Program-made: the position numbers and the translations under genes
Notes under the pieces: generated by a model
The model's database searches: none
Told to the model about the DNA's origin: nothing
Seen by the model: only the letters and a program-made list of their open reading frames with translations
DNA from: a virus
Virus record (IMG/VR): IMGVR_UViG_3300008448_000033
Location: 1-64,000 of that record
Reading direction: 5' to 3' (one strand)
DNA length: 64,000 nucleotides
In this document: positions 1 through 64,000 of the stretch, one piece after another
Numbering within the stretch: position 1 is the first letter of the stretch
How the letters are laid out: each line of letters opens with the position of its first letter

Positions 1-23
1 TTGACCATCAACCCCACCATCAT
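1..23 (-). CDS. 5' end of a gene running off the left edge
   Basis: An AGGAG ribosome-binding site in the tail of the next gene is followed by ATGATG at 18-23 and an open frame (M-M-V-G-L-M-V) to the window edge. Only seven codons are visible, so no family can be assigned. Its position suggests another member of the small-gene array. Confidence 0.4.
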
Positions 24-30
24 TATGCTC

Positions 31-213
31 CTAAGTGTTGTAATTGTCAACAAACAATTTTACTGTTTCGTACCAAAAGAAAGATTGTGTGTCTACATCA
101 TCTGTGAACCATTCAACATGGTAAAGAGCTAAATGATCCTCTCTTTTTGTTACAATACCAAAAAGGTGTCCGCTATTTACCATTTTGCCTATTAGCGGAT
201 CGGTGGGCATCAT
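31..213 (-). CDS. Small SH3-like array protein
   Basis: 60 residues. Shows the array pattern: a leading strand (IGKMV), a short turn, then FGIVTKRE, then YHVEWF and a C-terminal hydrophobic strand/helix ending VDNY. This spacing suggests a small SH3/KOW/Tudor-like beta-barrel; the fold is inferred and no catalytic residues are seen. A GGGAG site precedes a double ATG, so the start may be three bases further in. The start overlaps the tail of the upstream gene by about 40 bases, suggesting translational coupling. Function unknown. Confidence 0.75.
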   Translation of the reverse strand: MMPTDPLIGKMVNSGHLFGIVTKREDHLALYHVEWFTDDVDTQSFFWYETVKLFVDNYNT

Positions 214-397
214 ACTCCCAATCTTTGTAATGGGCGATCAAGTCTTTTATAACAGCGGAGCTAAGTCCATGCTCAACTTCTGCAACAATGTCACCATACT
301 GGAACCAATACACAGTATAGTATTTTTCTTGTTTGTCCACAACAATTCCAATGGAACTATATTTTGAAATGCTGCTTCTAACCATTTCACCGATCAT
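173..397 (-). CDS. Small SH3-like array protein
   Basis: 74 residues with IGEMV, then SIGIVVDKQEKYYTVYWF, then a terminal I-x-D-L-I-x-H-Y strand. The YTVYWF block is almost the family consensus, so this is one of the clearest members. The C-terminus adds a charged tail (about residues 60-74) that overlaps the next gene in another frame. No enzyme motif. Function unknown; a paralogue of its neighbours. Confidence 0.8.
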   Translation of the reverse strand: MIGEMVRSSISKYSSIGIVVDKQEKYYTVYWFQYGDIVAEVEHGLSSAVIKDLIAHYKDWEYDAHRSANRQNGK

Positions 398-614
398 GTA
401 GGGGCATCATAGACCACTTTTCGTAATTGGTCAAGTCTTTGTGTTTGAGCAACTTTCGCTTGACTTCATATTCTGTGAAGTCAAATATTGCATTTGACTT
501 GAAGAATTTGACTTCGTAATGACGATTTTGAAACACGCCTTCAACCATATTTACTACTATACCAAATCCTAGAAATCTGTCAACAACAATTTCACTTATG
601 AGAGGATCAGTCAT
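387..614 (-). CDS. Small SH3-like array protein
   Basis: 75 residues. Pattern: ISEIVV, FGIVVNMVEG, YEVKFF, then an alpha/beta tail with several lysines. An AAAGG site precedes the ATG. It overlaps the downstream gene by 11 bases. It differs from neighbours by an inserted hydrophilic loop between the second and third strands. Function unknown; assigned to the array family by pattern only. Confidence 0.75.
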   Translation of the reverse strand: MTDPLISEIVVDRFLGFGIVVNMVEGVFQNRHYEVKFFKSNAIFDFTEYEVKRKLLKHKDLTNYEKWSMMPLHDR

Positions 615-779
615 TTACCAATAACCTTTGCGCTTCTGCCAATCCTGCCCCATGATGATCCACTCCTCTGCCTTGTCACCTAGCCAATGGAATGCAATGG
701 CACCGGCAATACCAAGGGGAACGAACACAAACAACATCAAGAGGAATGCTAGCACAACACTAACAACAATGTCAAGCAT
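615..779 (-). CDS. Small membrane protein
   Basis: 54 residues when started at the ATG preceded by AGAGGTGATC, which fits better than the longer upstream start. Residues about 3-35 form a long hydrophobic stretch (VVSVVLAFLLMLFVFVPLG and an Ala/Gly-rich second half), so one long or two short membrane helices are likely, followed by a basic tail (QKRKGYW). It sits between soluble array genes. Could be a membrane-acting early protein; no family recognised. Confidence 0.7.
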   Translation of the reverse strand: MLDIVVSVVLAFLLMLFVFVPLGIAGAIAFHWLGDKAEEWIIMGQDWQKRKGYW

Positions 780-781
780 GA

Positions 782-988
782 TCACCTCTTTTGATGGTAT
801 CCCATCAAAAAATTCATTCGCCAAGTGTCAACATAATTCCCAGAATAAAAGCAAGTCACTTCGCTGGTGTTGGTTTCTGGATCGGTGAACGCGATATCGT
901 AGTGAAAACCACTTATGTATGCAGGATATTTGTCGGTGACGATTCCATACTTAACACCGTCAAATACCATATCACCAACTTCAGTCAT
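782..988 (-). CDS. Small SH3-like array protein
   Basis: 68 residues, ATG preceded by GGTGGACA. Contains VGDMVFDGVKYGIVTDK followed by FHYDIAFTD, the same strand-turn-GIV-strand layout as the other array members, with an aspartate-rich loop and a C-terminal basic tail. Three bases separate it from the downstream membrane-protein start. Function unknown. Confidence 0.78.
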   Translation of the reverse strand: MTEVGDMVFDGVKYGIVTDKYPAYISGFHYDIAFTDPETNTSEVTCFYSGNYVDTWRMNFLMGYHQKR

Positions 989-1208
989 TGTCCACCACTA
1001 AGTTATAGTTATCTTTTAAGTATTTATCGCCAAAGACAACGATATCGCCAGCTTGTGATTTATCATAGCCGAAATTATTTGCCATGACAAGCATTTTCCA
1101 TGACAATTTTGGTTTACCAGTAATCTTATTTGTAGCCATAAAGCTTTCAAGTAAGACGCCCATAATCCCAAACGCTGGATCTTCTACTATATCACCCTGC
1201 TTGAACAT
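981..1208 (-). CDS. Small SH3-like array protein
   Basis: 75 residues. Starts FKQGDIVEDPAFGIMGVL and carries a second GDIVV near residue 55, so it may hold one barrel with a long insert or a duplicated first strand. An alternative TTG lies two codons upstream and the ribosome-binding site is weak, so the exact start is uncertain. The tail overlaps the next gene slightly. Function unknown. Confidence 0.72.
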   Translation of the reverse strand: MFKQGDIVEDPAFGIMGVLLESFMATNKITGKPKLSWKMLVMANNFGYDKSQAGDIVVFGDKYLKDNYNLVVDND

Positions 1209-1410
1209 TGTCAATGCCGTGATAATGCTTGTAATTCTCTACATAAATGTCAATGATATCGCTAGGATAGAACAGGGTGGGCATATTCATAAGCTTGGCA
1301 AGCTCGCTATCGCCCTCCCAACGAATTTCGTAATCATCGCCCTTTACATCGACAATAACGCCACTCATAGAGTTACGGTTAGACGTAACGCGAGTACCAA
1401 TCTTATACAT
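1192..1410 (-). CDS. Small SH3-like array protein
   Basis: 72 residues; the start is set by TAGGAGATAAA just before ATG. Contains IGTRVTSNRNSMSGVIVDVK and YEIRWEGD, the family's first strand, GIV-like strand and Y-x-I/V-x-W strand in order. Ends with a Tyr/His-rich helix. It overlaps the downstream gene by 17 bases. Function unknown. Confidence 0.78.
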   Translation of the reverse strand: MYKIGTRVTSNRNSMSGVIVDVKGDDYEIRWEGDSELAKLMNMPTLFYPSDIIDIYVENYKHYHGIDNVQAG

Positions 1411-1418
1411 TTTATCTC

Positions 1419-1649
1419 CTAAAGGCAAGTAAGAAAGTAATGTTCTTCTTCTCTGTGTTCGCTACCACCATATCTAAACTTGTCCATATCTTCCGCAGAA
1501 AAGATCTCACCTGCTTTTGAACCAGAGGTGACTAGGATTTCTACATCGTTATAGCCATCCTCGTTAACTTTAAGGATTATACTATAATCCCCGTCCTCGT
1601 CAATCCAAATTTGACCAACTTCAAGCTTGTCAGGAATTTTGCCGGTCAT
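1419..1649 (-). CDS. Array protein, VGQIW subgroup
   Basis: 76 residues. Belongs to a second subgroup of the array with V-G-Q-I-W near residue 11, then YSIILKV, then VEILVTSG, a strand-rich layout without the YxVxWF block. GGAG lies eight bases before the ATG chosen here; a longer in-frame start exists but lacks a site. The last residues are Glu/His-rich. Function unknown; shared pattern with the next five genes. Confidence 0.75.
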   Translation of the reverse strand: MTGKIPDKLEVGQIWIDEDGDYSIILKVNEDGYNDVEILVTSGSKAGEIFSAEDMDKFRYGGSEHREEEHYFLTCL

Positions 1650-1878
1650 GGACAATTCTCCACTCGTCAAGTTCAAAATTCATGAATACCATTTCAGTAT
1701 TGCCAGTATTCATATTTAACATACGGAATACAAGTTTGTCAAGAGGATCACCAGTATCCCTATCATCTGGTTCAATCAAGACAAAATATTCCCAATTATC
1801 CTCACCATGCCATTGACGTTTCCAAATCTGCCCAACCTTGGGATCATCGTCAATTACAATTGCTTTCTTTTTCTTCAT
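1630..1878 (-). CDS. Array protein, VGQIW subgroup
   Basis: 82 residues with a lysine-rich start (MKKKKA), then VGQIWKRQWHGEDNWEYFVL, then LVFRMLNMNTGNTE and a final DEWRIV strand. The W-x-x-x-W-x-Y-F-V-L-I arrangement recurs in the neighbours. Overlaps the gene downstream by 20 bases. No catalytic motif; function unknown. Confidence 0.75.
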   Translation of the reverse strand: MKKKKAIVIDDDPKVGQIWKRQWHGEDNWEYFVLIEPDDRDTGDPLDKLVFRMLNMNTGNTEMVFMNFELDEWRIVHDRQNS

Positions 1879-2080
1879 CTACTGGCACCGTCCATCTTAG
1901 CAAGTATGTGCTATTCTCAAACGATTGTCCACCGTGCCAATTGCAATAGACGATCATCAACCTATGCTTGCCAAATACTTGTCCTGTCTCGCCAATGATC
2001 ATATAATAACGATCACAATGTTTCAAGGATTTTCTTATCTGTCCTATGTATAGAGAATCACTCAAGCTTTTTCCATACAT
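1850..2080 (-). CDS. Array protein, VGQIW subgroup (start uncertain)
   Basis: 76 residues from this ATG. Contains YIGQIRKSLKHCDRYYMII, then LMIVYCNWHGG and YLLRW: the same order as neighbouring VGQIW proteins with Arg replacing Trp. No clear ribosome-binding site precedes any ATG. A TTG at 2065, behind GGAAAAAGC and overlapping the upstream stop, is an attractive alternative. Function unknown. Confidence 0.65.
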   Translation of the reverse strand: MYGKSLSDSLYIGQIRKSLKHCDRYYMIIGETGQVFGKHRLMIVYCNWHGGQSFENSTYLLRWTVPVDEEKESNCN

Positions 2081-2258
2081 CGGTTTGCAGCCAATGATTA
2101 AGATCATAGCCATGATGTATTATTTCGCTATCGTCGCCTATACGCAACAGATCATAGTATCCATGTTTATCTTTGTCAATGATGATATAAAGCTTTGTCT
2201 TATCGTAAACCCAAATCTCGCCTATAGTCGGGGTTATTGTCGTCAATGTTGAACCCAT
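2058..2258 (-). CDS. Array protein, VGQIW subgroup
   Basis: 66 residues: IGEIWVYDKTKLYIIIDKD, then YDLLRIGDD and GYDLNHWLQ. It closely follows the neighbour's strand order (IGxIW, L-Y-I-I-I, a turn, a closing helix with W). Overlaps its downstream neighbour and lies inside the 5' end of the next upstream gene. Function unknown. Confidence 0.75.
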   Translation of the reverse strand: MGSTLTTITPTIGEIWVYDKTKLYIIIDKDKHGYYDLLRIGDDSEIIHHGYDLNHWLQTDVWKKLE

Positions 2259-2466
2259 CAGCTTCTAAAACGTCAAGATAAAGTTTGTACCGCTCACCAG
2301 TCTCCATAACTAGAGTCTCAACGATTGTATCGCAATTACGATACTTGATTGCAACAGAGAAATCAAGAATAAAAAGGTGACGTTTGATATTTCCAAGACC
2401 TCTCACATACATGGGAGTATACCAAATTTGCCCCACACTAGGAAGGAAATTTACAGTCTCACCCAA
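2200..2466 (-). CDS. Array protein, VGQIW subgroup, TTG start
   Basis: 88 residues, starting at TTG preceded by CGGAGTGACAG. Contains SVGQIWYTPM, then LFILDFSVAIKYR, then VETLVMETGERYKLYLDVLE. The V-M-x-T-G-E element is also seen in relatives. It overlaps the downstream gene by 59 bases in another frame, the deepest overlap in the array. Function unknown. Confidence 0.72.
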   Translation of the reverse strand: MGETVNFLPSVGQIWYTPMYVRGLGNIKRHLFILDFSVAIKYRNCDTIVETLVMETGERYKLYLDVLEADGFNIDDNNPDYRRDLGLR

Positions 2467-2672
2467 CTGTCACTCCGAAAGTCTGGTTGAATTTGATAGC
2501 TATTACCAACAAAAAATCCTCTGCACTCGTCGGCATCACCACCTAAGAATACCATACTCCATACGCACTCGTCAACGCGATTGAGAATAAGCCAATGGTT
2601 GACGAATAGACAATCTTCCTCGTCACGATATTCAATCTTCCACATTTCGCCGGGATTCATAGTGATCGACAT
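2451..2672 (-). CDS. Array protein, VGQIW subgroup
   Basis: 73 residues: NPGEMWKIEYRDEEDCLF, then HWLILNRVDECVWSMVFLGG, then a strand with QIQPDF. GGAGGGA lies upstream of ATG. A divergent member with a Cys in each strand but no zinc pair. Function unknown. Confidence 0.72.
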   Translation of the reverse strand: MSITMNPGEMWKIEYRDEEDCLFVNHWLILNRVDECVWSMVFLGGDADECRGFFVGNSYQIQPDFRSDSWVRL

Positions 2673-2889
2673 TTTTAAGTGATCCCTCCTCTAGCATTCT
2701 ATCAATTTCTTTTTCGTCACGCCAGCGATCAATAACACCGGGAGCTTTTCTCTCATAGACACGCGAACACCAACAAGACCAGCAAGAACCGTCATATTCA
2801 AGCAGTATAAACTGGACAAAATTATTGTCAAGCTGATCTGTGTAAAACATTTGTCCAGCTTTATACTTTGGCTTCTTGGTCTTTTTCAT
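2632..2889 (-). CDS. Array protein, VGQIW subgroup
   Basis: 85 residues; lysine-rich start, then KAGQMFYTDQLDNNFVQFILL, then a CWSCWCSRVYE strand and a charged C-terminal helix (about residues 55-80). C-W-S-C-W-C could bind a metal or be chance. Overlaps both neighbours. Function unknown. Confidence 0.7.
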   Translation of the reverse strand: MKKTKKPKYKAGQMFYTDQLDNNFVQFILLEYDGSCWSCWCSRVYERKAPGVIDRWRDEKEIDRMLEEGSLKNVDHYESRRNVED

Positions 2890-3112
2890 GCTGCTCGCTC
2901 ATCTTTTGTTCATAATCTGCAAGATATATCTTGACATCATGCCACAAATAGTGGCGTGTGCTTTTTGCGCTTGAGAACCAATATATAGTGTAGTATGGAC
3001 CCATACCACCACTAGCGGTAGTGTATCTGCTTACGATACCATAACCAAACGTATGTGAAAAGACAAATCTTGATACTGCTTTTGCCCCACCATCTTTAGC
3101 TTTTGTTGGCAA
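2861..3112 (-). CDS. Small SH3-like array protein, TTG start
   Basis: 83 residues, TTG start behind GGGGGAAACACC. Contains FGYGIVSRYTTASGG, then YYTIYWFSSAK and VKIYLADYEQ: a clear member of the YxVxWF subgroup with a long loop between strands two and three. The C-terminal tail is charged. Function unknown. Confidence 0.78.
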   Translation of the reverse strand: MPTKAKDGGAKAVSRFVFSHTFGYGIVSRYTTASGGMGPYYTIYWFSSAKSTRHYLWHDVKIYLADYEQKMSEQHEKDQEAKV

Positions 3113-3281
3113 GGTGTTTCCCCCATGCCCGAATCTCTAACTCGTATGAATGGATTGTATCAAGGGTCTGGGTATCTTGCAACACAAGAATGTTACCCTT
3201 GTTGGATGCTCTTATTATTTTGACAATAACATAGGTCGTCTTGAATCCAACTATTATATCGCCTACACTATATTCAGTCAA
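3096..3281 (-). CDS. Small SH3-like array protein, TTG start
   Basis: 61 residues, TTG start behind AAGGAAATAGGTC. Begins with VGDIIVGFKTTYVIVKIIR, then NILVLQDTQT, then YELEIRAW. All-beta in appearance; lacks the GIV...WF block but keeps the VGDI first strand. Overlaps the downstream gene by 17 bases. Function unknown. Confidence 0.7.
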   Translation of the reverse strand: MTEYSVGDIIVGFKTTYVIVKIIRASNKGNILVLQDTQTLDTIHSYELEIRAWGKHLANKS

Positions 3282-3284
3282 GAC

Positions 3285-3542
3285 CTATTTCCTTGGCTTG
3301 TTGAACAACCCTTCAATCTTGTCGTTGTAAAAGTGTTTACCTTTTACTGCCGCAGCAAGATAGGTGTTATGCAAGTCAAGTATTTCACGATCATTATAGT
3401 CATTTATCTTGCGCTTGCCATAGAAAAATTGGACTTTATTTCTATAGCCACTAAGCTTTTTCTTGCCAACTTCAATGATTATACCAAGACCATACCACTC
3501 GTCAAGAACAAATGTACCTACAGGGAGTGTTGGTATGCTCAT
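3285..3542 (-). CDS. Small SH3-like array protein
   Basis: 85 residues with VGTFVLDEWYGLGIIIEVGK, then YRNKVQFFYGKRK, then a helical, basic C-terminus. The G-L-G-I-I-I and K-V-Q-F-F elements match the family's second and third strands. RBS AAGG then ATG. Function unknown; the basic surface would suit nucleic-acid or acidic-protein binding. Confidence 0.75.
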   Translation of the reverse strand: MSIPTLPVGTFVLDEWYGLGIIIEVGKKKLSGYRNKVQFFYGKRKINDYNDREILDLHNTYLAAAVKGKHFYNDKIEGLFNKPRK

Positions 3543-3545
3543 TGA

Positions 3546-3758
3546 TTACTCTACCTTTGTGGCATAATCGTCCAACCACCAATCGTTAATTAGCTTAACC
3601 TCGTCCCTACCGTGGTCGTCCGAAAAGTGGACACGATAATTAACAGAGTTCTTTCCAAATGGCACCACTTCAACTACAGTATAGATTGCACCACCCTTTT
3701 TGTCAAGGAAGATATCACCAGCATTGTGACGCTTAATTGTATTATTCTTTTTAGACAT
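3546..3758 (-). CDS. Small SH3-like array protein
   Basis: 70 residues; basic N-terminus (SKKNNTIKRH), AGDIFLDKKGGAIYTVVEVV, then YRVHFSDDH and a closing VKLINDWWLDDY. GTGAGGCACC precedes ATG. Function unknown. One of several array members that begin with a short positively charged extension. Confidence 0.77.
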   Translation of the reverse strand: MSKKNNTIKRHNAGDIFLDKKGGAIYTVVEVVPFGKNSVNYRVHFSDDHGRDEVKLINDWWLDDYATKVE

Positions 3759-3764
3759 GGTGCC

Positions 3765-3941
3765 TCACTTCTTGATGGAAGTCAAGTCACAAACGCAAAC
3801 ACCCTTGGCATCCACATAACGTACCGTATAAGGCGCACAGGTAGGCTCACAAGCCTTCTTAGCTTCCTCGTCCTTAATCTGGAGTGCGGTGCAACCAACG
3901 CAGGAACCAAGGAACAGGAGAAAGAACGCAAGATCACTCAT
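3765..3941 (-). CDS. Small lipoprotein
   Basis: 58 residues, ATG behind GGTGGAG. Begins with a short hydrophobic signal (LAFFLLFLG) followed by a lipobox-like L-G-S-C and a second Cys three residues on; the mature part has a Cys-x3-Cys and a C-V-C-D element and would lie outside the inner membrane. A lipoprotein made in an early small-gene array could act in superinfection exclusion or envelope takeover; this is inference from context only. Confidence 0.72.
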   Translation of the reverse strand: MSDLAFFLLFLGSCVGCTALQIKDEEAKKACEPTCAPYTVRYVDAKGVCVCDLTSIKK

Positions 3942-4185
3942 TTTGTTTGCTCCACCTTAAAAAGTATTCGCGGTATGATTTAGTTTCTTTGATTGACTCT
4001 GTTGACCAAGCGTTACCGTCATGGCTAATATAATTGAACCATCTAACCTTGTAAAGCTTTTTTCCAAGGTGATCAGTCTCGTCTGCGAAACCTAAAATAA
4101 TTCCAAAGTCAAGCACTTCGTTACAATCAGTATCAGTATCCACAAACGCAACCATGTCACCAGTTTTAAGCTTTATCCTTGACAA
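3934..4185 (-). CDS. Small SH3-like array protein, TTG start
   Basis: 83 residues, TTG start behind GGAAGTGAGC. Contains TGDMVAFVDTDTD, LDFGIILGFAD, then YKVRWFNY and a C-terminal helix. One of the best matches to the family consensus (GIIL...YKVRWF). Overlaps the lipoprotein start by eight bases. Function unknown. Confidence 0.8.
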   Translation of the reverse strand: MSRIKLKTGDMVAFVDTDTDCNEVLDFGIILGFADETDHLGKKLYKVRWFNYISHDGNAWSTESIKETKSYREYFLRWSKQNE

Positions 4186-4192
4186 TCAAAGC

Positions 4193-4387
4193 TCACTTCC
4201 TCTTATTTATTGCATCAACTAATGTCAAGCCAATGTCTCTAACCATCTTAACAGTATCGTCTGCCTTGTCAAGCTTTTCCTTGAGCAGGGTCTTAATCTC
4301 GTCGTAGGAGGGAGTATCGAACGGATCTATCTTAGCCTGTTCGTTATACTTTGTCAAGTCCTGTCCACAATTAGGGCAGTAATTCAT
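4193..4387 (-). CDS. Small zinc-ribbon protein
   Basis: 64 residues from the ATG behind CAGGAGTGAAA. Starts with a half zinc ribbon (CPNCGQDL) and continues as an acidic/basic amphipathic helix (about residues 20-60). A single CxxC pair would need dimerisation or a partner to bind zinc. Function unknown. Confidence 0.72.
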   Translation of the reverse strand: MNYCPNCGQDLTKYNEQAKIDPFDTPSYDEIKTLLKEKLDKADDTVKMVRDIGLTLVDAINKRK

Positions 4388-4389
4388 TT

Positions 4390-4641
4390 TCACTCCTGCA
4401 CATTCTTGACGATAATGCTGGCATTGCACTCGCAACGCTTATACTTTGTGCTGTAAACGCTGTTAGGATAGCACGCAGTAGCGCATTTGTCAAAGAAATT
4501 TTGATCGTTCATCTCTTGCTTCTTGTTATCGCTCACCCACATTGAAAACAGGGCAGCAATCATAACAGAAAATGAAATAACCGCTGCAATAACTGCATTC
4601 TCAAATGAAATGCTATCATAGATCCGCTTAAGTGTATTCAT
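4390..4641 (-). CDS. Single-pass membrane protein with Cys-rich tail
   Basis: 83 residues from the ATG behind AAAGGACATACA. A membrane helix spans about residues 14-36 (AVIAAVISFSVMIAALFSMW), followed by a tail with four cysteines (CATAC, CECN) likely exposed to an oxidising compartment if the N-terminus is inside. Three bases separate it from the zinc-ribbon start. Function unknown. Confidence 0.72.
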   Translation of the reverse strand: MNTLKRIYDSISFENAVIAAVISFSVMIAALFSMWVSDNKKQEMNDQNFFDKCATACYPNSVYSTKYKRCECNASIIVKNVQE

Positions 4642-4651
4642 TGTATGTCCT

Positions 4652-4915
4652 TTATCCCCCGAAGTCAAGTAGTGTGTTGTCTAGCAACCCTTGCCTTGTT
4701 GCATTTGCGTACAATTCGCGCATTGTATTTATGTATTCGTATTTACAATTCGGTATAACCGTTCCTGTGTCGAACCAGCGAATAGTATATCTTTTTGTTT
4801 CTGGTATGTCAACTGGATATTTTGAGTCAACATCAATTATAATGCCCATCCTATACTTATCTTGGACTGGTACATGGGTACACAGAAAGTCACCTATTTG
4901 CGGTTCGCTTATCAA
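4652..4915 (-). CDS. Small SH3-like array protein, TTG start
   Basis: 87 residues; TTG start behind AGTAGGTAA, overlapping the upstream stop. Contains IGDFLCTHV, then RMGIIIDVDSKY, then YTIRWFDTG. Strong match to the GIV...YxVxWF subgroup, with a C-terminal helical extension. Function unknown. Confidence 0.8.
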   Translation of the reverse strand: MISEPQIGDFLCTHVPVQDKYRMGIIIDVDSKYPVDIPETKRYTIRWFDTGTVIPNCKYEYINTMRELYANATRQGLLDNTLLDFGG

Positions 4916-5104
4916 TTACCTACTCTTTTCTAGCTTGCATCCAAAACCCATGCGAGTATCCGAATAAAGAGAGGGAATCTTGACAATGTTAGGGGGATCA
5001 CCCTTAACGATCTGGATCATTGGAAGATACTTCGATGCTCTCTTTGCAAGACTAGAAACAAGTCTAGCACGCAAATGCTTTCCTGTAAAGGTATTATTTC
5101 TCAT
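4916..5104 (-). CDS. Small basic protein of unknown function
   Basis: 62 residues, rich in Arg and Lys in the first half (GKHLRARLVSSLAKRASKY), then a short beta-rich part. It is the first gene after a strong sigma70-type promoter (-10 TATAAT at 5140-5145), so it probably heads a transcript running leftwards through the array. No family recognised. Confidence 0.68.
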   Translation of the reverse strand: MRNNTFTGKHLRARLVSSLAKRASKYLPMIQIVKGDPPNIVKIPSLYSDTRMGFGCKLEKSR

Positions 5105-5139
5105 TTAGTCTCCAGAGTGTCGAGGCTTGCGTCCACTCT

Positions 5140-5168
5140 ATTATATACTGCTTGGGGCAGGGAGTCAA
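5140..5168 (-). promoter_or_regulatory. Sigma70-type promoter
   Basis: TTGACT, 17 bases, TATAAT on the minus strand. The -35 box falls in the loop and 3' arm of the hairpin at 5154-5181; transcription would start just past that hairpin. Confidence 0.75.
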
Positions 5169-5181
5169 TGCTCCCTGCCCC
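5154..5181 (-). terminator. Hairpin after the wHTH-like gene
   Basis: Perfect 11-bp GC-rich stem with a six-base loop just downstream of the gene at 5190-5606. No run of T follows, so it may be a weak terminator or an mRNA-stabilising hairpin. It overlaps the promoter at 5140-5168. Confidence 0.6.
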
Positions 5182-5189
5182 GGTATTGC

Positions 5190-5606
5190 TTAGGCACTTG
5201 CCGCATCATCGAACATCGAAGGATTAATCTTGCGGAGCCAATCCTCGTCCATAGGGATCGCACCGCTCATCATGTCGGACATTCGCTGAACATCATCCGT
5301 AGAGAGGCTAGGAACCTCGCTATCGTCCGCAGAAACGGCATCCTCGTTGGACTCCTCGCCGGTATCACTTGCCGGTGCATCAACCGTCACCGGGGTAACG
5401 TCGAGCGTGATACCGTCTGCAAGAACGAAACCACCGTTGCGTCCTCGCTTGCCGGTGATCTTACCGGACTCCTTGAGAGAGTCAAGAACGTCGAGAACAT
5501 CGTTACCAAACTTACCGATAAGGTGAGTCTTGGGGCAGGGACGCTCATTGCTAGTGTGAAACTCGCGGATCGTAGTCAGCACGTTCGTAGTGTTAAGAGT
5601 AGTCAT
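5190..5606 (-). CDS. Possible winged-helix protein with acidic tail
   Basis: 138 residues, ATG behind GAGGAAAATAA. Residues about 28-65 (VLDVLDSLKESGKITGKRG followed by NGGFVL) look like a recognition helix followed by a basic beta-wing, suggesting a small winged-helix DNA-binding domain; this is a pattern judgement. The second half is acidic and low-complexity. It has its own promoter and a strong hairpin after it, so it is a single-gene unit, as expected for a regulator. Confidence 0.65.
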   Translation of the reverse strand: MTTLNTTNVLTTIREFHTSNERPCPKTHLIGKFGNDVLDVLDSLKESGKITGKRGRNGGFVLADGITLDVTPVTVDAPASDTGEESNEDAVSADDSEVPSLSTDDVQRMSDMMSGAIPMDEDWLRKINPSMFDDAASA

Positions 5607-5655
5607 TTATTTTCCTCGTTTCCGCCCATTGGGCTTGTTAGGTCTTGCGTTTGCC

Positions 5656-5862
5656 TTACTCACTCAGTATATCAAAATCGTTTTCGTTGTCAACCGTTTC
5701 TCTATCTTCCTCTACCGATTCCTGTAACTCACCACATTCAGCGCATTGCCAAGTCTCCAATCTGCAAGGGATTGCGATATCGTCCTCTCCCCAACCAACT
5801 ACAGAGATAACATCCAAAATCTCATATCTGTGATCGTCATCTGCACATTTAGATCTTATCAT
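5656..5862 (-). CDS. Small Cys-containing acidic protein
   Basis: 68 residues from the ATG behind AAGGGAGAAAC. Contains one CAEC pair near residue 41 and earlier single cysteines, then an acidic tail. Could be a half zinc ribbon. The promoter of the next gene lies inside its last codons. Function unknown. Confidence 0.65.
   Translation of the reverse strand: MIRSKCADDDHRYEILDVISVVGWGEDDIAIPCRLETWQCAECGELQESVEEDRETVDNENDFDILSE
5666..5693 (-). promoter_or_regulatory. Sigma70-type promoter
   Basis: TTGACA, 16 bases, TATACT on the minus strand, inside the 3' end of the gene at 5656-5862 and about 60 bases upstream of the start at 5606. Confidence 0.7.
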
Positions 5863-5876
5863 GTTTCTCCCTTTTG

Positions 5877-6107
5877 TCAAGCGGCACTCCACTTCTGCAC
5901 CAACATACGGTGATTATCGGTAGCAATCATCTTATCCGATCCATGCATAAAGTCAAGAACCTTGTTTGTATCTGGATCGTTTGTTACCTTGTCAATCGGA
6001 TGCACCATGCTCTCAAAACCAATCGCATTGACAGCATTATAGCCAGCATCTTGAGTAATGACAACAAAATTCCCCTTACGGTTCTGGATTGGAGTCCTCA
6101 ACGTCAT
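5877..6107 (-). CDS. Small protein of unknown function
   Basis: 76 residues from the ATG behind GGAGAGGAC. Begins TLRTPIQNRKGNFVVITQD and continues as an alpha/beta protein without a recognised motif. It overlaps the 3' end of the larger SH3-fusion gene by 32 bases, suggesting coupling. No family recognised. Confidence 0.65.
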   Translation of the reverse strand: MTLRTPIQNRKGNFVVITQDAGYNAVNAIGFESMVHPIDKVTNDPDTNKVLDFMHGSDKMIATDNHRMLVQKWSAA

Positions 6108-6888
6108 ATGTCCTCTCCACAAGTTTACCTGCAAACTTGTCTTTGCGGTTGACTAGCTTTAACGAGTTAATGCTATGCTCTCCACTTTCGCCTGTTGCGC
6201 TCCAAAGCACGGTGACAAGTCTAGTACCCTTGCCACTATACGAATCGGGATGAGTCTTGTCAAGAACATCAAGCACTATACCAATTCTAGGCTCATTCTT
6301 AAATTCTGCTCCCTTGTGGTAAAAGGGATCATGCAACCGCTTGTCATGGAACGGTGAACGCAACATGACAAGATTACCGGCAACAAATGGGACAGGACGC
6401 TGCATTTCGTTATATACTGCCAGCTTTCTACGATCATGGCAATAGAGAAAATTCTTCAAAGAGAGGTCGATAAGAAAATTGTTGATTGCGGTTGTATCAT
6501 CATACTGAACCTGTGTCCAGCTATATCTTGAAGATACAAGCGGATCGTGATAATAAAACCCTCGCCTAACGCAATCCTCATAATAGCTCTTTATCCAAGG
6601 ATTTGCAACAACATATTCTTGAAACTTTTTATTTGTCTCATCATACTTATCGCAAGCATAGCGAGCATACTGCCACAGCTTCCAAGAATCGTGAATATTC
6701 TTAAGATCAAGTTCGCTTATCTTATCAACACCAACACGCTTAGTCAAGTCAATAAGCATGGTAGCACGGTCAATATTCAACCCGTTGTTCCATCTGGGCT
6801 TGTAGCCATGTTCACTATACTGCTCAAATTCCTCTGGAATGTCAAAGAAAACTTGCATAGTCTTGTATCGTCTACTCACCCAACTCAT
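6076..6888 (-). CDS. Two-domain protein: helical domain plus SH3-like module
   Basis: 270 residues from the ATG behind AAGGAGGATATCAAGA. Residues about 1-165 are mostly helical and Tyr/Trp/Arg-rich (including SWKLWQYARYACDKY). From about 170 it carries the array module in order: VAGNLVMLRSP, RIGIVLDVLDK, TRLVTVLWS and a final NSLKLVNRK. It is one of two long proteins (with 12507-13154) that attach this module to a larger body, and may show what the single-domain paralogues compete with or mimic. Function unknown. Confidence 0.72.
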   Translation of the reverse strand: MSWVSRRYKTMQVFFDIPEEFEQYSEHGYKPRWNNGLNIDRATMLIDLTKRVGVDKISELDLKNIHDSWKLWQYARYACDKYDETNKKFQEYVVANPWIKSYYEDCVRRGFYYHDPLVSSRYSWTQVQYDDTTAINNFLIDLSLKNFLYCHDRRKLAVYNEMQRPVPFVAGNLVMLRSPFHDKRLHDPFYHKGAEFKNEPRIGIVLDVLDKTHPDSYSGKGTRLVTVLWSATGESGEHSINSLKLVNRKDKFAGKLVERTYDVEDSNPEP

Positions 6889-7102
6889 TCTTGATATCCT
6901 CCTTTGCAAGGTCGTTACGATGCATTCTATCAAATACAAGTTCGACAGTCAAACCATTTTCATTGTTGACAATGGCAGAACGCTTTTTGAAGCCATCATA
7001 CTTGATCTTGTAGTAATCATCAACAGCATATTTGGTCAACAGATCAACAATGAATTGCTCATCGAAAACAACCTTGACAGTCTCATCGTGAACAATCTGC
7101 AT
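6872..7102 (-). CDS. Small alpha/beta protein of unknown function
   Basis: 76 residues from the ATG behind GAGGAGCGTTAA. Begins QIVHDETVKVVFDEQFIVDLL and ends with a charged helix. Overlaps the start of the next gene by 17 bases. No motif recognised. Confidence 0.65.
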   Translation of the reverse strand: MQIVHDETVKVVFDEQFIVDLLTKYAVDDYYKIKYDGFKKRSAIVNNENGLTVELVFDRMHRNDLAKEDIKNELGE

Positions 7103-7103
7103 T

Positions 7104-7244
7104 TTAACGCTCCTCGTCATAATCTTCCTGTTCGGGGCAACAAGAGACACAATACGCCGCATCGTGATTGTCGTCAAGCTTAATCCACACTACCTCGTCC
7201 TCATGCAAATAGCAACCACAATCATAGCACTTAAGCACGCCCAT
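7104..7244 (-). CDS. Small zinc-ribbon protein
   Basis: 46 residues, ATG behind GAGGG. Two Cys pairs, CYDC near the start and C-V-S-C near residue 32, spaced as in a zinc ribbon, then an acidic tail. The stop lies two bases from the next start. Function unknown; a nucleic-acid or protein-binding zinc finger is likely. Confidence 0.7.
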   Translation of the reverse strand: MGVLKCYDCGCYLHEDEVVWIKLDDNHDAAYCVSCCPEQEDYDEER

Positions 7245-7252
7245 TATACCCT

Positions 7253-7312
7253 CTACTCATAGGAAAGAAAAATGCCGATCATCACAGTAAGAATAGCAGT
7301 AAGAACCATCAT
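7253..7312 (-). CDS. 19-residue membrane micropeptide
   Basis: ATGATG behind AGAGGTT opens a 19-codon frame encoding an almost fully hydrophobic peptide (MMVLTAILTVMIGIFLSYE). It would form a single membrane helix. It sits in tandem with other short genes with normal spacing. Very short frames can arise by chance, so this rests on the ribosome-binding site and hydrophobicity. Confidence 0.45.
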   Translation of the reverse strand: MMVLTAILTVMIGIFLSYE

Positions 7313-7324
7313 TGTCAACCTCTA

Positions 7325-7537
7325 TTAGTTAAGGAAAATCTTGCCCGATTCAACAAGAGGCTTGACAAAAGCTTCATAATCCGATAATGCCTGCGCCTCG
7401 TTGACAAAGTAAGCATAATACTGCTCCTTAGTCCAACCATGCTTATCAAAATTATCTTCAAACAATGCCTTTTCGGCAGCATCCAAAGCCTTTTGGTGAA
7501 ACTCTGCCATGATATCAATATCAATACGATTAGACAT
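7325..7537 (-). CDS. Small helical protein of unknown function
   Basis: 70 residues from the ATG behind GAGGATGCAA. Mostly helical with many aromatic residues (KEQYYAYFVNEAQALSDYEAF). Overlaps the tail of the upstream gene by eight bases. No family recognised. Confidence 0.68.
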   Translation of the reverse strand: MSNRIDIDIMAEFHQKALDAAEKALFEDNFDKHGWTKEQYYAYFVNEAQALSDYEAFVKPLVESGKIFLN

Positions 7538-7781
7538 TTGCATCCTCCTCGTCCTCATTGTTAGGTGAACCTTCCAAATTACTTTCTACATAGGAAAGTA
7601 TATCACTTTCCTCATAATCGTCAAGCACAAAATCAGTAAGACCCCACAAGCAAGACTCAATCTCAACATTGCCATTGTCAATATTAATAGCAAGGTCTAG
7701 CGTAATAGTTTGGTTGTTTCTGGTAATGCCCCACTCAAAATCGTAAACTTGATTGTCCTCAAACTTAAATTCGGTTGGCAT
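7530..7781 (-). CDS. Small acidic protein of unknown function
   Basis: 83 residues, ATG behind AAGGAGGTAGCTA. N-terminal half is beta-rich (YDFEWGITRNNQTITLDLAI), C-terminal third is strongly acidic (EDEEDA). Strongly negative small phage proteins sometimes mimic DNA; that is only a possibility here. Confidence 0.68.
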   Translation of the reverse strand: MPTEFKFEDNQVYDFEWGITRNNQTITLDLAINIDNGNVEIESCLWGLTDFVLDDYEESDILSYVESNLEGSPNNEDEEDANV

Positions 7782-7998
7782 TAGCTACCTCCTTTGGACC
7801 CACATTAATTACTATAGCACAACGAGAGCAAAGATCAACACCGTTAACAATTCTAACACCTACAGGATGAACATCATAATCACAAGCATAGTAGCCATAA
7901 TCCATTCTTGGATGCGGTGCCTCTGCAAACTCCGAATACTCTACATCATCCTCACACTTAATGCAAGTAAAAATAGGAGGTTCAATCTCGCTTGACAT
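7765..7998 (-). CDS. Small zinc-binding protein
   Basis: 77 residues with CIKC near residue 12 and CSRC near residue 57, framing a Tyr/Asp-rich loop; together they form a likely zinc site. ATG behind GAGGAATGC. Overlaps both neighbours. Function unknown. Confidence 0.7.
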   Translation of the reverse strand: MSSEIEPPIFTCIKCEDDVEYSEFAEAPHPRMDYGYYACDYDVHPVGVRIVNGVDLCSRCAIVINVGPKEVANANRI

Positions 7999-8146
7999 TT
8001 TTGCATTCCTCGCAAGAGCAAAAGGTGGGAAGTTTCTGTAGAGCGGTACTTGCCTCTCCGATCATATACAGATCCCCAGTATATGCGCCTCGCAGAAGCT
8101 TGTCAACATTTTTCTTGTATGCTTTCGACCAGTCTGCAAGAGTCAT
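7982..8146 (-). CDS. Small Cys-containing protein
   Basis: 54 residues; ATG directly behind AAGGGGGGTGC and overlapping the upstream stop (ATGA). An amphipathic N-terminal helix (LADWSKAYKKNVDKLLRGAY) is followed by CSCEEC near the C-terminus. Overlaps the next gene in another frame by 17 bases. Function unknown. Confidence 0.65.
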   Translation of the reverse strand: MTLADWSKAYKKNVDKLLRGAYTGDLYMIGEASTALQKLPTFCSCEECKNVKRD

Positions 8147-8337
8147 GCACCCCCCTTGTCCTCGTTAGGATCATTACTATTAGGGAACATACCAAACTTT
8201 TCAAGTCTCATTTCTACAATATCTTTGATGATTTGTAAAGCGTCATCCATTGGAAGATCAACATCTGCTGCAATATCGTAGATCCCATTTAGTGTATCAA
8301 TTTCGCTGTTCAAGTCAAGCTTGATCGGATAATCCAC
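8143..8337 (-). CDS. Small helical protein, GTG start
   Basis: 64 residues, GTG start behind GGGGAAGGCATA and overlapping the upstream TAG. Asp-rich with a central amphipathic helix (DDALQIIKDIVEMRLEKFG). No motif recognised. Confidence 0.68.
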   Translation of the reverse strand: MDYPIKLDLNSEIDTLNGIYDIAADVDLPMDDALQIIKDIVEMRLEKFGMFPNSNDPNEDKGGA

Positions 8338-8672
8338 TATGCCTTCCCCTTGTGGTTTTCGTTACCCTTGAAGGTTGCCACAGTCTCAAACTTGATACCG
8401 GGAGTCTTGGAGAGCATACCCATTTGGCAGGATTTGCCCTTGTAAAGCCCACTATTATTCTTCCAGAATGCAAGGTAGGCTTCGCGGTCTGCACCGTTCT
8501 TAAACTTAAGAACCTGCACGCTGCCCTGCTTGCCCTCTCCCGCCGAAACACCAGCATAGCGTACCACAGTCTCCTCACTACAGTCAACGCAATTCGTTGC
8601 AAGACCACCAACCCTACGCTTGGCAGGGGAGCGAGGATCAAACTCTACACCGCATTCAACGCAAGTACGCAT
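8337..8672 (-). CDS. Zinc-ribbon protein
   Basis: 111 residues, ATG behind AAAGGTGTTATC. N-terminal zinc ribbon with CVEC near residue 4 and CVDC near residue 28, then a basic alpha/beta domain (SVQVLKFKNGADREAYLAFW) of unknown class. Probably nucleic-acid binding. Base composition is more GC-rich than the right part of the window. Confidence 0.7.
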   Translation of the reverse strand: MRTCVECGVEFDPRSPAKRRVGGLATNCVDCSEETVVRYAGVSAGEGKQGSVQVLKFKNGADREAYLAFWKNNSGLYKGKSCQMGMLSKTPGIKFETVATFKGNENHKGKA

Positions 8673-8683
8673 GATAACACCTT

Positions 8684-8956
8684 TTATTTTTTAGTCAATG
8701 ATTTGTTAAATTTCTTGATCCAAGTTTCTGCCGCTTGCTCTGCGAATTTCTTTGCTTTTGCCAAGTCAACATGATTTCTTGGATAGAGAGTGCCAATATA
8801 CTCCCTTGAAACCTTAATGTCAACCGCTGTTAGCCAAAGAGGATCATCGCTATAGCCAACATCATACACTTGCCAAACCTGCAATTCAACCATCCCAAGT
8901 TTAGCACAATGTCCACCTCTACCGTCTTTCTTCCACTTCCAAGCAAGTTTCTTCAT
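8684..8956 (-). CDS. Small Trp-rich protein of unknown function
   Basis: 90 residues from the ATG behind GAGGGTAAC. Lysine/tryptophan-rich N-terminus (KKLAWKWKKDGRGGH), a beta strand region (VELQVWQVYDVG), and a C-terminal helix (AKKFAEQAAETWIKKFNK). It is the last protein gene before the structured RNA and tRNA-Leu genes. No family recognised. Confidence 0.66.
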   Translation of the reverse strand: MKKLAWKWKKDGRGGHCAKLGMVELQVWQVYDVGYSDDPLWLTAVDIKVSREYIGTLYPRNHVDLAKAKKFAEQAAETWIKKFNKSLTKK

Positions 8957-8972
8957 GTTACCCTCAAAATAA

Positions 8973-9278
8973 TTACAATGCAAGGCGTGTTTTTACACCA
9001 AAGAGAACCGGCTCATGCTTCGCTTTTTATCGGTTTGCCACTATTCTGGTTCACATGAACGGGCTAGTGTCCTATCCCCCAACCACAGCGACCTACGCTA
9101 GATTGCAGTTACCCTATCAGCTTTTTCTCGCATAGTCAAGTGAATAAAAGAGTTTCTAAACTACGCTTTCGGGAGCGTTAGCATTCCGCCTCTTAACGAG
9201 ATTTCTAGCTGCACTTGTGGATTTTGTCTCACTCTTTAAAAGATGGCTACCTTTAAGCCTACTTCCCTCGCATTGTAA
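8973..9278 (-). ncRNA. Structured RNA A (unassigned), about 306 nt
   Basis: No good reading frame occupies this stretch. Its ends pair: 8973-8985 with 9266-9278, 13 bp with one G-U. Inside are further complementary arms: a hairpin near 9166-9185 (ACGCT/AGCGT core), a GTTC/GAAC hairpin near 9050-9061 within a CACTA/TAGTG helix, an AACCG/CGGTT helix, and a GTGT/ACAC hairpin near the 3' side. It follows tRNA-Leu-CAA and is probably processed from the same transcript. A GAGGGAAGT stretch near the 5' side recalls RNase P conserved region I, but conserved region V is missing. No tRNA-like ends as in tmRNA. Class unknown. Confidence 0.6.
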
Positions 9279-9284
9279 CACGAT

Positions 9285-9372
9285 TGGTGGGCAAGGTGGG
9301 AGTCGAACCCACAATGTCTAAGGTGACGCCGGAGTTTGAAGCCGGTGGATATGCCAATTCTCCTACTCGCCC
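9285..9372 (-). tRNA. tRNA-Leu (CAA)
   Basis: Seven-bp acceptor (GGGCGAG/CTTGCCC), three-bp D stem, anticodon loop TTCAAAC, long variable arm, T arm GTGGG-TTCGACT-CCCAC, and an encoded ACCA end. The pair at 31-39 is C-U, a mismatch at the base of the anticodon loop. The long variable arm and A73 fit leucine. Reads UUG. Confidence 0.85.
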
Positions 9373-9379
9373 GAAAAGT

Positions 9380-9466
9380 TGGTGGGGAAAGTCGGAATCG
9401 AACCGACAAGGGATTGCTCCCGGCAGATTTTAAGTCTGCTGTGTTTACCTATTTCACCATATCCCC
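9380..9466 (-). tRNA. tRNA-Leu (UAA)
   Basis: Acceptor GGGGATA/TTTCCCC with one T-T mismatch, anticodon stem GCAGA/TCTGC with loop CTTAAAA, long variable arm, T loop TTCGATT, encoded ACCA. First gene after the promoter at 9476-9505. Confidence 0.9.
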
Positions 9467-9475
9467 ATTAAACTC

Positions 9476-9505
9476 ATTCTACCATAGATCTATTTACTTT
9501 TTCAA
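9476..9505 (-). promoter_or_regulatory. Promoter of the tRNA-Leu pair
   Basis: TTGAAA, 18 bases, TAGAAT preceded by TATGG, just upstream of tRNA-Leu (UAA). It would also transcribe tRNA-Leu (CAA) and structured RNA A. Confidence 0.65.
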
Positions 9506-9760
9506 CTTCTTTGTATTTTTAGTTAGGTTGTCGAACATCGTTGCTACCGGCAACCCTTTCAACCAATCATCGTACATTTTCTTCATCTTGTCAATACCTT
9601 GTTCAAGGTGCCATACTTCCTCACCTGTTTCCATGTGTTTGACAAGGTACATCGTTGGGGCTTCGATCTCTCGCAATTCTACAGCAATTACAACACCAAG
9701 TCCACTCATAAAACCATAGACTAGATCTCCAATTTTGTGCTTGGTGCCTTCCTCATTCAC
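9494..9760 (-). CDS. Small SH3-like array protein, GTG start
   Basis: 88 residues; GTG start behind GAGGAGTATGATGG, overlapping the upstream stop. IGDLVYGFMSGLGVVIAVEL, then MYLVKHMETGEEVWHLEQG and a helical, lysine-rich tail. Combines the GIV-type second strand with the M-x-T-G-E element of the VGQIW subgroup, linking the two subgroups. Function unknown. Confidence 0.78.
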   Translation of the reverse strand: MNEEGTKHKIGDLVYGFMSGLGVVIAVELREIEAPTMYLVKHMETGEEVWHLEQGIDKMKKMYDDWLKGLPVATMFDNLTKNTKKLKK

Positions 9761-9960
9761 CCATCATACTCCTCTACGGTTGAAGTGTCAATAATACTTG
9801 CAAGGTTATTTGCACCTCTACGCATATAATCAGTACCGCCATCCGTAAAGATTTCACCACACTTGCACTTGACAAAATCGTGACGATGCTTGCTCACAAT
9901 CTCGTCACCACACTTTGCACACTTGCAACTATTACGGATTATACGGTAATTCTTCGACAT
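9757..9960 (-). CDS. Zinc-ribbon protein with GGTDYxRRG motif
   Basis: 67 residues from the ATG behind AAAGGTTGAAA. Contains CAKCGDEI, an HRHDF block, CKCGEIF, then GGTDYMRRG. This compact zinc ribbon with C-terminal G-G-x-D-Y-x-R-R is a recurring small phage protein type of unknown function (resembles DUF7695 from memory). Overlaps neighbours by a few bases. Confidence 0.72.
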   Translation of the reverse strand: MSKNYRIIRNSCKCAKCGDEIVSKHRHDFVKCKCGEIFTDGGTDYMRRGANNLASIIDTSTVEEYDG

Positions 9961-10168
9961 TTTCAACCTTTTTGTAGTCCTTGAACATATCTTCATGGCA
10001 ATGATCTTTATCGTTCATAACAAAACTATAGAAATAATAAGGATAACGAGAGTCATTTTCAATGTCAAGAATAATCAATAAATCCCCGTAGTATTCATCT
10101 TCCTCGTTGATGTTGACAAGCATATCACCAATGTTGTATCTTGTCAAATCTTTTCTATGCTCGCCCAT
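9932..10168 (-). CDS. Small SH3-like array protein
   Basis: 78 residues; IGDMLVNINEEDEYYGDLLIILDI, then YYFYSFVMND and a C-terminal helix. Matches the array's first two strands (IGDxL, LLIILDI) with an acidic loop. GGAGGA upstream of ATG. Function unknown. Confidence 0.75.
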   Translation of the reverse strand: MGEHRKDLTRYNIGDMLVNINEEDEYYGDLLIILDIENDSRYPYYFYSFVMNDKDHCHEDMFKDYKKVENVEELPYNP

Positions 10169-10326
10169 GTATAACCACCATCCTCCTGTGGTGAGTCAAA
10201 CCATTTGACAATATAATAAAAATTGTCATAGTGAACAACTATACCATAAGGTTGTGGATGCTCCAAATTATTCCATGTTGACATTTTGACAAACTCGCCA
10301 ACATCAAAAGTTTTCTCTCTCCGCAT
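10144..10326 (-). CDS. Small SH3-like array protein
   Basis: 60 residues; VGEFVKMSTWNN, PYGIVVHYDNFYYIVKWFDS, then TWASIEKI. An almost consensus member: YGIVV, YYIVKWF, final W-x-S-I. GAGGTTGATAACTA precedes ATG. Function unknown. Confidence 0.82.
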   Translation of the reverse strand: MRREKTFDVGEFVKMSTWNNLEHPQPYGIVVHYDNFYYIVKWFDSPQEDGGYTWASIEKI

Positions 10327-10486
10327 TAGTTATCAACCTCAAACTTTTATTGGAGTGGAATCCATTACGGTTCATACTCTGCCAGAACACTTCAAAAATG
10401 TCAAGACCATTATCATTATGAATCTGGACAATAGTACCGGGACCAACAAATAGTGGATGCGTTACAATACTACCAATTGCAAACAT
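10304..10486 (-). CDS. Small SH3-like array protein read from a tRNA end
   Basis: 60 residues; IGSIVTHPLFVGPGTIVQIHN, then FEVFWQS, then SLRLI. A clear array member. Its ribosome-binding site GGAGG lies in the 3' acceptor strand of tRNA-Thr, and the A of its ATG is the last base of the encoded CCA end. A transcript cut at the tRNA 3' end would lose this start region, so tRNA processing and translation of this gene look mutually exclusive. Confidence 0.8.
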   Translation of the reverse strand: MFAIGSIVTHPLFVGPGTIVQIHNDNGLDIFEVFWQSMNRNGFHSNKSLRLITNAERENF

Positions 10487-10559
10487 GGTGCCTCCGACTA
10501 GAATCGAACTAGTAATTCATCATTACAAGGGATGAGTTATACCATTTAACTACAGAGGC
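10486..10559 (-). tRNA. tRNA-Thr (UGU)
   Basis: Acceptor GCCTCTG/CGGAGGC, D stem GTTA/AAC, anticodon loop CTTGTAA in a CATC/GATG stem with one mismatch, T arm ACTAG-TTCGATT-CTAGT, encoded ACCA. Last base is shared with the next gene's start codon. Confidence 0.88.
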
Positions 10560-10578
10560 GTCAAGAACAAATTGGTGT

Positions 10579-10652
10579 TGAGCCTTCGTATGGGATTTGA
10601 ACCCATATTAACGATGCCTCGTTATCCTGCCGGTTAGATCAACGAAGGCTCA
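10579..10652 (-). tRNA. tRNA-like element with shortened anticodon arm
   Basis: Has an ATC/GAT D stem with a GG in the loop, a standard T arm (ATGGG-TTCAAAT-CCCAT), and an end helix of 11 perfect bp (10579-10589 with 10642-10652) instead of seven. Between the D st and T arms there are about six bases fewer than in a normal tRNA; that segment folds as TAACG/CGTTA around a six-base loop AGGCAT with no U33. No anticodon can be assigned. A decayed tRNA gene or a non-decoding tRNA mimic. Confidence 0.6.
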
Positions 10653-10655
10653 AAT

Positions 10656-10730
10656 TGGTGACTCCAACCAGATTTGAACTGGTGTAATAGCCTTGAAAGG
10701 GCTATGTCCTAACCGCTAGACGATGGAGCC
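10656..10730 (-). tRNA. tRNA-Glu (UUC)
   Basis: Acceptor GGCTCCA/TGGAGTC, D arm GTC...GAC, anticodon stem TAGCC/GGCTA with loop CTTTCAA, T arm ACCAG-TTCAAAT-CTGGT, encoded ACCA. Confidence 0.9.
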
Positions 10731-10737
10731 TTAAAAT

Positions 10738-10813
10738 TGGTAGGGAGTGTCGGACTCGAACCGACCACCAAAGGATTAAAAGTCCTTTGCTCTACCTGAT
10801 GAGCTAACTCCCC
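10738..10813 (-). tRNA. tRNA-Lys (UUU)
   Basis: Acceptor GGGGAGT/ACTCCCT, D stem GCTC/GAGC, anticodon stem AAGGA/TCCTT with loop CTTTTAA, T arm GTCGG-TTCGAGT-CCGAC, encoded ACCA. Its first ten bases are also the last codons and stop of the upstream HNH gene. Confidence 0.92.
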
Positions 10814-11160
10814 ATGCTTTCTAACTCATGTATCTCTCTATGACAGTTTGCACAGACTAAGATACATTTGTCAATTTCTTTTTTTATTGCTTCCCAAGAT
10901 CGTGTTAAACCTTTATGGCTTATGCCAAAATCTTTATGCTGTGGTTCTATGTGATGAAAGTCGAGAGCAGATATACACTTATTATACCCACATTTCTGGC
11001 ATTGTCCACCTTTATGTTCCACCGCCATTTGCTTTAACATATCTCTGCGTTTTTGCACTTGATAACTTCTACATTTCGTACAACGGTAATACCCTCTACC
11101 CTCTAGGACGAATGGCACATTACCATGCTTCTTGCAATCTCTGTTTTCATAATTTGGCAT
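10804..11160 (-). CDS. HNH homing endonuclease-like protein
   Basis: 118 residues, ATG behind AGGAGGTGTTGTT. Two N-terminal CxxC-type pairs (CTKC, CQKC) and an HNH core: ALDFHHIEPQHKDF, then CILVCANCHREIH. Families of this type cut DNA near their own insertion site. It lies inside the tRNA cluster and its stop overlaps the 5' end of tRNA-Lys by ten bases, as if selfish insertion placed it exactly at a tRNA boundary. It has its own extended -10 promoter. Confidence 0.85.
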   Translation of the reverse strand: MPNYENRDCKKHGNVPFVLEGRGYYRCTKCRSYQVQKRRDMLKQMAVEHKGGQCQKCGYNKCISALDFHHIEPQHKDFGISHKGLTRSWEAIKKEIDKCILVCANCHREIHELESMGS

Positions 11161-11181
11161 AACAACACCTCCTATGCCTAA

Positions 11182-11204
11182 ATAGTACCACAGATTACAA
11201 AAAG
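11182..11204 (-). promoter_or_regulatory. Extended -10 promoter of the HNH gene
   Basis: TGTGGTACTAT on the minus strand with a poor -35 region. The same TGTGGTA lead-in occurs in the tRNA-Arg, tRNA-Ile and 18985-19012 promoters, which suggests a phage-preferred extended -10 form. Confidence 0.5.
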
Positions 11205-11214
11205 ACTTAAAAAT

Positions 11215-11289
11215 TGGCTGGACGGGCTGGAGTCGAACCAGCGATAGGAAAATTAACAGTTTTCTGCCTTGCCTCTTGGCTACCGTCCA
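11215..11289 (-). tRNA. tRNA-Asn (GUU)
   Basis: Acceptor TGGACGG/CCGTCCA, anticodon stem GAAAA/TTTTC with loop CTGTTAA, T arm GCTGG-TTCGACT-CCAGC, encoded GCCA. Lies 28 bases after structured RNA B and is probably on the same transcript. Confidence 0.9.
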
Positions 11290-11317
11290 ACTATATCATA
11301 CTCACTCTAAATTACAA

Positions 11318-11597
11318 CTTGAATCTAGTGGAGCAGGTTCTTTAAAATGGGTTCCATTCCACTCCCCGCTTTTCGGTAGTGATACCCTTATCGTATCACA
11401 TGATAGCTGCATTTCAACACAATTCGGTACAAGCCCATTTAGTTTTGGATAGCACTCGCACACAAGTAAATGTCACCTAGCAGTAACGCAAGGACTCGTT
11501 TTCGGTCTAAACACTATCCTCAAGACAGCAATGCCCTACCAGACGTTTAACAGCAGCTTTAAACGTACCTCATATGTATTACCTAACTAGATTCAAG
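11318..11597 (-). ncRNA. Structured RNA B (unassigned), about 280 nt
   Basis: Non-coding stretch whose ends form a perfect 12-bp helix (11318-11329 with 11586-11597). Internal hairpins include 11379-11385/11393-11399 (7 bp) and 11543-11549/11560-11566 (7 bp). A consensus -10 (TATAAT, 11600-11605) with TTGCCT 16 bases upstream places the start at or inside the 5' arm of the closing helix. Not a tRNA, tmRNA or RNase P by visible motifs. No clear sequence similarity to RNA A. Unassigned. Confidence 0.62.
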
Positions 11598-11599
11598 AC

Positions 11600-11627
11600 A
11601 TTATACACTCTTTATGTACCAAGGCAA
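11600..11627 (-). promoter_or_regulatory. Promoter of structured RNA B
   Basis: TTGCCT, 16 bases, TATAAT on the minus strand. The -35 overlaps the 3' arm of element C. Confidence 0.65.
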
Positions 11628-11740
11628 GGGGAACTTTCTTCACATTTCCCTTGCTAGACGCCCTATTATAATTCTCCCCTGTATACGGGACGGTGATCGA
11701 AGCGCCATACATCACCTAATTAATAATTTCCTGCCTTGGT
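11618..11740 (-). ncRNA. Structured element C (unassigned), about 123 nt
   Basis: Ends pair perfectly over 9 bp (11618-11626 with 11732-11740). Inside: GGTGAT/ATCACC (11691-11696 with 11710-11715), a TCCC/GGGA hairpin, and GCAAGGG/CCCTTGC near the 3' end. It lies between tRNA-Arg and RNA B in the same orientation and resembles in size the stable non-tRNA RNAs known from the T4 tRNA cluster. It may be an independent RNA or a leader. Confidence 0.5.
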
Positions 11741-11789
11741 TTCTTGGTTAACTTACTATAAACTATCATCGTACTCCTGTCAACAAAAT

Positions 11790-11866
11790 TGGCGATCTGG
11801 GAGGGAATCGAACCCCCAACCTAAGAGGTAGAAGCTCTTTGCTCTATCCAATTGAGCTACCAGACC
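11790..11866 (-). tRNA. tRNA-Arg (UCU)
   Basis: Acceptor GGTCTGG/CCAGATC, D stem GCTC/GAGC, anticodon stem AAGAG/CTCTT with loop CTTCTAC, T arm GGGGG-TTCGATT-CCCTC, encoded GCCA. Reads AGA. Confidence 0.9.
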
Positions 11867-11872
11867 GCAAAA

Positions 11873-11901
11873 GATGTACCACAGATATTGGAACTTGTCA
11901 A
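11873..11901 (-). promoter_or_regulatory. Promoter of tRNA-Arg
   Basis: TTGACA, 17 bases, TACATC preceded by TGTGG, ending seven bases before the tRNA 5' end. Confidence 0.6.
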
Positions 11902-11974
11902 CGAAATCTACTCGTTGGGCGTGTACGGTGACGATGCGCGAGGAGGAACCGTAGGACGCCTCTGTAGGTACAAT

Positions 11975-12064
11975 TGGTGCGCCCGCTAGGAGTCGAACCT
12001 AGTCTAGGCGGTCATCTACCGCAAAGCGATTATAAGTCGCTCTCGCAATCCGATGCACGGGCGC
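11975..12064 (-). tRNA. Class II tRNA with UAU anticodon (Ile?)
   Basis: Acceptor GCGCCCG/CGGGCGC, anticodon stem GCGA/TCGC with loop CTTATAA giving anticodon TAT, an extra arm of five bp (GCGGT/ACCGC), T arm CTAGG-TTCGACT-CCTAG, encoded ACCA. The D arm is short and irregular. UAU reads AUA (Ile), but a long variable arm is normally found only in Leu, Ser and Tyr tRNAs, so what it is charged with is uncertain. Confidence 0.75.
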
Positions 12065-12077
12065 GTTAACTTTGTAT

Positions 12078-12105
12078 ATCGTACCACAAACCACTTAATT
12101 GTCAA
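12078..12105 (-). promoter_or_regulatory. Promoter of the class II tRNA
   Basis: TTGACA, 16 bases, TACGAT preceded by TGTGG, 14 bases upstream of the tRNA. A 7-bp inverted repeat (12119-12125 with 12173-12179, long loop) separates it from the upstream gene and may end that transcript. Confidence 0.65.
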
Positions 12106-12200
12106 CGATCAACTTACAGAGAGAGTCTAACACTTTTTCTTGACCATGTTAAGTTTTCGATGGACTGTTTATCTCTCTCATTTAAGTTACTTTATCATAC

Positions 12201-12416
12201 TCAAACGCTCTTTGCAACTACCTTCCCGATCACGCTATTCCAGTTAAAGACACGGTAGCCTTTCTTCTGGACATCCCAGACAAGCTCCTTGCCTACAGGA
12301 TACTCCACAACCTTTCGCTTGTCAACCTTAGACTTTGGAAGATCGTTCAGTCGAGCAAACTTAATCTTGCGTTTCGTTCCATCATCTTTACGATATGTTG
12401 CCTCAAACAAAACCAT
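12201..12416 (-). CDS. SH3 beta-barrel protein (DUF2693-like)
   Basis: 71 residues, ATG behind AAGGAGATTGACAA. Pattern FEATYRKDDGTKRKIKFARL, then LVWDVQKKGYRVFNWNSVIG, resembling the phage DUF2693 SH3 beta-barrel type from memory. It has a paralogue at 57094-57348 with the same order (K-x-D-G-T/S-x-R-K-x-K-F-x-x-L, VWD, R-x-F-N-W-x-x-V-x-G). Own promoter upstream. Function unknown. Confidence 0.75.
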   Translation of the reverse strand: MVLFEATYRKDDGTKRKIKFARLNDLPKSKVDKRKVVEYPVGKELVWDVQKKGYRVFNWNSVIGKVVAKSV

Positions 12417-12441
12417 TTGTCAATCTCCTTTTTATGAATTT

Positions 12442-12470
12442 ATCTTAACACACTACCGGCAGGAGTTCAA
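12442..12470 (-). promoter_or_regulatory. Sigma70-type promoter
   Basis: TTGAAC, 17 bases, TAAGAT. The -35 lies in the loop of an inverted repeat (ACCGGCAG with CTGTCGGT). Confidence 0.6.
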
Positions 12471-12506
12471 GCACTTTCTGTCGGTGTCCGGTCATTTTAT
12501 CTCCAA

Positions 12507-13154
12507 TTAAAAGATGATACCACCATTATCGGTTGGCTCACTTGCAAGCTTATCATAATCCTTCTGCCTTGCAAGTGCAATCTTATACTCGTCAACCATA
12601 AGGGATTGACCGGATTCCACAAAATAAACCTTGTAAATCTTGTTGCCTCGCACGGCACGCTCAACGTATGGCATCACTTCAAGAATTGTGCCAATGCCAG
12701 TCATTGCATAATGACTGTGCATGGAACGAGTGCGTACATTATCTCCAATGTTAAACTTAGGCTTTGCCCTGTAGCCATCAATCAAGATCTTAGCATACTT
12801 GTTCTCACAAATGCTACGATATTCGGCAGGAGTGGGAACGTAGCCACTATCCTTGGCTACCTTGGAAACGATGTTGACAAAGTAGCTGGTTCGCCGGTAA
12901 TAGTCAACAGCAACTTTAAAGTTTTCCTTCTTGTCCGAATTGTGATAGTCGTTATACCAATCATTATTGCAATCGGTATAATTCTTGCTAATCCGCTCAA
13001 GGGCAATAAACTGCCCATTAGTCAAGAAATTCTTGTTGCGATAATAGGAATCAATGGAAGAAAGAAACCCATCCTTGGTGCGCTGATCAACATGGGGATT
13101 GTCAATAAGCTTCTTGATCATCGCAGGAATTTCGGGATTAGTAACCTTGTCCAT
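12507..13154 (-). CDS. Two-domain protein: helical domain plus SH3-like module
   Basis: 215 residues, ATG behind GGAGGAAAAAC. Residues about 1-125 are helical and Tyr/Asn-rich; the rest carries FNIGDNVRTRSM, GIGTILEVMPY, YKVYFVESG and a closing VDEYKIALAR, the same strand order as the single-domain array proteins. Together with 6076-6888 it shows the module attached to a longer body. Function unknown. Flanked by a terminator/promoter hairpin upstream. Confidence 0.73.
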   Translation of the reverse strand: MDKVTNPEIPAMIKKLIDNPHVDQRTKDGFLSSIDSYYRNKNFLTNGQFIALERISKNYTDCNNDWYNDYHNSDKKENFKVAVDYYRRTSYFVNIVSKVAKDSGYVPTPAEYRSICENKYAKILIDGYRAKPKFNIGDNVRTRSMHSHYAMTGIGTILEVMPYVERAVRGNKIYKVYFVESGQSLMVDEYKIALARQKDYDKLASEPTDNGGIIF

Positions 13155-13173
13155 GTTTTTCCTCCGTTAAGGT

Positions 13174-13204
13174 GGGTGACGGTAGAGACATTCTACCGTC
13201 ACCC
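13174..13204 (-). terminator. Terminator hairpin with embedded promoter
   Basis: Perfect 13-bp stem with a five-base loop after the VWA gene. A promoter (13190-13218) has its -10 in the loop and arm, so new transcripts begin inside the 3' arm. Confidence 0.7.
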
Positions 13205-13218
13205 TTGTCCTTAGTCAA
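13190..13218 (-). promoter_or_regulatory. Sigma70-type promoter overlapping a terminator
   Basis: TTGACT, 17 bases, TAGAAT; the -35 overlaps the last codons of the VWA gene and the -10 lies in the hairpin at 13174-13204. Confidence 0.7.
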
Positions 13219-14386
13219 CAGAAATTACACGCTCATGCGTCTTGAAGTACGGTGCCTCCATGTTTTCACGATCAGTCATCCACAAGCGAGGAACCGTGCA
13301 AGCAATGGGCTTAGGTGCCTGTAGATCGGTCAACACGATAAGACCGTCATAAGTACCCTTGTCATTGACATACTTCGTAGGAGCATCGAAGCAAGTCCCG
13401 CCGCACATAACACGCTCTGCGGCATGACGAGTACCCCGCTTCCACTCATAGATCTTATCAGTACCAACGCGAGTGTCAAACGGAATCACCGTGAAGGTAG
13501 CAAGCTTGGCAAGATCGTCAAGTGCAGAAAAAAACTTGACAAGCATAACGTCACTAACGCTACCGGACTGATCGACGGCAATGGCAATATTAGCACGCCT
13601 CTCGACCTTGCTACCAGCATGAATATACGGAAAACGCTTGTTAAGACGGCGAACCGTATTAGTCTTGTTGGCACGCTGCGAAGTCTTGATAAAGTACCTC
13701 AAAACATTCTTCCAGTCAACCCTAGTCCGCATACGCTCGATAATTTCCTTCTGCATATCGGCAGGGATCGTACCCCAACCCTTTCGGGCAGAGTCGTCAT
13801 GGGCTTCCTTAAGCATCTCCTTAAGACGCTGCTTGGCAAGCTCCTTGACTTCCTCGCTCAATTGACCATCCTCGCCCCAACCGGAGTGATCATCAAACGA
13901 GTCCCCGAAACCCTCGCCCTCGCCTTCACCATCACCCTTGTCATTCTGGGGAAGGTTAGCATAATACCATTCGCTCGTCTTGTAAAGCGGAAGATCCTTG
14001 AACGGACCCTTGCCGGGAATACAAGCCATATCGGGAAGTTCGTCCGCAAGGTAGGAATTAATTGCAAGATCGGTTGCAATATTCCAACGCTTGTTCATCT
14101 TCTTGCCACTACCATCCTCTGCATCGGGCAGACGAGTGGTAACGTGATCGAAAGCAATGTGATAAAACTCATGCTTAAGAACACCCAGACGATGCTTAGG
14201 CTCCAGTTTAGCAAAGAAATTAGGATTGTAAATCATTTCAAAATAGCCAGACTCGTTGATGCGAACACCAGCGGTAGGAATTGCCGTACTGCTAATCTTC
14301 TCCATGTTACGCGAGAGAGCAGCAAAGAACGGTTCCTTGTCAAGCAGCGAAAGAATGTGGTAGTTAAGATCGAATCCGTTGCTCAT
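13211..14386 (-). CDS. VWA-like metallopeptidase-type partner of MoxR ATPase (DUF2201-like)
   Basis: 391 residues, ATG behind AAGGAGG. N-terminal half carries a zinc-peptidase-like HEFYHIAFDH (about residues 91-100); the middle is Gly/Glu/Asp low-complexity; the C-terminal part begins IAIAVDQSGSVSD, a VWA-type metal-ion-dependent adhesion site (D-x-S-G-S). This layout fits the family paired with MoxR AAA+ ATPases in bacteria and phages. The ATPase gene lies directly upstream. Such pairs are thought to act as remodelling chaperones; the phage role is unknown. Confidence 0.82.
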   Translation of the reverse strand: MSNGFDLNYHILSLLDKEPFFAALSRNMEKISSTAIPTAGVRINESGYFEMIYNPNFFAKLEPKHRLGVLKHEFYHIAFDHVTTRLPDAEDGSGKKMNKRWNIATDLAINSYLADELPDMACIPGKGPFKDLPLYKTSEWYYANLPQNDKGDGEGEGEGFGDSFDDHSGWGEDGQLSEEVKELAKQRLKEMLKEAHDDSARKGWGTIPADMQKEIIERMRTRVDWKNVLRYFIKTSQRANKTNTVRRLNKRFPYIHAGSKVERRANIAIAVDQSGSVSDVMLVKFFSALDDLAKLATFTVIPFDTRVGTDKIYEWKRGTRHAAERVMCGGTCFDAPTKYVNDKGTYDGLIVLTDLQAPKPIACTVPRLWMTDRENMEAPYFKTHERVISVD

Positions 14387-14405
14387 GTCGAACCTCCTTG
14401 AAGTA

Positions 14406-14433
14406 ACTATATCAGTATTTCGTTTTTTGTAAA
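14406..14433 (-). promoter_or_regulatory. Sigma70-type promoter of the VWA gene
   Basis: TTTACA, 16 bases, TATAGT, about 20 bases upstream of the VWA start. Confidence 0.65.
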
Positions 14434-14440
14434 GAGGAAA

Positions 14441-14471
14441 GAGAGGGGAAGCACCATTACTTCCCGCTCTC
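14441..14471 (-). terminator. Hairpin between ATPase and VWA genes
   Basis: GAGAG-GGGAAG pairs with CTTCCC-GC-TCTC around an eight-base loop. A promoter (14483-14511: TTGACA, 17 bases, TAAGAT) would start transcription just before the hairpin. Confidence 0.55.
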
Positions 14472-14482
14472 TCACTCTTTGC

Positions 14483-14511
14483 ATCTTAGCCTATCGGTTA
14501 CGCCTTGTCAA
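14483..14511 (-). promoter_or_regulatory. Sigma70-type promoter at the ATPase 3' end
   Basis: TTGACA, 17 bases, TAAGAT; overlaps the last codons of the ATPase gene. Gives the VWA gene a second promoter. Confidence 0.65.
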
Positions 14512-15628
14512 CCGTGACCTTCTTGCCGGTCATAATCTCGACAAGGTGATGGTTAACCGACTTACCCTTGTAGGTGGACTTGTTCATAATCGGAATGTTC
14601 TTGACATTGCCGATACCCTGCTTGGCAAGCGAGTTCCAAAACTTCATGGCAGGCTCGCTAGGCATGGTGATGAACAGACGAGTGGCATTCTTAGCGATAG
14701 CATCGGTAAACTCGTTCTTAAGGATACCGTGAGCGGTCACCTTGTCAACGAATGCAGTATAGTCGTTGATCGTCCAACCGTCAAGCTTCTTGAAGTCACC
14801 ATCAACCATGACATCCTCGACGGTAACCTGCTTCTGGTACTTGTCTGCGAAGTCACGCAGGGCAACCGCAGCTTCAACGCCAACGAACGCATTAGCAACC
14901 TCAAACACCATCGAAAGGTTGCCCGCCTTGTTCTTGTCATCGAAGTCAAGCAGACTCGACACGCTAAGACACTCATTCAGTCGGAACCAAGAACGACGCG
15001 AAGGGTACACCTTGTTAGGCTCAAACTCACCCTTATGCTCAAGGTGCGGACGGTTCTGGTTGATGAAGTCCCAGACGATAGAATGCACCTTTCCCTTAGA
15101 GTAGTCAAGCCAATCCTCAACGCTAGGCTCAACATCGAACACGGTCCAACGATCCAATTCGGCAGGGTCCATCTCACCGACCTGATACTGCGAACCGTGC
15201 GTGCCTCCATTCACGGCAGCAAAGATAAGGGTCTTAGGGTGAAGGTGCCAACCGTTAAGCTTACGCGAGTCGGTAAGCTCAAAGATACCCTGTCGAACCT
15301 CGTTCACCGCACGGTCAACCTCGTCCAGAAAGAGGACAACAGGCTTATCACAAGCGGTCTTGTACCAATCGGGAGGGTTCCACTTGGTAGTCCCCCCATC
15401 AAGGCTAGGCAGACCGATAAGATCACCCTCAGTCATCTGCGAGGCTCGACGCTCGACAACCGGCAGCGGACCCGAATAGATATCGGGCAGCGTGTTGTGG
15501 ACGTTACCAGCAAACTGGTAAACAGTCTCGCTCTTGCCGGTACCATGCTTGCCCCGAAGCAGAATGGGCTTCTTAACGCGAGCGATGAGCGGAGCAACCT
15601 TGTTGAACGTCTTGAAATCAATAGCCAT
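14498..15628 (-). CDS. MoxR-type AAA+ ATPase
   Basis: 376 residues, ATG behind AAGGAGAGTACGAA. Walker A GKHGTGKSE (about residues 26-34), Walker B VVLFLDEVDRA (about 98-108), a sensor-like FAAVNGG strand and a helical lid. ATP-driven remodelling; expected to work with the VWA/metallopeptidase product encoded just downstream. It shares the GC-richer codon use of this region. Confidence 0.85.
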   Translation of the reverse strand: MAIDFKTFNKVAPLIARVKKPILLRGKHGTGKSETVYQFAGNVHNTLPDIYSGPLPVVERRASQMTEGDLIGLPSLDGGTTKWNPPDWYKTACDKPVVLFLDEVDRAVNEVRQGIFELTDSRKLNGWHLHPKTLIFAAVNGGTHGSQYQVGEMDPAELDRWTVFDVEPSVEDWLDYSKGKVHSIVWDFINQNRPHLEHKGEFEPNKVYPSRRSWFRLNECLSVSSLLDFDDKNKAGNLSMVFEVANAFVGVEAAVALRDFADKYQKQVTVEDVMVDGDFKKLDGWTINDYTAFVDKVTAHGILKNEFTDAIAKNATRLFITMPSEPAMKFWNSLAKQGIGNVKNIPIMNKSTYKGKSVNHHLVEIMTGKKVTVDKA

Positions 15629-15687
15629 TTCGTACTCTCCTTGTCTTGCGGTTTTGACGTTGGCACCATGCCGCCGTCGATGAAGTT

Positions 15688-15716
15688 AGATTACCAAACT
15701 ACCTGCTTGCCGTCAA
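15688..15716 (-). promoter_or_regulatory. Possible promoter of the ATPase gene
   Basis: TTGACG, 17 bases, TAATCT, between the zinc-knuckle gene and the ATPase. The -10 is weak. Confidence 0.45.
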
Positions 15717-16379
15717 CTACTTTTTCTTGCTACGCACCGAATCAGCAATGTTATCTGGAATGCTGGTCACGGTTTCAACATCGGTCAAGTACCGATCTTC
15801 AAAGATATTACCACTACCATTTGCAGGAGTCAACATATTTGCAATAAAATCCGGGTGGAATGCATAGTTATTTTCGTTGCCAATACTATCTCGCCACTTG
15901 ATCAGCATATAACCAGCAGATCCTAACATATCTCGCGTTGCGATGGAAGCAATAACTTTCTTATTGCGGACTGAAGAATGTGCCTCAAACTGCAATTCCC
16001 CACTATAAGTAAGATCATCTGTCTTGGTGATCACAAGAGTATCAAGAGAATCGGAACTAGTCAAGTCATAATAGCTTGACCGCATCCAGCTAGGAATCTC
16101 ATAAGAAAGCACGGTACCGACACCGAAACCATGCCGCTTATACATATCATTAATTGCCGCTCGACGCAACAGCTCATCACGCTTAAACTTGGCAAGCGCA
16201 TTCTTGCGAGCATCGCAGGATGCACGATTATGACCAGTATTGGCACAATAATTGCAACGCCGATTCTTAGCCATCTGTGCATACCGCTGCTTAACACTTT
16301 CGGGCGCACTAGGACAATTACGCCTAGTGTGACCATAGCTAAGACAATAACGACACAGCGGTTCCCTACGCCAACCCAT
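15717..16379 (-). CDS. CCHC zinc-knuckle protein
   Basis: 220 residues from the ATG behind GGAGGTGCGTG. Two retroviral-type zinc knuckles, CRYCLSYGHTRRNC and CNYCANTGHNRASC (both C-x2-C-x4-H-x4-C), occupy the first 55 residues, joined by a basic linker; this domain binds single-stranded RNA or DNA. A basic helical stretch follows, then a beta-rich C-terminal domain (FGVGTVLSYE, LIKWRD) that may be another SH3-like module. First gene after a strong promoter. Zinc knuckles of this type are rare in phages. Confidence 0.8.
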   Translation of the reverse strand: MGWRREPLCRYCLSYGHTRRNCPSAPESVKQRYAQMAKNRRCNYCANTGHNRASCDARKNALAKFKRDELLRRAAINDMYKRHGFGVGTVLSYEIPSWMRSSYYDLTSSDSLDTLVITKTDDLTYSGELQFEAHSSVRNKKVIASIATRDMLGSAGYMLIKWRDSIGNENNYAFHPDFIANMLTPANGSGNIFEDRYLTDVETVTSIPDNIADSVRSKKK

Positions 16380-16461
16380 CACGCACCTCCATGAACAGAC
16401 ATTAACAGATTAAAGAATACCGTGCAACCTTTTCTTTTTCGCTCCCCGAAACAGGAAGGAC

Positions 16462-16490
16462 AATATACACGCACCCTCCCCCCGTGTCAA
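16462..16490 (-). promoter_or_regulatory. Strong sigma70-type promoter (reverse)
   Basis: TTGACA, 17 bases including a G6-A-G3 run, TATATT. Drives the zinc-knuckle gene and possibly the ATPase/VWA genes. Confidence 0.78.
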
Positions 16491-16504
16491 CTTGCGCTTT
16501 TTGC

Positions 16505-16533
16505 TTGACGGGCGGCGGCTGTTGTGGTATACT
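16505..16533 (+). promoter_or_regulatory. Strong sigma70-type promoter (forward)
   Basis: TTGACG, 17 bases, TATACT preceded by TGTGG. Points right, away from the divergent reverse promoter 15 bases away, with no forward gene downstream. Confidence 0.72.
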
Positions 16534-16755
16534 ATAAGGTTATTGTCCGGTATATGGCGGCTGCGCCAGACCCTATTCCACCGATTACACTATATCATAT
16601 CTGGAGTTTCGGTCAAGCGGGAAATTGATAGTTCTATATCTGTAATTAGGATCGCTGTAGTCTGTGTCCTGTGCAGAACACAACGCCGCAAACTCTCAAA
16701 ACTCTTAATGAATTTGGCTACTACGAAAACAGGATATCGACCCGAAAGATTCCTG

Positions 16756-16784
16756 TTGACACAGAATTTTTTTCATGGTATACT
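16756..16784 (+). promoter_or_regulatory. Strong sigma70-type promoter (forward)
   Basis: TTGACA, 17 bases, TATACT preceded by ATGG: almost consensus. Points into the 3' end of the reverse gene at 16846, so its transcript would be antisense to that gene. Confidence 0.72.
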
Positions 16785-16845
16785 GGAAGATTTCGTTTTT
16801 TTCAAGAGTGTCGGCTACGAAACTCTATGGATGGGAGATATAGTT

Positions 16846-17394
16846 TTAGGGTATTTTTATATTCGCTTTCAGCCAGTTTTTCCAAAAATCTAGAATATCT
16901 TTTGTTTCATAAATTTTTATAATGTTTTTTGCATTTATAAAATTCTTTTTAAACATTGTACAGTTCATATTAAATTTTTTAGGTTCATCTGAACCGCTTG
17001 TAAAAAACATAACACTTACTGTTTTATTCTTATCATTAAGATCTTCCAGCAATAAAGCATAATCAATGCTGGATACCATAACAAATAAATTCTTATCAGA
17101 AGTTTTATCCTTATATTCAATAGCTGAGAATTTTAATCCTTTGCTAACAAATTGATTTTTATTCAAAAGATTATTTATCTTGCTGCTGAATAGTTCCGTT
17201 ACTGAATCGTAGGTTATTTCTTTATCATTGCCTAATGACTTTTTAACATTCTTAAAGAATCTTTTTTCTTCTTCAAAACGACAACCTGTTATAAAATAAT
17301 GAGCTACTTCTCCCAAGTCATCATATGATTGGGGATCGCCATTATAATATATATCACCAGTTTTATACGCGCACACGCGAAGCTCTTTTCTCAA
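16846..17394 (-). CDS. Protein of unknown function, TTG start
   Basis: 182 residues in an open frame starting at TTG; no ATG lies near the start. Alpha/beta with several amphipathic stretches (FVMVSSIDYALLLEDL, VSVMFFTSGS). The leader has two G6 runs, unusual for this AT-rich DNA. Two forward promoters point into it. No family recognised. Confidence 0.6.
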   Translation of the reverse strand: MRKELRVCAYKTGDIYYNGDPQSYDDLGEVAHYFITGCRFEEEKRFFKNVKKSLGNDKEITYDSVTELFSSKINNLLNKNQFVSKGLKFSAIEYKDKTSDKNLFVMVSSIDYALLLEDLNDKNKTVSVMFFTSGSDEPKKFNMNCTMFKKNFINAKNIIKIYETKDILDFWKNWLKANIKIP

Positions 17395-17432
17395 ATTTTT
17401 CAGACACCCCCCACCCCCCTACTACCCCGGTA

Positions 17433-17690
17433 CTACTGCATCAATTTTCCTACTTTGTCTATATGATCTATACTTCCTACATCAGTTTCACCAGATTGCC
17501 ATAAGGGTGTATCACACAACCACATTATATTGTAGTCAAAACTATTGAGTACATTAAGTATAACGCATGGGAAGTCTATTCCTTTTGCTATACCAGACCC
17601 CGGTAGTAGTACAAACTCTCCACCTTTAAACTTTGGTTCACCTCTGAACCTCTTTATTCTCTTGAGTTTCTTGGCTTTCGGGCTTTTCAT
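17433..17690 (-). CDS. Small SH3-like protein with basic N-terminus
   Basis: 85 residues from the ATG behind GGAGGAAAGAT. Lys/Arg-rich start, then KGGEFVLLPGSGIAKG, PCVILNVLN, YNIMWLCD and IDHIDKV: the array's strand order. A member of the SH3-like family outside the main array, now in AT-rich codon use. Function unknown. Confidence 0.72.
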   Translation of the reverse strand: MKSPKAKKLKRIKRFRGEPKFKGGEFVLLPGSGIAKGIDFPCVILNVLNSFDYNIMWLCDTPLWQSGETDVGSIDHIDKVGKLMQ

Positions 17691-18171
17691 ATCTTTCCTC
17701 CATCTCTTTAGAGAAACTTTCAAAGTCTAGTTTGTGATGTTTTACCATCTGCTCCAAGACTTCCATCTTTTTCTTTATATAGAAAAGCTCTCTTAAAGTG
17801 TTTATATCTATGTCATCTATTTCAGATAAGAGTATAGAATAGAACTGCTCCTCTGTCAACTTTTTTTTCTTCTTTGATTCTTTTGTATCCATATACCTTG
17901 GCTCATTATTATTTTGGTAATGATCAAAGTGATTCCATAAATCTTTCTTAAATCTCTCAACGCCTTTTCTTGATAGAGTATTGTACCAAGTTTTTCTTTT
18001 AAGCTTTCTGTAATAATACTTTCTGGTAGACACACTATATTGTGCTAGCTCATCATCAGCAATCTCTATTGCTTCGTCACCAGCGATACCCTCTCTATAA
18101 ATACCAATATGAGGAAGCTTGGCATAACCAAGCTTTGCCATACCAAATAAGTCTTTACTTGAGTACAGCAT
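17638..18171 (-). CDS. Helical, charged protein of unknown function
   Basis: 177 residues from ATG. Early alpha/beta part, then a lysine-rich stretch (KESKKKKKL) and a long coiled-coil-like C-terminus (TLRELFYIKKKMEVLEQMV and onwards). Overlaps both neighbours. No family recognised. Confidence 0.65.
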   Translation of the reverse strand: MLYSSKDLFGMAKLGYAKLPHIGIYREGIAGDEAIEIADDELAQYSVSTRKYYYRKLKRKTWYNTLSRKGVERFKKDLWNHFDHYQNNNEPRYMDTKESKKKKKLTEEQFYSILLSEIDDIDINTLRELFYIKKKMEVLEQMVKHHKLDFESFSKEMEERYEKPESQETQENKEVQR

Positions 18172-18565
18172 TGTTTTTCTCACAATTATCACACATGCAC
18201 TTTAACCAATAACCATTTTTTCTTCTAACTGAAGAATTGGGCGAACCACAAGTTTCACAAGTTACTTTAGATATAGATTCATACTTTGCAATAATCTTAT
18301 CAAGCTCCTCATACTTTTCTGGTTCTTCCATAAAAAAAGTATTTGATTCAAGATAAAATCTAAGTCCACCAAACTTTTCTTTCATTTGCGCCACATAAGG
18401 TAGATCTGGTAGACTAGACCACTTATCATATTTCTCATAAATTTCTGAGCTTAGGTTGGCTACAAGTTCGTACCAACCCTCATCAAACTCAGGCCAAATA
18501 TTTTTCTTATAAAGCTTAGGATATTTAGATCTAAGATCATCCACGAATTTAACTTGTTTGTCCAT
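18155..18565 (-). CDS. Zinc-ribbon-ended protein of unknown function
   Basis: 136 residues from the ATG behind GGAGGTTTACT. Contains a Trp-rich central part (WPEFDEGWYELV), KEKFGGLRFYLE near residue 64, and a C-terminal CETC...CMCDNC zinc ribbon. The KEKFGxLRFY block with a C-terminal zinc ribbon recurs in small phage proteins; role unknown. Confidence 0.7.
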   Translation of the reverse strand: MDKQVKFVDDLRSKYPKLYKKNIWPEFDEGWYELVANLSSEIYEKYDKWSSLPDLPYVAQMKEKFGGLRFYLESNTFFMEEPEKYEELDKIIAKYESISKVTCETCGSPNSSVRRKNGYWLKCMCDNCEKNNAVLK

Positions 18566-18585
18566 AGTAAACCTCCAAAACAAAA

Positions 18586-18606
18586 AGGCACCCCCGAAGG
18601 GATGCC
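18586..18606 (-). terminator. Rho-independent terminator
   Basis: AGGCA/TGCCT plus CCC/GGG stem with one bulge and a UUCG-type loop, followed by TTTTTGTTTT on the minus strand. A promoter ends four bases upstream. Confidence 0.75.
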
Positions 18607-18609
18607 TAG

Positions 18610-18638
18610 ATGTTAACATATCAACTTATGTTTGTAAA
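18610..18638 (-). promoter_or_regulatory. Possible promoter abutting a terminator
   Basis: TTTACA, 17 bases, TAACAT. Predicted start falls at the base of the terminator hairpin. Confidence 0.45.
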
Positions 18639-18640
18639 GC

Positions 18641-18934
18641 CTAGCGGGCGCGAACCTCTAGCTCTCTCTCAAGAAATGAGAGTAGTGAGCGAGCTTCAGA
18701 TAGTGTTAGCTCCATAGCGTTCCTTGAACCGCCACGACCACGGTAAACAGTTACATTGCTTGTACCACCATGACGGGTATCTTCGCGGCGGATGCTAAAT
18801 CCAACACGTTGTAGCTTGCGATTTGATTCGTAGCTTCCATCATGGTCTGCTGGGCGAAAAATAGTACGGTTTGGATCACGACCAGTAGCCTTACGAGTTG
18901 TCTTAGTGTTACGCTTTGAGTTACGAGTTGACAT
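18641..18934 (-). CDS. Small very basic protein
   Basis: 97 residues, ATG behind AAGGAGATCAA. Arg-rich throughout (about residues 1-70 with RGRGGSRNAM), then a helix LSEARSLLSFLERELEVRA. Probably binds nucleic acid. Its GC-richer codon use differs from its AT-rich neighbours and matches the left region. Flanked by its own promoter and terminator. Confidence 0.7.
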   Translation of the reverse strand: MSTRNSKRNTKTTRKATGRDPNRTIFRPADHDGSYESNRKLQRVGFSIRREDTRHGGTSNVTVYRGRGGSRNAMELTLSEARSLLSFLERELEVRAR

Positions 18935-18984
18935 TTGATCTCCTTGCCTTTCGGCTTGTTAGTGGCTCATCGCCAGTTTTATAC

Positions 18985-19012
18985 ATCTTACCACACTTGA
19001 ATAACTTGTTAA
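18985..19012 (-). promoter_or_regulatory. Sigma70-type promoter with extended -10
   Basis: TTAACA, 16 bases, TAAGAT preceded by TGTGG. Serves the small basic protein gene after a 50-base leader. Confidence 0.68.
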
Positions 19013-19206
19013 GTACTTTCTTTTACCACTTTATACTCACCAGACTGCATATAATTTTGTATTTTATCAAGCAAATAAATATAATCTTCTAAGCTATCTC
19101 TATTATTATCGTCTTTAATAAAGGTATAGCTAATGATACATTTATCGCTAGTTGTTTCAACCGTTATAGTAGCGATATTGTCTCTTGTTAAGATTATTTT
19201 ACTCAT
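19009..19206 (-). CDS. Small protein of unknown function
   Basis: 65 residues; start overlaps the purA-like stop (TAATG). Beta-rich N-terminus (KIILTRDNIATITVETT), helical C-terminus (EDYIYLLDKIQNYMQ). Probably translated together with the purA-like gene. No family recognised. Confidence 0.68.
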   Translation of the reverse strand: MSKIILTRDNIATITVETTSDKCIISYTFIKDDNNRDSLEDYIYLLDKIQNYMQSGEYKVVKEST

Positions 19207-20204
19207 TAGATTCTTTCTGGGGAATCAGACCAATAAACTTTTACATAATATGGGATTCTTGAAGTAACCCATCCTTGCATTTCTTTTTCATTTGGGAATT
19301 CTACAAGGAAATCTTTTTCGTCGTAGACTCTCCAAACTCCAACATCTCTCAAAATATCAGTCTTGTTAAATACAACTTTATTTACACCATTAATATTAAT
19401 GGCTTTGATAAGATCATTCATTTTGATCCAATTACATTGACGGGGACGACCAGTAGTGGCACCATATTCCATGCCTTTTTCACGAATCTCTTTAAATACT
19501 TCTTCATCTGGTTCAAACTTCTTTAGTCCAACATATGTTTCATAAGCCTTTGCAACGCCCCAAATATTTCTGATCTTCTGTGGTGGAACACCATTGCCGA
19601 TTGCAGCAGCAACAGTGCATCCACTACTAGTAACATAAGGATAGTCTCCCCAGTCAATATCAAGTCCAAAGCCCTGCGCCCCTTCAAAAAGAATTCTACA
19701 ATTTTCTCTAGAAGAGTGCAATTCCTCATACATATCAATTAGATATGGCTCTAAGGCTTTTACTTGTTCCGCTCGTAAGCCCTTACGCCAGTGCTTGTCA
19801 CGATAGGCTTGACCGACTCCACGTTTTGTTGTCCCGATAGTGTTATCTTGTCGATCCTCCATAATGTGTTCATCGGTGATGATATGAGCATTTCGTGCAA
19901 TAAATACCAAGCCCTGACACCTGATACCACCATTTTCTAACTCCTCCATTTCCTGAAAGAAATGGTCCACGTTTAAAACACAACCGGGACCGATAATACT
20001 TTTAATCCCGTAGAACACGCCACTAGGGATAGAGTGGGTAATAAACTTCTTCCCCTCATGGTAAATAGTATGACCGGCATTATTGCCGCCGTTGTATCTA
20101 ACTACATGAGTATAGTTTTCTTTCTTGCATAATTGATGTGTAACTTTGCCCTTACCAGAATCACCATAAGCTAAATCTACGACTACATCAGCATACTCAA
20201 TCAT
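19206..20204 (-). CDS. purA: Short adenylosuccinate synthetase (PurA/PurZ type)
   Basis: 332 residues, ATG behind GAGGATAAT. Family enzymes join aspartate to a 6-oxopurine nucleotide using GTP. Visible: GDSGKGK P-loop (D15 kept, following residue Ser instead of the usual Glu), NNAGHT with H45, IGTTKRGVGQAY, FEGAQG, DYPYVTSS, GATTGRPRQ, NKTDIL. Bacterial PurA is about 430 residues; this length matches archaeal short PurA and phage PurZ, which makes the precursor of 2-aminoadenine DNA. Ser in the P-loop is a reason to test for PurZ activity. No DatZ- or MazZ-like gene is seen here, so ordinary AMP supply remains possible. Confidence 0.88.
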   Translation of the reverse strand: MIEYADVVVDLAYGDSGKGKVTHQLCKKENYTHVVRYNGGNNAGHTIYHEGKKFITHSIPSGVFYGIKSIIGPGCVLNVDHFFQEMEELENGGIRCQGLVFIARNAHIITDEHIMEDRQDNTIGTTKRGVGQAYRDKHWRKGLRAEQVKALEPYLIDMYEELHSSRENCRILFEGAQGFGLDIDWGDYPYVTSSGCTVAAAIGNGVPPQKIRNIWGVAKAYETYVGLKKFEPDEEVFKEIREKGMEYGATTGRPRQCNWIKMNDLIKAININGVNKVVFNKTDILRDVGVWRVYDEKDFLVEFPNEKEMQGWVTSRIPYYVKVYWSDSPERI

Positions 20205-20212
20205 ATTATCCT

Positions 20213-20482
20213 CTATTCATCATCCTCTGGGATGTCATCATCGTTATATTCTTCTAGTTGATCTTCGATTGGATAATCTTCATCGTCCTCTTCATAATAG
20301 TTTTCATTTAAAAGCTTTTTTGAATCACTCCAATACATAAGCTCTTCTTCAGCTTCAGCAATAATGCTTTCAATCTCCTCTTGATGGTCTTCATCAATAA
20401 GATCTAGCATTTCTTCATACTTCTCTCTTGCTTCTTCAACTGAAATCTTATTTCTTTGTAGAGAACGGCAAATCGTACACAT
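20213..20482 (-). CDS. Acidic coiled-coil protein
   Basis: 89 residues from the ATG behind GGAGGTTTGTTA. CTIC near the start, then a long charged helix (about 12-55) and a highly acidic tail (EEDDEDYPIEDQ). One CxxC pair only. Starts a transcript and precedes the purA-like gene by eight bases. Function unknown. Confidence 0.68.
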   Translation of the reverse strand: MCTICRSLQRNKISVEEAREKYEEMLDLIDEDHQEEIESIIAEAEEELMYWSDSKKLLNENYYEEDDEDYPIEDQLEEYNDDDIPEDDE

Positions 20483-20504
20483 TAACAAACCTCCATTGAG
20501 TAAG

Positions 20505-20533
20505 TGTATACCAGATAGTTTTTAAGTTGTAAA
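20505..20533 (-). promoter_or_regulatory. Sigma70-type promoter
   Basis: TTTACA, 17 bases, TATACA. Would drive the acidic protein, the purA-like gene and the small gene after it. Confidence 0.68.
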
Positions 20534-20538
20534 GTGTT

Positions 20539-20997
20539 TTATCTTCTAAAATAGACTTTTATTTTAGATTCTTTGAGAGATTCCTTTTGCTTCAGTTCTG
20601 ATTTAGGAAGATGCTCTAGTCTATGTAGAAATGCATAGTACCATTTTTCAGGTAGCGTTACAACTCCATCTTCTTTTCGCTCAACATTATCTAGAGTTCT
20701 TGAAGTTAATCTATCATAATCAAATAAAAAATTTTTTCCATCTAAATCAACATAAAATTTATATAATTTTTTATTAACTTCATCTTTATACTTTGCTAAA
20801 TCTTTAATCTCTTCATATCTTTCAAAAGCAAAATCTATTACACCATATTCTTTTACTAGATCATAGACCATAGAACCCGGAATAACATCATCATCTTGAT
20901 TCTTTGTGTCCTTTATGGACCTTAAAGATTCTAGGAACTCTGGCGGGAAGCTTCTATCGTCCGTATCAAAATGTGGTAATTCGTTTAAAGGCTTCAT
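20539..20997 (-). CDS. Protein of unknown function
   Basis: 152 residues, ATG behind TGGAATAAA. Mixed alpha/beta, acidic first half, Lys-rich end (KQKESLKESKIKVYFRR). No motif recognised. Immediately follows the Dps-like gene. Confidence 0.65.
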   Translation of the reverse strand: MKPLNELPHFDTDDRSFPPEFLESLRSIKDTKNQDDDVIPGSMVYDLVKEYGVIDFAFERYEEIKDLAKYKDEVNKKLYKFYVDLDGKNFLFDYDRLTSRTLDNVERKEDGVVTLPEKWYYAFLHRLEHLPKSELKQKESLKESKIKVYFRR

Positions 20998-20998
20998 T

Positions 20999-21361
20999 TT
21001 ATTCCAAAGTTAATAGATATTTTAGCTTGTTGAGTGTTTGTAACATTTCATCTCTAATGTTCAAAAGGTCAGTATCTTTATCGCCAGATAATTGAGCACC
21101 CAAACCAATTAGATAATCAATTGAAGAATTAATAAACTCTTTAACGCTTGTATCGCTTAGATTTGTTAATTCAATTGATTCTTTAACCAATTCAAATCTG
21201 CCATATTTGCCCATATGGACCTCTACAAATGAATCAATTAGATCTGATAAATCATCATAGGCTTCACCATAAGCCTTATGTCTAGCATATGATTTTGTTT
21301 GCCAATGAAAGATTCTTAATTGTTGTTGAATTCTTAGTAGATCATTAATATAAGTTTCCAT
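20999..21361 (-). CDS. Dps/ferritin-like four-helix protein (DUF5856-like)
   Basis: 120 residues, ATG behind AGGAG. Residues about 12-45 read QLRIFHWQTKSYARHKAYGE followed by YDDLSDLIDSFVE, the helix-one/two pattern of Dps-like proteins with a conserved FHWQT. In Dps these helices form the iron site; here the ligand set is not complete enough to claim iron binding. Phages often carry this small relative near virion genes. Could protect DNA or be structural. Confidence 0.72.
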   Translation of the reverse strand: METYINDLLRIQQQLRIFHWQTKSYARHKAYGEAYDDLSDLIDSFVEVHMGKYGRFELVKESIELTNLSDTSVKEFINSSIDYLIGLGAQLSGDKDTDLLNIRDEMLQTLNKLKYLLTLE

Positions 21362-21370
21362 GTAAAACTC

Positions 21371-22822
21371 CTAAATGTCTATAACTGTAAATACTGGATT
21401 TGCATCACGGCTTGTGGTTTTAAAAATTGCAAAATTTCCAATATGTAAATCACCTGTCCTATCGCCAGCCTCTTCAAAATCTAACAACATTTTTATAATT
21501 TCATTTGCTTCATTCCGCGTTATTACTTTTGGTATTCCGATTGATTTTAATGATTCCATAGTTCTAGTTAAGGTAGCTTTTCTGTCGCCTCTATAAGTAT
21601 GATAATTCGCTTGAAAGGCGTTAAGAATCTCATAAAATTCGTTGGATGCTTTATTTGAATCTCTACTGGTATCTTCTATGTGGGTAGTAAACGGAACCAC
21701 TTCAGGAGTAACTACCCAATATAATTTATCATTCCAGCTACTAATTTCGTTAGCGGCTATCAAACTAGATAAATCTACCTCACCATAATCCATAGCCGGG
21801 AAAGTATTTTCAGATGCTTTTCCGCTATGAAGCCGATCTATTAATTTTTTATACCAATCAAAATCGTTATTGTACGTACCAGTAAAAAATTTAATATAAT
21901 AATCGTTGCTTAATTTGTATAGCTCGCCTTGAGTTCCATAAGTTATTTCTTTGGTGATGGTTGTATTCTTTAGGATAGGAATTTCTGAAATTATTTTTTT
22001 AATTGAATCTTCTCTCGTAGCTGATCGGAATCTAATCCCAGCATTCTCAAAGGCATCTTTTATCACACTACTTCTGCCCATACCGGCAACAATATCAAAA
22101 CCTTTTAATTTTGCTTTAGAAAGCAAATCAGCATTTTTTTCTAAAGCTTTTGGATCAGAAATATCATCACCAACTTCTTTTGTATATTGTATTGGTTTTT
22201 TTGGTATAGCAAAATAATTTGCTTCATCTAAAACTTTTTCTACATGATGTGTTACGACTTTTGTTTGATCCTGTGTTAGAGCAGATTCAAATTCTTGTAG
22301 ATGTTCTGCTTTATCATCCCAAATTTCTATCAATGAAATCTTAGGATATTCCTGTAATACTTTTTTAATTTGTTTAATTTTAAAGTCTACAGTATCATTA
22401 CCAGAATCATTTAATTTGACAAGATTAAATTCTAATCCCTGTTGTTCAAGAAGATCTGCCACTCTATCACCAAAGTTTTTTTCTAGTCTACCAGATAGCA
22501 TCATTGAAAATGTTTTTTTATTATCAATCGCTTCTCTTGCAGCTGTTATTGTATCTTTGAACCAGTAACTTAAATCTGGGTTTTCTTCAACATTTGGTTC
22601 GGCTAATGATTCTTTGCTAGCCCACCAATTTCCTTTGTACCCTTTGGGTTTTTCTGGGCTTCTAAAAAGAGTACCATCAAAATCAAAAACAGTCAAACGT
22701 ATAACCATGTTTTCGTTGGGATTTTGTGCTTCTCCTAAAACATATCTACTCCAAAACTTTTTATAGTTTGGTTGTTCTTTTTGATCTGTTTTTGACTTTA
22801 AAAATTTTCTAAATGAATTCAT
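21371..22822 (-). CDS. HAD phosphatase-like domain fused to a kinase-like domain
   Basis: 483 residues. Residues about 41-200 form a HAD domain: FDFDGTLF (D47-x-D49 nucleophile and acid/base pair), a later MLSGR, and IWDDKAEH, close to the HAD domain found in RNA-repair proteins. From about residue 290 a kinase-like fold is suggested by GELYKLSNDYYIKFF (N-lobe) and GDLHIGNFAIF (D458, H460, N463) with a terminal I-D-I (D482), matching the catalytic and metal loops of aminoglycoside-kinase-like proteins. One chain could both remove and add phosphate. Lies among putative head-packaged proteins. Confidence 0.7.
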   Translation of the reverse strand: MNSFRKFLKSKTDQKEQPNYKKFWSRYVLGEAQNPNENMVIRLTVFDFDGTLFRSPEKPKGYKGNWWASKESLAEPNVEENPDLSYWFKDTITAAREAIDNKKTFSMMLSGRLEKNFGDRVADLLEQQGLEFNLVKLNDSGNDTVDFKIKQIKKVLQEYPKISLIEIWDDKAEHLQEFESALTQDQTKVVTHHVEKVLDEANYFAIPKKPIQYTKEVGDDISDPKALEKNADLLSKAKLKGFDIVAGMGRSSVIKDAFENAGIRFRSATREDSIKKIISEIPILKNTTITKEITYGTQGELYKLSNDYYIKFFTGTYNNDFDWYKKLIDRLHSGKASENTFPAMDYGEVDLSSLIAANEISSWNDKLYWVVTPEVVPFTTHIEDTSRDSNKASNEFYEILNAFQANYHTYRGDRKATLTRTMESLKSIGIPKVITRNEANEIIKMLLDFEEAGDRTGDLHIGNFAIFKTTSRDANPVFTVIDI

Positions 22823-22823
22823 T

Positions 22824-23225
22824 TTATTTCTTTTTAAGCGTTTGATATTCCATATAGTCTGTAACTGATTTAATCATTGAATTAGCAATTGCAATCTTTT
22901 CTTGTACCCAAGGTTCTAGGTTAGTATCATCTTCAAGAATATTGTGCAACATTGTAGCATTTTTAGCTAAATGATATAAATTGCTTTTTGACATTTCACC
23001 TTCATAATCAAGCTCTACGTCTTGAAGACCACCAGATTCCATTTCTTCTGGTTGCATTTCTGAGTCAAAGTCTGCGTCAATAACTTCCATTTCACCATGA
23101 CTTGGATGCCCACAACCACCTTCACACATATCGCCTTCGTGAACGGTGTAAGGATTATCACCCATTGTATGATGCATTTCTTGCAGGATCATTTTTTTTA
23201 AAAGTTTATCGTTTAGGTTTTTCAT
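22824..23225 (-). CDS. Tagged virion-type protein
   Basis: 133 residues. N-terminus MKNLNDKLLKKMILQE ends in L-Q-E, the cleavage type used by T4-like head proteases. Then a Cys/His/Gly patch (CEGGCGHPSH), an acidic middle, and a C-terminal helical part (KNATMLHNILEDDTNLEPWV). The ending is a recurrent phage virion-associated type. Likely an internal or decoration protein; function unknown. Confidence 0.68.
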   Translation of the reverse strand: MKNLNDKLLKKMILQEMHHTMGDNPYTVHEGDMCEGGCGHPSHGEMEVIDADFDSEMQPEEMESGGLQDVELDYEGEMSKSNLYHLAKNATMLHNILEDDTNLEPWVQEKIAIANSMIKSVTDYMEYQTLKKK

Positions 23226-23235
23226 ATTTAGCTCC

Positions 23236-23466
23236 CTACTTTAGCATTTGTTTTATGGTTTTTAAAGTATCTTGAACAGTTTTTAAATCTGTGCTTTTTA
23301 AAGCAGTATCGACTAAAGTATTTATTGTTTTTATTTTTTCAGGCGTTAATTGAGTAACGACAGTAGTTGTCATAGTTGGAGAAAGACTAGTAGGAGGAGC
23401 TAATTCCTCTTTAAGTTTAATCTGTTCTAAGATTAATTTTTCTAATTGTTTATTATTAATTTTCAT
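23236..23466 (-). CDS. Small tagged protein
   Basis: 76 residues; N-terminus MKINNKQLEKLILEQIK with I-L-E at 12-14 (tag), then a Pro/Thr-rich linker and a C-terminal helix (TDLKTVQDTLKTIKQML). Overlaps the next gene by 11 bases. Probably a head-packaged or scaffold-associated protein by its tag; function unknown. Confidence 0.66.
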   Translation of the reverse strand: MKINNKQLEKLILEQIKLKEELAPPTSLSPTMTTTVVTQLTPEKIKTINTLVDTALKSTDLKTVQDTLKTIKQMLK

Positions 23467-24760
23467 TTGTTTCCTCTAAAGCACTTGGTCCAAATGGCCC
23501 GAATCTTTCACCCCTTGCTACTGCACCTTGACCTTTATGTTTCTTAGCATTCTTTTTAAAACCACTCGCTCTTCCAAATGATTTATTTAAAAAAGCATCT
23601 TGTTTTTTAGCTGCTGCAACGCTAAGAACCTCTTCTATCTCTTTCATCTTTTCTTCTGTTTCTTTTATTTCTTTTTCGTACTTCTTATTTAGTATAGTTG
23701 TAATATCTTTTGACTTATTTTGTTGCTCTTTTGCCCATTCTTTATCTATGCTATTGTTAGGTCTACGTTTAGCTCGCCTTGCTCTTTTTTTTGCACGTTC
23801 TTGCCAATATTTTGATAATTTTATTTTAGATTCTTGTAAATAGTCTTCTTCTTCAGAAAAATCTGATCCTTGTTCAAGCGCAACATATAAACCTTTTTCT
23901 TGAAGATCGCTTCCAAGTTCTTTTAATTTTGCAGATATCTTAGGATCTTTTTTTAGCGAATGATAAATTCTTGTACCATGATCTAGATACTTATATTTTA
24001 TCATATTTATGAGATCGGTAATTTTTTCTGCTTTTTCTTCATTTCCTTCTTCTTCAGCATCCGCTTTGCTTTGAAAAAATGTTTGAAAATCAGATGCACC
24101 ATTTATTATCGAATCGAGAACTTTAATAAAACTTATTTTATTCCCACGGCTATGAGCTAATCTTTTTACTATTTTCATGGCTTGGCCTACATAAGCCTCA
24201 GTTTCATCTCTGTCCATTAAGTAATTAAAATCTTCTTTTTGTTTGTCGGTTAAAAAACGATAAGGAGATTTATCTTCTATATTTGCAAGACCTCTTGTAA
24301 AGTCCTGAGTTAAATGAAATGATTCATGATAAAATAAATCAGCTACCGCACCATGAAAATATTTATAATATTTTTCTAAATCATTAAAGCTTTGTACCTG
24401 TGAATCAATTTCAATTTCTAAATTAATATCGCCTTTATTAAAGGTATAAGAAACACCACCGTATTCTCTTGAACTATTATTACTGGGGAAATATCTAGCG
24501 CCTATTAATCTTATTAGGACTCCTTCATTGTCGGACAATCCATCAATTTTTTCAATAGTGACGGAAACTTCATTTATCTTTTGTATAAATTCATTATCAA
24601 TTTTATTAGCAAATCTATCGCTACGAAATACTAAACTATCTCTTAAGATTTGTTCTGGATTTCTTTTAAAGAAATTTAATAAAAATTCAGCAAATTGATT
24701 GGAGATTTTATTTCTCCAAGCGTTTTTACTTCTTGCTTCATTTATTAATATTTTAATCAT
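23456..24760 (-). CDS. Putative zinc metallopeptidase with head-targeting-like tag
   Basis: 434 residues. Starts MIKILINEARS (I-N-E at 6-8). YHESFHLTQDF (HESFH at 145-149) is a zincin-type HExxH site, and DRDETEAY about 40 residues later could give the third ligand Glu. The C-terminal third is very basic and helical (EEDYLQESKIKLSKYWQERA, then RRAKRR) and would bind DNA. Possible roles: a protease carried in the head and injected with the genome, or one acting in head maturation. Inference only; activity untested. Confidence 0.68.
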   Translation of the reverse strand: MIKILINEARSKNAWRNKISNQFAEFLLNFFKRNPEQILRDSLVFRSDRFANKIDNEFIQKINEVSVTIEKIDGLSDNEGVLIRLIGARYFPSNNSSREYGGVSYTFNKGDINLEIEIDSQVQSFNDLEKYYKYFHGAVADLFYHESFHLTQDFTRGLANIEDKSPYRFLTDKQKEDFNYLMDRDETEAYVGQAMKIVKRLAHSRGNKISFIKVLDSIINGASDFQTFFQSKADAEEEGNEEKAEKITDLINMIKYKYLDHGTRIYHSLKKDPKISAKLKELGSDLQEKGLYVALEQGSDFSEEEDYLQESKIKLSKYWQERAKKRARRAKRRPNNSIDKEWAKEQQNKSKDITTILNKKYEKEIKETEEKMKEIEEVLSVAAAKKQDAFLNKSFGRASGFKKNAKKHKGQGAVARGERFGPFGPSALEETNEN

Positions 24761-24764
24761 AGTT

Positions 24765-25484
24765 TTATAATCTTCTTGCGAATAAAGTATTTGCTGCTTT
24801 AACTAATTGTTTGATAAAGTCTTCTTTATTTGTTATTATAGGTTTTCCTTTTGCATCACGTTGGTTTAACTTATCATCTGCTTTTGATATTAAATATTCA
24901 ACTTGTTTAATTAGTTTCGGACTTCTGTAAGCTTTGTTTATGAAATTTTCAGAATCAATTTTATTGATTTCACAGTCATCAATGATTGGTGGCGTTTCTT
25001 CGTAACCATCTAATTTTGTTAATTTATAATTTTTTCCTTTATATTTAACTTGAAATCCTGTTTGCACTTCTGATTCTGGTTCTCTTTCTAAACTACTCCA
25101 AACTCTTTTTGCAGAATCACTAACGCTTCTTCTATCGGGCATCATAGATGCGCCCCCATCAGTATTATAAACATAAGCCATTGCAAGCTTATACATCATT
25201 TTACCAATTCCTTTACCTTCATATTTTTGCTGAATTGAGCTTCCATTAACGTTATATGCGTCTAAACATGGTCCCATATTAGCAGAAGATCCTTTTTGTA
25301 ATTCTAAAGAACCAATTAGAAAAGGTTTAGAAGATTCAAGAAATTCTTTAGCAGAGTAACTATCTGTTTTCGGAAATTGTGATAAGTCAACTAATATAAA
25401 TTTTATGTCGTTACCTTTATCGATTATGATACCATAGTCGAGATTATTATTTTCTACTTGTTCTTTTATAATAACCCTAATCAT
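24765..25484 (-). CDS. Putative GNAT acetyltransferase with tag
   Basis: 239 residues, start MIRVIIKEQVE (I-K-E at 6-8). GNAT motif A is visible as YEGKGIGKMMYKLAMAYV (acetyl-CoA pyrophosphate loop G-K-G-I-G-K), followed by DRRSVSDSAKRVWSSL, the usual next element. Family members acetylate amines, proteins or RNA. With its tag and neighbours it may be delivered into the host, as ADP-ribosyltransferases are in T4. Substrate unknown. Confidence 0.72.
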   Translation of the reverse strand: MIRVIIKEQVENNNLDYGIIIDKGNDIKFILVDLSQFPKTDSYSAKEFLESSKPFLIGSLELQKGSSANMGPCLDAYNVNGSSIQQKYEGKGIGKMMYKLAMAYVYNTDGGASMMPDRRSVSDSAKRVWSSLEREPESEVQTGFQVKYKGKNYKLTKLDGYEETPPIIDDCEINKIDSENFINKAYRSPKLIKQVEYLISKADDKLNQRDAKGKPIITNKEDFIKQLVKAANTLFARRL

Positions 25485-25895
25485 TTACCACTTCCTACAA
25501 CTCCAATATCTAGCTTTAGTTCTTGGACCGGGATTGTCACAGTTATGCCTTGCGCGAAATGATTTACGACGTTTTGGATTGCTCTTTTTAATTTTCATAT
25601 TTGGATCACCGAAATTAACTTTTTTAATATTTCCGGTGACAGGATCACGAACATACACTTTGAATTTTTTAACATCACCACGCATTGGCTTGCCCAAAGG
25701 TACTGATCTTCCTTGGTATTTTGCTTCTTCTAGTTTATCTGGGCATCCACAAGTTAGGTCTTCGTATAAACAAGCTTCACAAACTAGTGTACCGTCTTCC
25801 AAAACAGCAGAGTCGTCACCGATCTCTTCAACAATGAGGTGTTCTTGAATGCTCTCTTGGACGATTTTTTTAATTTCTGTATCTGTGAATTTCAT
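25485..25895 (-). CDS. Tagged Cys-rich basic protein
   Basis: 136 residues; start MKFTDTEIKKIVQESIQ (V-Q-E at 12-14). Then CEACLYEDLTCGC, and a very basic C-terminal half (SVPLGKPMRGDVKKFKVYV, later KKSNPKRRKSFRARH, then CRKW). The C-terminal block is a recurring phage module of unknown function, often next to tail/head genes; probably DNA-binding. Confidence 0.7.
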   Translation of the reverse strand: MKFTDTEIKKIVQESIQEHLIVEEIGDDSAVLEDGTLVCEACLYEDLTCGCPDKLEEAKYQGRSVPLGKPMRGDVKKFKVYVRDPVTGNIKKVNFGDPNMKIKKSNPKRRKSFRARHNCDNPGPRTKARYWSCRKW

Positions 25896-25898
25896 TTT

Positions 25899-26732
25899 CT
25901 ATTCCTCTTTTTTCTTTTTTGACTTCCAAGAAACTCTCATGGAGCTTTTCTTTCTTCTCATGCCTGCTCTGGTGCATGCTGATGGTGTTGGTCGGCAAGC
26001 AGGATATTTGCTTCGTTGTTCGCCGCTTTGTCTACCGCATGTTTTACAAGTTTTACGACCAGTTTTAGGATTGGTTCGGCAAGTATTGCAATCGACCCAA
26101 CCTCTACCCTTTTTACCACCAGCACGGGCAAACCAACCATGTAACCCTTGTGATTTTTCTCTGTCAAAAGTTCCTTCTTGTAGAATAATTTCTAAATCTT
26201 CTAAAGAAATGGATTCATTGTTTTTTTCTTTGCCATCGCAATAGGCACGCTCACTAAACCCATTTGGATGATCACAATCAATACTTTCCTTACGCTTGTC
26301 AGACCACCCTTCACCTTCTTCTATATCTTGCCCTTCTTTCATCTTGACTCTTGATTTTTTTCTACCGACTTTACCCCTTCGGCATCGAACGATGAAACCG
26401 GAAGCGTATGCGCTTGGAAATACATCATATTTTTGTTTAGCTAGATGGTAACAGCGATCTTTCTTTTCGTATATTAATTCTTCAAAAAGTAAATCCTCAT
26501 CTAATTCTAATTCTTCTTCTGCGTTAGACTGGGCTGGATAAGCTCTGTTAGGGGTTTTATCATAAATATCATCACCAGATACGATATTACCTAGAGGATT
26601 ATTCATCTTATAAGTTGGCATCTGTGTACCGATTTCGCCTTGTTTTCTTCTATCCTCGCCATCTGGTTTATAGAATGAAGAAATATCGTCACCATCTTTA
26701 GCTTCTTCTATGTTTTTAAATTTTATTTTCAT
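25899..26732 (-). CDS. Tagged multi-module Cys-rich protein (DUF5872-like)
   Basis: 277 residues from ATG (MKIKFKNIEEAKDG, I-E-E at 8-10). Contains RCYHLAKQKYDVFPSAYASG with a following R-C-R-R (DUF5872-like, from memory), a second Cys/His patch (IDCDHPNG), and a C-terminal GLHGWFARAGGKKG...C-N-T-C...KTCKTCGRQSG...KYPACRPTPSAC segment with many Cys and a basic end. These modules recur in phage virion-region genes. Likely DNA-binding and head-packaged; function unknown. Confidence 0.68.
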   Translation of the reverse strand: MKIKFKNIEEAKDGDDISSFYKPDGEDRRKQGEIGTQMPTYKMNNPLGNIVSGDDIYDKTPNRAYPAQSNAEEELELDEDLLFEELIYEKKDRCYHLAKQKYDVFPSAYASGFIVRCRRGKVGRKKSRVKMKEGQDIEEGEGWSDKRKESIDCDHPNGFSERAYCDGKEKNNESISLEDLEIILQEGTFDREKSQGLHGWFARAGGKKGRGWVDCNTCRTNPKTGRKTCKTCGRQSGEQRSKYPACRPTPSACTRAGMRRKKSSMRVSWKSKKKKEE

Positions 26733-26793
26733 TAAGATTTTACCAAAATTATATAACATAATTAGGTGAAACTTTAATATAAAGACAAAAAAA

Positions 26794-26813
26794 GGGAGCG
26801 GTTTCCCGCTCCC
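26794..26813 (-). terminator. Rho-independent terminator after hsp20
   Basis: GGGAGCGG/CCGCTCCC stem with a GAAA loop followed by T7 on the minus strand. Confidence 0.85.
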
Positions 26814-26836
26814 TCTTAAAAAGACATTATGTTATT

Positions 26837-27208
26837 TTATTGTATGGTGATGTTTTGAACAGTATCTTTCTTTTGCTTATATGGAATATTAATATTTAAT
26901 AGACCATTATTGTATTTAGAAGTTATGTTTAGCGTGTCTAAATCATTATCTAATTCAAAAGATCTTGATAGATTGCTAACAGGTTGTCCGTCAAAGCGCC
27001 TAGTGGCTTTAATATTCAAGATGTTATTCTTGACCGTAACTTCAATGTCTTCCTTGGCAACGCCGGGAGTACAGACAAAATACTGAATGCCGTCTTTCGT
27101 CTTATACATTTCATCTTCCATGAAGCGTTGTCTAAAGGTTTTCCCATGCGTTACATCAACATGTGGGAACATAGCTTCAAAAAAATCTTTGTTAATTAAT
27201 AGTGACAT
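26837..27208 (-). CDS. Small heat-shock protein (Hsp20/alpha-crystallin)
   Basis: 123 residues; ATG behind AAGGAGAAAATGT. The alpha-crystallin domain runs from YFVCTPGVAKEDIEVTVKN through LSRSFELDNDLDTLNI to NGLLNINIPYK (the A-x-x-x-n-G-L-L motif). Family members hold unfolding proteins. Transcribed alone from a near-consensus promoter and ended by a strong terminator, so probably made at high level. Hsp20 genes are common in large freshwater and marine phages. Confidence 0.9.
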   Translation of the reverse strand: MSLLINKDFFEAMFPHVDVTHGKTFRQRFMEDEMYKTKDGIQYFVCTPGVAKEDIEVTVKNNILNIKATRRFDGQPVSNLSRSFELDNDLDTLNITSKYNNGLLNINIPYKQKKDTVQNITIQ

Positions 27209-27251
27209 ACATTTTCTCCTTTTTGGTAATGCGGTTTTCCCGCTATGATCC

Positions 27252-27280
27252 ATAATATAAGCACTATAAAAAATTGTCAA
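27252..27280 (-). promoter_or_regulatory. Sigma70-type promoter of hsp20
   Basis: TTGACA, 17 bases, TATTAT, about 50 bases upstream of the start. Confidence 0.75.
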
Positions 27281-27282
27281 GT

Positions 27283-27660
27283 CTAGTGAAGAGTAAAATC
27301 TAAATTATGTTTAGAAAATAATATATTCTTTTGTTCCTGTACCGTCATAACATAACCTTGGATCTTCATCAAATCTTCTTCAGTCAGTAAAACATCCTTG
27401 ATGTTATGTTTTACGATGAATTCAGTTTCTTCTTTTGTTGGGTGGTTTATTTTATTTTCTAAGATGTCTCTAAACGCACGAACAACTACAAAAGTTTCCA
27501 TTAGATCGGGTATCTCTGTTTCTTCCCATTTTTCTACTGATTTATCGCCAATTGTCTCTTTTAGAAGCTGCGATATGACATAATAATCCGATGCGTTATT
27601 ACTCATAATCTCCATAAATTTTTCAAATACCATTGTATAATATTGTACTTTTTTTTGCAT
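27283..27660 (-). CDS. Helical protein of unknown function
   Basis: 125 residues, mostly helical (MVFEKFMEIMSNNASDYYV, later VVVRAFRDILENKI). One base separates its start from the upstream stop. No motif recognised. Confidence 0.65.
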   Translation of the reverse strand: MQKKVQYYTMVFEKFMEIMSNNASDYYVISQLLKETIGDKSVEKWEETEIPDLMETFVVVRAFRDILENKINHPTKEETEFIVKHNIKDVLLTEEDLMKIQGYVMTVQEQKNILFSKHNLDFTLH

Positions 27661-27661
27661 T

Positions 27662-27973
27662 TTAGCCTTTCAAGACCTTTTTATTTTCTTTTTCATTAAA
27701 AGTCTTATACAATGTATTTAGATCACCGGAAATGAAAATATCACTGCCAAAGTTGCCTTTATTGACAGTGGCTCTTAAAAATATTGCATTTTTATTTAGT
27801 TCTGGGAATGCGCCGGATTCTATTACTTTTTCTTTGAATTCCAGATCTTCTGTAACGCACACTACATAATCAAAGTTTAGTAATGCTTCACGCATTTTAT
27901 AATGTTTATTTCTTTCTAAGGCTGAATTGCTTTTCACATTTTCTTCATAAACTTCTATAACTTTGGTTAGCAT
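27662..27973 (-). CDS. Protein of unknown function
   Basis: 103 residues, alpha/beta: LLNFDYVVCVTEDLEFKEKV, then NAIFLRATVNKGNFGSDIF. Overlaps the upstream gene by seven bases. Alternating strands and helices suggest a small compact domain; family not recognised. Confidence 0.65.
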   Translation of the reverse strand: MLTKVIEVYEENVKSNSALERNKHYKMREALLNFDYVVCVTEDLEFKEKVIESGAFPELNKNAIFLRATVNKGNFGSDIFISGDLNTLYKTFNEKENKKVLKG

Positions 27974-28191
27974 TTAAAGAAATCCTCTTCTTTCATAATT
28001 ATTTTAGTGCCATTAGCACTAACAACAAAAAAATTATCTCCTTGGGGCCATTTCTCAATTATTATACCATAAAAAGGTATTTGATTTGTGGTAACATTTT
28101 TTATAGAATCTTGTAAAAAATCATAAATCATAGCGCCTTGAGGTACAAAAACCATATCAGATATTTTGTACCGACTGTCTTCACTAACCAT
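27967..28191 (-). CDS. SH3-like array-family protein outside the array
   Basis: 74 residues from the ATG behind CTGGAGAAA. KISDMVFVPQGAMI, PFYGIIIEKWPQGDNFFVVS, then a closing KIIMKEEDFFK. Matches the strand order of the left-end array (x-D-M-V, YGIII, FFVV). Shows the family is spread through the genome. Function unknown. Confidence 0.7.
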   Translation of the reverse strand: MVSEDSRYKISDMVFVPQGAMIYDFLQDSIKNVTTNQIPFYGIIIEKWPQGDNFFVVSANGTKIIMKEEDFFKC

Positions 28192-28471
28192 TTTCTCCAG
28201 AGCCTCCATTGCTATCTTTCATTCTCTCTAGCTCGCTCTTAGTATAGCTCAAGAGAATTTGGTATGCATCCTCTATGTTTAGATCAACAGTAATTAATCT
28301 TTTTCTTAAGCCATCAAGTACTTTTAGCTTTTCTTGAGGATCTTCTATTCTTTTTGCTGCTTCAAGACTTTTCATTATACCAGATAGCGCATTGATTGGC
28401 CTTTCAAGTATTACGTTAACTTCACTAGGTATATTTTCATAATCCACAGTTATATAAATTTTGGCAGACAT
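28184..28471 (-). CDS. Helical protein of unknown function
   Basis: 95 residues, ATG behind GGAGATAAT. Short beta start (AKIYITVDY) then helices (ALSGIMKSLEAAKRIEDPQE, SYTKSELERMK) and a Gly/Ser tail. No family recognised. First gene after a promoter/terminator junction. Confidence 0.66.
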   Translation of the reverse strand: MSAKIYITVDYENIPSEVNVILERPINALSGIMKSLEAAKRIEDPQEKLKVLDGLRKRLITVDLNIEDAYQILLSYTKSELERMKDSNGGSGENG

Positions 28472-28489
28472 ATTATCTCCTAAACAAAA

Positions 28490-28509
28490 AAGACGGTATA
28501 ACCCGTCTT
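28490..28509 (-). terminator. Rho-independent terminator
   Basis: AAGACGG/CCGTCTT stem and T6 tail on the minus strand, ending the coiled-coil gene at 28542-28895. A promoter ends two bases upstream. Confidence 0.78.
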
Positions 28510-28510
28510 C

Positions 28511-28538
28511 ATTGTAGCATCTTTGAATATTTTGTAAA
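28511..28538 (-). promoter_or_regulatory. Promoter abutting a terminator
   Basis: TTTACA, 16 bases, TACAAT. Predicted start lies inside the 5' arm of the terminator hairpin, so new transcripts would lack a complete stem. Confidence 0.62.
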
Positions 28539-28541
28539 GTC

Positions 28542-28895
28542 TTACTTAACTAATCTAAACAATGCATTAATTAACGCAATCGCTGTGCCTGATCCTACCA
28601 ACCATAATACTTTTGATTGTGATTCTTGATTAGATTTTAAAACTGCTAAGTCTTGTGCTAATTGGTCTGGAACTCTTTGCTCTAAAACTGTAATTCTTTT
28701 TTCTTGACCGCTAACGGAAACACTAATAGTTTCGGTAACTTTCTCTAGCTTTTCAATACTTGTTTCTAGCCTTTCAACACTAGAATAAAGTTGTTCTACT
28801 TTTAAGGCCATACCATTATTGCTTACTTTTAATTCAGTTATGGCGTTGGTTAATTCTTTTAAATTATCGCTTATTGATTGTAATTGGTCATTCAT
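28542..28895 (-). CDS. Coiled-coil protein with C-terminal membrane anchor (XhlA-like)
   Basis: 117 residues. Residues about 1-85 are heptad-rich (NLKELTNAITELKVSN, VERLETSIEKLEKVTETI); residues about 96-113 form a membrane helix (VLWLVGSGTAIALINALF). This is the layout of XhlA/hemolysin-type phage membrane proteins, some of which help lysis. No proof of a lysis role here. Confidence 0.68.
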   Translation of the reverse strand: MNDQLQSISDNLKELTNAITELKVSNNGMALKVEQLYSSVERLETSIEKLEKVTETISVSVSGQEKRITVLEQRVPDQLAQDLAVLKSNQESQSKVLWLVGSGTAIALINALFRLVK

Positions 28896-28926
28896 ATACT
28901 ATTCCTCTGCAATACAATAAATAGTG

Positions 28927-30510
28927 TTACATTTCGATAATAGCGTGTCCGGTTGTTAATAAAGTTGATGCTGCCGATACAGCATTTTGCAATGCACAAC
29001 GAGTGACTTTAGCTGGATCTATGATGCCAGCTTCTTTCATCCCAACATATTCAGATAGAGCAAAATTATAGCCAGTCCATTCGCCCTTGCATTTGCTTTC
29101 GTCTAGCAGGGTGGAAACAATAACATCTGGTTTTTCAGAGCAATTGACGGCAAGGTTACGAATAGGTTCATGGCAAGCTTCAAAAATTACTTTACGTCCA
29201 AAGTCTTCTTCCTGATCACCAGTCTCCAATACGATATTTTGTGCAGCTCTTAATAGGGCAACACCACCACCGGGAAGAATACCTTCTTCCTGTGCGCTTT
29301 TAACCGCAGCTAAGGCATCTTCAACGCGATGTTTTCTTTCGGTCATATCAACTTCGGTGACACCACCAACTCTGATAATAGCAGCACCAGAGGCAAGCTT
29401 ACTAATTCTTTCTTGTATTCTTTGGCATTCTGCTAGATCGCTTGTTTGAATGATTTCTTCTTTGAGTGATTGGATACGCTTTTCAACTTCGTTATAATCT
29501 CCAGAACCTCCTACAAATGTAGACCAATTCTTGAAAGCTTCAACATGCTTAACTGTGCCAAGGTCTGCTCTTGTAACCTCTTTTAGAGTCTTGCCGGATT
29601 CTTTACTAACGAATGTAGCACCAATAGACAAAGAGAGATCCTTCATGATATTCTTTCTATCTTGACCGTAGCTTGGAGCTTTTATGACACCAACTCTCAT
29701 AGTACCACGAACAGCATTAAGAATCAAAGCAGCAAGTGCTTGTCCTTCTACTGACTCTGCCATTATAACAAATGGCTTACCTTCTCTGGCAACTACTTCA
29801 AGAATAGGCAACAGATCATCTAGAGAATCAATAGTCCAATCTGTAACCATAACCAATGCATTTTCATAATGCATTGTGTTCTTTCTTTCTTCCGTGATAA
29901 ATTGTGCGGATGAAAATCCTGCATTAACTTGGAAACCCTCTACAACATCAAGAGTGGTATCTAGCGATTTACCTTCTTCAATAGATACTGCACCGTCACG
30001 ACCAGCTTTATCAATAGCCATAGAAACAAGTTTACCTATTTGTTTTTCACCATTTGCAGATATTGTAGCAATATGTTCAACATCTTCAAGGCTTTTAACT
30101 GGTGTGGCAATCTTTTTAAGATTCTCTACTACTTCTTCTACTGCTTGATCCATACCACGCTTTAAGGCCACAGGGGAAGCACCAGCAGCTAAATATCGCT
30201 GTGCATGGTTCACGATGGCTCTTGACAATACAGTTGCAGTTGTTGTGCCGTCACCAGCTTCATTAGCTGTTGTAGCAGAAACCTGCTTAATGATTTGTGC
30301 CCCTACATTTTCAAATGGATCATCAAGAAAAACATGTGAAGCAACAGTAACACCATCTTTTGTGATAAATGGATTTTTACCTTTTGGATGAATCACAACG
30401 TTTTTACCTTTTGGACCTAGAGTACAACTAACCGCATCTGCTAGTTTATTAACGCCGCTAACTATTTTTGAATTTAAACTCGTACCATTATCGAAAACTC
30501 TTTTACTCAA
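28927..30510 (-). CDS. groEL: Chaperonin GroEL
   Basis: 527 residues. LGPKGKNV and GDGTTTATVL are the ATP-binding signatures; with the TTG start used here the ATPase aspartate is residue 87, as in E. coli, which supports that start over the upstream GTG. PGGGVALLRA and NAVSAASTLLTT are also present. It ends at ...GHAIIEM, lacking the Gly-Gly-Met tail of bacterial GroEL. Family members fold proteins in a double-ring chamber. A GroES-like gene lies at 45604-45885, so the phage seems to carry both parts. AAAGG lies 12 bases upstream, rather far. Confidence 0.95.
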   Translation of the reverse strand: MSKRVFDNGTSLNSKIVSGVNKLADAVSCTLGPKGKNVVIHPKGKNPFITKDGVTVASHVFLDDPFENVGAQIIKQVSATTANEAGDGTTTATVLSRAIVNHAQRYLAAGASPVALKRGMDQAVEEVVENLKKIATPVKSLEDVEHIATISANGEKQIGKLVSMAIDKAGRDGAVSIEEGKSLDTTLDVVEGFQVNAGFSSAQFITEERKNTMHYENALVMVTDWTIDSLDDLLPILEVVAREGKPFVIMAESVEGQALAALILNAVRGTMRVGVIKAPSYGQDRKNIMKDLSLSIGATFVSKESGKTLKEVTRADLGTVKHVEAFKNWSTFVGGSGDYNEVEKRIQSLKEEIIQTSDLAECQRIQERISKLASGAAIIRVGGVTEVDMTERKHRVEDALAAVKSAQEEGILPGGGVALLRAAQNIVLETGDQEEDFGRKVIFEACHEPIRNLAVNCSEKPDVIVSTLLDESKCKGEWTGYNFALSEYVGMKEAGIIDPAKVTRCALQNAVSAASTLLTTGHAIIEM

Positions 30511-30529
30511 TTTTATAACCAACCTTTCT

Positions 30530-33367
30530 TTATCTTGTTTTGATTTTGAGATCACCGGCTTTAGATGATAACATATCAGATTTAAACTTTACAGAATTAA
30601 TTGTAAGTTTTTCCATTCCCGGTATTTGTATAATAATATCTGATCTATCTTGCACAACAATTTCTTGTGGATTGAAGTTACTGCTACCGTCATTTTCTAG
30701 GCTCACTTCGGAAACAGTAAGACCAGATGGACCATCTTTGACTTTTAAGAAGATATCATAGTTTTTATTTTCTTCGTCTTTACCAACGTCAGCTTCTCTT
30801 ACAAATGCCATAAGATCTTGCGGTTTCATTCGTCTAAGATTCTTGGTCAATACATTTCTTATTATACCATATACTTGTTCCATAGTTTCTTTATAAACGT
30901 CTGGATTCTTTTCTTTTGCAGAAACCATCCAAGCAGGAGCATCTAAAGTTTCATAATCTGGATCATACGTCTTATCTTTAAAATTACCTGTATTTGTTTT
31001 TAACTTCTCTAGAAATGTCTTTCTACCAACAACCCACCAAGGATCTCCTTTTGGATTTCTAACTAGGCTATCATCTTCTGTGCCAAATCCAAGAACCTTG
31101 TTCATTTTGTATTCATTATCTTTCTCGCCAGTTGCATATTTAGCTGAAAGTCCAGCAGTTTTACCATCCACGGTTTTCAAAATAAAATCAGCTTTGTTAT
31201 TTGTGCTACCAACTGATTCTGCACTAGCTATTTTACCAATCTTGTTTATAATAATTGGTTTTGCCTCAAGGGCAGATTGGAATAGATGTTTGTATTTATC
31301 GCTTTTTAATTTTTCTAGAACGTCTTCTCTGCTAGCATCTGGTCCTAAATCAATTCTATTCTTTAGTTGATCGGTTTCTTTTCCGGTCAATACAAAGCCA
31401 ATTATATGCTCATAAGCTAGACCTTCACGTTCTGCTATATCGACTCTATAAAAGACTTTAGCGATTACTTCACCATCTTTCATTACGTTTGTTGTATCTC
31501 TTTTATCATCAAACTTTAAAATACGCTCATCGTGCAATTTATAACCGGCAGATTTTAAAGCTGATTTAATCTTAGATATACCTTTCTCAAGAGATTCATC
31601 ATCCTCAAAGCGAACAGCTAAACTGTTTGGTGTTTTATTAGATGGTAAAACAGAAACAAATCCTTCTGGATTAGCAGAAGATATTTTTGATGTAATTTTG
31701 CTTAATTCTTTTTCGTTGAGAGCTTCAAGGACTAAAGAAGAAATAATATTTTCAGATAAATTGTCTGATGGTTCTGTAAACTTTTCAATATATTTTGAAT
31801 TTTTTAATAAATTTTCAGAGATATCTAATAAATTTAAAAAGCATTTTTCTAAATTTTTAAACTCTTTATTTGATGCTAAATAAAAAAATAATTCATTCAG
31901 TTTGCCAATGGCGAATAAACCACTATAAGCTCCAATTCTTATCTGTTGTTTTTCGCCCTTAACAGATTCAGACTTAATAAAAATTATTTTAGGATCTGAT
32001 TTTATATCGTTAATTGTTTTATTTACAATTTTTTCAAAATTGCTTACTGAGCTTTTATAATCACCAATAAATTTTTTTAAAGAATTAGGTATTTCTTCCT
32101 CGTTTAAAGATTTGATGTCATTCATAAAGTCTTGATAAAACTTTTTTGATTCTTCAGAATTTTTGCTAATTAAGGTTTTTATGGTTTCTAATTGTGTTTG
32201 TTCTATATTAGAAAAATCTATATTTTCAAATTGAAAATTTTTAATATTTTCTGCTATAGAAAATATTCTAGCATCCGTAGATTTTTTATTTGTTATTTTA
32301 CCGATATGGTTTATAAATTTATCTAATAATTGAGGATAAAGAACTTTTTTTGGCTCTAAAATATCTACTAGTAAAAATACTTTTTCATCGTATCTTGTAA
32401 TAAGATTTTTTAATTTATAAAAGTAAGATTTAATTTTTTCTTCATTGTTGTATATGTTATTAGTTTGGTTACAAAAATCTTCAATTAATATTGAAGACCA
32501 TATTTCCCTGTCAGAAAAAGTTTTTTCATTAAAATATTCCTCTACTTTAGTAGAATCAATATCAAATATAGAATATAATTTTTTGTATCCACCGCCAGCA
32601 GATTGATATAATTCTTTTTCTGTTTGATTTTTTAAAAACTCTTGGCTTGGACGAACGCTACCACCTCTATAAAAGTATTCACTTCCTCTTTTAACAGAAA
32701 TTCCTTTTTCAATTCCATTAGATACTATATAAAGATCAGCAGATGTTTTATAAAAATATCTATCTCCTTTTTTTTCTTTTTGGTTAAGACCAACAAGATT
32801 TAAAAAATCTATATTTTTAATATCAATTTGATTTTTCAAAGACCAATCATCTATGTTGGCTTGAACAAATTTGTATGTCTCACCATGAAGTTTAGTTCTT
32901 TCAGACTCATCTGGTAAAAAATATTCTAAGGTGTCATTTATACATTTTTCGCTAGTATTGGAGCCATTAAATTTAATATTTGGTATCTTCAAATAATTTT
33001 TTTGACGTAAAAATTTTATAATAGATAAAGCAAGACTGTACTCAGCGGCAGATCCAATATCTGTTGGTACTATAACATCATCACAAATTTTTACTGCTTT
33101 CTTTTTTTTATCTGATTTAGGCTCTTCTTTAGGAACCTCTTGCGAGGATTCTGGTGGCATTACCTGTGTAGATGCTACTGCTGGCTTGGTCCCTATTTGA
33201 TCGGTAAAAGTAGTTTTTCTTCTAATTATTGGTGGAACCGCTGTGATAGCTGGTTTCTCTGGTTTCTTTTTTGTTTCTACTAATTCTAAAACAGATTCAT
33301 AGATCAATTTATACTGATCGCTTTGTTTAAATAATTGTTCGTCTATAAATTGATCTAAATCTTTCAT
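30530..33367 (-). CDS. Large tagged protein with two nuclease-like modules
   Basis: 945 residues. Starts MKDLDQFIDEQ, very like the T4 capsid-targeting sequence MKTYQEFIAE (I-D-E at 8-10). A Lys/Pro-rich linker follows (about 33-95). Module 1: SADLYIV then GISVKR (D211, K226). Module 2: NNKADFILKTVDGKTAGLSAK (D727, K743). Both have a D...(15-16)...x-x-K arrangement typical of PD-(D/E)xK nucleases. The middle is helical and lysine-rich. Probably head-packaged and delivered with the genome, perhaps to cut host or rival DNA; this is inference. Confidence 0.65.
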   Translation of the reverse strand: MKDLDQFIDEQLFKQSDQYKLIYESVLELVETKKKPEKPAITAVPPIIRRKTTFTDQIGTKPAVASTQVMPPESSQEVPKEEPKSDKKKKAVKICDDVIVPTDIGSAAEYSLALSIIKFLRQKNYLKIPNIKFNGSNTSEKCINDTLEYFLPDESERTKLHGETYKFVQANIDDWSLKNQIDIKNIDFLNLVGLNQKEKKGDRYFYKTSADLYIVSNGIEKGISVKRGSEYFYRGGSVRPSQEFLKNQTEKELYQSAGGGYKKLYSIFDIDSTKVEEYFNEKTFSDREIWSSILIEDFCNQTNNIYNNEEKIKSYFYKLKNLITRYDEKVFLLVDILEPKKVLYPQLLDKFINHIGKITNKKSTDARIFSIAENIKNFQFENIDFSNIEQTQLETIKTLISKNSEESKKFYQDFMNDIKSLNEEEIPNSLKKFIGDYKSSVSNFEKIVNKTINDIKSDPKIIFIKSESVKGEKQQIRIGAYSGLFAIGKLNELFFYLASNKEFKNLEKCFLNLLDISENLLKNSKYIEKFTEPSDNLSENIISSLVLEALNEKELSKITSKISSANPEGFVSVLPSNKTPNSLAVRFEDDESLEKGISKIKSALKSAGYKLHDERILKFDDKRDTTNVMKDGEVIAKVFYRVDIAEREGLAYEHIIGFVLTGKETDQLKNRIDLGPDASREDVLEKLKSDKYKHLFQSALEAKPIIINKIGKIASAESVGSTNNKADFILKTVDGKTAGLSAKYATGEKDNEYKMNKVLGFGTEDDSLVRNPKGDPWWVVGRKTFLEKLKTNTGNFKDKTYDPDYETLDAPAWMVSAKEKNPDVYKETMEQVYGIIRNVLTKNLRRMKPQDLMAFVREADVGKDEENKNYDIFLKVKDGPSGLTVSEVSLENDGSSNFNPQEIVVQDRSDIIIQIPGMEKLTINSVKFKSDMLSSKAGDLKIKTR

Positions 33368-33368
33368 T

Positions 33369-34022
33369 CTAGATTACCTCGTCTGCAATACCTAGCTTAA
33401 CTGCTTCTTCGGCAGATAAATAGATGTTGACATGTTTTTCAAACATTTTTTTAATTGTTTGTTCTGACATTTTTGTTTCTTTACGCAAAGCAGAAATATA
33501 GGCTTGTTGTGTAAAGTTAACCTCTTCCATTTCATTTTGTAGATTATGGATCGGTCCTTCATTACCGGCAGCAACTGAATGGATCATAATGCGGCAATGC
33601 TTACCAACCTTACGCTTGCCCTTTGTGCCAGAGGCTAGCAAAAGCACGCCAGCACTCATAACCTTACCTAAGCCAATTGTGTGGATCTCGCAAACGTTCT
33701 TTGTCCAGCGCATTGTATCATAGATAGCAAACATATCATTAGCAGATCCGCCATTTGTGCAGATATAGAAATTGATTGGATCATTTTTGATTACGGTCTT
33801 TCCTCTAACTTTTTCTTCTTTCGCTCCAATGTCTCTAAGAGTTAATAGTGTTTTTACTAACTCACCAGATGTTTCCTCGCCAACGTCACCAAATAATCCA
33901 ACATTTCTTGAAATTGAATCTTCTGGACCTTCAACAATAAATTGTTGGGGTACTACAACTTCTTCTTCTGCTACATCTTCCTGTACTTGTTCTTTTGTTT
34001 TTTTGCTTGTAAAAGTTTTCAT
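33369..34022 (-). CDS. ClpP-like serine protease
   Basis: 217 residues. ClpP fold signatures: INFYICTNGGSANDMFAIYD, nucleophile S123 in GKVMSAGVLLLASG, H148 in RIMIHSVAAG, and YLSAEEAVKLGIADEV at the end. The residue matching the catalytic Asp (E. coli D171) is N199. The first 30 residues are an acidic extension not found in bacterial ClpP. May work with host ClpX/ClpA, or process head proteins; phage ClpP-like enzymes do both in different systems. Adjacent to the tagged 945-residue protein. Confidence 0.85.
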   Translation of the reverse strand: MKTFTSKKTKEQVQEDVAEEEVVVPQQFIVEGPEDSISRNVGLFGDVGEETSGELVKTLLTLRDIGAKEEKVRGKTVIKNDPINFYICTNGGSANDMFAIYDTMRWTKNVCEIHTIGLGKVMSAGVLLLASGTKGKRKVGKHCRIMIHSVAAGNEGPIHNLQNEMEEVNFTQQAYISALRKETKMSEQTIKKMFEKHVNIYLSAEEAVKLGIADEVI

Positions 34023-34315
34023 TTTCCCTTCTTTCCGAGTACAACGATCTTATGCTCTCCAGCACGATATTTGTGTTCAATTACGGTAGTTGGAAACTTA
34101 TTTGCCCATTCGATCCATTCTTCTTTTGACTTAAAATTCTTTTTAAAGATAACAATTCTATAGTTTTCTTTAACATTCCATCCAATTGCATTTTCTGACC
34201 AGTCTTTAAACAGATTATCTACTTCTTTCTTGCTTGTGAACCTCTGTACTTGCACTTTATAAACTACACTATTATCGACTTCTTCTGCTGATTCTCTCCA
34301 AGCTGAAACATGCAT
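34019..34315 (-). CDS. Small protein of unknown function
   Basis: 98 residues from the ATG behind AAGGAGCTAACAG. Alpha/beta with many aromatic and Lys residues (VVYKVQVQRFTSKKEVDNLF, EEWIEWANKFPTTVIEHKYR). Overlaps the clpP start by four bases (ATGA), so probably co-translated with it. Family not recognised. Confidence 0.68.
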   Translation of the reverse strand: MHVSAWRESAEEVDNSVVYKVQVQRFTSKKEVDNLFKDWSENAIGWNVKENYRIVIFKKNFKSKEEWIEWANKFPTTVIEHKYRAGEHKIVVLGKKGK

Positions 34316-34319
34316 ACTG

Positions 34320-34586
34320 TTAGCTCCTTCGTTTTTTAACGGGCTTATAGTGTATGGTACCATCTTGCCAATACAAGTCAATCTCGTTATTTAAGAATTT
34401 ATGCACATAGTTTATGTATTTCTGCAAAGAATCTAACTTTGTCCGTTGCTGAAAAGCCCAGTTTACAACAGTGATAGCCATAAATAAACGTTCGGCTATG
34501 ATAACATTATCTTCTTTCTTTTTATATTGATCGATAATGTTTTTTATGATCTGTTGTCTATCTGGACCAGCAGCGGATGTGTTCAT
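34320..34586 (-). CDS. Small helical protein of unknown function
   Basis: 88 residues: DRQQIIKNIIDQYKKKEDNV, a central hydrophobic helix (AERLFMAITVVNWAF), then YVHKFLNNEIDLYW and a basic end. No motif recognised. Confidence 0.66.
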   Translation of the reverse strand: MNTSAAGPDRQQIIKNIIDQYKKKEDNVIIAERLFMAITVVNWAFQQRTKLDSLQKYINYVHKFLNNEIDLYWQDGTIHYKPVKKRRS

Positions 34587-34591
34587 TGTAG

Positions 34592-34696
34592 TTACCTGAT
34601 AATTTTCTTATTTCTCTTGACATGCTCAAAGAGAGTTTTGTTTAGTTTTTGTTCTTTTACTTCCTTAATCAATTCTTTTAAAAGTTTAATCAACAT
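34592..34696 (-). CDS. 34-residue basic peptide
   Basis: ATG behind CGGAGGAAGATAAAA, a strong ribosome-binding site. Sequence begins MLIKLLKELIKEVKEQKLNK and is a single amphipathic basic helix. It overlaps the tail of the upstream gene by 11 bases. Too short for family assignment. Confidence 0.55.
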   Translation of the reverse strand: MLIKLLKELIKEVKEQKLNKTLFEHVKRNKKIIR

Positions 34697-35087
34697 TTTT
34701 ATCTTCCTCCGATTTATTATTAATTAGATTACCAAAGTTTTCTTTCACTTCTTTATAAGTATTATATTTTAATTTGTAATGTAAATGTTTTTTTAAAGTA
34801 CTCATGTATGTATCACCAAACTCATTCATTTTACGGTCATACACTTCTGCAATCTTAGCATACTCTTCTTGCTTCTCTGTATCTTCTTCTGCACATTTTT
34901 GAGATACTAATTCAAGTGCTTTTAAGCCATTATCATGCATCCTGCTAAGTTGCCCAAGTATGAAGTACGACATTTCTTCAAATATTTTAAGCGAATCTCT
35001 TACTGCTTCTTCTCTTGAGCTTCTATTCATATACTCTGAATACAAATAACCCATATAAAATACAAAAATATAAATCACAATCTGCAT
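34686..35087 (-). CDS. Membrane-anchored coiled-coil protein
   Basis: 133 residues from the ATG behind AGAGGTTGAAA. N-terminal membrane helix (IVIYIFVFYMGYLYSEY, about residues 3-19), then a long charged helical region (about 25-125, including EMSYFILGQLSRMHD). Could be an envelope-acting protein such as a spanin or exclusion factor; no family evidence. Confidence 0.66.
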   Translation of the reverse strand: MQIVIYIFVFYMGYLYSEYMNRSSREEAVRDSLKIFEEMSYFILGQLSRMHDNGLKALELVSQKCAEEDTEKQEEYAKIAEVYDRKMNEFGDTYMSTLKKHLHYKLKYNTYKEVKENFGNLINNKSEEDKNVD

Positions 35088-35121
35088 TTTCAACCTCTTT
35101 TCAGCTAGTATAACATAAAAA

Positions 35122-35152
35122 AGTGCGCTGGTAATCTTTCTACCAGCGCACT
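35122..35152 (-). terminator. Rho-independent terminator
   Basis: 12-bp perfect stem (AGTGCGCTGGTA/TACCAGCGCACT), seven-base loop, then T6 on the minus strand, after the tagged gene at 35176-35445. Confidence 0.85.
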
Positions 35153-35175
35153 TAAACATTTTATTAGAGATTAGT

Positions 35176-35445
35176 TTATTCTTCTAGTGCTTCTTTCAGG
35201 ATGCCCTTTACGCTTTCTTGTGGAAGTGCGGTTAGGAATGCATAAAGAGCAGACTTTGGAATTTTTTGTTCATCTAATGCTTCAAGAAAATCAACTACTG
35301 AATCTACGGTTACTGATTCTTCATCATCTGATGAATAGATTTCTAAATATTCATTTAGCAATCCATCTAGCTCATGTTCGCCAGACTCAATCTTTTCTAA
35401 TTCTTCAGCGATTAGTTCTTTAAGTTCGCCCTTTGTTATTTGCAT
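35176..35445 (-). CDS. Small tagged acidic protein
   Basis: 89 residues; MQITKGELKELIAEELEK with I-A-E at 12-14 (tag). The rest is acidic and helical (DSVVDFLEALDEQKIPKSA, KGILKEALEE). Ended by a strong terminator. By its tag probably a head-packaged or scaffold-bound protein; function unknown. Confidence 0.68.
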   Translation of the reverse strand: MQITKGELKELIAEELEKIESGEHELDGLLNEYLEIYSSDDEESVTVDSVVDFLEALDEQKIPKSALYAFLTALPQESVKGILKEALEE

Positions 35446-35457
35446 TTTATATCCTTA

Positions 35458-36444
35458 TTATACACCGTGCTTATTTGAAGATTTTGCAGGAGTTAAGTTA
35501 CCAGTTTTGCCAGAACCCTTAGCCTCATTGCCTACCTTACCGCCAGCACCAAATGGTTTTTTACCTGCACCGTGGCCTTTTGGATTTGCTTTACCGCCAC
35601 CTTTTGATGTTTCATGGAAAGGTGCGCCGCCTTTCTTTTGTGGACCTTGACCAGTTAATTTTGAGTGGGTTTTACCGTGTTTACCGCCAGCTTTTTTAGC
35701 TTCATTTGAAGGTGCGCCTGATTTGGCTTTCTTTTTCATCTTCATTTTTTCTTTGGCTGACATTGCTTTGCCTTTTGCGCGAGCTTCGGCAAGGATACGA
35801 GCCTTAACGCGAGCTAAAACAGCTTCGGTTAAATCAGTTGATTCGTGTACTGGTTTGCCGCTTTGGGCTTTAGAATCTTTCATACCTTTTCTTTCGCCGG
35901 GATCTTGTACTTTTTTCTTTTCCACTTCAGCTTGTTTTTTTTCGGCTTCAGATTGTTCTTCGTTCAAGTCTTCTTCGCCATAAAGACCTTCTTCCATTTC
36001 TGCTTCTTCACCTTCTTCATCTTCCATTTCTGGTTCTTCGCCTTCTTCATCTTCCATTTCTGGTTCTTCTTCTGAAGGTTCTTCCATATCTTCTTCACCA
36101 GCACCTTCTTCGACTTCAATGCCTAATTCTGGGAATTCACTACCAATGGCTTTGATGACTCTTGAAACAACTTCTTTCTCGCTACCGCCACCAGCACCTT
36201 CCATGTCGAGTTCCATATCTTCGCCGCCCATATCGTCTTCGGCTTCTTCCATGTAATCGCCTTCTGGCATTTCTGGTTCCATCATATTTTCTTCTACTTC
36301 TTCACCACCAGCAACTTTCTTCATGCCCATACCTTCTTTGAGAACAGTGTTTTGCTCAACAAAGTTATCAGCAAATTTTTCCATATTTGCCAATTTCATA
36401 AAACGGCGGATAGTTCCCTCATCTAATCTTTTAGTATTGCTCAT
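35458..36444 (-). CDS. Low-complexity acidic-then-basic protein
   Basis: 328 residues. N-terminal 40 residues are folded-looking (MSNTKRLDEGTIRRFMKLAN, FADNFVE), then about 40-165 is Glu/Asp/Met/Gly-rich with a tandem 10-residue repeat built on EMEDEEGEEP, then from about 170 it is Lys/Gly/Ala-rich (KMKMKKKAKSGAPS, GGKANPKGHGAGKKP). Such charge separation suits a scaffold-like or DNA-condensing internal head protein. Function unproven. Confidence 0.68.
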   Translation of the reverse strand: MSNTKRLDEGTIRRFMKLANMEKFADNFVEQNTVLKEGMGMKKVAGGEEVEENMMEPEMPEGDYMEEAEDDMGGEDMELDMEGAGGGSEKEVVSRVIKAIGSEFPELGIEVEEGAGEEDMEEPSEEEPEMEDEEGEEPEMEDEEGEEAEMEEGLYGEEDLNEEQSEAEKKQAEVEKKKVQDPGERKGMKDSKAQSGKPVHESTDLTEAVLARVKARILAEARAKGKAMSAKEKMKMKKKAKSGAPSNEAKKAGGKHGKTHSKLTGQGPQKKGGAPFHETSKGGGKANPKGHGAGKKPFGAGGKVGNEAKGSGKTGNLTPAKSSNKHGV

Positions 36445-36488
36445 ATATTATCTCCTAATAAAATGTTTATAAAGATATACTAATCTTT

Positions 36489-36749
36489 TTATAAATAGTA
36501 TTCTTTATCTAAATGTTCCTTAAATTTTTCTTTTGCCTCATCTTCTAATTGCTTTATACGCACAAAACTGTAATTCATGCGTTTTGCTACCTGCCTTAAA
36601 GTCATCGGTCCACCGTTCTTTTCAAGTGCAATATCAATACAATTTAAATCTTCTTCATAATCTATCCAAGATCTGCAATTTTCATTTGGGCACGCCGTAT
36701 CAAGCTCTTTACAAGTTTCTGTGCATGTTTTAAAACTATATAGTGTCAT
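36489..36749 (-). CDS. Sigma-70 region 4-like HTH protein with Cys-rich N-terminus
   Basis: 86 residues. Residues about 40-80 (CIDIALEKNGGPMTLRQVAK, then SFVRIKQLEDEA) match the sigma region 4 pattern TLxEVAxRLxxSxxRIxQIE, which contacts -35 DNA. The N-terminus has four to five cysteines (C-T-E-T-C, C-P-N-E-N-C, N-C) that may bind zinc or an iron-sulphur cluster. Lacks sigma region 2, so it cannot be a full sigma factor. Could redirect host polymerase to phage promoters. Confidence 0.72.
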   Translation of the reverse strand: MTLYSFKTCTETCKELDTACPNENCRSWIDYEEDLNCIDIALEKNGGPMTLRQVAKRMNYSFVRIKQLEDEAKEKFKEHLDKEYYL

Positions 36750-37054
36750 AATTCTGAATTCTCCTTTGAAATTATATCAAATATATCTTGTATTTCGCTT
36801 TCTTCTAGAGCAAAATCGTTTTTAACTTCATTAAATTGTTTTTCGTCTTTTTTAATTTTGTCTTGTAAACTAACTCTTTTATTAGTTTCTTGCAAAAGAC
36901 TTATAATTCTTGGATCTCTTTCAAGATAGCCTTTTATGATAATATCAAAAAAAGCTGATTTAGATAATTTATCATAATCAAGTTGAATCTTTAGCTTTGC
37001 TAAAGTTGAATCTTCTTGGTCAATAAATAATCTAGAACCAGCTATTTTAAGCAT
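36746..37054 (-). CDS. Helical protein of unknown function
   Basis: 102 residues; LAKLKIQLDYDKLSKSAFFD resembles ribbon-helix-helix style starts, followed by YLERDPRIISLLQETNKRV and a long charged coil. May be a DNA-binding RHH protein; low certainty. Overlaps both neighbours by a few bases. Confidence 0.62.
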   Translation of the reverse strand: MLKIAGSRLFIDQEDSTLAKLKIQLDYDKLSKSAFFDIIIKGYLERDPRIISLLQETNKRVSLQDKIKKDEKQFNEVKNDFALEESEIQDIFDIISKENSEL

Positions 37055-38075
37055 GTGGAGTTGTTTTCAAAATATGTGTGGAGCTTTCGTTCTGACCGGC
37101 ACTTGTTTGCTTAATAAATTCAGCTTTTAGGTAAAGCTCTTCTATGTTTCTAGCCCCGCTGTAAGAAAGACCGCTGCGAATATTACCAACTAAATCGTTG
37201 AAAATGTTAGTAACAGATCCCTTGCAAGGAATCATTGTCGCAATACCTTCTGGAGCGGATGACTTTCCTCTCCATTCCTGTTGCGCTTCACGGCTTGCCA
37301 TACCACGGTAACTCTTAAATCTAGTGGCATGCAGTACCGATTCAACCACATTACCGGGAGCTTCATCTGTACCGGCTAAAAGGGAGCCAAGCATTACAAA
37401 ATCAGCACCAGCAGCAAGAGCTTTAACAGCATCGCCAGCATTTTTAATGCCGCCATCAGCGATTACTGCTGCACGTATAGCAACAGAAGCACATTCCATA
37501 ATAGCTGTGAGATTTGGCACACCATGACCAGTTTGAATACGGGTAGAACAAATTGATCCACCGCCTATTCCTACCCGAATTGAGTCCGCTCCCCAAGCTT
37601 CTAGTCTTTCAAAAGCATGCCTAGTGGCTACGTTACCTGCCATGATATGGATAGATAAACCATACTTATCTCTAATAGATCTAATGGCATTTTTTACCAT
37701 TATATGATCGCCGTGCGCCACATCAATGCAGATAAAATCTGCACCTGCACTTTGCAAAGCATCAACGCGGTCCATAAAATCGCCAGTAGTACCGATAGCA
37801 GCACCAACTCGTTCACCTTCGCGCTTTACTGCTCTTACAATGTCTGCTTGTTCGCTAACGCTATTATAGCGATGAATTATCGCAACGCCGCCCAATTTAG
37901 ATAGAGCAATAGCCATATCCTGACCTGATACAGTATCCATAGGACTGGCAATAACAGGAGAATCAAAAACTAAGTTTTTTCCCAGCGCGCTAGTGAGTGA
38001 AATTTCTGATCTTGATTCTATATCGCTGTACTTTGGAACTAACAGAACATCATCGTAGCTTAAAGTTTCTTTCAT
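37047..38075 (-). CDS. IMP dehydrogenase / GMP reductase family, CBS-less
   Basis: 342 residues from the ATG behind [27 protein letters not shown] and [11 protein letters not shown] open the barrel; [11 protein letters not shown] carries the catalytic Cys176; [20 protein letters not shown] and YRGMASREA follow. IMPDH makes XMP from IMP; GMPR does GMP to IMP. There is no CBS pair. YRGM and SIC favour IMPDH, the length favours GMPR, so the direction is uncertain. With the purA-like enzyme it gives the phage both arms of the IMP branch point. Confidence 0.88.
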
Positions 38076-38299
38076 TTTTTCCTCTTTTCTTGACAATCTG
38101 GACAATAAAGATCCACTTTCTTCTGATCGCTAAAGACTTCGACAAACCAAGTCATAGCCATCTGTTTATCTTTTTTATCATATTGTTTCTGGCATGTCAA
38201 GCATTCGTTCGGTAAATTCAACATTAAATCTATTGTCGATGTTGTTTTCTTTCCAGCCATTTTGTTCAGCATCCGTCTTTGTTTTCTGTTCATTGCCAT
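38072..38299 (-). CDS. Small phage zinc protein
   Basis: 75 residues (possibly two fewer, a second ATG follows). NRKQRRMLNK start, then CLTC near residue 34 and CPDC near residue 66, ending QEKRKK. A recurring small phage protein with this N-terminal MNRKQRR and two CxxC pairs; function unknown. Overlaps the IMPDH-like start by four bases (ATGA). Confidence 0.75.
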   Translation of the reverse strand: MAMNRKQRRMLNKMAGKKTTSTIDLMLNLPNECLTCQKQYDKKDKQMAMTWFVEVFSDQKKVDLYCPDCQEKRKK

Positions 38300-38564
38300 T
38301 TAAATATTCCTTATATTCTTCGCAGTCCTTTGGAAGTATTGTAACGATTGATTTAGTCGTTCTAGAATAAATAACAAATAAATCTTCATTTTTATAATTC
38401 ACCATATGTAAACTTTTAGAATTCGTGTAAGTATTTATATGTTTGGTTTTGTTTTGCTTTATTAGCAGAATTATATTTTTTCTGTCATCGTGATTTAAAA
38501 CCAGATTATAACGCTGTTTAGCCCTTTTGGCAGCGTGCTTGTGTCTTTTCTGTCTAACATTCAT
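38178..38564 (-). CDS. Basic protein of unknown function
   Basis: 128 residues; very basic start (RQKRHKHAAKRAKQRYN), beta-rich middle (DLFVIYSRTTKSIVTILP), acidic end. Overlaps the downstream zinc protein by 122 bases in another frame, a deep overlap; either both are real or its C-terminus is less constrained. Function unknown. Confidence 0.58.
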   Translation of the reverse strand: MNVRQKRHKHAAKRAKQRYNLVLNHDDRKNIILLIKQNKTKHINTYTNSKSLHMVNYKNEDLFVIYSRTTKSIVTILPKDCEEYKEYLNGNEQKTKTDAEQNGWKENNIDNRFNVEFTERMLDMPETI

Positions 38565-38582
38565 GTTTGCTCCAAATCAAAA

Positions 38583-38612
38583 CCCACAGTATGCATTATA
38601 ACATACTGTGGG
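38583..38612 (-). terminator. Rho-independent terminator after dUTPase
   Basis: 11-bp perfect stem (CCCACAGTATG/CATACTGTGGG), T4 tail. The loop contains TATAAT, a consensus -10 with only a weak -35 (TTTATC). Confidence 0.78.
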
Positions 38613-38632
38613 CTTAGATAAAGCTCTATGAA

Positions 38633-39145
38633 TTATTTAGTTCCTGAACTGCCAAATCCGCTTGTTCCTCTAGTATTTTCAGAAATATCAAAGTTTTCTA
38701 CCTGTTCAAGTTTGCTTTCCCAAACCTTTTGTACCGTGAACTGTGCAATCTTATCATGGTGATTAATGATCACGGTATTATTAGTACCGTTATACACAAC
38801 GATTCCCCAAGGACCAGTATAAAAACTGTCCACAAGACCAAGAATAACAAACTTGCCTTTGCTATTCATCCCAGACCTTCCACGAATATCACACGCCCAA
38901 CCTTTAGGGGGCATGATAGCCAGACCAGTTGGTACAATAACTGTTGCACCGGGATCAATATAGATGGGAGTTTCTGGTGTATCGCAAAATAAATCCCATG
39001 CCGCATCTTCAGAGTGCGCTTTCTGCGGTCCTTTAGCGGTTTTTGTTAATGGCTTCCATTGTAATACTGGTTTATAAAAATCTTCAAATTTCTTTGTCCA
39101 CTCAGTTTCCTTACCATTTTCTGTATTAACATACCATGTTGTCAT
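38633..39145 (-). CDS. dut: dUTPase
   Basis: 170 residues. The trimeric dUTPase motifs appear in order: AAWDLF (motif 1), GRSGMNSKG (motif 2), VDSFYTGPWG (motif 3), DKIAQFTVQKV (motif 4), RGTSGFGSSG (motif 5, C-terminal). Converts dUTP to dUMP, keeping uracil out of DNA and feeding ThyX. About 30 extra residues at the N-terminus. Ended by a strong terminator. Confidence 0.93.
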   Translation of the reverse strand: MTTWYVNTENGKETEWTKKFEDFYKPVLQWKPLTKTAKGPQKAHSEDAAWDLFCDTPETPIYIDPGATVIVPTGLAIMPPKGWACDIRGRSGMNSKGKFVILGLVDSFYTGPWGIVVYNGTNNTVIINHHDKIAQFTVQKVWESKLEQVENFDISENTRGTSGFGSSGTK

Positions 39146-39393
39146 TGTTGCTCCTTAATAGGTTCTTTATACATTTCGTACCAAAAATAAACACATTCAT
39201 TCGCTTTTGGATATTTTTCATAATGCTCAGTTAGTTTTCTTTTGATATCTTCATTAGAAAAACAAGCATATGAGGTATACATTTTACCATAGTTACAGGC
39301 TTGCTCATCAAAAATCATTTCTGGAAATGGTGTTCCTTTTTTGTGAGTTGATACTTTAAGTGTTATCGCTGTTGGGGTTTCTGGGTCTATCAT
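39142..39393 (-). CDS. Small protein of unknown function
   Basis: 83 residues: beta start (TAITLKVSTHKKGTPFPEMI), then helices rich in Tyr (SYACFSNEDIKRKLTEHYEK). Overlaps the dUTPase start by four bases (ATGA), so translated with it. No family recognised. Confidence 0.66.
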   Translation of the reverse strand: MIDPETPTAITLKVSTHKKGTPFPEMIFDEQACNYGKMYTSYACFSNEDIKRKLTEHYEKYPKANECVYFWYEMYKEPIKEQQ

Positions 39394-39680
39394 CTCATAG
39401 CCTCTGCTTTCTTTTTCATTTGTCTTGCAAGATCTTCAAGTTTATAGGCAGCATCCATAAGAACTTTTTTACTGCCTAAATTGTGATCTATAGAAACAAC
39501 AGTATCGGCTAATTTAATTTTAGTACCTTCATGCTCAAAAACGACAGATGACTTAGAAACTACCTCGCTATTTTCTAATACTTCCACATCTTCATGCATT
39601 AATCTCCAAAACATTTTGTCTCCCTTATATTCCGATTGCTCTAATTCATTTCTCATAAACCAATCTTTTGTTCTGCTCAT
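39390..39680 (-). CDS. Small protein of unknown function
   Basis: 96 residues; beta-rich middle (VVFEHEGTKIKLADTVVSI) and a C-terminal helix (AYKLEDLARQMKKKAEAM). Overlaps neighbours by four bases on each side, in one operon with the DnaE-type polymerase and dUTPase. No family recognised. Confidence 0.66.
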   Translation of the reverse strand: MSRTKDWFMRNELEQSEYKGDKMFWRLMHEDVEVLENSEVVSKSSVVFEHEGTKIKLADTVVSIDHNLGSKKVLMDAAYKLEDLARQMKKKAEAMR

Positions 39681-42600
39681 GCCAATAACCTCGTCTGATC
39701 TTTAAGTGATTTGATTGAAAACCCATATCCATCTTTATTGATTTGACCCATATAAGGTCTATTCAAGTGAATGATGTCGTTCTCTCTTATAGACCAACAT
39801 TTAATTGTTGTCAATGAGTTTGTATTATCGGTCACTGTTAAAATCCAATACGGTCTACCTTTTTTATTTAATTTAATCTCTTTATTTCTTGGAATAAACC
39901 AAACGATATCTTGGTCTAATTCTTCATCAAAATCACCAATTGGTTGGATATTTTTCTTATTAAGTTTAAGAAGCACTTTCTCGGACATAACAAGATTAAT
40001 CGGATAAATGCCAGTTAAAGCTGTCATATGCTCAATTCTTTCCTCTGTAGTGAAATCTCCTTCTGGCTTATATTTTTCAATATTTTCATCTAGTTTCTTT
40101 TTTGTCTTTGGACGATCAACTACAACTGCACTCCAAAAATGCTTGGCACCAGTAAATCTTTTATCTATCAAATCACTCATAGCACCACCTCTTGTTAGAG
40201 CATCAAGAGCTTTTTTATTAAATTTGCTATAAACAATATCTGGATGAAATAAAACATCTTCAATTGTTTTAAAAGGTCTATGCTTAATAATTTCATTAAT
40301 TGCCGCATCACCAAGACCTTTAATAGAGGATAGTGGTTGAATCAATGTTTTAGAATCATTTGAGTCTACTTCCCAAGTAGTACCAGATGAATTAATATCA
40401 AGTCTTTTAATATTATATCCATATGTCTTAGCAATGGCTATGGCTTGCTCTTTTCGCTTTTCTGGTTCTTTGTCGAGGAATGCAGCGAGCCATTCAGCAG
40501 GGTAGTAGTAAAAAAGATAGGCACACTGATAAGATAGAATGGAATAGCAAACAGCATGAGAGAGGTTGAAACCATAACCGCTGAAGAATTCCATAGTTTT
40601 CCAGAGGTTAATTGCATTTTCTTCGCTAATTCCCTTTTCACTACATCCCTCAATAAATTTACCATACAGCTTCTCCTTTACAGCAGCTTCTTTACCAGTT
40701 CCTTTTTTAGTTAGAACTTTACGAAGCTCATTGCCTTCATCAAGCGAAATATCTTTTCCTAATTTGTGTGCCAGCAAGCTCAATTGCTCTTGGAAAACAA
40801 GAAAACCAAATGTTTCACCGGCAACTTCTTTAACTAATTCATGAACGTATTCAACTTCATCAGGATTATTTTTAGCATTTACATATTTTGTATGAACGTT
40901 AGCGGATAATGGACCGGGACGATAAATAGAAGTAATAGCTGCAATATCTACAATGTTTTTTGGCTTTGCATCCATGCAGAATTTTTGTGCATTTGGATTT
41001 GTAAATTGGAATGTACCACAGAAATTACCATTTTGAAATACGTGTTCATAAACGTTTTGATCGTTAAGATTCATTGTATTCGGATGTAATTTTTCATCAT
41101 AGAATTTTTTAACTTCTTGAAACGTTGGCTCTTTGATACCGTGATGATTTTTAAGAATTTGACGAATGCAAGTATCAACCATTTCAAGAGTTGATAATCC
41201 AAGAATATCAAACTTGATAAAACCAAGTGGTTCTAAATGACGAACTGTTTGTCCTTCTGTCCAAGGTGTCTGCACAACATCGCCACTTTTAATTAATGGC
41301 ATTTTTTGATCAATGTTATCTGCAAATAAAACTCCACCCGCATGTCGAGAAATAGAACGAATTTGCTTTTGTAAAGTTTCGACATGTGTTGCAACATTTG
41401 GATATTTCAAAAGATAAGCAACTAGTGATGGTGAATGTTCCTTTAACTCTTCCCAAGTTGGGTCATAAACACCGGCAGTAATACCATGAATCTTTTTACA
41501 AACTGGTGTTGCCTCGTTAATCATTTTGCTTGTTACTTCATTTACTTCTTGAAATGGAATTTCGTATAGCTTGCTAATATCTTTAACAAGCGAACGAGCC
41601 TTAAGAGTATTATAATTTGAAATTGGTACTACAGTATTTTCACCATATTCTTTAATAAACATTTCCTTAGCTGAAAACGCATCCATGCAATCATAATCAA
41701 TATCTGGATAGTCTTTAGCATTCTTGCGAATAAATCGTGAGAACTGGAGCTTGTATTTGATTGGGTCAATTTGAGTAATACCAAGTAGATAAGATACAAG
41801 CGAACCAGCACCAGATCCACGACCACTGCCAACCAATTGTGTAGACGATACTTTATCGCTAATAGTTCTCATGGTTAGAAAGTATTTAGAGAAACCACGA
41901 TCTTTAATCGTATATAGCTCCTCTTTTAATCTTTCAATATATTCATTATCTTTATGAAGATTAAATTTCTTTAGATTCTCCACAGCAATTTTTGCCAAGC
42001 AAAGATCAGCAGTTGTCCCCTCTGGAACAACAAAACTTGGTAATTTAATAGTTGTATCAGGAGTATAATCTTGAATGCGATTTTGTAGAATGTCCGCAGT
42101 ACGGGCAATGCTTTCTTCTACCAGTTTATCGTCGTAAGAAAATCCAAGGCGATCTGAATACTCACGATACGCCGCGAACAATTCATCCCCGTTTTTAGGA
42201 TAAAGTTGGTACTCCATTTCTGCAAGTGATTGTGGTAACTGATCAATCTTAATCTCATCTTTCCGTTTACCCATCCATCCAAGCATTTTATAAATTTCAC
42301 GGTCCTTCCACTTATCAGGTGAAGGAAAGTGAGCATCGCATGTACTGACCAGTTGAAAACCATATTGCTTACTTAACTCAATAATGTGTTGATTGATTAT
42401 GTGCTGCTCTTTATAATTTGCCCATTGAAGCTCGCCATAAAAACGATCTCCAAAGATCTCCATCATTCTTTGAACAGTTCTTTCCATCGCTCCCATAACA
42501 GCACTGCTACCGAGGTCACGATTACGCCAATAGTCATTCCCAAGAATACCGCCAATACAGGCAGTTGAGGCAATAATTCCGCCATTGTATTTATGGAGAA

Positions 42601-43108
42601 GGTTGTAATCAATACGAGGATAACGATAGAAATTATCTCCACGATAGGATTCACTAACCAATTTAAAAAGATTATTAAGCCCTTCCTGATTAATCGCGTT
42701 AAGGACAAGATGACTCCTTTGGTTCAATGTATTATATGAACCCTTCTTTGTTTCGCTTTCATCTTCAACAACAAGTCCAACATCTTCATCGACCTGTTTT
42801 GCAAGTTTAGCGTCTTCTTTATGTTTTTCTTTTTCTAATTTCCAAGATGGAATATCTGGATGTACATAGGCTTCAATTCCGTAAACAATCTTAAAATCTT
42901 TACCTTCATCCTTCATTTTTTTAGATTTCTGAAAAGCATAAGCAAAGCTATTCATGTTGCCATGCTCAGTAAAAGCCATGCCTTTCAAACCATTTGAAAA
43001 AGCAAAGTCGGCATGCTCTTCTGGATATCCCATGCCATCGAATATTGAAAATGTGGTATGACCGTGCATATTGTAAAACGGAATAGATGGTTTTTTATTT
43101 TCTGTCAT
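39677..43108 (-). CDS. dnaE: DNA polymerase III alpha subunit (C family)
   Basis: 1143 residues. N-terminal PHP domain (YNMHGHTTFSIFDG, FTEHGNM, later STCDAHF), then the C-family core VGSGRGSGAGSLVSYLLG and the catalytic YPDIDYD pair of Asp, a later STCI-independent palm/fingers region and a helix-hairpin-helix-like KGLGDAAINEI. No dedicated DnaQ exonuclease is seen; the PHP domain has several metal ligands and may proofread. A phage-encoded replicative C-family polymerase beside a PolA is unusual. Confidence 0.95.
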   Translation of the reverse strand: MTENKKPSIPFYNMHGHTTFSIFDGMGYPEEHADFAFSNGLKGMAFTEHGNMNSFAYAFQKSKKMKDEGKDFKIVYGIEAYVHPDIPSWKLEKEKHKEDAKLAKQVDEDVGLVVEDESETKKGSYNTLNQRSHLVLNAINQEGLNNLFKLVSESYRGDNFYRYPRIDYNLLHKYNGGIIASTACIGGILGNDYWRNRDLGSSAVMGAMERTVQRMMEIFGDRFYGELQWANYKEQHIINQHIIELSKQYGFQLVSTCDAHFPSPDKWKDREIYKMLGWMGKRKDEIKIDQLPQSLAEMEYQLYPKNGDELFAAYREYSDRLGFSYDDKLVEESIARTADILQNRIQDYTPDTTIKLPSFVVPEGTTADLCLAKIAVENLKKFNLHKDNEYIERLKEELYTIKDRGFSKYFLTMRTISDKVSSTQLVGSGRGSGAGSLVSYLLGITQIDPIKYKLQFSRFIRKNAKDYPDIDYDCMDAFSAKEMFIKEYGENTVVPISNYNTLKARSLVKDISKLYEIPFQEVNEVTSKMINEATPVCKKIHGITAGVYDPTWEELKEHSPSLVAYLLKYPNVATHVETLQKQIRSISRHAGGVLFADNIDQKMPLIKSGDVVQTPWTEGQTVRHLEPLGFIKFDILGLSTLEMVDTCIRQILKNHHGIKEPTFQEVKKFYDEKLHPNTMNLNDQNVYEHVFQNGNFCGTFQFTNPNAQKFCMDAKPKNIVDIAAITSIYRPGPLSANVHTKYVNAKNNPDEVEYVHELVKEVAGETFGFLVFQEQLSLLAHKLGKDISLDEGNELRKVLTKKGTGKEAAVKEKLYGKFIEGCSEKGISEENAINLWKTMEFFSGYGFNLSHAVCYSILSYQCAYLFYYYPAEWLAAFLDKEPEKRKEQAIAIAKTYGYNIKRLDINSSGTTWEVDSNDSKTLIQPLSSIKGLGDAAINEIIKHRPFKTIEDVLFHPDIVYSKFNKKALDALTRGGAMSDLIDKRFTGAKHFWSAVVVDRPKTKKKLDENIEKYKPEGDFTTEERIEHMTALTGIYPINLVMSEKVLLKLNKKNIQPIGDFDEELDQDIVWFIPRNKEIKLNKKGRPYWILTVTDNTNSLTTIKCWSIRENDIIHLNRPYMGQINKDGYGFSIKSLKDQTRLLA

Positions 43109-43259
43109 TGCATACCTTCTTTAGATTTATATCGTGCTGTAGAGTGTTAGTATACTGCGAAACATAATAGCAGTCACTTTCTTTTTTTAAGAAAATAATT
43201 CCAACAGTTACTAATGCTGCCAATATCAGCAATGGACGACCATATTTTTCAGGTATCAT
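43095..43259 (-). CDS. Small membrane protein
   Basis: 54 residues, ATG behind GAGGGCGTAA. Residues about 9-24 are a membrane helix (PLLILAALVTVGIIF), then a basic/Cys tail (KKESDCYY, VCNDRK). The stop overlaps the dnaE start by 14 bases. Function unknown. Confidence 0.66.
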   Translation of the reverse strand: MIPEKYGRPLLILAALVTVGIIFLKKESDCYYVSQYTNTLQHDINLKKVCNDRK

Positions 43260-44127
43260 TTACGCCCTCAAATAGCTCATATCTTTTTGTTGTTAAAAAG
43301 ATATTATCTCTTTTATACACAAGCTTATTTTCGTCTGATTTTAAAAAGTTTTTATAGTTATCCCAAGAATTGATTTCATGAAACCAAGGTAAATCTCTTA
43401 TTACATATTCTGATAGATCTAATGGATAAAAAATTTCATTCAATTTCATGTTCAAGGTTCTTACCGTGTTCATGGATCTATCAGAATTATGCCAAACATG
43501 CAAGGCATACTCTTTTAAATTGTCTTTACATCTTTTAAATTCAGAAGTTTTAAAAGTAAAACTGATATGTTTATTGTCTTTTACGGATAGACCATCGTGA
43601 CAGAATATTATGTTTGTATTACTTGAGATTATGTCTCTATTTTCATATATAACACTTTCAGGTACAACTCCAAAAGGAAAAGCACAATAGAATTTTTTTG
43701 GAGTGGTCCATCTGCTTATCTCAGAACAAACTTTATAAGCAGTATCTGCACCATAAAGAATAGAATGTCCAAGCGAATCATGTCTATCTCTGTTTTTGGG
43801 ATGAATTGGGATATAATATATTTGTATTTCTTTTCTTCTTTTAATATCATGGCGTGTATTTACCATTTCTGGTCTAGAATAAATAGTTGCAGGATCGTAT
43901 ATCATCTCTCCAACAACTTTTTTGATTAAGGGTTGTGTCCCTAAATGACCAACTATCCAGATTGTATCACAACCAGCAACAGCGCACTCAAAAACTGCTC
44001 TTTCAATAGCGGTATAGTTATCTGCAATTGGCATAAGAGTGTCATGCCAAGGCATATTAAACATATTATCAGGACTTGCTATAGGAACGATACCAGCTAA
44101 ATGATTAACAGTTTTTTCTTGTTGCAT
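43249..44127 (-). CDS. Nucleotidyltransferase-like phage protein
   Basis: 292 residues. Begins LAGIVPIASPDNMFNMPWHD, then ADNYTAIERAVFECAVAGCD and TIWIVGHLGTQPLIKKVVG, an N-terminal Rossmann-like layout resembling sugar-nucleotidyltransferases; later HDSLGHSILYGADTAYKV. It is a recurring phage family of unproven activity. Its start overlaps the upstream gene. Confidence 0.7.
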   Translation of the reverse strand: MQQEKTVNHLAGIVPIASPDNMFNMPWHDTLMPIADNYTAIERAVFECAVAGCDTIWIVGHLGTQPLIKKVVGEMIYDPATIYSRPEMVNTRHDIKRRKEIQIYYIPIHPKNRDRHDSLGHSILYGADTAYKVCSEISRWTTPKKFYCAFPFGVVPESVIYENRDIISSNTNIIFCHDGLSVKDNKHISFTFKTSEFKRCKDNLKEYALHVWHNSDRSMNTVRTLNMKLNEIFYPLDLSEYVIRDLPWFHEINSWDNYKNFLKSDENKLVYKRDNIFLTTKRYELFEGVNDT

Positions 44128-44926
44128 TTAATAAAATTCTTTCTATATGATTAAAATATTTATGTTCTTTTTTATCGCTTTTTAATATTTCTTGAGGAGT
44201 TTTATCAATTATGTGAAAATTTTCTAACATATCATTATACAATGTTTTACCATATGGATAAATCTCTCTATGCGATATATTAACAATTAATTTTTTACAC
44301 TCTCCGGTTATAGCAGATTTTAAATTCCCTTTTGCATTATATTTTTTTAATTCTCTTAAAACTTTCATTCTAGACAGAGAGATATCAAAATCTTGATTTT
44401 TAATTTCTTCATCTGATAAATATGAAATTGCAGCTATCTTTGCTTCGTCTTGATTTATCTTTATTGTTTTTACAAAATCATCATCTAATTCTAAATTATG
44501 ATTTATTATTTGAATGCCTTTTTGGGCATCAAACCAATCTATTACAAGATTTCTAGAATTAGTTTTATTTATTGATGCCAAGCCATTTATATTTTGCTCA
44601 TCAAATAAAAATAAATTTTTGTATGAAATATTACAAACGAAGTTTTCTTTTGTTGTTATTTTTAATAAATTAGAATCTGCCAATCTAATACTTTGAACAA
44701 TATTAGAAAATGGAGATAAGTGATTAATAGATAATAAAAACATTATTTCTTGCCATTTATCTATACTTTTAATTTTATCGTCAAACATAGAAAATGGATC
44801 TGGTTTATTTATCTTTGTATAAACTATTGGTATTTTATTTATATAAGAATAGCACAGCGCACTCAAGTCTGAGCCTATGATTAGATCATCATAAACTAAG
44901 TCAAGAGTGCGCTGTATATTAGCCAT
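44105..44926 (-). CDS. Protein of unknown function, possibly dinucleotide-binding
   Basis: 273 residues. YDDLIIGSDLSALCYSYINK near the start resembles the dinucleotide-binding start of FAD/NAD oxidoreductases but lacks the full G-x-G-x-x-G. The rest is lysine-rich alpha/beta. It overlaps thyX upstream and the nucleotidyltransferase-like gene downstream, suggesting the two unknowns work together. Confidence 0.62.
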   Translation of the reverse strand: MANIQRTLDLVYDDLIIGSDLSALCYSYINKIPIVYTKINKPDPFSMFDDKIKSIDKWQEIMFLLSINHLSPFSNIVQSIRLADSNLLKITTKENFVCNISYKNLFLFDEQNINGLASINKTNSRNLVIDWFDAQKGIQIINHNLELDDDFVKTIKINQDEAKIAAISYLSDEEIKNQDFDISLSRMKVLRELKKYNAKGNLKSAITGECKKLIVNISHREIYPYGKTLYNDMLENFHIIDKTPQEILKSDKKEHKYFNHIERILLNATRKNC

Positions 44927-45611
44927 TTTTTACTTCGTTATAAGCCTTAATTGTTTCTGGATATTTCTCTTCCAAAATCTTTAGCATTGCTTCGGCTACA
45001 CGTTGAATTTCCCATTGTGCGCCTTCATGTGAGCGTAATTCAATAAACTTTAAAATATTGTTAAGGTTTGCACTTGCATAATATTCTGTATACATATTCT
45101 GCGGTAAAATACCTCTTGCTTGCTCTCGACAAACTCCCTTACGCATCATTTCTTCATAAAGAAAAACAGCAGCCAAATGATGATCGCGGATAGCTCTTGA
45201 TGCAGATACTTCACCAACTTCGTAAACAACAGGATCAATCATATTACCTTCGTTACTAGCTTGGCGATTTTTTTCATGTTGAGTTCTAAATGTCATTGGT
45301 TCGTAAAATTCTAGATTCTCTGCTGTATAACGGCGAGAGATTTCATTATAGCTCCAAGTACGATGACGATGATGCTGTGAACGAATAAATAACGGAACTT
45401 TTACACGAAACGTAATGAAACAATGCTCTAGTGTGCTTGTATGCTTATGTTTAATAAGGTAGCGAATTAGTTTACGGTCCTTATCATCTAATTCAGACTT
45501 ATGAACCCCAAACGATACGCGAGCAGAGTTAACAACAGTGAGGTCTGAGCCAACTGCATCAACAAGTTCAACTTTTCCAATTCCATCTCCATATAATTCA
45601 ATACTAGTCAT
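44919..45611 (-). CDS. thyX: Flavin-dependent thymidylate synthase
   Basis: 230 residues from the ATG behind GGAG. The ThyX signature RHRTWSYNEISRRY is present (R-H-R-x-x-S-x-N-x-x-S-x-R-Y), with QHHRHRTW before it. Makes dTMP from dUMP with FAD and methylene-tetrahydrofolate. Forms an operon with the GroES-like gene and follows dUTP/dCMP supply enzymes. Confidence 0.95.
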   Translation of the reverse strand: MTSIELYGDGIGKVELVDAVGSDLTVVNSARVSFGVHKSELDDKDRKLIRYLIKHKHTSTLEHCFITFRVKVPLFIRSQHHRHRTWSYNEISRRYTAENLEFYEPMTFRTQHEKNRQASNEGNMIDPVVYEVGEVSASRAIRDHHLAAVFLYEEMMRKGVCREQARGILPQNMYTEYYASANLNNILKFIELRSHEGAQWEIQRVAEAMLKILEEKYPETIKAYNEVKNG

Positions 45612-45885
45612 TCGGTACAACTCCTAAGACAACATTCTCTGATACCATAAGAAAAGTCTGACCTTCAACAGATATAGACTCAATTGTATTCGTCGGAACA
45701 ACAAGCAAATCTCCTATATTTTCTGCAAACCGTGACCCTTCTTCGGCATCCAATAGCAGCACAACCGAATGTGGATCAATCTTCATTTTATAACCTTCTG
45801 GTAGGGTTATTGAAGCAGTTTGCTTATCATTTTTGCTACTGTGCTTTTCAACAAGCATGTATTTGTTTTTTGGATATAGCTTCAT
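45604..45885 (-). CDS. GroES-like co-chaperonin
   Basis: 93 residues. Beta-barrel layout of GroES/T4 gp31: KLYPKNKYMLVEKHSSKND, then GDLLVVPTNTIESISVEGQT and a closing VSENVVLGVV. A mobile-loop-like segment lies at about 18-28 (SKNDKQTASITL). Would cap the phage GroEL or, like gp31, replace host GroES. Identification rests on the strand pattern at low identity. Confidence 0.7.
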   Translation of the reverse strand: MKLYPKNKYMLVEKHSSKNDKQTASITLPEGYKMKIDPHSVVLLLDAEEGSRFAENIGDLLVVPTNTIESISVEGQTFLMVSENVVLGVVPND

Positions 45886-45894
45886 TTTTACCTC

Positions 45895-46149
45895 TTACTT
45901 TGTGATTGTGTCATAAACATGTTCTAGCTGATCAAAATCAGTATCGTCCTTCTTTAGGCGATAAGCCTTCATAACTGCTTTCATTTCTTCTTTTGAAAGC
46001 CAACCATTATCAACATAGTTCTTTCGTAGATCCTTCTTTTGATCCTTGTACGGTTCCATAGCAGCTTCAATTGTAGCAATAGCCTTAATGTAGTCCTTCA
46101 TACGCTCTTCTTTTGTCTTCTTAACTTCGCCGGTCATTACAGTCTGCAT
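45895..46149 (-). CDS. Helical protein of unknown function (possibly GapR-like)
   Basis: 84 residues: RMKDYIKAIATIEAAMEPYK, DLRKNYVDNGWLSKEEMKAV, AYRLKKDDTDFDQLEHVYD. The M-E-P-Y-K...L-x-x-N-Y...GWLSKEE...A-Y-R-L-K-K-D order recalls DUF2312/GapR DNA-binding proteins, but this is weak. Confidence 0.62.
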   Translation of the reverse strand: MQTVMTGEVKKTKEERMKDYIKAIATIEAAMEPYKDQKKDLRKNYVDNGWLSKEEMKAVMKAYRLKKDDTDFDQLEHVYDTITK

Positions 46150-46170
46150 GTTTTCTCCTTTGAAATAAAA

Positions 46171-46205
46171 ACCGCTCTATGAGAGACAATCTATCATAGA
46201 GCGGT
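46171..46205 (-). terminator. Terminator with embedded promoter
   Basis: 12-bp perfect stem (ACCGCTCTATGA/TCATAGAGCGGT), T5-A-T3 tail, after the RNR gene. A promoter (46188-46216) has its -10 in the loop. Confidence 0.8.
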
Positions 46206-46216
46206 TAGGTTGTAAA
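46188..46216 (-). promoter_or_regulatory. Promoter overlapping a terminator
   Basis: TTTACA, 17 bases, TAGATT; the -10 is in the hairpin loop so new RNA starts in the 3' arm. Would drive the helical gene, GroES-like gene and thyX. Confidence 0.62.
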
Positions 46217-46225
46217 GCTACTTTT

Positions 46226-48085
46226 TTACTTAACCGGACAGACTCCACCTTCGCACTCTAACGAGCTTTGAAGATTTCCGTCACCAATATCACCAACATC
46301 AATTGGTTTGATCTTGGCTGATAGCTTCTCGTATTGCTCCTTTGTGATTGTTTCTTTTGGAGCTTGTTTAAAACCATGCTCGCTGTGGCATAGGAATGAA
46401 ATAGTTTTTAGATATTTCAGGTTATCCGCTAGCCATTCTTTTAGTGCTGGTAGTTCTTCCTTGCGGTAATAAACCGTAACTGAAACAGCTTGATCGGCCC
46501 AATGTTTCTGAGCAAGTTTAACAACATCTAATTGTTTCCACGTTGTCCAATCTTCATCCGCTACTGGTGCATTATCTGGTGCTGCAACATAGAAGTCAAC
46601 AACTTGTGTATTATGATCCAGCGTACCGTCAAACCTCATTACTGGTTCCACATAATGACCGGCTTCACGCAATAATGGTAAAAGAGGATCGCCAGATCCA
46701 AAGCGGACACGCTGAATAATATAGCGGGAAAAAGCAGGGTGGACGCCTTCGTATGAATCAAAGACTTTGGAAATCGTGCCCGATGGTTTGATAACAGTTG
46801 TTCGTAGGCTTTCTGGGATTCCAAGTTCTTTGCTGTATCTTGTGTTTTCATCTTGAATAGCCTTATATGCCCTATCTAGGACTTCTGGTGTAAACAATGG
46901 AGATTGTAGACAACCTGTAATACCTGTACCAATACGACGATTACGTTTTACAACCGCATCGCATTTTGGTTGATGATATTTTTCAGTCGTTACACGTTTA
47001 CCCCAACGATGCATTAATCTAGCAGCTTCGATAAACTCTTCTTCATTTTGGAGGTTTGGAAGAGCAATTTCTTGGAGGTTGCATGGTTCTCCATCCTCAA
47101 GCGTTGCTTCAGCGCATGGATTGACTCCAATTGCTGAATCCGCTTTGAGTTCTCCCATTCTTCCAAACTTTTGTATATTAGTTCTATTAACAATACCAAA
47201 GGGTTCGCCCTCCTCGTATGTTTTCCAGAACAAAGGATGTAAATCATCTACATCATCGACGACAACAGAAAAGTTAGCCATAGCCCGCTGTGTTGGAACA
47301 TTTCCAAGATCCCAACGTTTAGCTTTTAGATATTCCTTATCCCAAGGATCTCCTAATATAATTATGGCACTACGGCGAACATTACCAGCTACAACCATTT
47401 CGCCAATAGAGCATAGAATATCTGCTGCGTCTAGAGGCTTAACCATCTTACCTTCACGAAGCTTTAGGATAGCACATAGCTTATCGACAAAAGCAACAAG
47501 TGGTTTTGGACCACTGCTTGTTCCACCGAAACCGTGAATTGGATCACCAGCGGGACGAATACAGATAGTTGAATAGCTAAACGATTTCCCTGAAACAAAA
47601 TATGATTCAAGGATACGACAAGTTAGTTCATTCCAGCCTTCACGACTATCCGGTACGATGAAATCTGCGTCCTTTGTATCTCTCCAAACAATATTAACGT
47701 CTTTCTTGACTCTTGGCAACTTAGAAACAAAACGATGTTCTACTGACATGCCAACACCACCACCCAACATAAGGAGGTCTTGTGCAAGAACAAAGTTTTC
47801 CCAACTATCACCGGCAACAAACCAGCAGTTATTCAGGGCAACACCACCTAGCTTTTTATGGCTAGGAGCACCAGAATACCACCAACCACGACCGGCAGGA
47901 CCAGCTTTGCGATTAGTCAAATAATATTTAAGACGAGCGATTTCTTCTTCGCTTACATTATGCCCTTGTACGTTGCCTCTGATGACACGATCAACTGTAT
48001 CGGTCCAATTCTCTAGAACACCTGTATCTTTACGCGCATAGGTACGTTTATAAACAACTTTAGCTAAGTTAGACCATTGTGACAT
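46226..48085 (-). CDS. Class II (adenosylcobalamin) ribonucleotide reductase
   Basis: 619 residues. N-terminal redox Cys87 (ALNNCWFV), active-site NPCAEATLEDGEPCNL (Cys324, Glu326, Cys335), a phosphate-binding PSGT near residue 430, and a C-terminal C-E-G-G-V-C pair (611, 616) for reduction by thioredoxin. No radical-cofactor subunit gene is nearby and the length fits the monomeric B12-dependent class. Makes deoxynucleotides; needs host B12. Overlaps the thioredoxin gene by one base. Confidence 0.93.
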   Translation of the reverse strand: MSQWSNLAKVVYKRTYARKDTGVLENWTDTVDRVIRGNVQGHNVSEEEIARLKYYLTNRKAGPAGRGWWYSGAPSHKKLGGVALNNCWFVAGDSWENFVLAQDLLMLGGGVGMSVEHRFVSKLPRVKKDVNIVWRDTKDADFIVPDSREGWNELTCRILESYFVSGKSFSYSTICIRPAGDPIHGFGGTSSGPKPLVAFVDKLCAILKLREGKMVKPLDAADILCSIGEMVVAGNVRRSAIIILGDPWDKEYLKAKRWDLGNVPTQRAMANFSVVVDDVDDLHPLFWKTYEEGEPFGIVNRTNIQKFGRMGELKADSAIGVNPCAEATLEDGEPCNLQEIALPNLQNEEEFIEAARLMHRWGKRVTTEKYHQPKCDAVVKRNRRIGTGITGCLQSPLFTPEVLDRAYKAIQDENTRYSKELGIPESLRTTVIKPSGTISKVFDSYEGVHPAFSRYIIQRVRFGSGDPLLPLLREAGHYVEPVMRFDGTLDHNTQVVDFYVAAPDNAPVADEDWTTWKQLDVVKLAQKHWADQAVSVTVYYRKEELPALKEWLADNLKYLKTISFLCHSEHGFKQAPKETITKEQYEKLSAKIKPIDVGDIGDGNLQSSLECEGGVCPVK

Positions 48086-48333
48086 TAGATTATCTCCTTT
48101 AATCTTACAACATTTTGTGCTCCAACAAGTCTTGATACTTCTTCATCATTCTCAATAACCATAAAAGTTGGAACGCCTGTGATAGCAAAATCGTTTGCCA
48201 TATCACGATTTTCATCAATATCCACTACTTCAAATTGAATATCAGAGTGGGATTCTTTTAACATATTAAAAACTGGTTTTGCTTGCTTGCATGGATTACA
48301 CCAGCTAGCACTAAACATGACGACTTTTTTCAT
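48085..48333 (-). CDS. Thioredoxin/glutaredoxin-like protein
   Basis: 82 residues; WCNPC active site (residues 12-16), cis-Pro in TGVPTFMV, and an ending typical of small thioredoxins. Almost certainly re-reduces the RNR encoded immediately downstream. Overlaps the helicase gene by four bases. Confidence 0.93.
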   Translation of the reverse strand: MKKVVMFSASWCNPCKQAKPVFNMLKESHSDIQFEVVDIDENRDMANDFAITGVPTFMVIENDEEVSRLVGAQNVVRLKEII

Positions 48334-49712
48334 GAAACTTTCTTCTCCTTTTTTTGTTTCAAATATTTTTCTTTCAATGCCTTCTCTTGGTCTTTCGCGG
48401 ATTTTACCAAAATATCCGTAACACTTTCAGTAGTTTGTTGCAGAACTTTTATGCTTACGTTTGATGTATCCATGAAAATTGGGAATACTAATCCATCAGG
48501 TCCATTTCTGTTCTTAGCAACATAAAAACGTCCTTCGTTTGTATTTTTATCTTTTATTGTTCTTGAAACTGTAAAGATAAAGTCTGCAACGAAACATTTA
48601 TTGAAGGCTTCAGAAATGCTCTCCATTGTAATAACTTCTGCATTAAGACCGCTTCTGTTTGTTTGTGAAGCTGTCCATACAGGGCATCCAAATGTTTGAG
48701 CAATAGCACGAAGCTCTTCATAGATAGTCTCCAATTCGTTACGCTTTTCTTTCTGTGCGCTGATTGGTTTAATTAGATCGCCATAATCCACAATGACCAT
48801 ATCAATTTTAAAATCTTTACGTCTTAATTTTTCAAGATGATTTTTGATCATATTGGTCGTTGCTGATTTAGTTGGATATTCCTTAACAATGAGCTTACCC
48901 TTAATGTCTTTGATACCATTCCAAACTTCTTCTTTGAATGTTGGTACGTCAGATAGAGGAATTCCAGTAATGCAGGAATCGTATCTAAGGGAGACAACCT
49001 TATCTTGTAGCTCTAGAGTATAGTGAACAACATTCAGACCTGCTTCCAAAGCTTTGGAACCAAGATGAACAAGTACCATGCTTTTGCCAGCACCAGTTGG
49101 TGCAATAACTACACCAAGCTCGCCTTTGCCCAAGCCACCCTTTGAAATACCGTCAATAAGCTGCCAACCAGTAGAAACTGGATTTCTAGCCAATAACTCA
49201 AATCGCTTTTCAAAATCTAGGTGATAGTCATAACCATGATTATTGTCTGTGCCAAGCTTAATTGCGTCATTAATAACTTTACTCACCTCATCGAATGATG
49301 AATTCTGTATAAGACCAACGGATTTAATCATAGCCTCTTTAAGCTTTTGCTTTTTACAAAAGTCAAGAGAAACATCCTTAATATGTTCTGCTCCTTCAAC
49401 GCTAAAATCATTGCTTTGGATACGAGCATAATAATCTCGTACCTGTTTCTGTAGCAATTCGTTTTCAAAGCCTATATCGCTTCTAAGAATAACAGTAATT
49501 GTATCTCTTGTTGGGTGAGTTCCATATTTCTTACGGTATTCAAAGACTTTTTGTGTGAATACACGAAGATATTTTAGTTCTAAAAAATTAATGTCTAGGA
49601 CTTCACTGATTTGGTCAGCAAACACCCGATCATCAAGAATCAAATTGACCAAGTTCTCTTGAAACTTGGTTCCAAACTTTGAAAAGTCCTGCTTTTCTTC
49701 GATAAATGACAT
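48330..49712 (-). CDS. DnaB-family replicative helicase
   Basis: 460 residues from the ATG behind GGAGAGAAA. Walker A GVVIAPTGAGKSM, then VVHYTLELQDKVVSLRYDSC, Walker B IDMVIVDYGDLI, a later QTNRSG, and FYVAKNRNGPDG near the end: the RecA-like core of DnaB/gp41 helicases, after a helical N-terminal domain of about 150 residues. Unwinds DNA ahead of the polymerase. Confidence 0.93.
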   Translation of the reverse strand: MSFIEEKQDFSKFGTKFQENLVNLILDDRVFADQISEVLDINFLELKYLRVFTQKVFEYRKKYGTHPTRDTITVILRSDIGFENELLQKQVRDYYARIQSNDFSVEGAEHIKDVSLDFCKKQKLKEAMIKSVGLIQNSSFDEVSKVINDAIKLGTDNNHGYDYHLDFEKRFELLARNPVSTGWQLIDGISKGGLGKGELGVVIAPTGAGKSMVLVHLGSKALEAGLNVVHYTLELQDKVVSLRYDSCITGIPLSDVPTFKEEVWNGIKDIKGKLIVKEYPTKSATTNMIKNHLEKLRRKDFKIDMVIVDYGDLIKPISAQKEKRNELETIYEELRAIAQTFGCPVWTASQTNRSGLNAEVITMESISEAFNKCFVADFIFTVSRTIKDKNTNEGRFYVAKNRNGPDGLVFPIFMDTSNVSIKVLQQTTESVTDILVKSAKDQEKALKEKYLKQKKEKKVS

Positions 49713-49722
49713 TTTCTCTCCA

Positions 49723-50709
49723 TCAACAGTTTTCATTCATTATCCTCTTTAGGTTCATATAAAGCTCTTCAAAGTTACTCTCGCCAAAGCCATCTGTCAA
49801 CATCATTTTTTGTATTTCAATTTTGTTGAAAGTGCATTCACTATTTTCTAGAGCATAATTTATTTTATGTACATCTTGAATAGATAAATTTGAAGAATAC
49901 AGTTGCATTAAACTGTAATTTAATTTGATTTTTTTTTCTTGATCTACAATATTATCAAAGGCTTTTGCTTTTCCTTTATTTTCTCTAGAAAAAGAAATAA
50001 TGTCGTCTATGTAATAAGTTTTTTCCTCTGATAGAAATGGAAACCTTTTTGCAACAGTCGGCAAGCCTACACCGTCAACACCATCAATATTGTCCGATGT
50101 GTCTCCAGACAAAGCTCTAGCTAAACAGAAATTATTTGGGTGTATTTTATACTCTTCTAAAATTCTTTTTGTATTAAGAATCTCTTTCTGCACAGGTCTA
50201 TAAAGAATTGTATTTTTATTACACAACTGTATAAAATCTTTGTCGCTTGAGACAATAACTTTTTGATAATCTTTTAGTTCTTGCTTATAAACAAGTGCAG
50301 AAATAATGTCGTCTGCTTCAACGCCATCAAACATTAATTGTATAATTGGCATCTGATTAAGATATTCAACTAATCTTAGCATTTGCCAGACTTTATTTTT
50401 TAATTCTTCATTTTCGTCTAAATTCCTAATATTTCTGTTTAGACGTAACGGCTTACGACCATCTTTGTATTCTTTATAAGATAGTTTTTTCTTTCGTGAA
50501 CCGCCAGTTCCATCCCAACAAATAATAACTCTATTTGGATTAACTTCTCTTATAAGTTTTTGTAAAATCTTTAAAAATCCTTTAATTCCACCAATTGGTT
50601 CGCCATTATTTGATAAGCTTGGATCTACTATAAATGCTCTAAAGTAGTTATTATTACCATCAATTATTAGAAGCTTCTTCTTTTCTTGACTTGACGAGTT
50701 CTCGCTCAT
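49723..50709 (-). CDS. 5'-3' exonuclease / RNase H (FEN/PIN family)
   Basis: 328 residues. LLIIDGNNNYFRAF (first Asp), VIICWDGTGGSRKK, DGVEADDIISALVY, VIVSSDKDFIQL, and LSGDTSDNIDGVDGVG (helix-hairpin-helix) are the FEN metal-site blocks in order. Removes RNA primers and flaps. In an operon with the helicase. Confidence 0.93.
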   Translation of the reverse strand: MSENSSSQEKKKLLIIDGNNNYFRAFIVDPSLSNNGEPIGGIKGFLKILQKLIREVNPNRVIICWDGTGGSRKKKLSYKEYKDGRKPLRLNRNIRNLDENEELKNKVWQMLRLVEYLNQMPIIQLMFDGVEADDIISALVYKQELKDYQKVIVSSDKDFIQLCNKNTILYRPVQKEILNTKRILEEYKIHPNNFCLARALSGDTSDNIDGVDGVGLPTVAKRFPFLSEEKTYYIDDIISFSRENKGKAKAFDNIVDQEKKIKLNYSLMQLYSSNLSIQDVHKINYALENSECTFNKIEIQKMMLTDGFGESNFEELYMNLKRIMNENC

Positions 50710-51076
50710 GACGCTCTACCTCTGCAACACAGCTAAATAATTCTTTAGTTGCATCGCCAATAAATGGACCGTCATAACCGCTGTTGCGGAGCCTTTTAGC
50801 AACATAGAAAAGACGGTACAAAACGTCATTATACCTGTCTAAGTCTTTAAAGTTCACAAGAAGCTTATTGTATTTTTCACGAAGTTCTTCTAGGTCTTCT
50901 GATAGCCGATCTGCCATATCTGATTCTGATTGGACGATCATGGTCATATAAGTTGCGCGTTCTTTTAGCGTAGTTGGGATTTCATCACCTTTACCATCCA
51001 CAAGACTACCAGCTTTTAAAATTTCTTTAGCCTCTTCTATTTCTGCTTTAAGCTTTTCTAATTCTGTATTAATCAT
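50660..51076 (-). CDS. Coiled-coil protein of unknown function
   Basis: 138 residues, almost all helical and charged (LEKLKAEIEEAKEILKAGSL, ERATYMTMIVQSESDMADRL). Overlaps the FEN gene by 50 bases. Possibly a structural or replication accessory protein; no family recognised. Confidence 0.65.
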   Translation of the reverse strand: MINTELEKLKAEIEEAKEILKAGSLVDGKGDEIPTTLKERATYMTMIVQSESDMADRLSEDLEELREKYNKLLVNFKDLDRYNDVLYRLFYVAKRLRNSGYDGPFIGDATKELFSCVAEVERHERELVKSRKEEASNN

Positions 51077-51423
51077 AATTTATAGGTTCCTATGGTTTCA
51101 CTATCAACAGTATAATAAACTTTTGAAATACCACGCTCCTTAAGGATCTCATGGCACATAACACAAGGCTTGCTCATACGGTCTTCATGCTTTCCCTTGC
51201 TTGCACGGGCAACATAAACTATAGCACCTTTAGTCTGTGCGCGAGGGATATTAAGAATCGCTTTAATTTCTGCATGATAAGTAGAAAGACCCTTCTCTTC
51301 GGGACGATACTTCGCGCCAATAGAAGAATACTTCTCAGAATTAATTCCGAAGTTAATGATAGCACCGCCCCGAACAAGCACAGCGCCATGACGAAAGTTG
51401 CCATAGGTAGAACACTCTGCCAT
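51073..51423 (-). CDS. Cytidine/deoxycytidylate deaminase family
   Basis: 116 residues. Zinc-site motifs YHAEIKAI and PCVMCHEIL, with an N-terminal HGAVLVRGGAIINFG strand. Family enzymes deaminate dCMP or cytidine, feeding dUMP to ThyX. It is shorter than typical dCMP deaminases (about 140+), so substrate is uncertain. Confidence 0.85.
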   Translation of the reverse strand: MAECSTYGNFRHGAVLVRGGAIINFGINSEKYSSIGAKYRPEEKGLSTYHAEIKAILNIPRAQTKGAIVYVARASKGKHEDRMSKPCVMCHEILKERGISKVYYTVDSETIGTYKL

Positions 51424-51431
51424 CTTCTTAG

Positions 51432-51989
51432 CTAACTGAAAGATACCTCCGCACGCTCTTGGAACAATCCTTCTTGCTGATTAAGGTCTGCTGGTTGTCG
51501 TTGGTCTTCATTTATTGCCTCCGTTGATGATTCACTATACTGCTGAACTAATTCTTGTTCAAGTTCTTTCTTAACCGACTTTGCATCGTGATCATAAAAT
51601 TCTTTATACCATTTTTGATCTCTTGCGGTTTTTTTAGAATGACAGTTGGCACAACGGACAACACACTTCTTTATTTCTTTTTCTAAGGTTTTAACTGTGG
51701 TTCTACCAGATACCATTTTAGAAACGTCTTTGTGTTTATCACCAGTTACATGATCTAGCTGTAAAACAAATGGATCTTTTTCTCCGCAATCTATACAGGG
51801 ATGTTGAAGATAATATTTAAACACATATTTTCTTCCAATAAATCGTCTGTAATCGTCTTTTACGCGACTACAAACTTTACAAAAGTTTTTTGATTTAAAC
51901 TTTTCTCGCTCACCGATAGCATTACAATTTTTACAAGTAAACAAGATTTCTTGTTGTACTGGTCCAAACAACTCTAATTGTTCATCCAT
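51432..51989 (-). CDS. HNH homing endonuclease-like protein
   Basis: 185 residues from the ATG behind GAGGTTTAC. Zinc-binding CKNC and CKVC near the start, CIDCGEKD, then LQLDHVTGDKHKD and KKCVVRCANCHSKKTARD, the HNH core. A charged C-terminal tail follows. Probably a mobile intervening gene between the deaminase and UVDE. Confidence 0.85.
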   Translation of the reverse strand: MDEQLELFGPVQQEILFTCKNCNAIGEREKFKSKNFCKVCSRVKDDYRRFIGRKYVFKYYLQHPCIDCGEKDPFVLQLDHVTGDKHKDVSKMVSGRTTVKTLEKEIKKCVVRCANCHSKKTARDQKWYKEFYDHDAKSVKKELEQELVQQYSESSTEAINEDQRQPADLNQQEGLFQERAEVSFS

Positions 51990-51999
51990 GTAAACCTCA

Positions 52000-52929
52000 T
52001 TAATTTTTGATACCAAACTTTTCTCTAATATCAAGTAGAGCAATATTTTTCATTTTTGCTTCAATATCGACATCCACAGAATCTTCTAGCATTAGCTTTA
52101 GCTGCTCTTCAGGAATATATCTTATCATTTGCGAATGCGCTCGTTTTTGATTGTATGGAGCATTTTCCATACCAATCTCTGTATTTGAAAGATGTTGCAA
52201 TGGTTTGATATTACCCCAAGTGTTTAAAACATAAGGAAAAACTTCCAAAAAATTTTGATCATCGTTAGAAATGATATGATGATGGCTATCGAAAACAATA
52301 GGAACATTAATTTTTCTACTAATTCTAAGAAGCTGTCCAACATTATAACACCTTTCGTCATTCTCTAAGGTTAAACGATTTTTAATATTATTGGGTAGAG
52401 AAGAAAATACTTCAACAATTCTATCTTCACGATTGGCTTTACCACCGTGAATATTGATAGCATAGTAAGGAGTTTGTTCAAACCCCATAGTATCAAATAC
52501 CCAAGCGTGATATGCAAGTTCTTTAATGCTGTTCTCTACCGTACTGTCTTTATCGCTACTGATAACACAAAACTGACCGGGGTGACAAGTTACTCTGATC
52601 CCTGATTCCTTGAACTGTCTCCCAGCAAGAGCGAGGTCTGTTTTAATTTGTTCATCGTTTTTAGCAATATCTCCACAGAATTCAAATAGTGGGAATAAGC
52701 CACTTGAAAGTCTGAAAGATTTGATGTTGCATTCATTGAGACGAGGAATGATTCGCAGGATTTCCTTGACATTTCCACGATATGTTTCAAGAATTCTCTC
52801 TCTTGTGTATTTCCCATTTTTGTATGCACCTAATTGTAAAAGTTTTTCATCTATGATGTTCTCATAAATAGTAGTCCCATCGCGTTTTGTACGCGGTTCA
52901 ATCCACTGGCAGCAAAGTCCCAAGCTCAT
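52000..52929 (-). CDS. uvsE: UV damage endonuclease (UVDE)
   Basis: 309 residues. LGLCCQWIEPR, RLNECNIKSFRLSSGLFP, VTCHPGQFCVIS, YYAINIHGGKANRED, LTLENDERCYNV, VPIVFDSHHHI and MENAPYNQKRAHSQMIRY follow the UVDE TIM-barrel order, with the metal-binding His, Glu and Asp residues. Nicks DNA 5' of UV photoproducts. Probably repairs the phage genome in sunlit water. Confidence 0.92.
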   Translation of the reverse strand: MSLGLCCQWIEPRTKRDGTTIYENIIDEKLLQLGAYKNGKYTRERILETYRGNVKEILRIIPRLNECNIKSFRLSSGLFPLFEFCGDIAKNDEQIKTDLALAGRQFKESGIRVTCHPGQFCVISSDKDSTVENSIKELAYHAWVFDTMGFEQTPYYAINIHGGKANREDRIVEVFSSLPNNIKNRLTLENDERCYNVGQLLRISRKINVPIVFDSHHHIISNDDQNFLEVFPYVLNTWGNIKPLQHLSNTEIGMENAPYNQKRAHSQMIRYIPEEQLKLMLEDSVDVDIEAKMKNIALLDIREKFGIKN

Positions 52930-53168
52930 TAAGAATCCTTTGTGTCTAGAAGAGCGTTATCTAGTTCATACTGTACGCTATCAAGTGCTTTCTGTCTAGC
53001 TTCTTCTATTGAATCCGCTTCGCCTTTTTCTTCTACTTTTATGTGCCACCAATATTTTCCATCCTCTTTTGGTCCACCAATTATGATTTTAATTGGACCA
53101 TTATCGCCAATAATCTTTACTCTACCAGCGTGTTTTAAATCTATAGTAGTCCAATCAATTTTTGACAT
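52929..53168 (-). CDS. Small protein of unknown function
   Basis: 79 residues: beta-rich (GRVKIIGDNGPIKIIIGG, WWHIKVEEKG), then a helix. Overlaps the UVDE start by one base. No family recognised. Confidence 0.66.
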   Translation of the reverse strand: MSKIDWTTIDLKHAGRVKIIGDNGPIKIIIGGPKEDGKYWWHIKVEEKGEADSIEEARQKALDSVQYELDNALLDTKDS

Positions 53169-53174
53169 AAAAAA

Positions 53175-53201
53175 GCCCTCTTGGCAAGAATGCCAGAAGG
53201 C
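53175..53201 (-). terminator. Rho-independent terminator
   Basis: Stem of about 11 bp with two wobble pairs and T6 tail on the minus strand, after the tagged gene at 53223-53570. TTTACA lies upstream but its -10 is poor. Confidence 0.72.
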
Positions 53202-53222
53202 TTTTAAAGTGTAAAATTGTTT

Positions 53223-53570
53223 TTAAAGTTTTCCGTGATCGGGCACAGAAAATCCTGTCTTTGGAATAATTAGTTTTCCGTTTTCGTGAACAATGATACC
53301 ATCAAACATCAATTCTGACACTGCAATTTTTAATTGAGTACGGTAATCACCACCTCTTGGTTTTGCAAATGGTTTGCCGGTAGCTTGTTCATAAATATCT
53401 TGTAAATATGGCGATGGAACTGGTTTCAACTCAGCTAGATGTTCTTCACCTGATGTCCCAACAAATTTTTTATAATTCTTTTTGATGTTATCAAAAACAC
53501 CTTCTTTAATAACATGATTCTTTATTTCTTCTCTGATTATGTTTCTCAAATAACTTTCTGTAATTTTCAT
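53223..53570 (-). CDS. Tagged protein of unknown function
   Basis: 115 residues; MKITESYLRNIIREEIKNHV with I-R-E at 12-14 (tag). Then GTSGEEHLAELKPVPSPYL and a C-terminal LMFDGIIVHENGKLI strand. Probably head-packaged by its tag; function unknown. Confidence 0.68.
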   Translation of the reverse strand: MKITESYLRNIIREEIKNHVIKEGVFDNIKKNYKKFVGTSGEEHLAELKPVPSPYLQDIYEQATGKPFAKPRGGDYRTQLKIAVSELMFDGIIVHENGKLIIPKTGFSVPDHGKL

Positions 53571-53594
53571 TTAATTCTCCCAAATTTTTGTAAT

Positions 53595-54191
53595 TTATTT
53601 TTTATTTTTACTTTTAACATTTTTAATTAACTTCTCAAGCTTTTCTATTCTTTCTTCTAAATCTTTTATTGATGTTTCTTTATTAAAGAGACTTGATTTT
53701 TCATTTTCTTTCCCTTCAAGCGCAGACAATCTCGCAGATAAAGAAGCAAATTTTGCGGATGCTTTAACTTGATGTGTTTTACAGTCAGTAGGTTCTTCTT
53801 TTTCTTCTTCTGGTTTAGAATCACCACTTTTACCTTTGACTTTTAATTTGCCCTTAATGAAGCTTTTAGCTAAATTCATTAGGGCGGGAGTACCAGCAGA
53901 GGATACGGCACCGGCTAAAGCACCGATTGTAGCCGTAATTGCAGTTGCGTGATCCTCTGCTGGTTGTGGCTTAGGAATTACCGGATCTGCTTTTGGTTGC
54001 TCCACAACGGCAACCATTTCTTGCACACCAGCATCCATTTTTTCTTCCTGTTTAACAATTTGTTGTTCATCGCCAAAAAAAGAAATAGAATCTAGATCTT
54101 GACGATCAGAATATTTTGATAATTCTGCAAGATCTTTTATTTCTATCTTTGTGCCATCTTTTAATGTAACTAATGCTTTTTGCTCTGCCAT
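53595..54191 (-). CDS. Protein with hydrophobic centre and coiled-coil end
   Basis: 198 residues. Charged N-terminal half, a central hydrophobic Ala/Gly segment (about 85-110: TAITATIGALAGAVSSAGT), then a Lys-rich linker and coiled coil (SIKDLEERIEKLEKLIKNV). Could insert in membrane or pack in a capsid. No family recognised. Confidence 0.62.
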   Translation of the reverse strand: MAEQKALVTLKDGTKIEIKDLAELSKYSDRQDLDSISFFGDEQQIVKQEEKMDAGVQEMVAVVEQPKADPVIPKPQPAEDHATAITATIGALAGAVSSAGTPALMNLAKSFIKGKLKVKGKSGDSKPEEEKEEPTDCKTHQVKASAKFASLSARLSALEGKENEKSSLFNKETSIKDLEERIEKLEKLIKNVKSKNKK

Positions 54192-54192
54192 G

Positions 54193-54621
54193 TTATCTTA
54201 TCTCTATGATAAATTGATCTTTTTTGACACCTTTTTCTAATATATATAGTTCAGCTTCTTTTGCAAAGTCTTTTGATAGATTACCTTTATTATAAAATAT
54301 GATTTTAATATTTTTTAATTTACTATTTTTTAATAATGCAACTGCCGATGAATCAAGTATTGGTATGATTTTTTTCTTTTCTTCTGGTTCTTCTTTCTTA
54401 AAGAACTCTTTCTTTTTTGGTTTTTCAATAACTTTCTTTTCTTCTTCTTTCATTTCAAACTTAAAACAGTCAGGCATATTTGAGCATTTAAATTCTTCTG
54501 CTCTGCGATACCAAAAAAAATTAACACATCCATAGCTATCTTTTTCTACTGGTGTCCAATCGCATTCTACTGCATCGCTTTTTAAAGCTAATAAAAATAT
54601 TAATAAAAATAAACGGCGCAT
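54193..54621 (-). CDS. Secreted/periplasmic protein of unknown function
   Basis: 142 residues. Signal peptide RRLFLLIFLLALKSDA (cleavage likely before VECDW), three further cysteines (C-V-N, C-S-N, C-F-K), then a Lys/Glu-rich linker and a small alpha/beta end. Overall like a small exported envelope protein. No family recognised. Confidence 0.65.
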   Translation of the reverse strand: MRRLFLLIFLLALKSDAVECDWTPVEKDSYGCVNFFWYRRAEEFKCSNMPDCFKFEMKEEEKKVIEKPKKKEFFKKEEPEEKKKIIPILDSSAVALLKNSKLKNIKIIFYNKGNLSKDFAKEAELYILEKGVKKDQFIIEIR

Positions 54622-54641
54622 GTTTGTTCTCCGTTTTAATT

Positions 54642-54935
54642 TTATTTTTTCTTTCCTTTTACAGCTTTAGCTTTTTGTTTTAAAGCTTCGGCTTTTGCTT
54701 TCGCTTCGGCTTTAGCAAGTTCAGCTTTTAATTCTAATTCTTTCATTTTTTCTTCGTGCTTTTGTTCGCTTTTCTTTTGCCAGAATTTCCAACCGGCACC
54801 ACTACCTAGCAAAACAACAACAACTAGCACAACTGCCACAACTGGATTGCCGCCAGTTAATTCTTTTAATTGTGCTAATTCGCCAGCCATAGTTTGTGGT
54901 TGAGCAACGCTTGCAACTGTTTCTGTGTTTTCCAT
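54642..54935 (-). CDS. Single-pass membrane protein with charged coil
   Basis: 97 residues. Membrane helix PVVAVVLVVVVLLGSGAGWKF (about 31-51), then a long Lys/Glu/Ala helix (ELELKAELAKAEAKAKAEAL). The layout is that of an inner-membrane spanin or holin-like protein, but no partner can be identified. Shares an operon region with a secreted protein and the RecA-like gene. Confidence 0.65.
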   Translation of the reverse strand: MENTETVASVAQPQTMAGELAQLKELTGGNPVVAVVLVVVVLLGSGAGWKFWQKKSEQKHEEKMKELELKAELAKAEAKAKAEALKQKAKAVKGKKK

Positions 54936-54956
54936 CTCCTTTCTCCCATATTATAA

Positions 54957-54986
54957 GACAGGACCAGAAGTAAATCTGATCCTGTC
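54957..54986 (-). terminator. Hairpin after the uvsX gene
   Basis: 12-bp stem with one wobble (GACAGGATCAGA/TTTGGTCCTGTC-type), then TTATAAT. No T run, so a weak terminator or mRNA-stabilising hairpin. Confidence 0.58.
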
Positions 54987-55010
54987 AAATAATTAGTTAA
55001 ATTTTATTAA

Positions 55011-56159
55011 TTAAGCCACTTCTTCGGAATCTGTTTCTGATTCTCCATCAATATTATAATAATTTTTTGCTTCACCTTGACGATTCTCAAATTTAACTAT
55101 TACTTCCTCTTCCATGACCTTGTAAACAGTCTCACGGAATGCTTGATCTTCCATTAACTCATCCCATTGAGAGGCTTGGAATTTCTTTGGTTGTCCACTA
55201 ATTTCAATTTCATACCAAGCACCCATTTGCTTAATAAATGGTTTAATAGCCTCAAACACACTTTCATGGTCTAGAATACCAATTTCCTCACCAGCCCATA
55301 AGATACGGAATGTGCATTCACGACCAACGGTTCCAAATCTTGATTTCTCAAGACGAACTTTTACCTCATTACCAATTCTATATCCATTTCTATCATGAAC
55401 ATATGAATCCTTGCCTTTTCTACCTGTTAGCCATAGTCTTAGGCTATAAGCAAAAGCAAGACCTTTACCACCGGGAGTTGAATATCTCTCGGAGTCGGTT
55501 AGGTACTTAATATTACCTGTAACACTAAGGTTATGCTTAAGCTGGTTTAGAACTATCAAGGTTGATTGTGAATTAGCTATCGGCATGATGATCTTTGATA
55601 AGCCTTTTGCCATAATACGTGGCTTAACTGCCATGCTTTCATTTGGGTTGAAAGTTCCTTCAATGTCTGTCTTTGAAGGCGTTAGCGCAAACGAATCCCA
55701 AATAAACAACATCCTATTTTGATTATTCTTCAACAATTCTTCGATTGTTTCAAGAACAAATTCAACGCTCGTTGCTTGAACGTATAGCATTTTTGAAACA
55801 TCAAGACCAATTTTCTCCCAGAACGTTGGATCAATCGCGCTTTCTGAGTCAAAATAAATTACATCAATCCCTTTTTTCTGAGCGTTTGCAGCAATTTGCG
55901 CTGCCATGTAGCTTTTACCAGAGCCTTCCATACCGGCAATTTCTGAAATCTTACCAACTGGTATCCCAGCTAGTTTACCACGACAAACAATTGAATCTAG
56001 CCAGCGTGAGCCAGTAGAAATCCAATCAGTAACTTCTGTTGGGCTTTCTTGCAATAGGTCAAAAGATACCTCTTGACCAGCTTTTTTATTAATAATTTTT
56101 CTTAGTTCGTCTATTGATACTTTTCCTGCCGGAACGCTTTCTTCTTTCTTTTTAGCCAT
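55011..56159 (-). CDS. uvsX: RecA/UvsX-family recombinase
   Basis: 382 residues, ATG behind TAGGAGAATA. Walker A GMEGSGKSYMAAQIAANAQ, Walker B-like LFIWDSFAL, loop STLIVLNQLKHNL, GGKGLAFAYSLRLWL, and a C-terminal acidic tail; typical of UvsX/RecA. Pairs DNA strands for recombination and repair. The preceding SSB gene is its usual partner. Confidence 0.93.
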   Translation of the reverse strand: MAKKKEESVPAGKVSIDELRKIINKKAGQEVSFDLLQESPTEVTDWISTGSRWLDSIVCRGKLAGIPVGKISEIAGMEGSGKSYMAAQIAANAQKKGIDVIYFDSESAIDPTFWEKIGLDVSKMLYVQATSVEFVLETIEELLKNNQNRMLFIWDSFALTPSKTDIEGTFNPNESMAVKPRIMAKGLSKIIMPIANSQSTLIVLNQLKHNLSVTGNIKYLTDSERYSTPGGKGLAFAYSLRLWLTGRKGKDSYVHDRNGYRIGNEVKVRLEKSRFGTVGRECTFRILWAGEEIGILDHESVFEAIKPFIKQMGAWYEIEISGQPKKFQASQWDELMEDQAFRETVYKVMEEEVIVKFENRQGEAKNYYNIDGESETDSEEVA

Positions 56160-56178
56160 ATTATTCTCCTAAGTAAAA

Positions 56179-56205
56179 GAGCCACAGACTTTTGATCTGT
56201 GGCTC
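56179..56205 (-). terminator. Rho-independent terminator after the SSB gene
   Basis: 10-bp perfect stem (GAGCCACAGA/TCTGTGGCTC), T4 tail. A promoter with -10 TAGACT at 56206-56211 abuts it. Confidence 0.78.
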
Positions 56206-56234
56206 AGTCTACATCATAACTAATTTAGTGTTAA
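56206..56234 (-). promoter_or_regulatory. Promoter abutting a terminator (for uvsX)
   Basis: TTAACA, 17 bases, TAGACT; start falls in the 5' arm of the hairpin. Confidence 0.6.
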
Positions 56235-57025
56235 GCGTCTAAATCCATATCTTCAAAGGCTTGTTCAAATTCAGATTTAGCCTTTACAGACTTTTTAGCT
56301 TGTACTGGCGTTGCTCCAAACTTTTTAAGTTCTGTAGAGGTTTTTTCTACTTCTTCTTCTGATTGATCAGAAGCTAGGAATGTTACTACGATTTTCTCTA
56401 CTTCTTCTGAAGTCTTACGAGCAAATAGAGTGTTGAAGTCTGGAATTTGCTTTAATAGCTCCGCAGCCTTAGCTGGTCCTTCATCTGTTAGCTTTGATGA
56501 ATTACGGGCAGCTGTAACATTTGTATCGGCGTACTGCTTACCGTTAGCTTGTTCTTTTAGAAGGAACATATCTACGCCCTTATCTGGGTCTGTGATATCT
56601 CCATACTCCTCGTCAAGAACATATTGTAGAAAAGCCTTGTACACAGTTTGGCTATAACCAAATACTCTAACACCTTCAGTTTCTTCGCCTCTTACATAGA
56701 TAGCAGAGTAGAAGCGTTCCTTGGCACCGATGTCCTTAGCCATCTTCTTACCATCTTCTGATTTCTCTCTATAAAGCTTTGCAACTAGATCACAAGCTTC
56801 ACAGTGTTCGCCATAGTTCTTCTTTGGGCACAGAAAACCCTTAGCGTCAATTTGGTAGTGAAAGTAGAACTTCTTGAATGGATCACCATCCTCTGGACAA
56901 AGAACGCGAATCTTTGTCTTTACTCCATCCTTAAGCGAGAAAAACTTGTTATTCTTATCGCTTGGTAGGTTCTTCTTTTGGGCTTCGTCTTGCTTCTGTT
57001 GCATCTTTTTCATATCAATAGCCAT
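56231..57025 (-). CDS. Single-strand DNA-binding protein (T4 gp32-like)
   Basis: 264 residues. OB-fold/zinc region FFSLKDGVKTKIRVL, GFLCPKKNYGEHCEACDLV (zinc ligands, as in gp32), KERFYSAIYV, and an acidic C-terminal tail. Lysine-rich N-terminus (MKKMQQKQDEAQKK) matches gp32's cooperative binding arm. Has its own strong promoter and terminator, as expected for an abundant protein. Confidence 0.9.
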   Translation of the reverse strand: MAIDMKKMQQKQDEAQKKNLPSDKNNKFFSLKDGVKTKIRVLCPEDGDPFKKFYFHYQIDAKGFLCPKKNYGEHCEACDLVAKLYREKSEDGKKMAKDIGAKERFYSAIYVRGEETEGVRVFGYSQTVYKAFLQYVLDEEYGDITDPDKGVDMFLLKEQANGKQYADTNVTAARNSSKLTDEGPAKAAELLKQIPDFNTLFARKTSEEVEKIVVTFLASDQSEEEVEKTSTELKKFGATPVQAKKSVKAKSEFEQAFEDMDLDA

Positions 57026-57069
57026 TTGTATTCTCCTTGTCGGTCAGTGTCCCTGCCGACTGTTGTAAG

Positions 57070-57098
57070 ACTCTAGCACGGTCTGCGCTAGAGTTAAA
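57070..57098 (-). promoter_or_regulatory. Promoter inside a palindrome
   Basis: TTTAAC, 17 bases, TAGAGT; ACTCTAGC (57070-57077) and GCTAGAGT (57087-57094) flank a nine-base centre, so -10 and -35 each lie in one arm. A candidate operator for a dimeric regulator. Confidence 0.55.
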
Positions 57099-57348
57099 GC
57101 ACAAATTTTTTAGTTTCTTTTTTTACTTCACCTAAAACAGTTTTCCAATTAAAAATTCTTATTTCTTGACTTTCTAAATCCCAAACTCTTTCTAAACCAT
57201 CTTGTAACGGGTAAGTTTTTTTACCAGTGAGTTTGCTCTCTAGAAATAGCTTAGGCATTTCTGCTAATTTTACAAATTTCATTTTTCTCAGAGATCCATC
57301 TTGCTTCTTGAACACGCCTTCGTAAACATCTAATTCAACCTCTGTCAT
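57094..57348 (-). CDS. SH3 beta-barrel protein (DUF2693-like)
   Basis: 84 residues. VYEGVFKKQDGSLRKMKFVKL, then ERVWDLESQEIRIFNWKTVL: clear paralogue of 12201-12416. The small beta-barrel may bind nucleic acid or protein. Overlaps the FtsZ-like gene by four bases and lies upstream of the SSB gene. Confidence 0.78.
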   Translation of the reverse strand: MTEVELDVYEGVFKKQDGSLRKMKFVKLAEMPKLFLESKLTGKKTYPLQDGLERVWDLESQEIRIFNWKTVLGEVKKETKKFVL

Positions 57349-58169
57349 TCTTGAATCCTTTGACTAAAAGCGTGTATAAAACAATAATCTTGCTCTTGCT
57401 TTGTAGAGTATATTGTAAAGCTTACTTTGCAATTGTCAACTGCTTTTGCAGTAACTAATGATTTAATATTTTTTAGAATAGAACCATCAGTTTTTAATTT
57501 TTCTTCGTTAAACACAAAATAAAAATATTTATCACTTATATTTTGTAAGTTATATAAATAGTTCTCTACATTATTTTTTATATCGTAAACACCAACCGTA
57601 CATATCCTTGCTATATCTTTTGGTGTTGCTATGTTCCCAAATATACCATCAGTTGTTTCGTTTGTTAAGATAAAATTTAAACAATTAAATATGTATTCGT
57701 TTATTTTTTGATAATATCCTATAACTGGTAGGTCGCCTAATATGTTTTCTACATTTGGGTTACTAACTAAATATATTTTCTTAAATATACCAGATCTAGC
57801 ATATTCCTGTAAGACATTAAAAGTAAGTTTTTCCTGTAATAAATTATTACCAGCTAGAGAATTAGTCTGTGGTCTTATGTAGATTATATTTAATTCTCTC
57901 TCTTTTAACTGCTGAAGTATACGCAGTGATGCTCCAGATATCATTCCAGAGCCTCCTACTATCAGGAACGCTCTATCTCCAATTTTATCTAAATAATTTG
58001 ATAGGCTTGGAGCATTTTTTTCATAGTCTTCGGGTGTTTTTTGTTCCTTAACAGGAATACAGTTTTCACCCTCAATATTTTTATCTATCAAAATAACATT
58101 ATATTTCTCATCACCTTCAAATAATTCAGCGATGTTGCAACCAGCGTTTCCAAGTCCAATTATAGTCAT
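57345..58169 (-). CDS. Divergent FtsZ/tubulin-like protein
   Basis: 274 residues. MTIIGLGNAGCNIAELF matches the first nucleotide loop of FtsZ/tubulins (GxGxxGxN); VGGSGMISGASLRILQQLK (72-81 core) fits the tubulin signature GGGTGSG with changes; IYIRPQTNSLAGNNLLQ and KIYLVSNPNVENILGD follow the order of FtsZ. A C-terminal activation domain is short. May form filaments in DNA segregation or in a phage replication compartment. Distinct in sequence from known PhuZ/TubZ. Binding of GTP is untested. Confidence 0.72.
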   Translation of the reverse strand: MTIIGLGNAGCNIAELFEGDEKYNVILIDKNIEGENCIPVKEQKTPEDYEKNAPSLSNYLDKIGDRAFLIVGGSGMISGASLRILQQLKERELNIIYIRPQTNSLAGNNLLQEKLTFNVLQEYARSGIFKKIYLVSNPNVENILGDLPVIGYYQKINEYIFNCLNFILTNETTDGIFGNIATPKDIARICTVGVYDIKNNVENYLYNLQNISDKYFYFVFNEEKLKTDGSILKNIKSLVTAKAVDNCKVSFTIYSTKQEQDYCFIHAFSQRIQE

Positions 58170-58170
58170 A

Positions 58171-59373
58171 TTATACCTTTAGTTTTATTTTCTTCATTTC
58201 ACCGTAATTCTTTCCAATCTTAACATTAGCTAGAAATTTACCGTATTTAGTATCTTGCACAATTTTTAGAATCTCTAAAACGTCATTTTTTTCATCATCT
58301 GCTAGGTCCAAGACAAATTCATCGTGTAGAAGAAAAGAAATAAATGTCTTCTTACCTTTTAGATAGTCGTCTACCTTTAATATTTGCCTGTGATACAAAT
58401 CAATAAAAGTGCTTTGATTTAGATAAGGAATAGCATGATGTTCATCGCTTTCAATCTTACGTCCAAAAGGAGTATGAACATAGCCATCTACCCAATACAA
58501 TGTCTTCAAAGAGTTTTTATCAAAAAGAGCATCTAGTTTTGGAGCATACTTCTGATAAACTGGGTTGCTTGAATTATAAAGCCATTCTGTGACAATTTTT
58601 TTCGTGTCTGTTCTATTCAAGCCTCCTAAAATGTCTCTGCCAATCCATTCGTACATATCTTCTTGTGGTTGCTCTTTGTTTAAGAGGGCTAAAGATGTTC
58701 TGAATTCAGCCGCGTTGACATCAATTGATACAAACCAATCATTTTGAGGTTTTAGCGCACCTCTATAGGCTTTTTGAAAGTTTTGAATAGGAAAACTATT
58801 TTGCTTAGTTGAGAGCCGACCGGTGATTGATCCATAAAGATTATAATTTACATATTTTTTAGCATCGCGGATACGATGAAAATAGGATAAATCTCTTTCG
58901 GTAATAATATTATTTTTTAGCACATCAAGATCAATGTTTAATTCTCTGAATTTGATATCTGTTAAAAGCTCGTTGAAACGTCTGAAAAATTCGTACTCCT
59001 GTGGTTTAGGGTATGTCTTTAAAACATGTTCTGTTATTTCATTTTTTAAAAAACAATATTCCAACAGAAATTTTTTTGGCACCAAATCGTAAAAACAATT
59101 TTCTCTCAATGAGACTTTTGCTTCTTTGAAAGATGCAAGAAAAGCTTTTAACTTGTAATTAATGAAATCCCAATTTTCTTTCAAATTATCAGGGCACACT
59201 TCTCCAAGAGATTTACCCTCACAATAAAGTTGTGCATAGTCAATATTTCTACCTTTTAGGAAGGCAGAATATGACCAACTTTTAGTTAAATTTTCTGGAA
59301 TTTCTTTTATTAGATCATTCTCAATATAAATAGCAACACAATTTTCTTTATCATCCAGAGCTTGAAAGATCAT
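58171..59373 (-). CDS. polA: DNA polymerase I-type polymerase domain (A family)
   Basis: 400 residues. SITGRLSTKQNSFPIQNFQK, motif A DVNAAEFR (D218, E223), motif B R254-T-D-T-K258, motif C HDEF (350-353) are in order. No 5' or 3' exonuclease domain. Residue 262 (E. coli Phe762 position) is Thr, and the usual YG after motif B is YN. With a separate DnaE, this may be a repair/gap-filling or lagging-strand polymerase. The N-terminal 170 residues are novel. Confidence 0.92.
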   Translation of the reverse strand: MIFQALDDKENCVAIYIENDLIKEIPENLTKSWSYSAFLKGRNIDYAQLYCEGKSLGEVCPDNLKENWDFINYKLKAFLASFKEAKVSLRENCFYDLVPKKFLLEYCFLKNEITEHVLKTYPKPQEYEFFRRFNELLTDIKFRELNIDLDVLKNNIITERDLSYFHRIRDAKKYVNYNLYGSITGRLSTKQNSFPIQNFQKAYRGALKPQNDWFVSIDVNAAEFRTSLALLNKEQPQEDMYEWIGRDILGGLNRTDTKKIVTEWLYNSSNPVYQKYAPKLDALFDKNSLKTLYWVDGYVHTPFGRKIESDEHHAIPYLNQSTFIDLYHRQILKVDDYLKGKKTFISFLLHDEFVLDLADDEKNDVLEILKIVQDTKYGKFLANVKIGKNYGEMKKIKLKV

Positions 59374-59380
59374 TTTTCAC

Positions 59381-60670
59381 CTAAAATTTGAATTCATCTT
59401 GCATGAAGATTGCTTTGTTGATCATCTTCTCTCTATCTATAGCACGCCTGTCTGTTCTGTCAACATCAAACAAATTAGAAGTTATGTTATTTATATAATC
59501 TACGGATGACCTGATGTTATAGGTTTTATTATAGGCTAATGCTCCTCTATAATATTTATCAAATTCAAGTTGATTCCATTTTTGTCTTGTTTCTAGCGCT
59601 CTAAAATATAGTAGAAGTCTTATCCAATGTTCAGTAGGAAATATATCATTTATAATTTCTATGTTTAGTATTTCTCTGGTTGTTTTACCAACAAATATTT
59701 CTCTTGTTTTAACAGATTCTTTACCGCTAATAACTTCTGTATTTGGAAAAATAAAAGTATTATAAAACTGCAAAAACATAAACTTTAATAATTCTAATTC
59801 TGTAGTTTCTTCATACTTTTTACCAATCATTGCTTTGACATATCTTTTATTATAAAAAGATTCTTCGCTATCTATACCATTTCTGGCAAAATATCCATCC
59901 TGTATTTGATACCCGCAAAGATCAATTAAACCAGTTTGGTTAAGCATAGATTGTTTTGTATTGAATATTAATCTCCAAGGAGCGTTCTTGTCAACTAAAA
60001 ATCCAAATCTATTTGCTGATTCTAGATAGAATTCAAAATTTTTATCTTTTATGTATTCATCATGTTTTATCTGATCGTTGTTAAAAGAGTTGCTTCTAAG
60101 ATCTACTATAAGTCCAGATACATATGGGCTACAATATATGCTTTGCAAAAAAGCGGTTCTAGTGAAGGGAATTTGTTGTATTTTAATAAATTTAGAAATT
60201 ATGTCAATAAAAATCTGTGAAAAATCTTTAACATTGTTTATTTTATTATTTTGTTCTTTGGTTATAAATAAAGCAAAATCATCGTAAACAGATTCAATAT
60301 AATTTTGATATTCTAAGTGAAAGGAAACATAGGCTTTTACAGGAAAAAGATTAGTAAAAACGCTATCTGGAGCGATTTTACCAAGACCAGCTCTGAAGTA
60401 TTTTTGAAGATCAACATACGCTTGAGCCGGTATATCCAAAAGCATTAGATCGGCATTTGATAAAATGGGTGATAAAAAATTAGTATCTATGAAAATAGAA
60501 CTGTTTTTATTATCAATTCTACCATAAAAACGATCATTAAATTCTAGTGTACTTATTTTTTTGGTTTCTCTATTCAAAAAAATTGTGTCATATGTATCTT
60601 TTTTTCTAAAAAAATCTGCTAAAGATTCTTTTTCTTCAACATTTAAAATAAAATTATTTTGTAATGGCAT
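59381..60670 (-). CDS. Putative virion structural protein
   Basis: 429 residues. RFGFLVDKNAPWRLIFN is a recurring phage virion motif; the rest is alpha/beta with many aromatics and no enzyme motif. Lies between PolA and a large baseplate-region gene, overlapping neither. No family recognised beyond the virion pattern. Confidence 0.6.
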   Translation of the reverse strand: MPLQNNFILNVEEKESLADFFRKKDTYDTIFLNRETKKISTLEFNDRFYGRIDNKNSSIFIDTNFLSPILSNADLMLLDIPAQAYVDLQKYFRAGLGKIAPDSVFTNLFPVKAYVSFHLEYQNYIESVYDDFALFITKEQNNKINNVKDFSQIFIDIISKFIKIQQIPFTRTAFLQSIYCSPYVSGLIVDLRSNSFNNDQIKHDEYIKDKNFEFYLESANRFGFLVDKNAPWRLIFNTKQSMLNQTGLIDLCGYQIQDGYFARNGIDSEESFYNKRYVKAMIGKKYEETTELELLKFMFLQFYNTFIFPNTEVISGKESVKTREIFVGKTTREILNIEIINDIFPTEHWIRLLLYFRALETRQKWNQLEFDKYYRGALAYNKTYNIRSSVDYINNITSNLFDVDRTDRRAIDREKMINKAIFMQDEFKF

Positions 60671-60672
60671 TA

Positions 60673-63291
60673 TTATTTACCGTCAATTGGTGGTTTTCTT
60701 TCTTCTATCTGTTTAATCTGTGCGGATCTATCTTGTACTGCTTGCGATGTAGTATCTTTTTGTTTAGCAGAACCAGCAGCATTCTGATCTCTTCCGTCCA
60801 TTGAATAAAGTAGAGTAACTGATATTTTTGTCGAAAAAGAACCCGGTTCTATAGAGTGATAAACTTTATTTACGTTATAAATACCGCCAACACCAAATTG
60901 CACTACTTCATCGCGTCTTGCGTCTGGTGCGCTCAATAAAAATGTAGGGTCTACGAAAACTTTAGAACCAGCAAAGAACAATGTATTACCGAACATTTCT
61001 ATATCACCATTAAAAAGGCCAGATCTAACAAATGGATTTCCTCTAGATAGATCTCTATTGTTTTGAACAGCTATAACTGCTAATTGAGATGATATTTGAG
61101 ACTTAGAAAAATTAACTTTTTTAAATAAGCCTTTTTCTGCGCCTATTTGTACGTCTATTATACCGCTTGTGTCTCTTGTGCCATAATCAAGAATCTTTCC
61201 TGTTATATTATCCATTTGCCTAGTAGTAATATAATAATAATTTATTAGATAGCTTTTATTTGCCAATTCTTGTCGGAATAAAATATCGGCTTCAACACTT
61301 TTTAAGACAAATGGCAAAAGATGTCTTTTTCTTTCCATAAGTTCTTGATATGGAACTCTAGAAAAAAACTCTACTTCTGTTTGTTTATCGTCAGATGGTA
61401 CAGTTCTGGCGCTGCAACTGCCTATTGTAATGTCGCCAAAATGTTTTTTCATTTGAGTACCAAATACATTACCAACCATCGAATCAAAAACTAATTCTTT
61501 AAACAGTTTTTCTATAAAGAATTGTAATTGTATTACTTTTACTTTTTTATTTATGAAATGCTCAAATAGAAATTTTTTAAATCTTTCTAAAGAGATTGGT
61601 AAATCTGCTAGATTTGCTACATTTGGAGGTCCATATTCAAAAACTTCCACACCATCTTTATTTTTTACTTTTTTAACATTTGAATAAGTAAAATTTCCAA
61701 GTAAAGGAACAGTTGAAGCCAAATCTTTATCATTTGTCAGGCAACCAAACGCATATTCAAGAATATCTCCTAAGAAAACGAATGTAATAATTTTATCAGT
61801 CTTGGAGTCAAATAATGAGCTTGTCTCTTTTTGTTCTTTTTGTTTTGCGGCACTATCTTTTTTCTTATTTTTTGATAGGTCTTTTTTAACAAATGCTTGA
61901 TCATTTTCTACAGGGGGTACTGGTCCTACTTTTGTTATCTCTGGTGCGTCTAAACTAACAGCCCCTTCTATCGATAGGACTTTTGTATCAGATTCTATAT
62001 TTTTTTCAAAATGAGTTTTTAAATTATCAAGAGTTTGTTTTTTAATTTTAAGAGTGTGTAACTTTGAATTACTAAATAAATCTTTTAAAAATTCTTTATA
62101 AATCGTATTTTCTTCTTGGGCAACTTTTTCTTGTAATCTTTTTATTGCTTCGTCTTTTTGTTTTTTAATTTCTAATTCTTTTTTTAAGAATTGCGCTTCC
62201 ATACGAGTTAATTTCTTTTTAGTATTAATTTTAGTAGTAATAACGTTAGAGGTTTCAGGTATTTTCTCTATCTCTGCGATTTTATCATTATATGGAGCTA
62301 TTCTTTTTAATATATCAAAATGATTTATAATTTTTCCATCATCGGTTTTGTAATATAAAACACTTGCTTCTGTTGAACTTAAATCAGTTATTGCTGCACC
62401 TAGATAATTTGCTGTTATGCCAATTTTACCTTCAGAATTAACATCTATTTCAAAATCTCTATGTCCTAAATAATAAGTGTATGAAGACCTTTCTAAAGCA
62501 TATCTTATTTCTTGTATATCTGTTTCTTTTAAATCAGTTGAGCCATAATTTATTCTTCTTAGGGTTTTTTCATCATACGACCAACCTATTTCTAATTTTA
62601 TTCTAAAAGAATTAGTATCTGACATTTCAGCTACCGTACCATCACCCTCTTTTGCAATAGCTGCATCTCTATTAAAGAAATCTTTGAAACAAACTTCTGC
62701 AAAAACATTCTCATCTTCCTCGGAACGAACAAGGAATTTTTTAAAGAGTATATTAAAGTCAGTAAAAAAATACTTTATTGAAGTAGTAAGAAAGGCTGGA
62801 ACTATTTTTGAGGTTTGATCATCGATAGTTACGCTTTGTATGCCTGCACCATATGCCTTACCGTATTCTTTTAATAGAATTTCTTCTCCTTTGGTCGGCA
62901 TGGATAATACATCTTCAAAAGGAGCTAAGAAAGTATAACTACTTCTATTAAGTTCTTTAGTTGTTATTAATTGTGGATTAAGAATTTTTTTTCTTAAATC
63001 TCCTTTATCAAAAACCCTTGTTTGAATAACTTTATAAAGCCTAACTTTAGGCATTATAGTGCTAAAAAAAACTGGTGTCGTGTTGACAAATTTATTAACT
63101 TTTTTTGGTCCAAATAAAAGATTCACAAAATATGAATTATCATCTGCATTTTGAGCGTCAATTCTTATAAAGTTTTTATAGAATGTTGCTTGCTCTAAAG
63201 TTTTTTTAAATTTTACAATATGGTCCAAATAAAGCAAAAGACCGCCTTGATCCTCTATCGTATAACCAGTTTTTGTTTCTTTATTAGCCAT
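60673..63291 (-). CDS. Large virion/baseplate protein
   Basis: 872 residues. Begins GGLLLYLDHIVKFKKTLEQA; a Lys-rich coiled coil at about 350-440 (KLTRMEAQFLKKELEIKKQK, QEKVAQEENTIY); C-terminal part is beta-rich with QLAVIAVQNNRDLSRGNP and VDPTFLLSAPDARRD, then QVAQDRSAQIKQ-like end. Two bases before the LysM/gp53-like gene; size and position fit a baseplate/tail component. No family recognised. Confidence 0.62.
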   Translation of the reverse strand: MANKETKTGYTIEDQGGLLLYLDHIVKFKKTLEQATFYKNFIRIDAQNADDNSYFVNLLFGPKKVNKFVNTTPVFFSTIMPKVRLYKVIQTRVFDKGDLRKKILNPQLITTKELNRSSYTFLAPFEDVLSMPTKGEEILLKEYGKAYGAGIQSVTIDDQTSKIVPAFLTTSIKYFFTDFNILFKKFLVRSEEDENVFAEVCFKDFFNRDAAIAKEGDGTVAEMSDTNSFRIKLEIGWSYDEKTLRRINYGSTDLKETDIQEIRYALERSSYTYYLGHRDFEIDVNSEGKIGITANYLGAAITDLSSTEASVLYYKTDDGKIINHFDILKRIAPYNDKIAEIEKIPETSNVITTKINTKKKLTRMEAQFLKKELEIKKQKDEAIKRLQEKVAQEENTIYKEFLKDLFSNSKLHTLKIKKQTLDNLKTHFEKNIESDTKVLSIEGAVSLDAPEITKVGPVPPVENDQAFVKKDLSKNKKKDSAAKQKEQKETSSLFDSKTDKIITFVFLGDILEYAFGCLTNDKDLASTVPLLGNFTYSNVKKVKNKDGVEVFEYGPPNVANLADLPISLERFKKFLFEHFINKKVKVIQLQFFIEKLFKELVFDSMVGNVFGTQMKKHFGDITIGSCSARTVPSDDKQTEVEFFSRVPYQELMERKRHLLPFVLKSVEADILFRQELANKSYLINYYYITTRQMDNITGKILDYGTRDTSGIIDVQIGAEKGLFKKVNFSKSQISSQLAVIAVQNNRDLSRGNPFVRSGLFNGDIEMFGNTLFFAGSKVFVDPTFLLSAPDARRDEVVQFGVGGIYNVNKVYHSIEPGSFSTKISVTLLYSMDGRDQNAAGSAKQKDTTSQAVQDRSAQIKQIEERKPPIDGK

Positions 63292-63293
63292 AT

Positions 63294-63635
63294 TTAACCA
63301 CCGTAGTAATAGCCTAAAGCTTTTTGTAGCGGTAATGGTATATAAATAACATCACCAATTGAATTATGCTGTTCTGTTGGTCTGGAATTGAACCAAGCTA
63401 TAAGCCACCAGTATCTAAAATCATCATAATGTTTTTGCGACAAAACATAATATTTATCACCCGATGCCCACACATGAGGCGCTTTTATTAAGTTTATCTT
63501 CATACTATCAGTAACCTCTGTGATAGTTTGTGTACCATATTGATTTATAAATAATCTATTTCTATTTTCAAATGTTTTTTTATATTGCTCAGTAGCATTT
63601 TCAAAAACTCTACTATAGTCATATCTAGTAGCCAT
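63294..63635 (-). CDS. Baseplate wedge protein (gp53-like, LysM-like)
   Basis: 113 residues. WASGDKYYVLSQKHYDDFRYW, WWLIAWFN and GDVIYIPLPL form the W-x-x-G-D-x-Y-x-V-L...W-x-I-A-x-x-N...G-x-x-I-x-I-P pattern of T4 gp53 and related LysM-like wedge proteins that bind baseplate subunits. Supports a contractile-tail baseplate. Confidence 0.8.
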   Translation of the reverse strand: MATRYDYSRVFENATEQYKKTFENRNRLFINQYGTQTITEVTDSMKINLIKAPHVWASGDKYYVLSQKHYDDFRYWWLIAWFNSRPTEQHNSIGDVIYIPLPLQKALGYYYGG

Positions 63636-63639
63636 TTAT

Positions 63640-64000
63640 TTATACTCCATATGGGAAATTTCTTGTTCTTGGAACAATTCTATCATTATCACCTTTTTCC
63701 CAACCAAGTGCATCTGTGTGCATGATATCAAGATTTAAATCTAGTTTATAAATCATTGAATATAAATTTCCATTTTTTGAAAAATAACCAGATTCAGTGT
63801 CGGTTTCATAACTTACACTATCCATTTTACAAATTAATTTACCGCTTTGATTATTTGATCTGGCTAGGTTTGCAAATTTAACCCCTAAAATTGGCGGTGT
63901 AGAGAGTAATAAGGCATTTCCTGTAATTATGCTTGCCGGTGTTGATTGACCAATTATTGTCGTTACATCCTGCGTAGTTGTAGGATTAAACTTAGATCTT
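63640..64000 (-). CDS. Virion structural protein, 5' end off the window
   Basis: The frame stays open to the right edge, so the internal ATG at 63825 is not the real start. Visible (about 119 codons): ITGNALLLSTPPILGVKFAN, ARSNNQSGKLICKMDSVSYE, NLYSMIYKLDLNLDIMHTDA, LGWEKGD and a C-terminal FPYGV. The PPILGVKFAN...GxLYSxxYxLxLxLxIxHTDALGW layout is a tail/baseplate-associated phage type seen beside gp53-like genes. Confidence 0.72.
   Translation of the reverse strand, partial: RSKFNPTTTQDVTTIIGQSTPASIITGNALLLSTPPILGVKFANLARSNNQSGKLICKMDSVSYETDTESGYFSKNGNLYSMIYKLDLNLDIMHTDALGWEKGDNDRIVPRTRNFPYGV

Follow-up and report, generated by a model that had tools for sequence, protein, structure and literature searches.

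What are the many very small genes at the left end of this viral DNA, and what might they do for the phage? The window (the whole 64,000-nucleotide stretch analysed) starts at the end of its contig. Its first 5.1 kb carry a dense minus-strand row of genes of 60-88 residues, and a few more follow at 9.5-10.5 kb, as an earlier note on this DNA had described; because the contig stops at base 1, the array may run on past that point. The note counted about 23 paralogues. A fair count is 13-14 stand-alone genes of a first group (YxVxWF), two C-terminal fusions and 4-7 genes of a second group (VGQIW), whereas several other small genes fall outside both groups: one with membrane-like sequence (615-824), two Cys-containing genes with hydrophobic N-termini (3765-3941 and 4390-4668) and a DUF7695 gene (9757-9996; E 1e-22).

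For the first group, we took the array of a relative (L004) as the seed of a profile and ran it iteratively over 10,742 ORFs. It picked 16 of the 364 window ORFs, every one inside or adjoining the claimed array, with 15 at E 5e-7 to 0.2 followed by one at 0.46; reversed and shuffled decoys gave no matches at E<=0.01. The stand-alone members, all on the minus strand, lie at 31-213 (E 0.034), 173-397 (5.7e-4), 387-614 (0.053), 782-988 (0.075), 1192-1428 (0.2, or 0.0055 with a window-only profile; also a sub-threshold DUF1918 match), 2861-3112 (0.024), 3285-3542 (0.02), 3546-3758 (0.014), 3934-4185 (4.9e-7), 4652-4915 (4.5e-5), 9494-9760 (0.0043), 10144-10326 (9.2e-7) and 10304-10486 (0.02), with a weak candidate at 9932-10168 (0.46). 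The gene at 10304-10486 is the sole array gene with a clear orthologue (in L008, 61%). The profile also recovered both C-terminal domains that had been proposed in larger minus-strand proteins: residues 188-269 of the product of 6076-6939 (E 4.3e-5; homologues in L008, L009, L019 and L066) and, as a probable case, the end of a protein kept in 56 loci (12507-13154; E 0.016). Next to the latter, on the same strand, stands a conserved anchor (13211-15628) that Pfam identifies as a DUF2201 metallopeptidase/VWA protein plus an AAA_5 (MoxR-like) ATPase, with homologues in 76 and 81 loci. Other calls of the earlier note fared less well. The gene at 9494-9760, read there as a mixture of both subgroups, belongs to the first; a further copy placed at 17433 went undetected by this profile, and one at 27967 was marginal (E about 3-5).

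In the reverse test, a profile built from nine window genes alone found 99 ORFs in relatives and no decoys (E<=0.01). Pairwise scores, summed and compared with shuffles, gave z=17 for the YxVxWF group, z=7 for the VGQIW group and z=1.5 for nine further small genes from this region. Several window members at E 0.01-0.2 are better backed as a group than individually. The second group, again on the minus strand, comprises genes at 1419-1676 and 2200-2466 (both VGQIW) and 2058-2258 (IGEIW), with a group z of 7.3, as well as the VGQIW gene at 1630-1878; probable members at 1850-2113 (GQIR), 2451-2672 (GEMW) and 2632-2889 (GQMF) bring it to seven genes with z=7.6. Cross-scoring the two groups yielded z=0.5, so the single pattern suggested for both does not hold at the sequence level, although the predicted fold is the same. 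The VGQIW-group profile had no significant match in the relatives, and direct searches with single window genes found almost no relatives. Among INPHARED phages, the family consensus gave no match at 0.01, and a search with a natural member gave none better than E 4; no close DNA relative of the window was found among cultured phages.

The AF2 model of the first-group protein encoded at 10144-10326 has five strands (pLDDT 82). Foldseek matched it to Tudor, PWWP, DSIF KOW and NusG domains, with probabilities mostly of 0.9-1, TM 0.6-0.7 and E-values that exceed 0.001, which is normal for barrels of 60 residues. The model of the second-group protein at 1630-1878 (pLDDT 70) also has five strands and matched Tudor, PWWP and SH3 structures. 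The best PDB profile match was the KOW domain of NusG (E 8e-4). In Pfam, the consensus matched SH3-C_UBE2O above the cut-off and DUF2158, Mind bomb SH3 and MutS2 SH3 below it. Individual members matched KOW and SPT5 KOWx near threshold; the best KOW match (PF00467; E 0.0056, in 2 of 80 members) missed the family cut-off, and we therefore call the domain KOW-like rather than classing it as KOW. Window members scanned singly gave no KOW match. These predictions support a five-stranded SH3-like barrel of the Tudor/PWWP/KOW type, about 60 residues long, for both groups, in line with the small SH3-like barrel guessed earlier. With one model per subgroup and the shuffle tests, we saw neither a scatter of unrelated folds nor a pattern equalled by shuffles.

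The coding strand of the first 10.6 kb carried 37 strong sigma70-type promoter-like sites (22-10147, minus strand), many of them within the preceding gene, compared with 1.9 +/- 1.4 expected; the opposite strand had 4 versus 2.5. These sites are matches to a consensus. They occur once per about 290 bp, roughly one per gene, and fall to chance level from 20 kb onward in the record. The coding strand of the locus in relatives had 4.7-7.2 sites per 10 kb versus 1.6 expected. Terminator-like stem-loops were not enriched in the window (8 versus 9.6 expected), and the array contained no exact late TATAAATA site. With about one sigma70-type site per gene, the array could be transcribed by host RNA polymerase as soon as the DNA enters. 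The gp23 capsid protein (PF07068) was present in 14 of 19 records, the window's own among them, which identifies this phage, from its sequence, as T4-like. The array region is probably an early accessory part of its genome, with early timing inferred from the promoter-like sites.

The array family occurred in 47 of 49 related records of an uncultured T4-like clade, about 80 related contigs carried comparable rows, and most records of 185-206 kb held 14-25 copies. Single linkage divided the pool into 536 families across 74 loci, 351 of them singletons. Copies of the domain in the window are about 20-30% identical to one another, and a homologue in relatives was found for 1 of 23 array genes versus 9 of 20 other small genes. 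Across the clade, pairs at >=60% identity numbered 373 between phages and 6 within a phage. Close paralogues within a phage are thus rare and orthologues elsewhere common, so each array has the look of a sample drawn from a pool that the clade shares. Recent tandem duplication was rejected as their origin in the clade on the same count of within-phage pairs. The expansion of one domain proposed in the note is only partly supported; the divergence of the copies and the rarity of close paralogues point to a shuffled shared pool.

How members of the pool change places can be seen in relatives. In many of them, adjacent genes overlap by one conserved stretch of 14 nt with a start and a stop (identical at 362 of 587 close junctions), and a ribosome site lies just upstream. 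The resulting seam spans about 30 nt where the reading frames overlap. Orthologous cassettes flanked by seams had changed neighbours in 76 of 86 cases on the 5' side and 77 of 87 on the 3' side, and DNA identity jumps at the seam from about 0.28 to 0.7-0.94. The window had no seam match with up to 3 mismatches allowed, and the seam was also missing from L006/L013; the cassette evidence accordingly comes from the relatives. Gene overlaps in the window are irregular. Co-translation, suggested earlier from dense overlaps, thus fits relatives with the fixed stop/start overlap better than the window, with its closely spaced promoter-like sites. An integron-like or recombinase-driven array was ruled against, as tyrosine recombinases (PF00589) were found in 0 of 24 records and serine recombinases (PF00239) in 0 of 19, with positive controls, in records that may be incomplete. 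Exchange could also come to end at gene ends if joins fell at random and selection then kept the genes that were intact. In cellular genomes, the seam pattern had five matches, on MAG contigs whose labels (Halobacteriovorax, Flavobacteriales and Peribacter) disagree as host hints. One of these contigs is as long (101,404) as a seam-bearing IMG/VR contig, so the cellular matches are probably binned phage contigs.

Taking these results together, we favour the view that the region is an early accessory stock of mini-binders that can replace one another and serve in host takeover or counter-defence. One scaffold, the five-stranded Tudor/KOW-type barrel, would keep its core while its loops vary: core columns are mostly below 1.5 bits, and loop columns are near 4 bits, or nearly random. 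Host RNA polymerase would read the window genes early from their own sigma70-type sites; in many relatives, the 14-nt overlap would link the genes instead. Whole cassettes would pass between phages of the clade, at the seam where one exists, probably by the phages' usual homologous recombination. Each protein most likely acts on its own by binding a host target, be it part of the transcription or translation machinery, a nucleoid protein or a defence protein; turnover of the genes would track shifting hosts and defences. Early-type promoters, fast turnover, variable loops and, in relatives, purifying selection are consistent with the many host or phage partners proposed earlier. One of 80 members matched PglX (BREX-2) methyltransferase models (E 7e-4 and 0.0076), which offers a lead towards an anti-defence role. 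A bolder reading, possible but rather short of probable, makes the seam at once the exchange point, the end of one protein, the stop, and the next protein's ribosome site, start and first residues, so that any cassette would fit beside any other and be translationally coupled. This would be a viral gene-cassette system of a new kind, giving each phage a personal set of mini-Tudor/KOW proteins, drawn from a pool of hundreds of families, as an early counter-host repertoire; the window would represent a branch that lacks the seam and has a promoter for each gene in its stead.

Other explanations read the same barrels differently. The proteins might be nucleic-acid or nucleoid proteins that cover the DNA or RNA of phage or host, with many copies for dose, like chromatin proteins or T4 MotB, an early protein with a predicted N-terminal KOW domain that binds DNA with no detectable sequence specificity (PMC7827196, PMC6070864). 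The KOW/NusG and PWWP matches suit this idea, but dose predicts similar copies rather than such divergent ones with nearly random loops, and charge ranges broadly, most members not being basic (median -1, pI quartiles 4.8 to 8.9), window members being mostly acidic or near neutral. Charge likewise disfavours a basic generic DNA-binding protein, and we consider nucleoid coating unlikely. Alternatively, the proteins could be small KOW-like transcription or translation factors that tune the host's polymerase or its ribosomes while phage genes are expressed. In favour of this, NusG KOW is the best sequence match of solved structure, and individual members hit KOW and SPT5 KOWx; these matches are near threshold, however, and dozens of interchangeable, fast-turning versions are left unexplained. 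We consider this account quite unlikely.

High turnover, extreme diversity and exchange at seams would also be expected if the arrays were largely junk or selfish, short genes hopping between phages via seam or promoters with no gain to the phage. However, dN/dS in relatives had a median of 0.20 over 228 pairs, with 0.4% of pairs above 1. The array proteins there are thus under purifying selection; core residues are kept, and the family is nearly universal in the clade. We regard this possibility as improbable.

Many of the unexplained genes of large phages sit in their early accessory regions. Here such a region becomes legible: much of it has a single fold and comes from a pool common to the clade, with exchange points near base resolution in relatives. 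Rows of diverse one-fold proteins, with members swapped like cassettes, suggest an exchangeable toolkit against bacterial hosts. The pool would be a ready library of natural mini-binders to try on the polymerase, the ribosome and the defence systems of hosts. It would also offer a clean setting in which to study gene swapping among phages with reading frames intact.

Several known systems resemble parts of this picture. The predicted fold is shared with Tudor, PWWP and the KOW/NusG C-terminal domain; unlike KOW and Tudor domains, these are mostly stand-alone 60-residue proteins below the Pfam cut-offs for both. The small bacterial proteins DUF2158 and DUF1918, whose function is not known, have a similar N-terminal pattern, but the array scores under their curated cut-offs. 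MotB, compared by description, parallels the array proteins as a T4-like protein of early type that has an SH3-like/KOW domain and lies in a dispensable region; it is a two-domain DNA binder, whereas the array has dozens of single-domain, mostly non-basic copies. In the T4-like cyanophage S-PM2, the 'ORFanage' holds 33 ORFans in one contiguous stretch (PMC4503421), in a description that does not present them as one protein family. Close in behaviour, as far as that source describes it, is the modular shuffling by PeSLs (early promoter + stem-loop elements) that T4-type phages show in their hyperplastic regions (Arbiol 2010 and Comeau 2014, via PMC4503421). We rejected PeSL cassettes for the window, where promoter-like sites are enriched and terminator-like ones are not. 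Both systems belong to T4-like phages, and in both, accessory genes with promoters of early type are exchanged whole between conserved boundary elements. Unlike PeSLs as described there, the boundary in relatives is a seam of ribosome site, start and stop in overlapping frames, and the genes exchanged all come from one protein family.

Similarity between single genes of the array, the row of tiny minus-strand genes at window bases 1-10486, was weak, and we found relatives via its conserved neighbours, the genes for a MoxR-like ATPase and a VWA protein. The first relative reached, L004, had its own row of small genes, with starts of the form M(K/Q)VGDLV. A profile seeded with this row, without window sequence, was iterated over 10,742 ORFs from 84 stretches and collected 592 ORFs at E<=1e-3 in round one and 1,061-1,110 in later rounds, when window sequences above threshold also entered it; no reversed or shuffled decoy matched at E<=0.01. 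At E<0.5 it matched 16 of the 364 window ORFs, every one inside or adjoining the claimed array. The reverse profile, from nine window genes only, matched 99 of the relatives' ORFs at E<=0.01 and no decoys. The earlier note had described a strand pattern shared by the small genes, in two subgroups. Sharing beyond shuffles held within groups (z=17 for the first family, of YxVxWF type, and z=7 for the VGQIW group, against z=1.5 for the region's other small genes), but the cross comparison gave z=0.5; the array therefore holds two families, not variants of one pattern.

Predicted models of both groups agreed with the SH3-like small barrel that had been proposed. AlphaFold with an 80-row alignment gave a five-stranded barrel for 10144-10326 (pLDDT 82), with Tudor, PWWP and KOW domains as the closest solved folds. 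The model of the VGQIW member 1630-1878, from seven rows only, was weaker (pLDDT 70), and its fold neighbours again included Tudor, PWWP and SH3 domains. The first-family profile matched the NusG KOW domain (E 8e-4), and the consensus scored above the cut-off of one UBE2O SH3 family. From these models and matches, the array proteins are predicted to be KOW/Tudor-like; we do not place them in the KOW or Tudor families. Seven of the 50 best viral matches in a BFVD fold search fell in accession block A0A516M, which may represent a single genome set encoding several proteins of this kind. The small protein 12201-12416 had a sub-threshold match to WYL_2, an Sm-like SH3 barrel (E 3.8e-4), and is possibly another SH3-type fold in the same region.

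The domain was present at E<=1e-3 in 47 of 49 related records, with 14-25 copies in most of the 185-206 kb records and only two in a 168-kb relative; in the four records given in full, most copies lay within one region. Copy numbers differed greatly: three loci (L043, L048 and L069) had 34-35 cassettes, or exchangeable array genes, in 18-21-kb stretches; three with the window's gene order (L008, L009 and L066) had 2-3. All loci were selected via the MoxR-like gene, so part of the arrays' closeness to this gene comes from the way the loci were chosen.

In the relatives, 362 of 587 close junctions had an identical overlap, the seam (DNA consensus tgGAGgT.aTcAgTGAAAGTCGGTGATTTgGT), which reads LEVISESR-stop in one frame, with a ribosome site within LEV, and (M/V)KVGDLV in another. 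Its exact form occurred in 113 IMG/VR stretches. Seam-flanked orthologous cassettes had changed neighbours at 76 of 86 5' sides and 77 of 87 3' sides, and their DNA identity switched at the seam between background and 0.7-0.94. Cassette order was partly scrambled between phages with 86% identical DNA, and cassettes shifted between the arrays on both sides of the MoxR-VWA genes. Pairs at >=60% identity numbered 6 within phages versus 373 across phages; orthologous pairs had a dN/dS of 0.20. Since we found no tyrosine or serine recombinase in the records searched, the simplest route of exchange would be homologous recombination across the short seam, aided by selection for intact genes.

The window itself lacked the seam. 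Its gene overlaps ranged from -8 to 59 nt without a common value, and the arrays of its relatives L006 and L013 were likewise seamless. Homologues at E<1e-5 were present in relatives for only 1 of the window's 23 array genes, versus 9 of 20 small non-array genes close by (Fisher p 0.003). The window therefore carries the same protein family, promoter-rich and with very fast turnover, without the seam system.

We counted as promoter-like any site that agreed with the sigma70 consensus at 10 or more of its 12 positions. On the coding strand, bases 1-10,600 had 37 such sites (1.9 +/- 1.4 expected) and the next 9.4 kb had 15 (1.5 expected). The opposite strand was at chance level (4 versus 2.5 and 3 versus 1.8 expected, respectively), as was the coding strand in the rest of the record (5 versus 5.9, 9 versus 7.0 and 6 versus 5.8). 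A second, independent scan with dinucleotide shuffles gave the same outcome. Many of these window sites fell within the preceding gene. The relatives' locus was enriched on its coding strand too: where 1.6 sites per 10 kb were expected, cassettes had 4.7 and the DNA outside them had 7.2. The exact late-promoter octamer did not occur in the array. The natural interpretation is that the array would be read early, by unmodified host polymerase.

The window phage is a T4-like myophage without a close cultured relative. Sheath, tube and baseplate genes were read from window ORFs, and its 85.6-kb IMG/VR record, of which the window covers the first 64 kb, carries gp23. Megablast of bases 1-20000 against 50,697 phage records gave no matches, and among the matches listed for the MoxR-like ATPase in cultured phages, none covered 80% or exceeded ~28% identity. 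The array lies at the extreme end of the contig. Eight tRNA genes (Leu x2, Thr, Glu, Lys, Asn, Arg and Ile) are scattered among array genes at 9285-12064, a stretch that also holds an HNH-like gene (10804-11160). Two small, similar-looking proteins, 3765-3941 and 4390-4668, contain Cys and have hydrophobic N-termini; the latter has homologues in L009 and L066. A protein with two CCHC-like zinc knuckles (15717-16382; Pfam zf-C2H2_10 2.8e-5 and zf-CCHC 0.039, both below cut-off) has homologues in 60 related loci. This T4-like genome combines a bacterial-type DNA polymerase III alpha with PHP, NTPase and finger domains (39677-43108) and a probable family A polymerase (58171-59373). It also encodes chaperonin Cpn60 (28927-30555), ClpP (33369-34022), IMP dehydrogenase/GMP reductase (37047-38105) and UvdE (52000-52929). 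The start of protein 57345-58169, MTIIGLGNAGCNIAE, recalls a glycine-rich FtsZ/tubulin-type beginning; the protein had no Pfam matches.

In the array proteins, core positions were fixed and loop positions close to random, the first loop ranged from 4 to 39 residues and charge was broad. Loops, charge, early-type promoters, turnover and purifying selection fit single-purpose binders of host targets. A role in host takeover or counter-defence is about evenly balanced against other roles; the family, the fold, the island of promoter sites and the exchange in relatives stand on firmer ground. One of the 80 array proteins in the alignment matched PglX/BREX-2 methyltransferase models (E 7e-4 in PADLOC, 0.0076 in NCBIfam) and one matched Pfam DUF7008 (0.0087), which may hint that a defence-protein domain is mimicked. 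Our search of openly available journal papers did not find such arrays described. In T4, the early protein MotB, for which a KOW domain is predicted, is toxic when made in E. coli and increases T4 burst size (PMC6070864, PMC7827196), and shows that one protein of this type can act on the host. For the exchange of cassettes, the nearest known process, as presented via PMC4503421, is PeSL shuffling.

Follow-up and report, generated by a model that had tools for sequence, protein, structure and literature searches.

Two predicted structured RNAs of one plan in a phage tRNA array, with relatives in the arrays of other uncultured phages

We analyzed a 64,000-nt stretch of viral DNA (the window), which corresponds to bases 1 to 64000 of the 85.6-kb record IMGVR_UViG_3300008448_000033. 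The window carries a cluster of tRNA genes, and in the gap of about 500 nt between tRNA-Arg and tRNA-Asn the minus strand very probably encodes a structured RNA of 280 nt, here referred to as RNA B, whose sequence we regard as real. Directly upstream, in the same gap and on the same strand, lies RNA A, which follows an identical plan. We propose, with a probability of roughly 0.7, that RNA B is the gene for a stable structured noncoding RNA and that the two RNAs represent an undescribed RNA family residing in the tRNA arrays of uncultured phages.

Fold of RNA B and its tandem partner

As defined here, members of the family begin with a long closing helix (P1), followed by a hairpin (P2) whose loop is predicted to pair with a short later strand to form a pseudoknot, and by a variable middle domain. 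Toward the 3′ end, the pseudoknot strand runs into a (C)UAG-like motif, UA(G/A/U) in its general form; next come a hairpin (P4), whose loop is often purine-rich and CGAAGA-like, and the 3′ arm of P1. The parts assigned to this plan in the window are listed in Table 1, together with the neighboring genes and the relatives described below. P1 comprises 11 bp in RNA A and 12 bp in RNA B, and is thus at least 8 bp long in both. The P4 loop of RNA B, GAUAAGG, is a divergent form of the CGAAGA-like loop.

Table 1. Positions of the predicted RNAs, their parts, neighboring genes, promoter-like sites and related elements (window numbering unless a locus, L, is given)
Feature	Position	Strand	Remarks
RNA B, 280 nt	11318-11597	-	identified by fold z, motif-plus-stem score and joint P1-P2-pseudoknot-P4 descriptor
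RNA B P1 5′ arm	11586-11597	-	CUUGAAUCUAGU; perfect 12-bp helix with 3′ arm
RNA B P1 3′ arm	11318-11329	-	ACUAGAUUCAAG; pairs with 5′ arm CUUGAAUCUAGU
RNA B P2 hairpin	11543-11566	-	ACGUUUAA-AGCUGCUG-UUAAACGU; in MFE and centroid folds
RNA B P2-loop pseudoknot strand	11558-11553	-	AGCUGC
RNA B pseudoknot 3′ strand	11405-11410	-	GCAGCU; 6 bp with AGCUGC
RNA B P4 hairpin	11379-11399	-	GUGAUAC-GAUAAGG-GUAUCAC; in MFE and centroid folds
RNA B post-P4 segment	11369-11376	-	CCGAAAAG; relatives have CATCGAAAAG, CCCCGAAAAG
RNA B CCCAUU motif	11346-11351	-	common to relatives
RNA A, ~123 nt	11618-11740	-	model R1 match; fold z −2.4
RNA A P1 5′ arm	11730-11740	-	ACCAAGGCAGG; partner 11629-11618
RNA A P1 3′ arm	11618-11629	-	CCTTGCCTTGGT; includes TTGCCT
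RNA A P2 hairpin	11692-11716	-	GGUGAU...AUCACC
RNA A P2-loop pseudoknot strand	11706-11702	-	GGCGC
RNA A pseudoknot 3′ strand	11657-11661	-	GCGUC, then UAG
RNA A P4 hairpin	11629-11650	-	GGGAA-AUGUGAAGAAAG-UUCCC; adjoins P1 3′ arm; third-best match of model R2
tRNA-Arg (TCT)	11790-11866	-	nearest gene upstream of RNA A
tRNA-Asn (GTT)	11215-11289	-	nearest gene downstream; 28 nt past RNA B
HNH endonuclease gene	10804-11160		between tRNA-Asn and tRNA-Lys
TTGCCT-16-TATAAT	11600-11627	-	originally predicted promoter; TTGCCT 11627-11622, TATAAT 11605-11600
TTGACA-17-TATAGT	11755-11783	-	promoter-like by consensus match only (11/12 positions); upstream of RNA A
Type A relatives	L100:1557-1696; L150:3558-3697; L104:971-833		L104 on minus strand
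Type B relatives	L100:4972-5175; L150 ~5515-5715; L101:2949-3164; L101:4402-4678		
Intermediate type	L101:5027-5250		within tRNA array; type A model match, 17.6 bits
GOLLD and tmRNA genes (Rfam)	L171:3161-3625; L171:15315-15770; L151:11403-11838; L178:10684-11042		

The original prediction had described a TTGCCT and a TATAAT separated by 16 nt, a perfect 12-bp helix and clear internal hairpins; all of these are present on the minus strand. It had also found no reading frame, and we likewise saw none that is convincing, the longest mechanical ORF touching RNA B being 58 aa with a TTG start. It overlooked, however, that RNA B has a tandem partner built on the same plan.

The minus strand of RNA B folds to −84.1 kcal/mol, compared to −68.6 ± 4.7 kcal/mol for shuffled sequences (z −3.3), and none of 200 shuffles was as stable. 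The plus strand of the same stretch displayed a weaker excess of folding (z −1.9). Keeping both pseudoknot strands of RNA B unpaired costs 2.7 kcal/mol. The 12-bp helix does not count as evidence by itself: 2 perfect 12-bp inverted repeats with spacers of 80 to 450 nt were seen in the window, where a Markov model leads one to expect 3.7, and the helix is unusual, and mildly so, only inside the 500-nt gap between the two tRNA genes (17 of 5,000 shuffles). A further helix in RNA B, AAAUGGG with CCCAUUU (weak match at 11443-11343, 8.7 bits), was dropped because it was inconsistent among the relatives.

Relatives, models and covariation

Using the ATPase gene at 14498-15628 as a query, we collected 80 related loci, some of them with large tRNA arrays. 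These arrays, together with a scan employing a small zinc protein encoded in the array, yielded four loci of uncultured phages (L100, L101, L104 and L150) with structured noncoding RNAs in their inter-tRNA gaps. Locus L127, near-identical to L101, has identical copies of the L101 RNAs. In L101, tRNA-Gln ends at 2945, the helix of the first type B member spans 2949-3164, and tRNA-Thr starts at 3169; the array closes with a family RNA and then a terminator-like hairpin, with no tRNA after it. For both type B members of L101 and that of L100, the fit to the P2-loop pseudoknot is less clear than for the type A members, and all three were missed by the joint descriptor introduced below. Two more closed structures, at 1460-1570 and 3870-4225, were seen in the L101 array. 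The former, with a GCGAAGG loop, may be a further relative; the latter was rejected as a family member since it did not match the family core.

By blastn, the RNA B region gave nothing convincing against cultured phages and 40 related records, and no relatives of either RNA were found among cultured phages. The exact pattern AGCGAAGA..CATCGANAAGG occurred in 40 places, near tRNAs only in L101 and L127. The exact patterns AACTCTGCTGCGAACACC, CCGCKAAGA..TTGCCCCRAAAAG and GTTTAAAGCTGCTGTTAAAC gave only chance matches away from tRNA arrays, and a pattern scan of bacterial genomes gave only chance matches outside such arrays. RNA B has a single copy in its 85.6-kb record.

Two covariance models were built with the window excluded: R1, based only on the three relatives of type A, and R2, from four type B cores of relatives. 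With filters off, R1 found RNA A at full length (11739-11620) with 19.1 bits and an E value of 3.5e-5 in 521 nt; the E value was 2e-4 in 3 kb and, scaled to 64 kb, about 0.004. The top match of R2 in 4 kb was positions 11408-11345 of the window, within RNA B (14.1 bits, E 0.052), which is marginal and suggestive only. Both RNAs were missed when the default speed filters were on.

We also employed a motif-plus-stem score, which combines the loop, tail, upstream and CCCATTG motifs of the relatives with stem pairing. RNA B scored 33.2, a value reached by none of 10,000 real segments and none of 10,000 dinucleotide shuffles, although the motifs were picked with the window in view and this null of 20,000 segments thus understates chance. 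In 3.0 Mb of phage DNA, scores above 31 were obtained, besides RNA B, for the training RNAs, the intermediate-type L101 member and two false matches, one of which lay in a locus that had been retrieved with a related pattern. A joint descriptor was written from the plan only: P1, P2 with a loop that pairs to the strand before UA, and P4. It takes no letters from the relatives except the UA and a loose rule for the P4 loop. This descriptor finds both RNA A and RNA B, in one 500-nt gap. Its matches numbered 5 in the 0.30 Mb lying at most 1 kb from same-strand tRNAs, versus 16 in 5.57 Mb elsewhere.

A full-length MAFFT alignment of type A misaligned the window row, and an alignment without the variable P3 was used instead; it was made from sequence alone, with no structure, and was fixed before pairs were counted. 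Three of the five pseudoknot pairs of RNA A carry two-sided compensatory changes relative to the UCUGC and GCAGA strands of the relatives, and one pair in P2 is likewise changed. Across six members, the pseudoknot strands read UCUGC with GCAGA, GGCGC with GCGUC, GAUGC with GCAUC, GCUGC with GCAGC, GUUGC with GCAAC and GUUGC with GCAGC. All 30 cells of this table pair, with six further pair types; this percentage is biased by selection, because complementarity guided the choice of the strands and an artificial spacer links them. In the five type B members compared, every P4 stem pairs and, judged by eye, two-sided changes occur at 4 of 6 positions. The relatives in the other arrays and the covariation, evidence of the kind put forward as a check on the original prediction, support a discrete structured RNA in the tRNA cluster.

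An Rfam search of RNA A and RNA B returned no family at E ≤ 5, and the L101 RNAs gave only weak, chance-level matches below threshold. Neither window RNA matched tRNA or tmRNA (ARAGORN, Rfam), and RNA B did not match the group I intron (RF00028). As positive controls, the same library detected GOLLD in L171, a group I intron (RF00028) in L104 and tmRNA in sister loci. Within the open full-text literature, which was the scope of our survey, no description of the family was found. Nearest in kind are RNAC (species 1) and RNAD (species 2) of phage T4 (AF158101, 70908-71171), likewise small noncoding RNAs inside a phage tRNA cluster; those of T4 have been seen as stable transcripts, whereas RNA A and RNA B are predicted. 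Stable RNAs with unassigned roles have long been known from the T4 cluster (PMC3014915), and RNAC and RNAD, whose role is unassigned, were detected on Northern blots (PMC9697503). There is no recognizable similarity in sequence or structure: in the T4 rnaC/rnaD stretch the joint descriptor finds no member, and R1 and R2 have no match. GOLLD and ROOL are structured phage and prophage RNAs near tRNA islands, and in GOLLD the 3′ part is conserved and the 5′ part variable (PMC12286853). RNA A and RNA B resemble them in lying by tRNAs and, in the case of GOLLD (RF02032), in combining conserved and variable parts, but GOLLD and ROOL are much larger. A second family, unrelated to that of T4, with a definable pseudoknot core and several copies per array in several phages, would turn a T4 oddity into a class open to modeling, searching and testing, and would bear on why phages retain tRNA arrays.

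Promoter, processing and possible action

In the original prediction, RNA B had its own promoter, located exactly at the closing helix. The end of the TATAAT is 3 nt upstream of the helix, so that a start set by it (about 11593) would fall within the 5′ arm of P1, and the presumed −35 element lies within P1 of RNA A. Moreover, the region is rich in promoter-like sites: 25 were found compared to 8.3 expected, one of them finishing exactly at the start of tRNA-Asn, and a further perfect TATAAT occurs at 11670-11665. Since the relatives lie only a few nucleotides from flanking tRNAs, release from a long transcript by tRNA-type processing is a better fit than an own promoter. Judged by sequence, TTGCCT-16-TATAAT is unlikely to be the RNA B promoter, and the TTGACA-17-TATAGT site is a better candidate for RNA A and RNA B together. 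What stands of the predicted discrete stable RNA in the tRNA cluster is the structured RNA, by virtue of relatives and covariation; the argument from a match of promoter and helix ends does not. From 9000 to 12600 of the window, sigma-70-like sites are about three times as frequent as in shuffles and often lie just 5′ of tRNA or small-protein genes.

RNA A and RNA B are most likely stable RNAs trimmed from a tRNA transcript. According to our model, RNA A, RNA B and tRNA-Asn would be cotranscribed, with the site at 11783-11755 as their probable promoter. The tRNA-processing machinery would then free RNA B, with RNase P cleaving at the 5′ end of tRNA-Asn and nucleases trimming to P1. P1 would guard the RNA ends, and RNA B would accumulate as T4 RNAs C and D do.

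More tentatively, and at less than even odds, we suggest that RNA B acts as a folded decoy or scaffold that binds a protein, such as a host nuclease or a translation or processing factor. The fixed pseudoknot and P4 core would supply the fold that members share, and the variable middle domain would confer specificity. ToxI, a short pseudoknot, occurs as repeats; no such repeats were noted in RNA A or RNA B. A precedent in mode of action only, for a phage RNA as molecular mimic, is the ToxI-like RNA of phage PhiTE, which mimics a type III antitoxin and acts against host defense (PMC3475682). A broader and rather unlikely extension would view phage tRNA arrays as cassettes of rapidly evolving decoy RNAs whose arms stand in tRNA-like order, RNA A and RNA B being two of them. 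Such paralogues would keep a fixed frame of P1, pseudoknot and P4 and exchange their middle domains, each binding a different host tRNA-targeting enzyme or defense nuclease.

Alternative explanations and other elements of the arrays

Chance folding of an AT-rich noncoding gap would account for a 12-bp inverted repeat, which is to be expected in a window of this size, but it is quite improbable given models built independently from relatives, two tandem descriptor matches in one 500-nt gap, and covariation. Least probable of all is that the element is left over from a group I intron or from a mobile element bounded by 12-bp terminal inverted repeats. An HNH endonuclease gene does lie nearby, and a group I intron occurs in the tRNA array of L104; yet no intron match was obtained at E ≤ 5 with the library that detects the L104 intron, the element is not repeated in its record, and the relatives have the inner core in common rather than end repeats.

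The short distance between the relatives and the tRNAs on one or both sides, with P1 ends near tRNA ends, would also fit a role confined to the tRNA precursor, in which RNA A and RNA B would be folded spacers directing or protecting the cleavage of neighboring tRNAs and would serve no purpose once released. We consider this unlikely, because most inter-tRNA gaps in these arrays are a few nucleotides long and contain no such element, the conserved pseudoknot and P4 exceed the needs of a spacer, and the last L101 member is followed by a terminator-like hairpin instead of a tRNA. Similarly doubtful is a derivation from tRNA, as mimics or tRNA-derived decoys, which would be a special case of, and compatible with, the stable-RNA explanation. 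The order P1, P2, P3, P4 recalls the acceptor, D, anticodon and T arms, and in type A, P4 directly adjoins P1, so that a tRNA-like shape is possible for this type. In addition, the P4 loop of the L100, L150 and L104 members, GUCGAGAAA, recalls a T loop, R1 has a weak match to tRNA (E 0.1), and the T4 rnaC sequence ends in a T-arm-like hairpin. On the other hand, neither ARAGORN nor the Rfam tRNA model reports RNA A or RNA B, a 5- to 6-bp pseudoknot and a P1 of 8 to 12 bp are foreign to tRNA, the CCA end is absent, and in RNA B P4 and P1 lie about 50 nt apart.

The arrays contain other elements of interest. GOLLD in L171 and the tmRNA genes, in three loci, scored at or above Rfam thresholds; these loci are from uncultured phages with tRNA arrays. 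What appears to be another array RNA family, closed by a helix of roughly 16 bp, is found at L154:6683-6870, L164:8469-8613 and L178:587-756; the L154 helix is TTTGTTTAGTGTTATC ... GATAACACTAAACAAA, and its L178 counterpart differs in sequence. Noncoding stretches beside tRNA-Asn at L154:8696-8955, L171:6099-6437 and L151:2086-2427 have GGACAGGGTAAC-ACYCAGTT and related segments in common, and Rfam named no family for them. The group I intron match in L104 (1556-1754, minus strand) adjoins tRNA pieces, and L002 likely has a similar interrupted tRNA-Leu at about 11000-11275, as seen by eye. The Rfam model also revealed tRNA genes at L100:3655-3720 and L150:4999-5064 that are absent from the ARAGORN list.

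Among protein-coding genes, the HNH gene has a similar-looking counterpart in the L012 tRNA array (16002-16385). Many tiny proteins encoded between tRNAs of the window are alike (GD-V ... G-V ... V-W; for example, 12201-12416, 10144-10326 and 9494-9760), and L002 and L012 have similar ones; one of these proteins gave a weak match to the WYL_2 Sm-like/SH3 domain (E 0.0004, under the Pfam cut-off). Finally, the window encodes at 19206-20204 an adenylosuccinate synthetase homologue that matches the PHROG "2-aminooxy adenylosuccinate synthetase," and the phage DNA might contain 2-aminoadenine.
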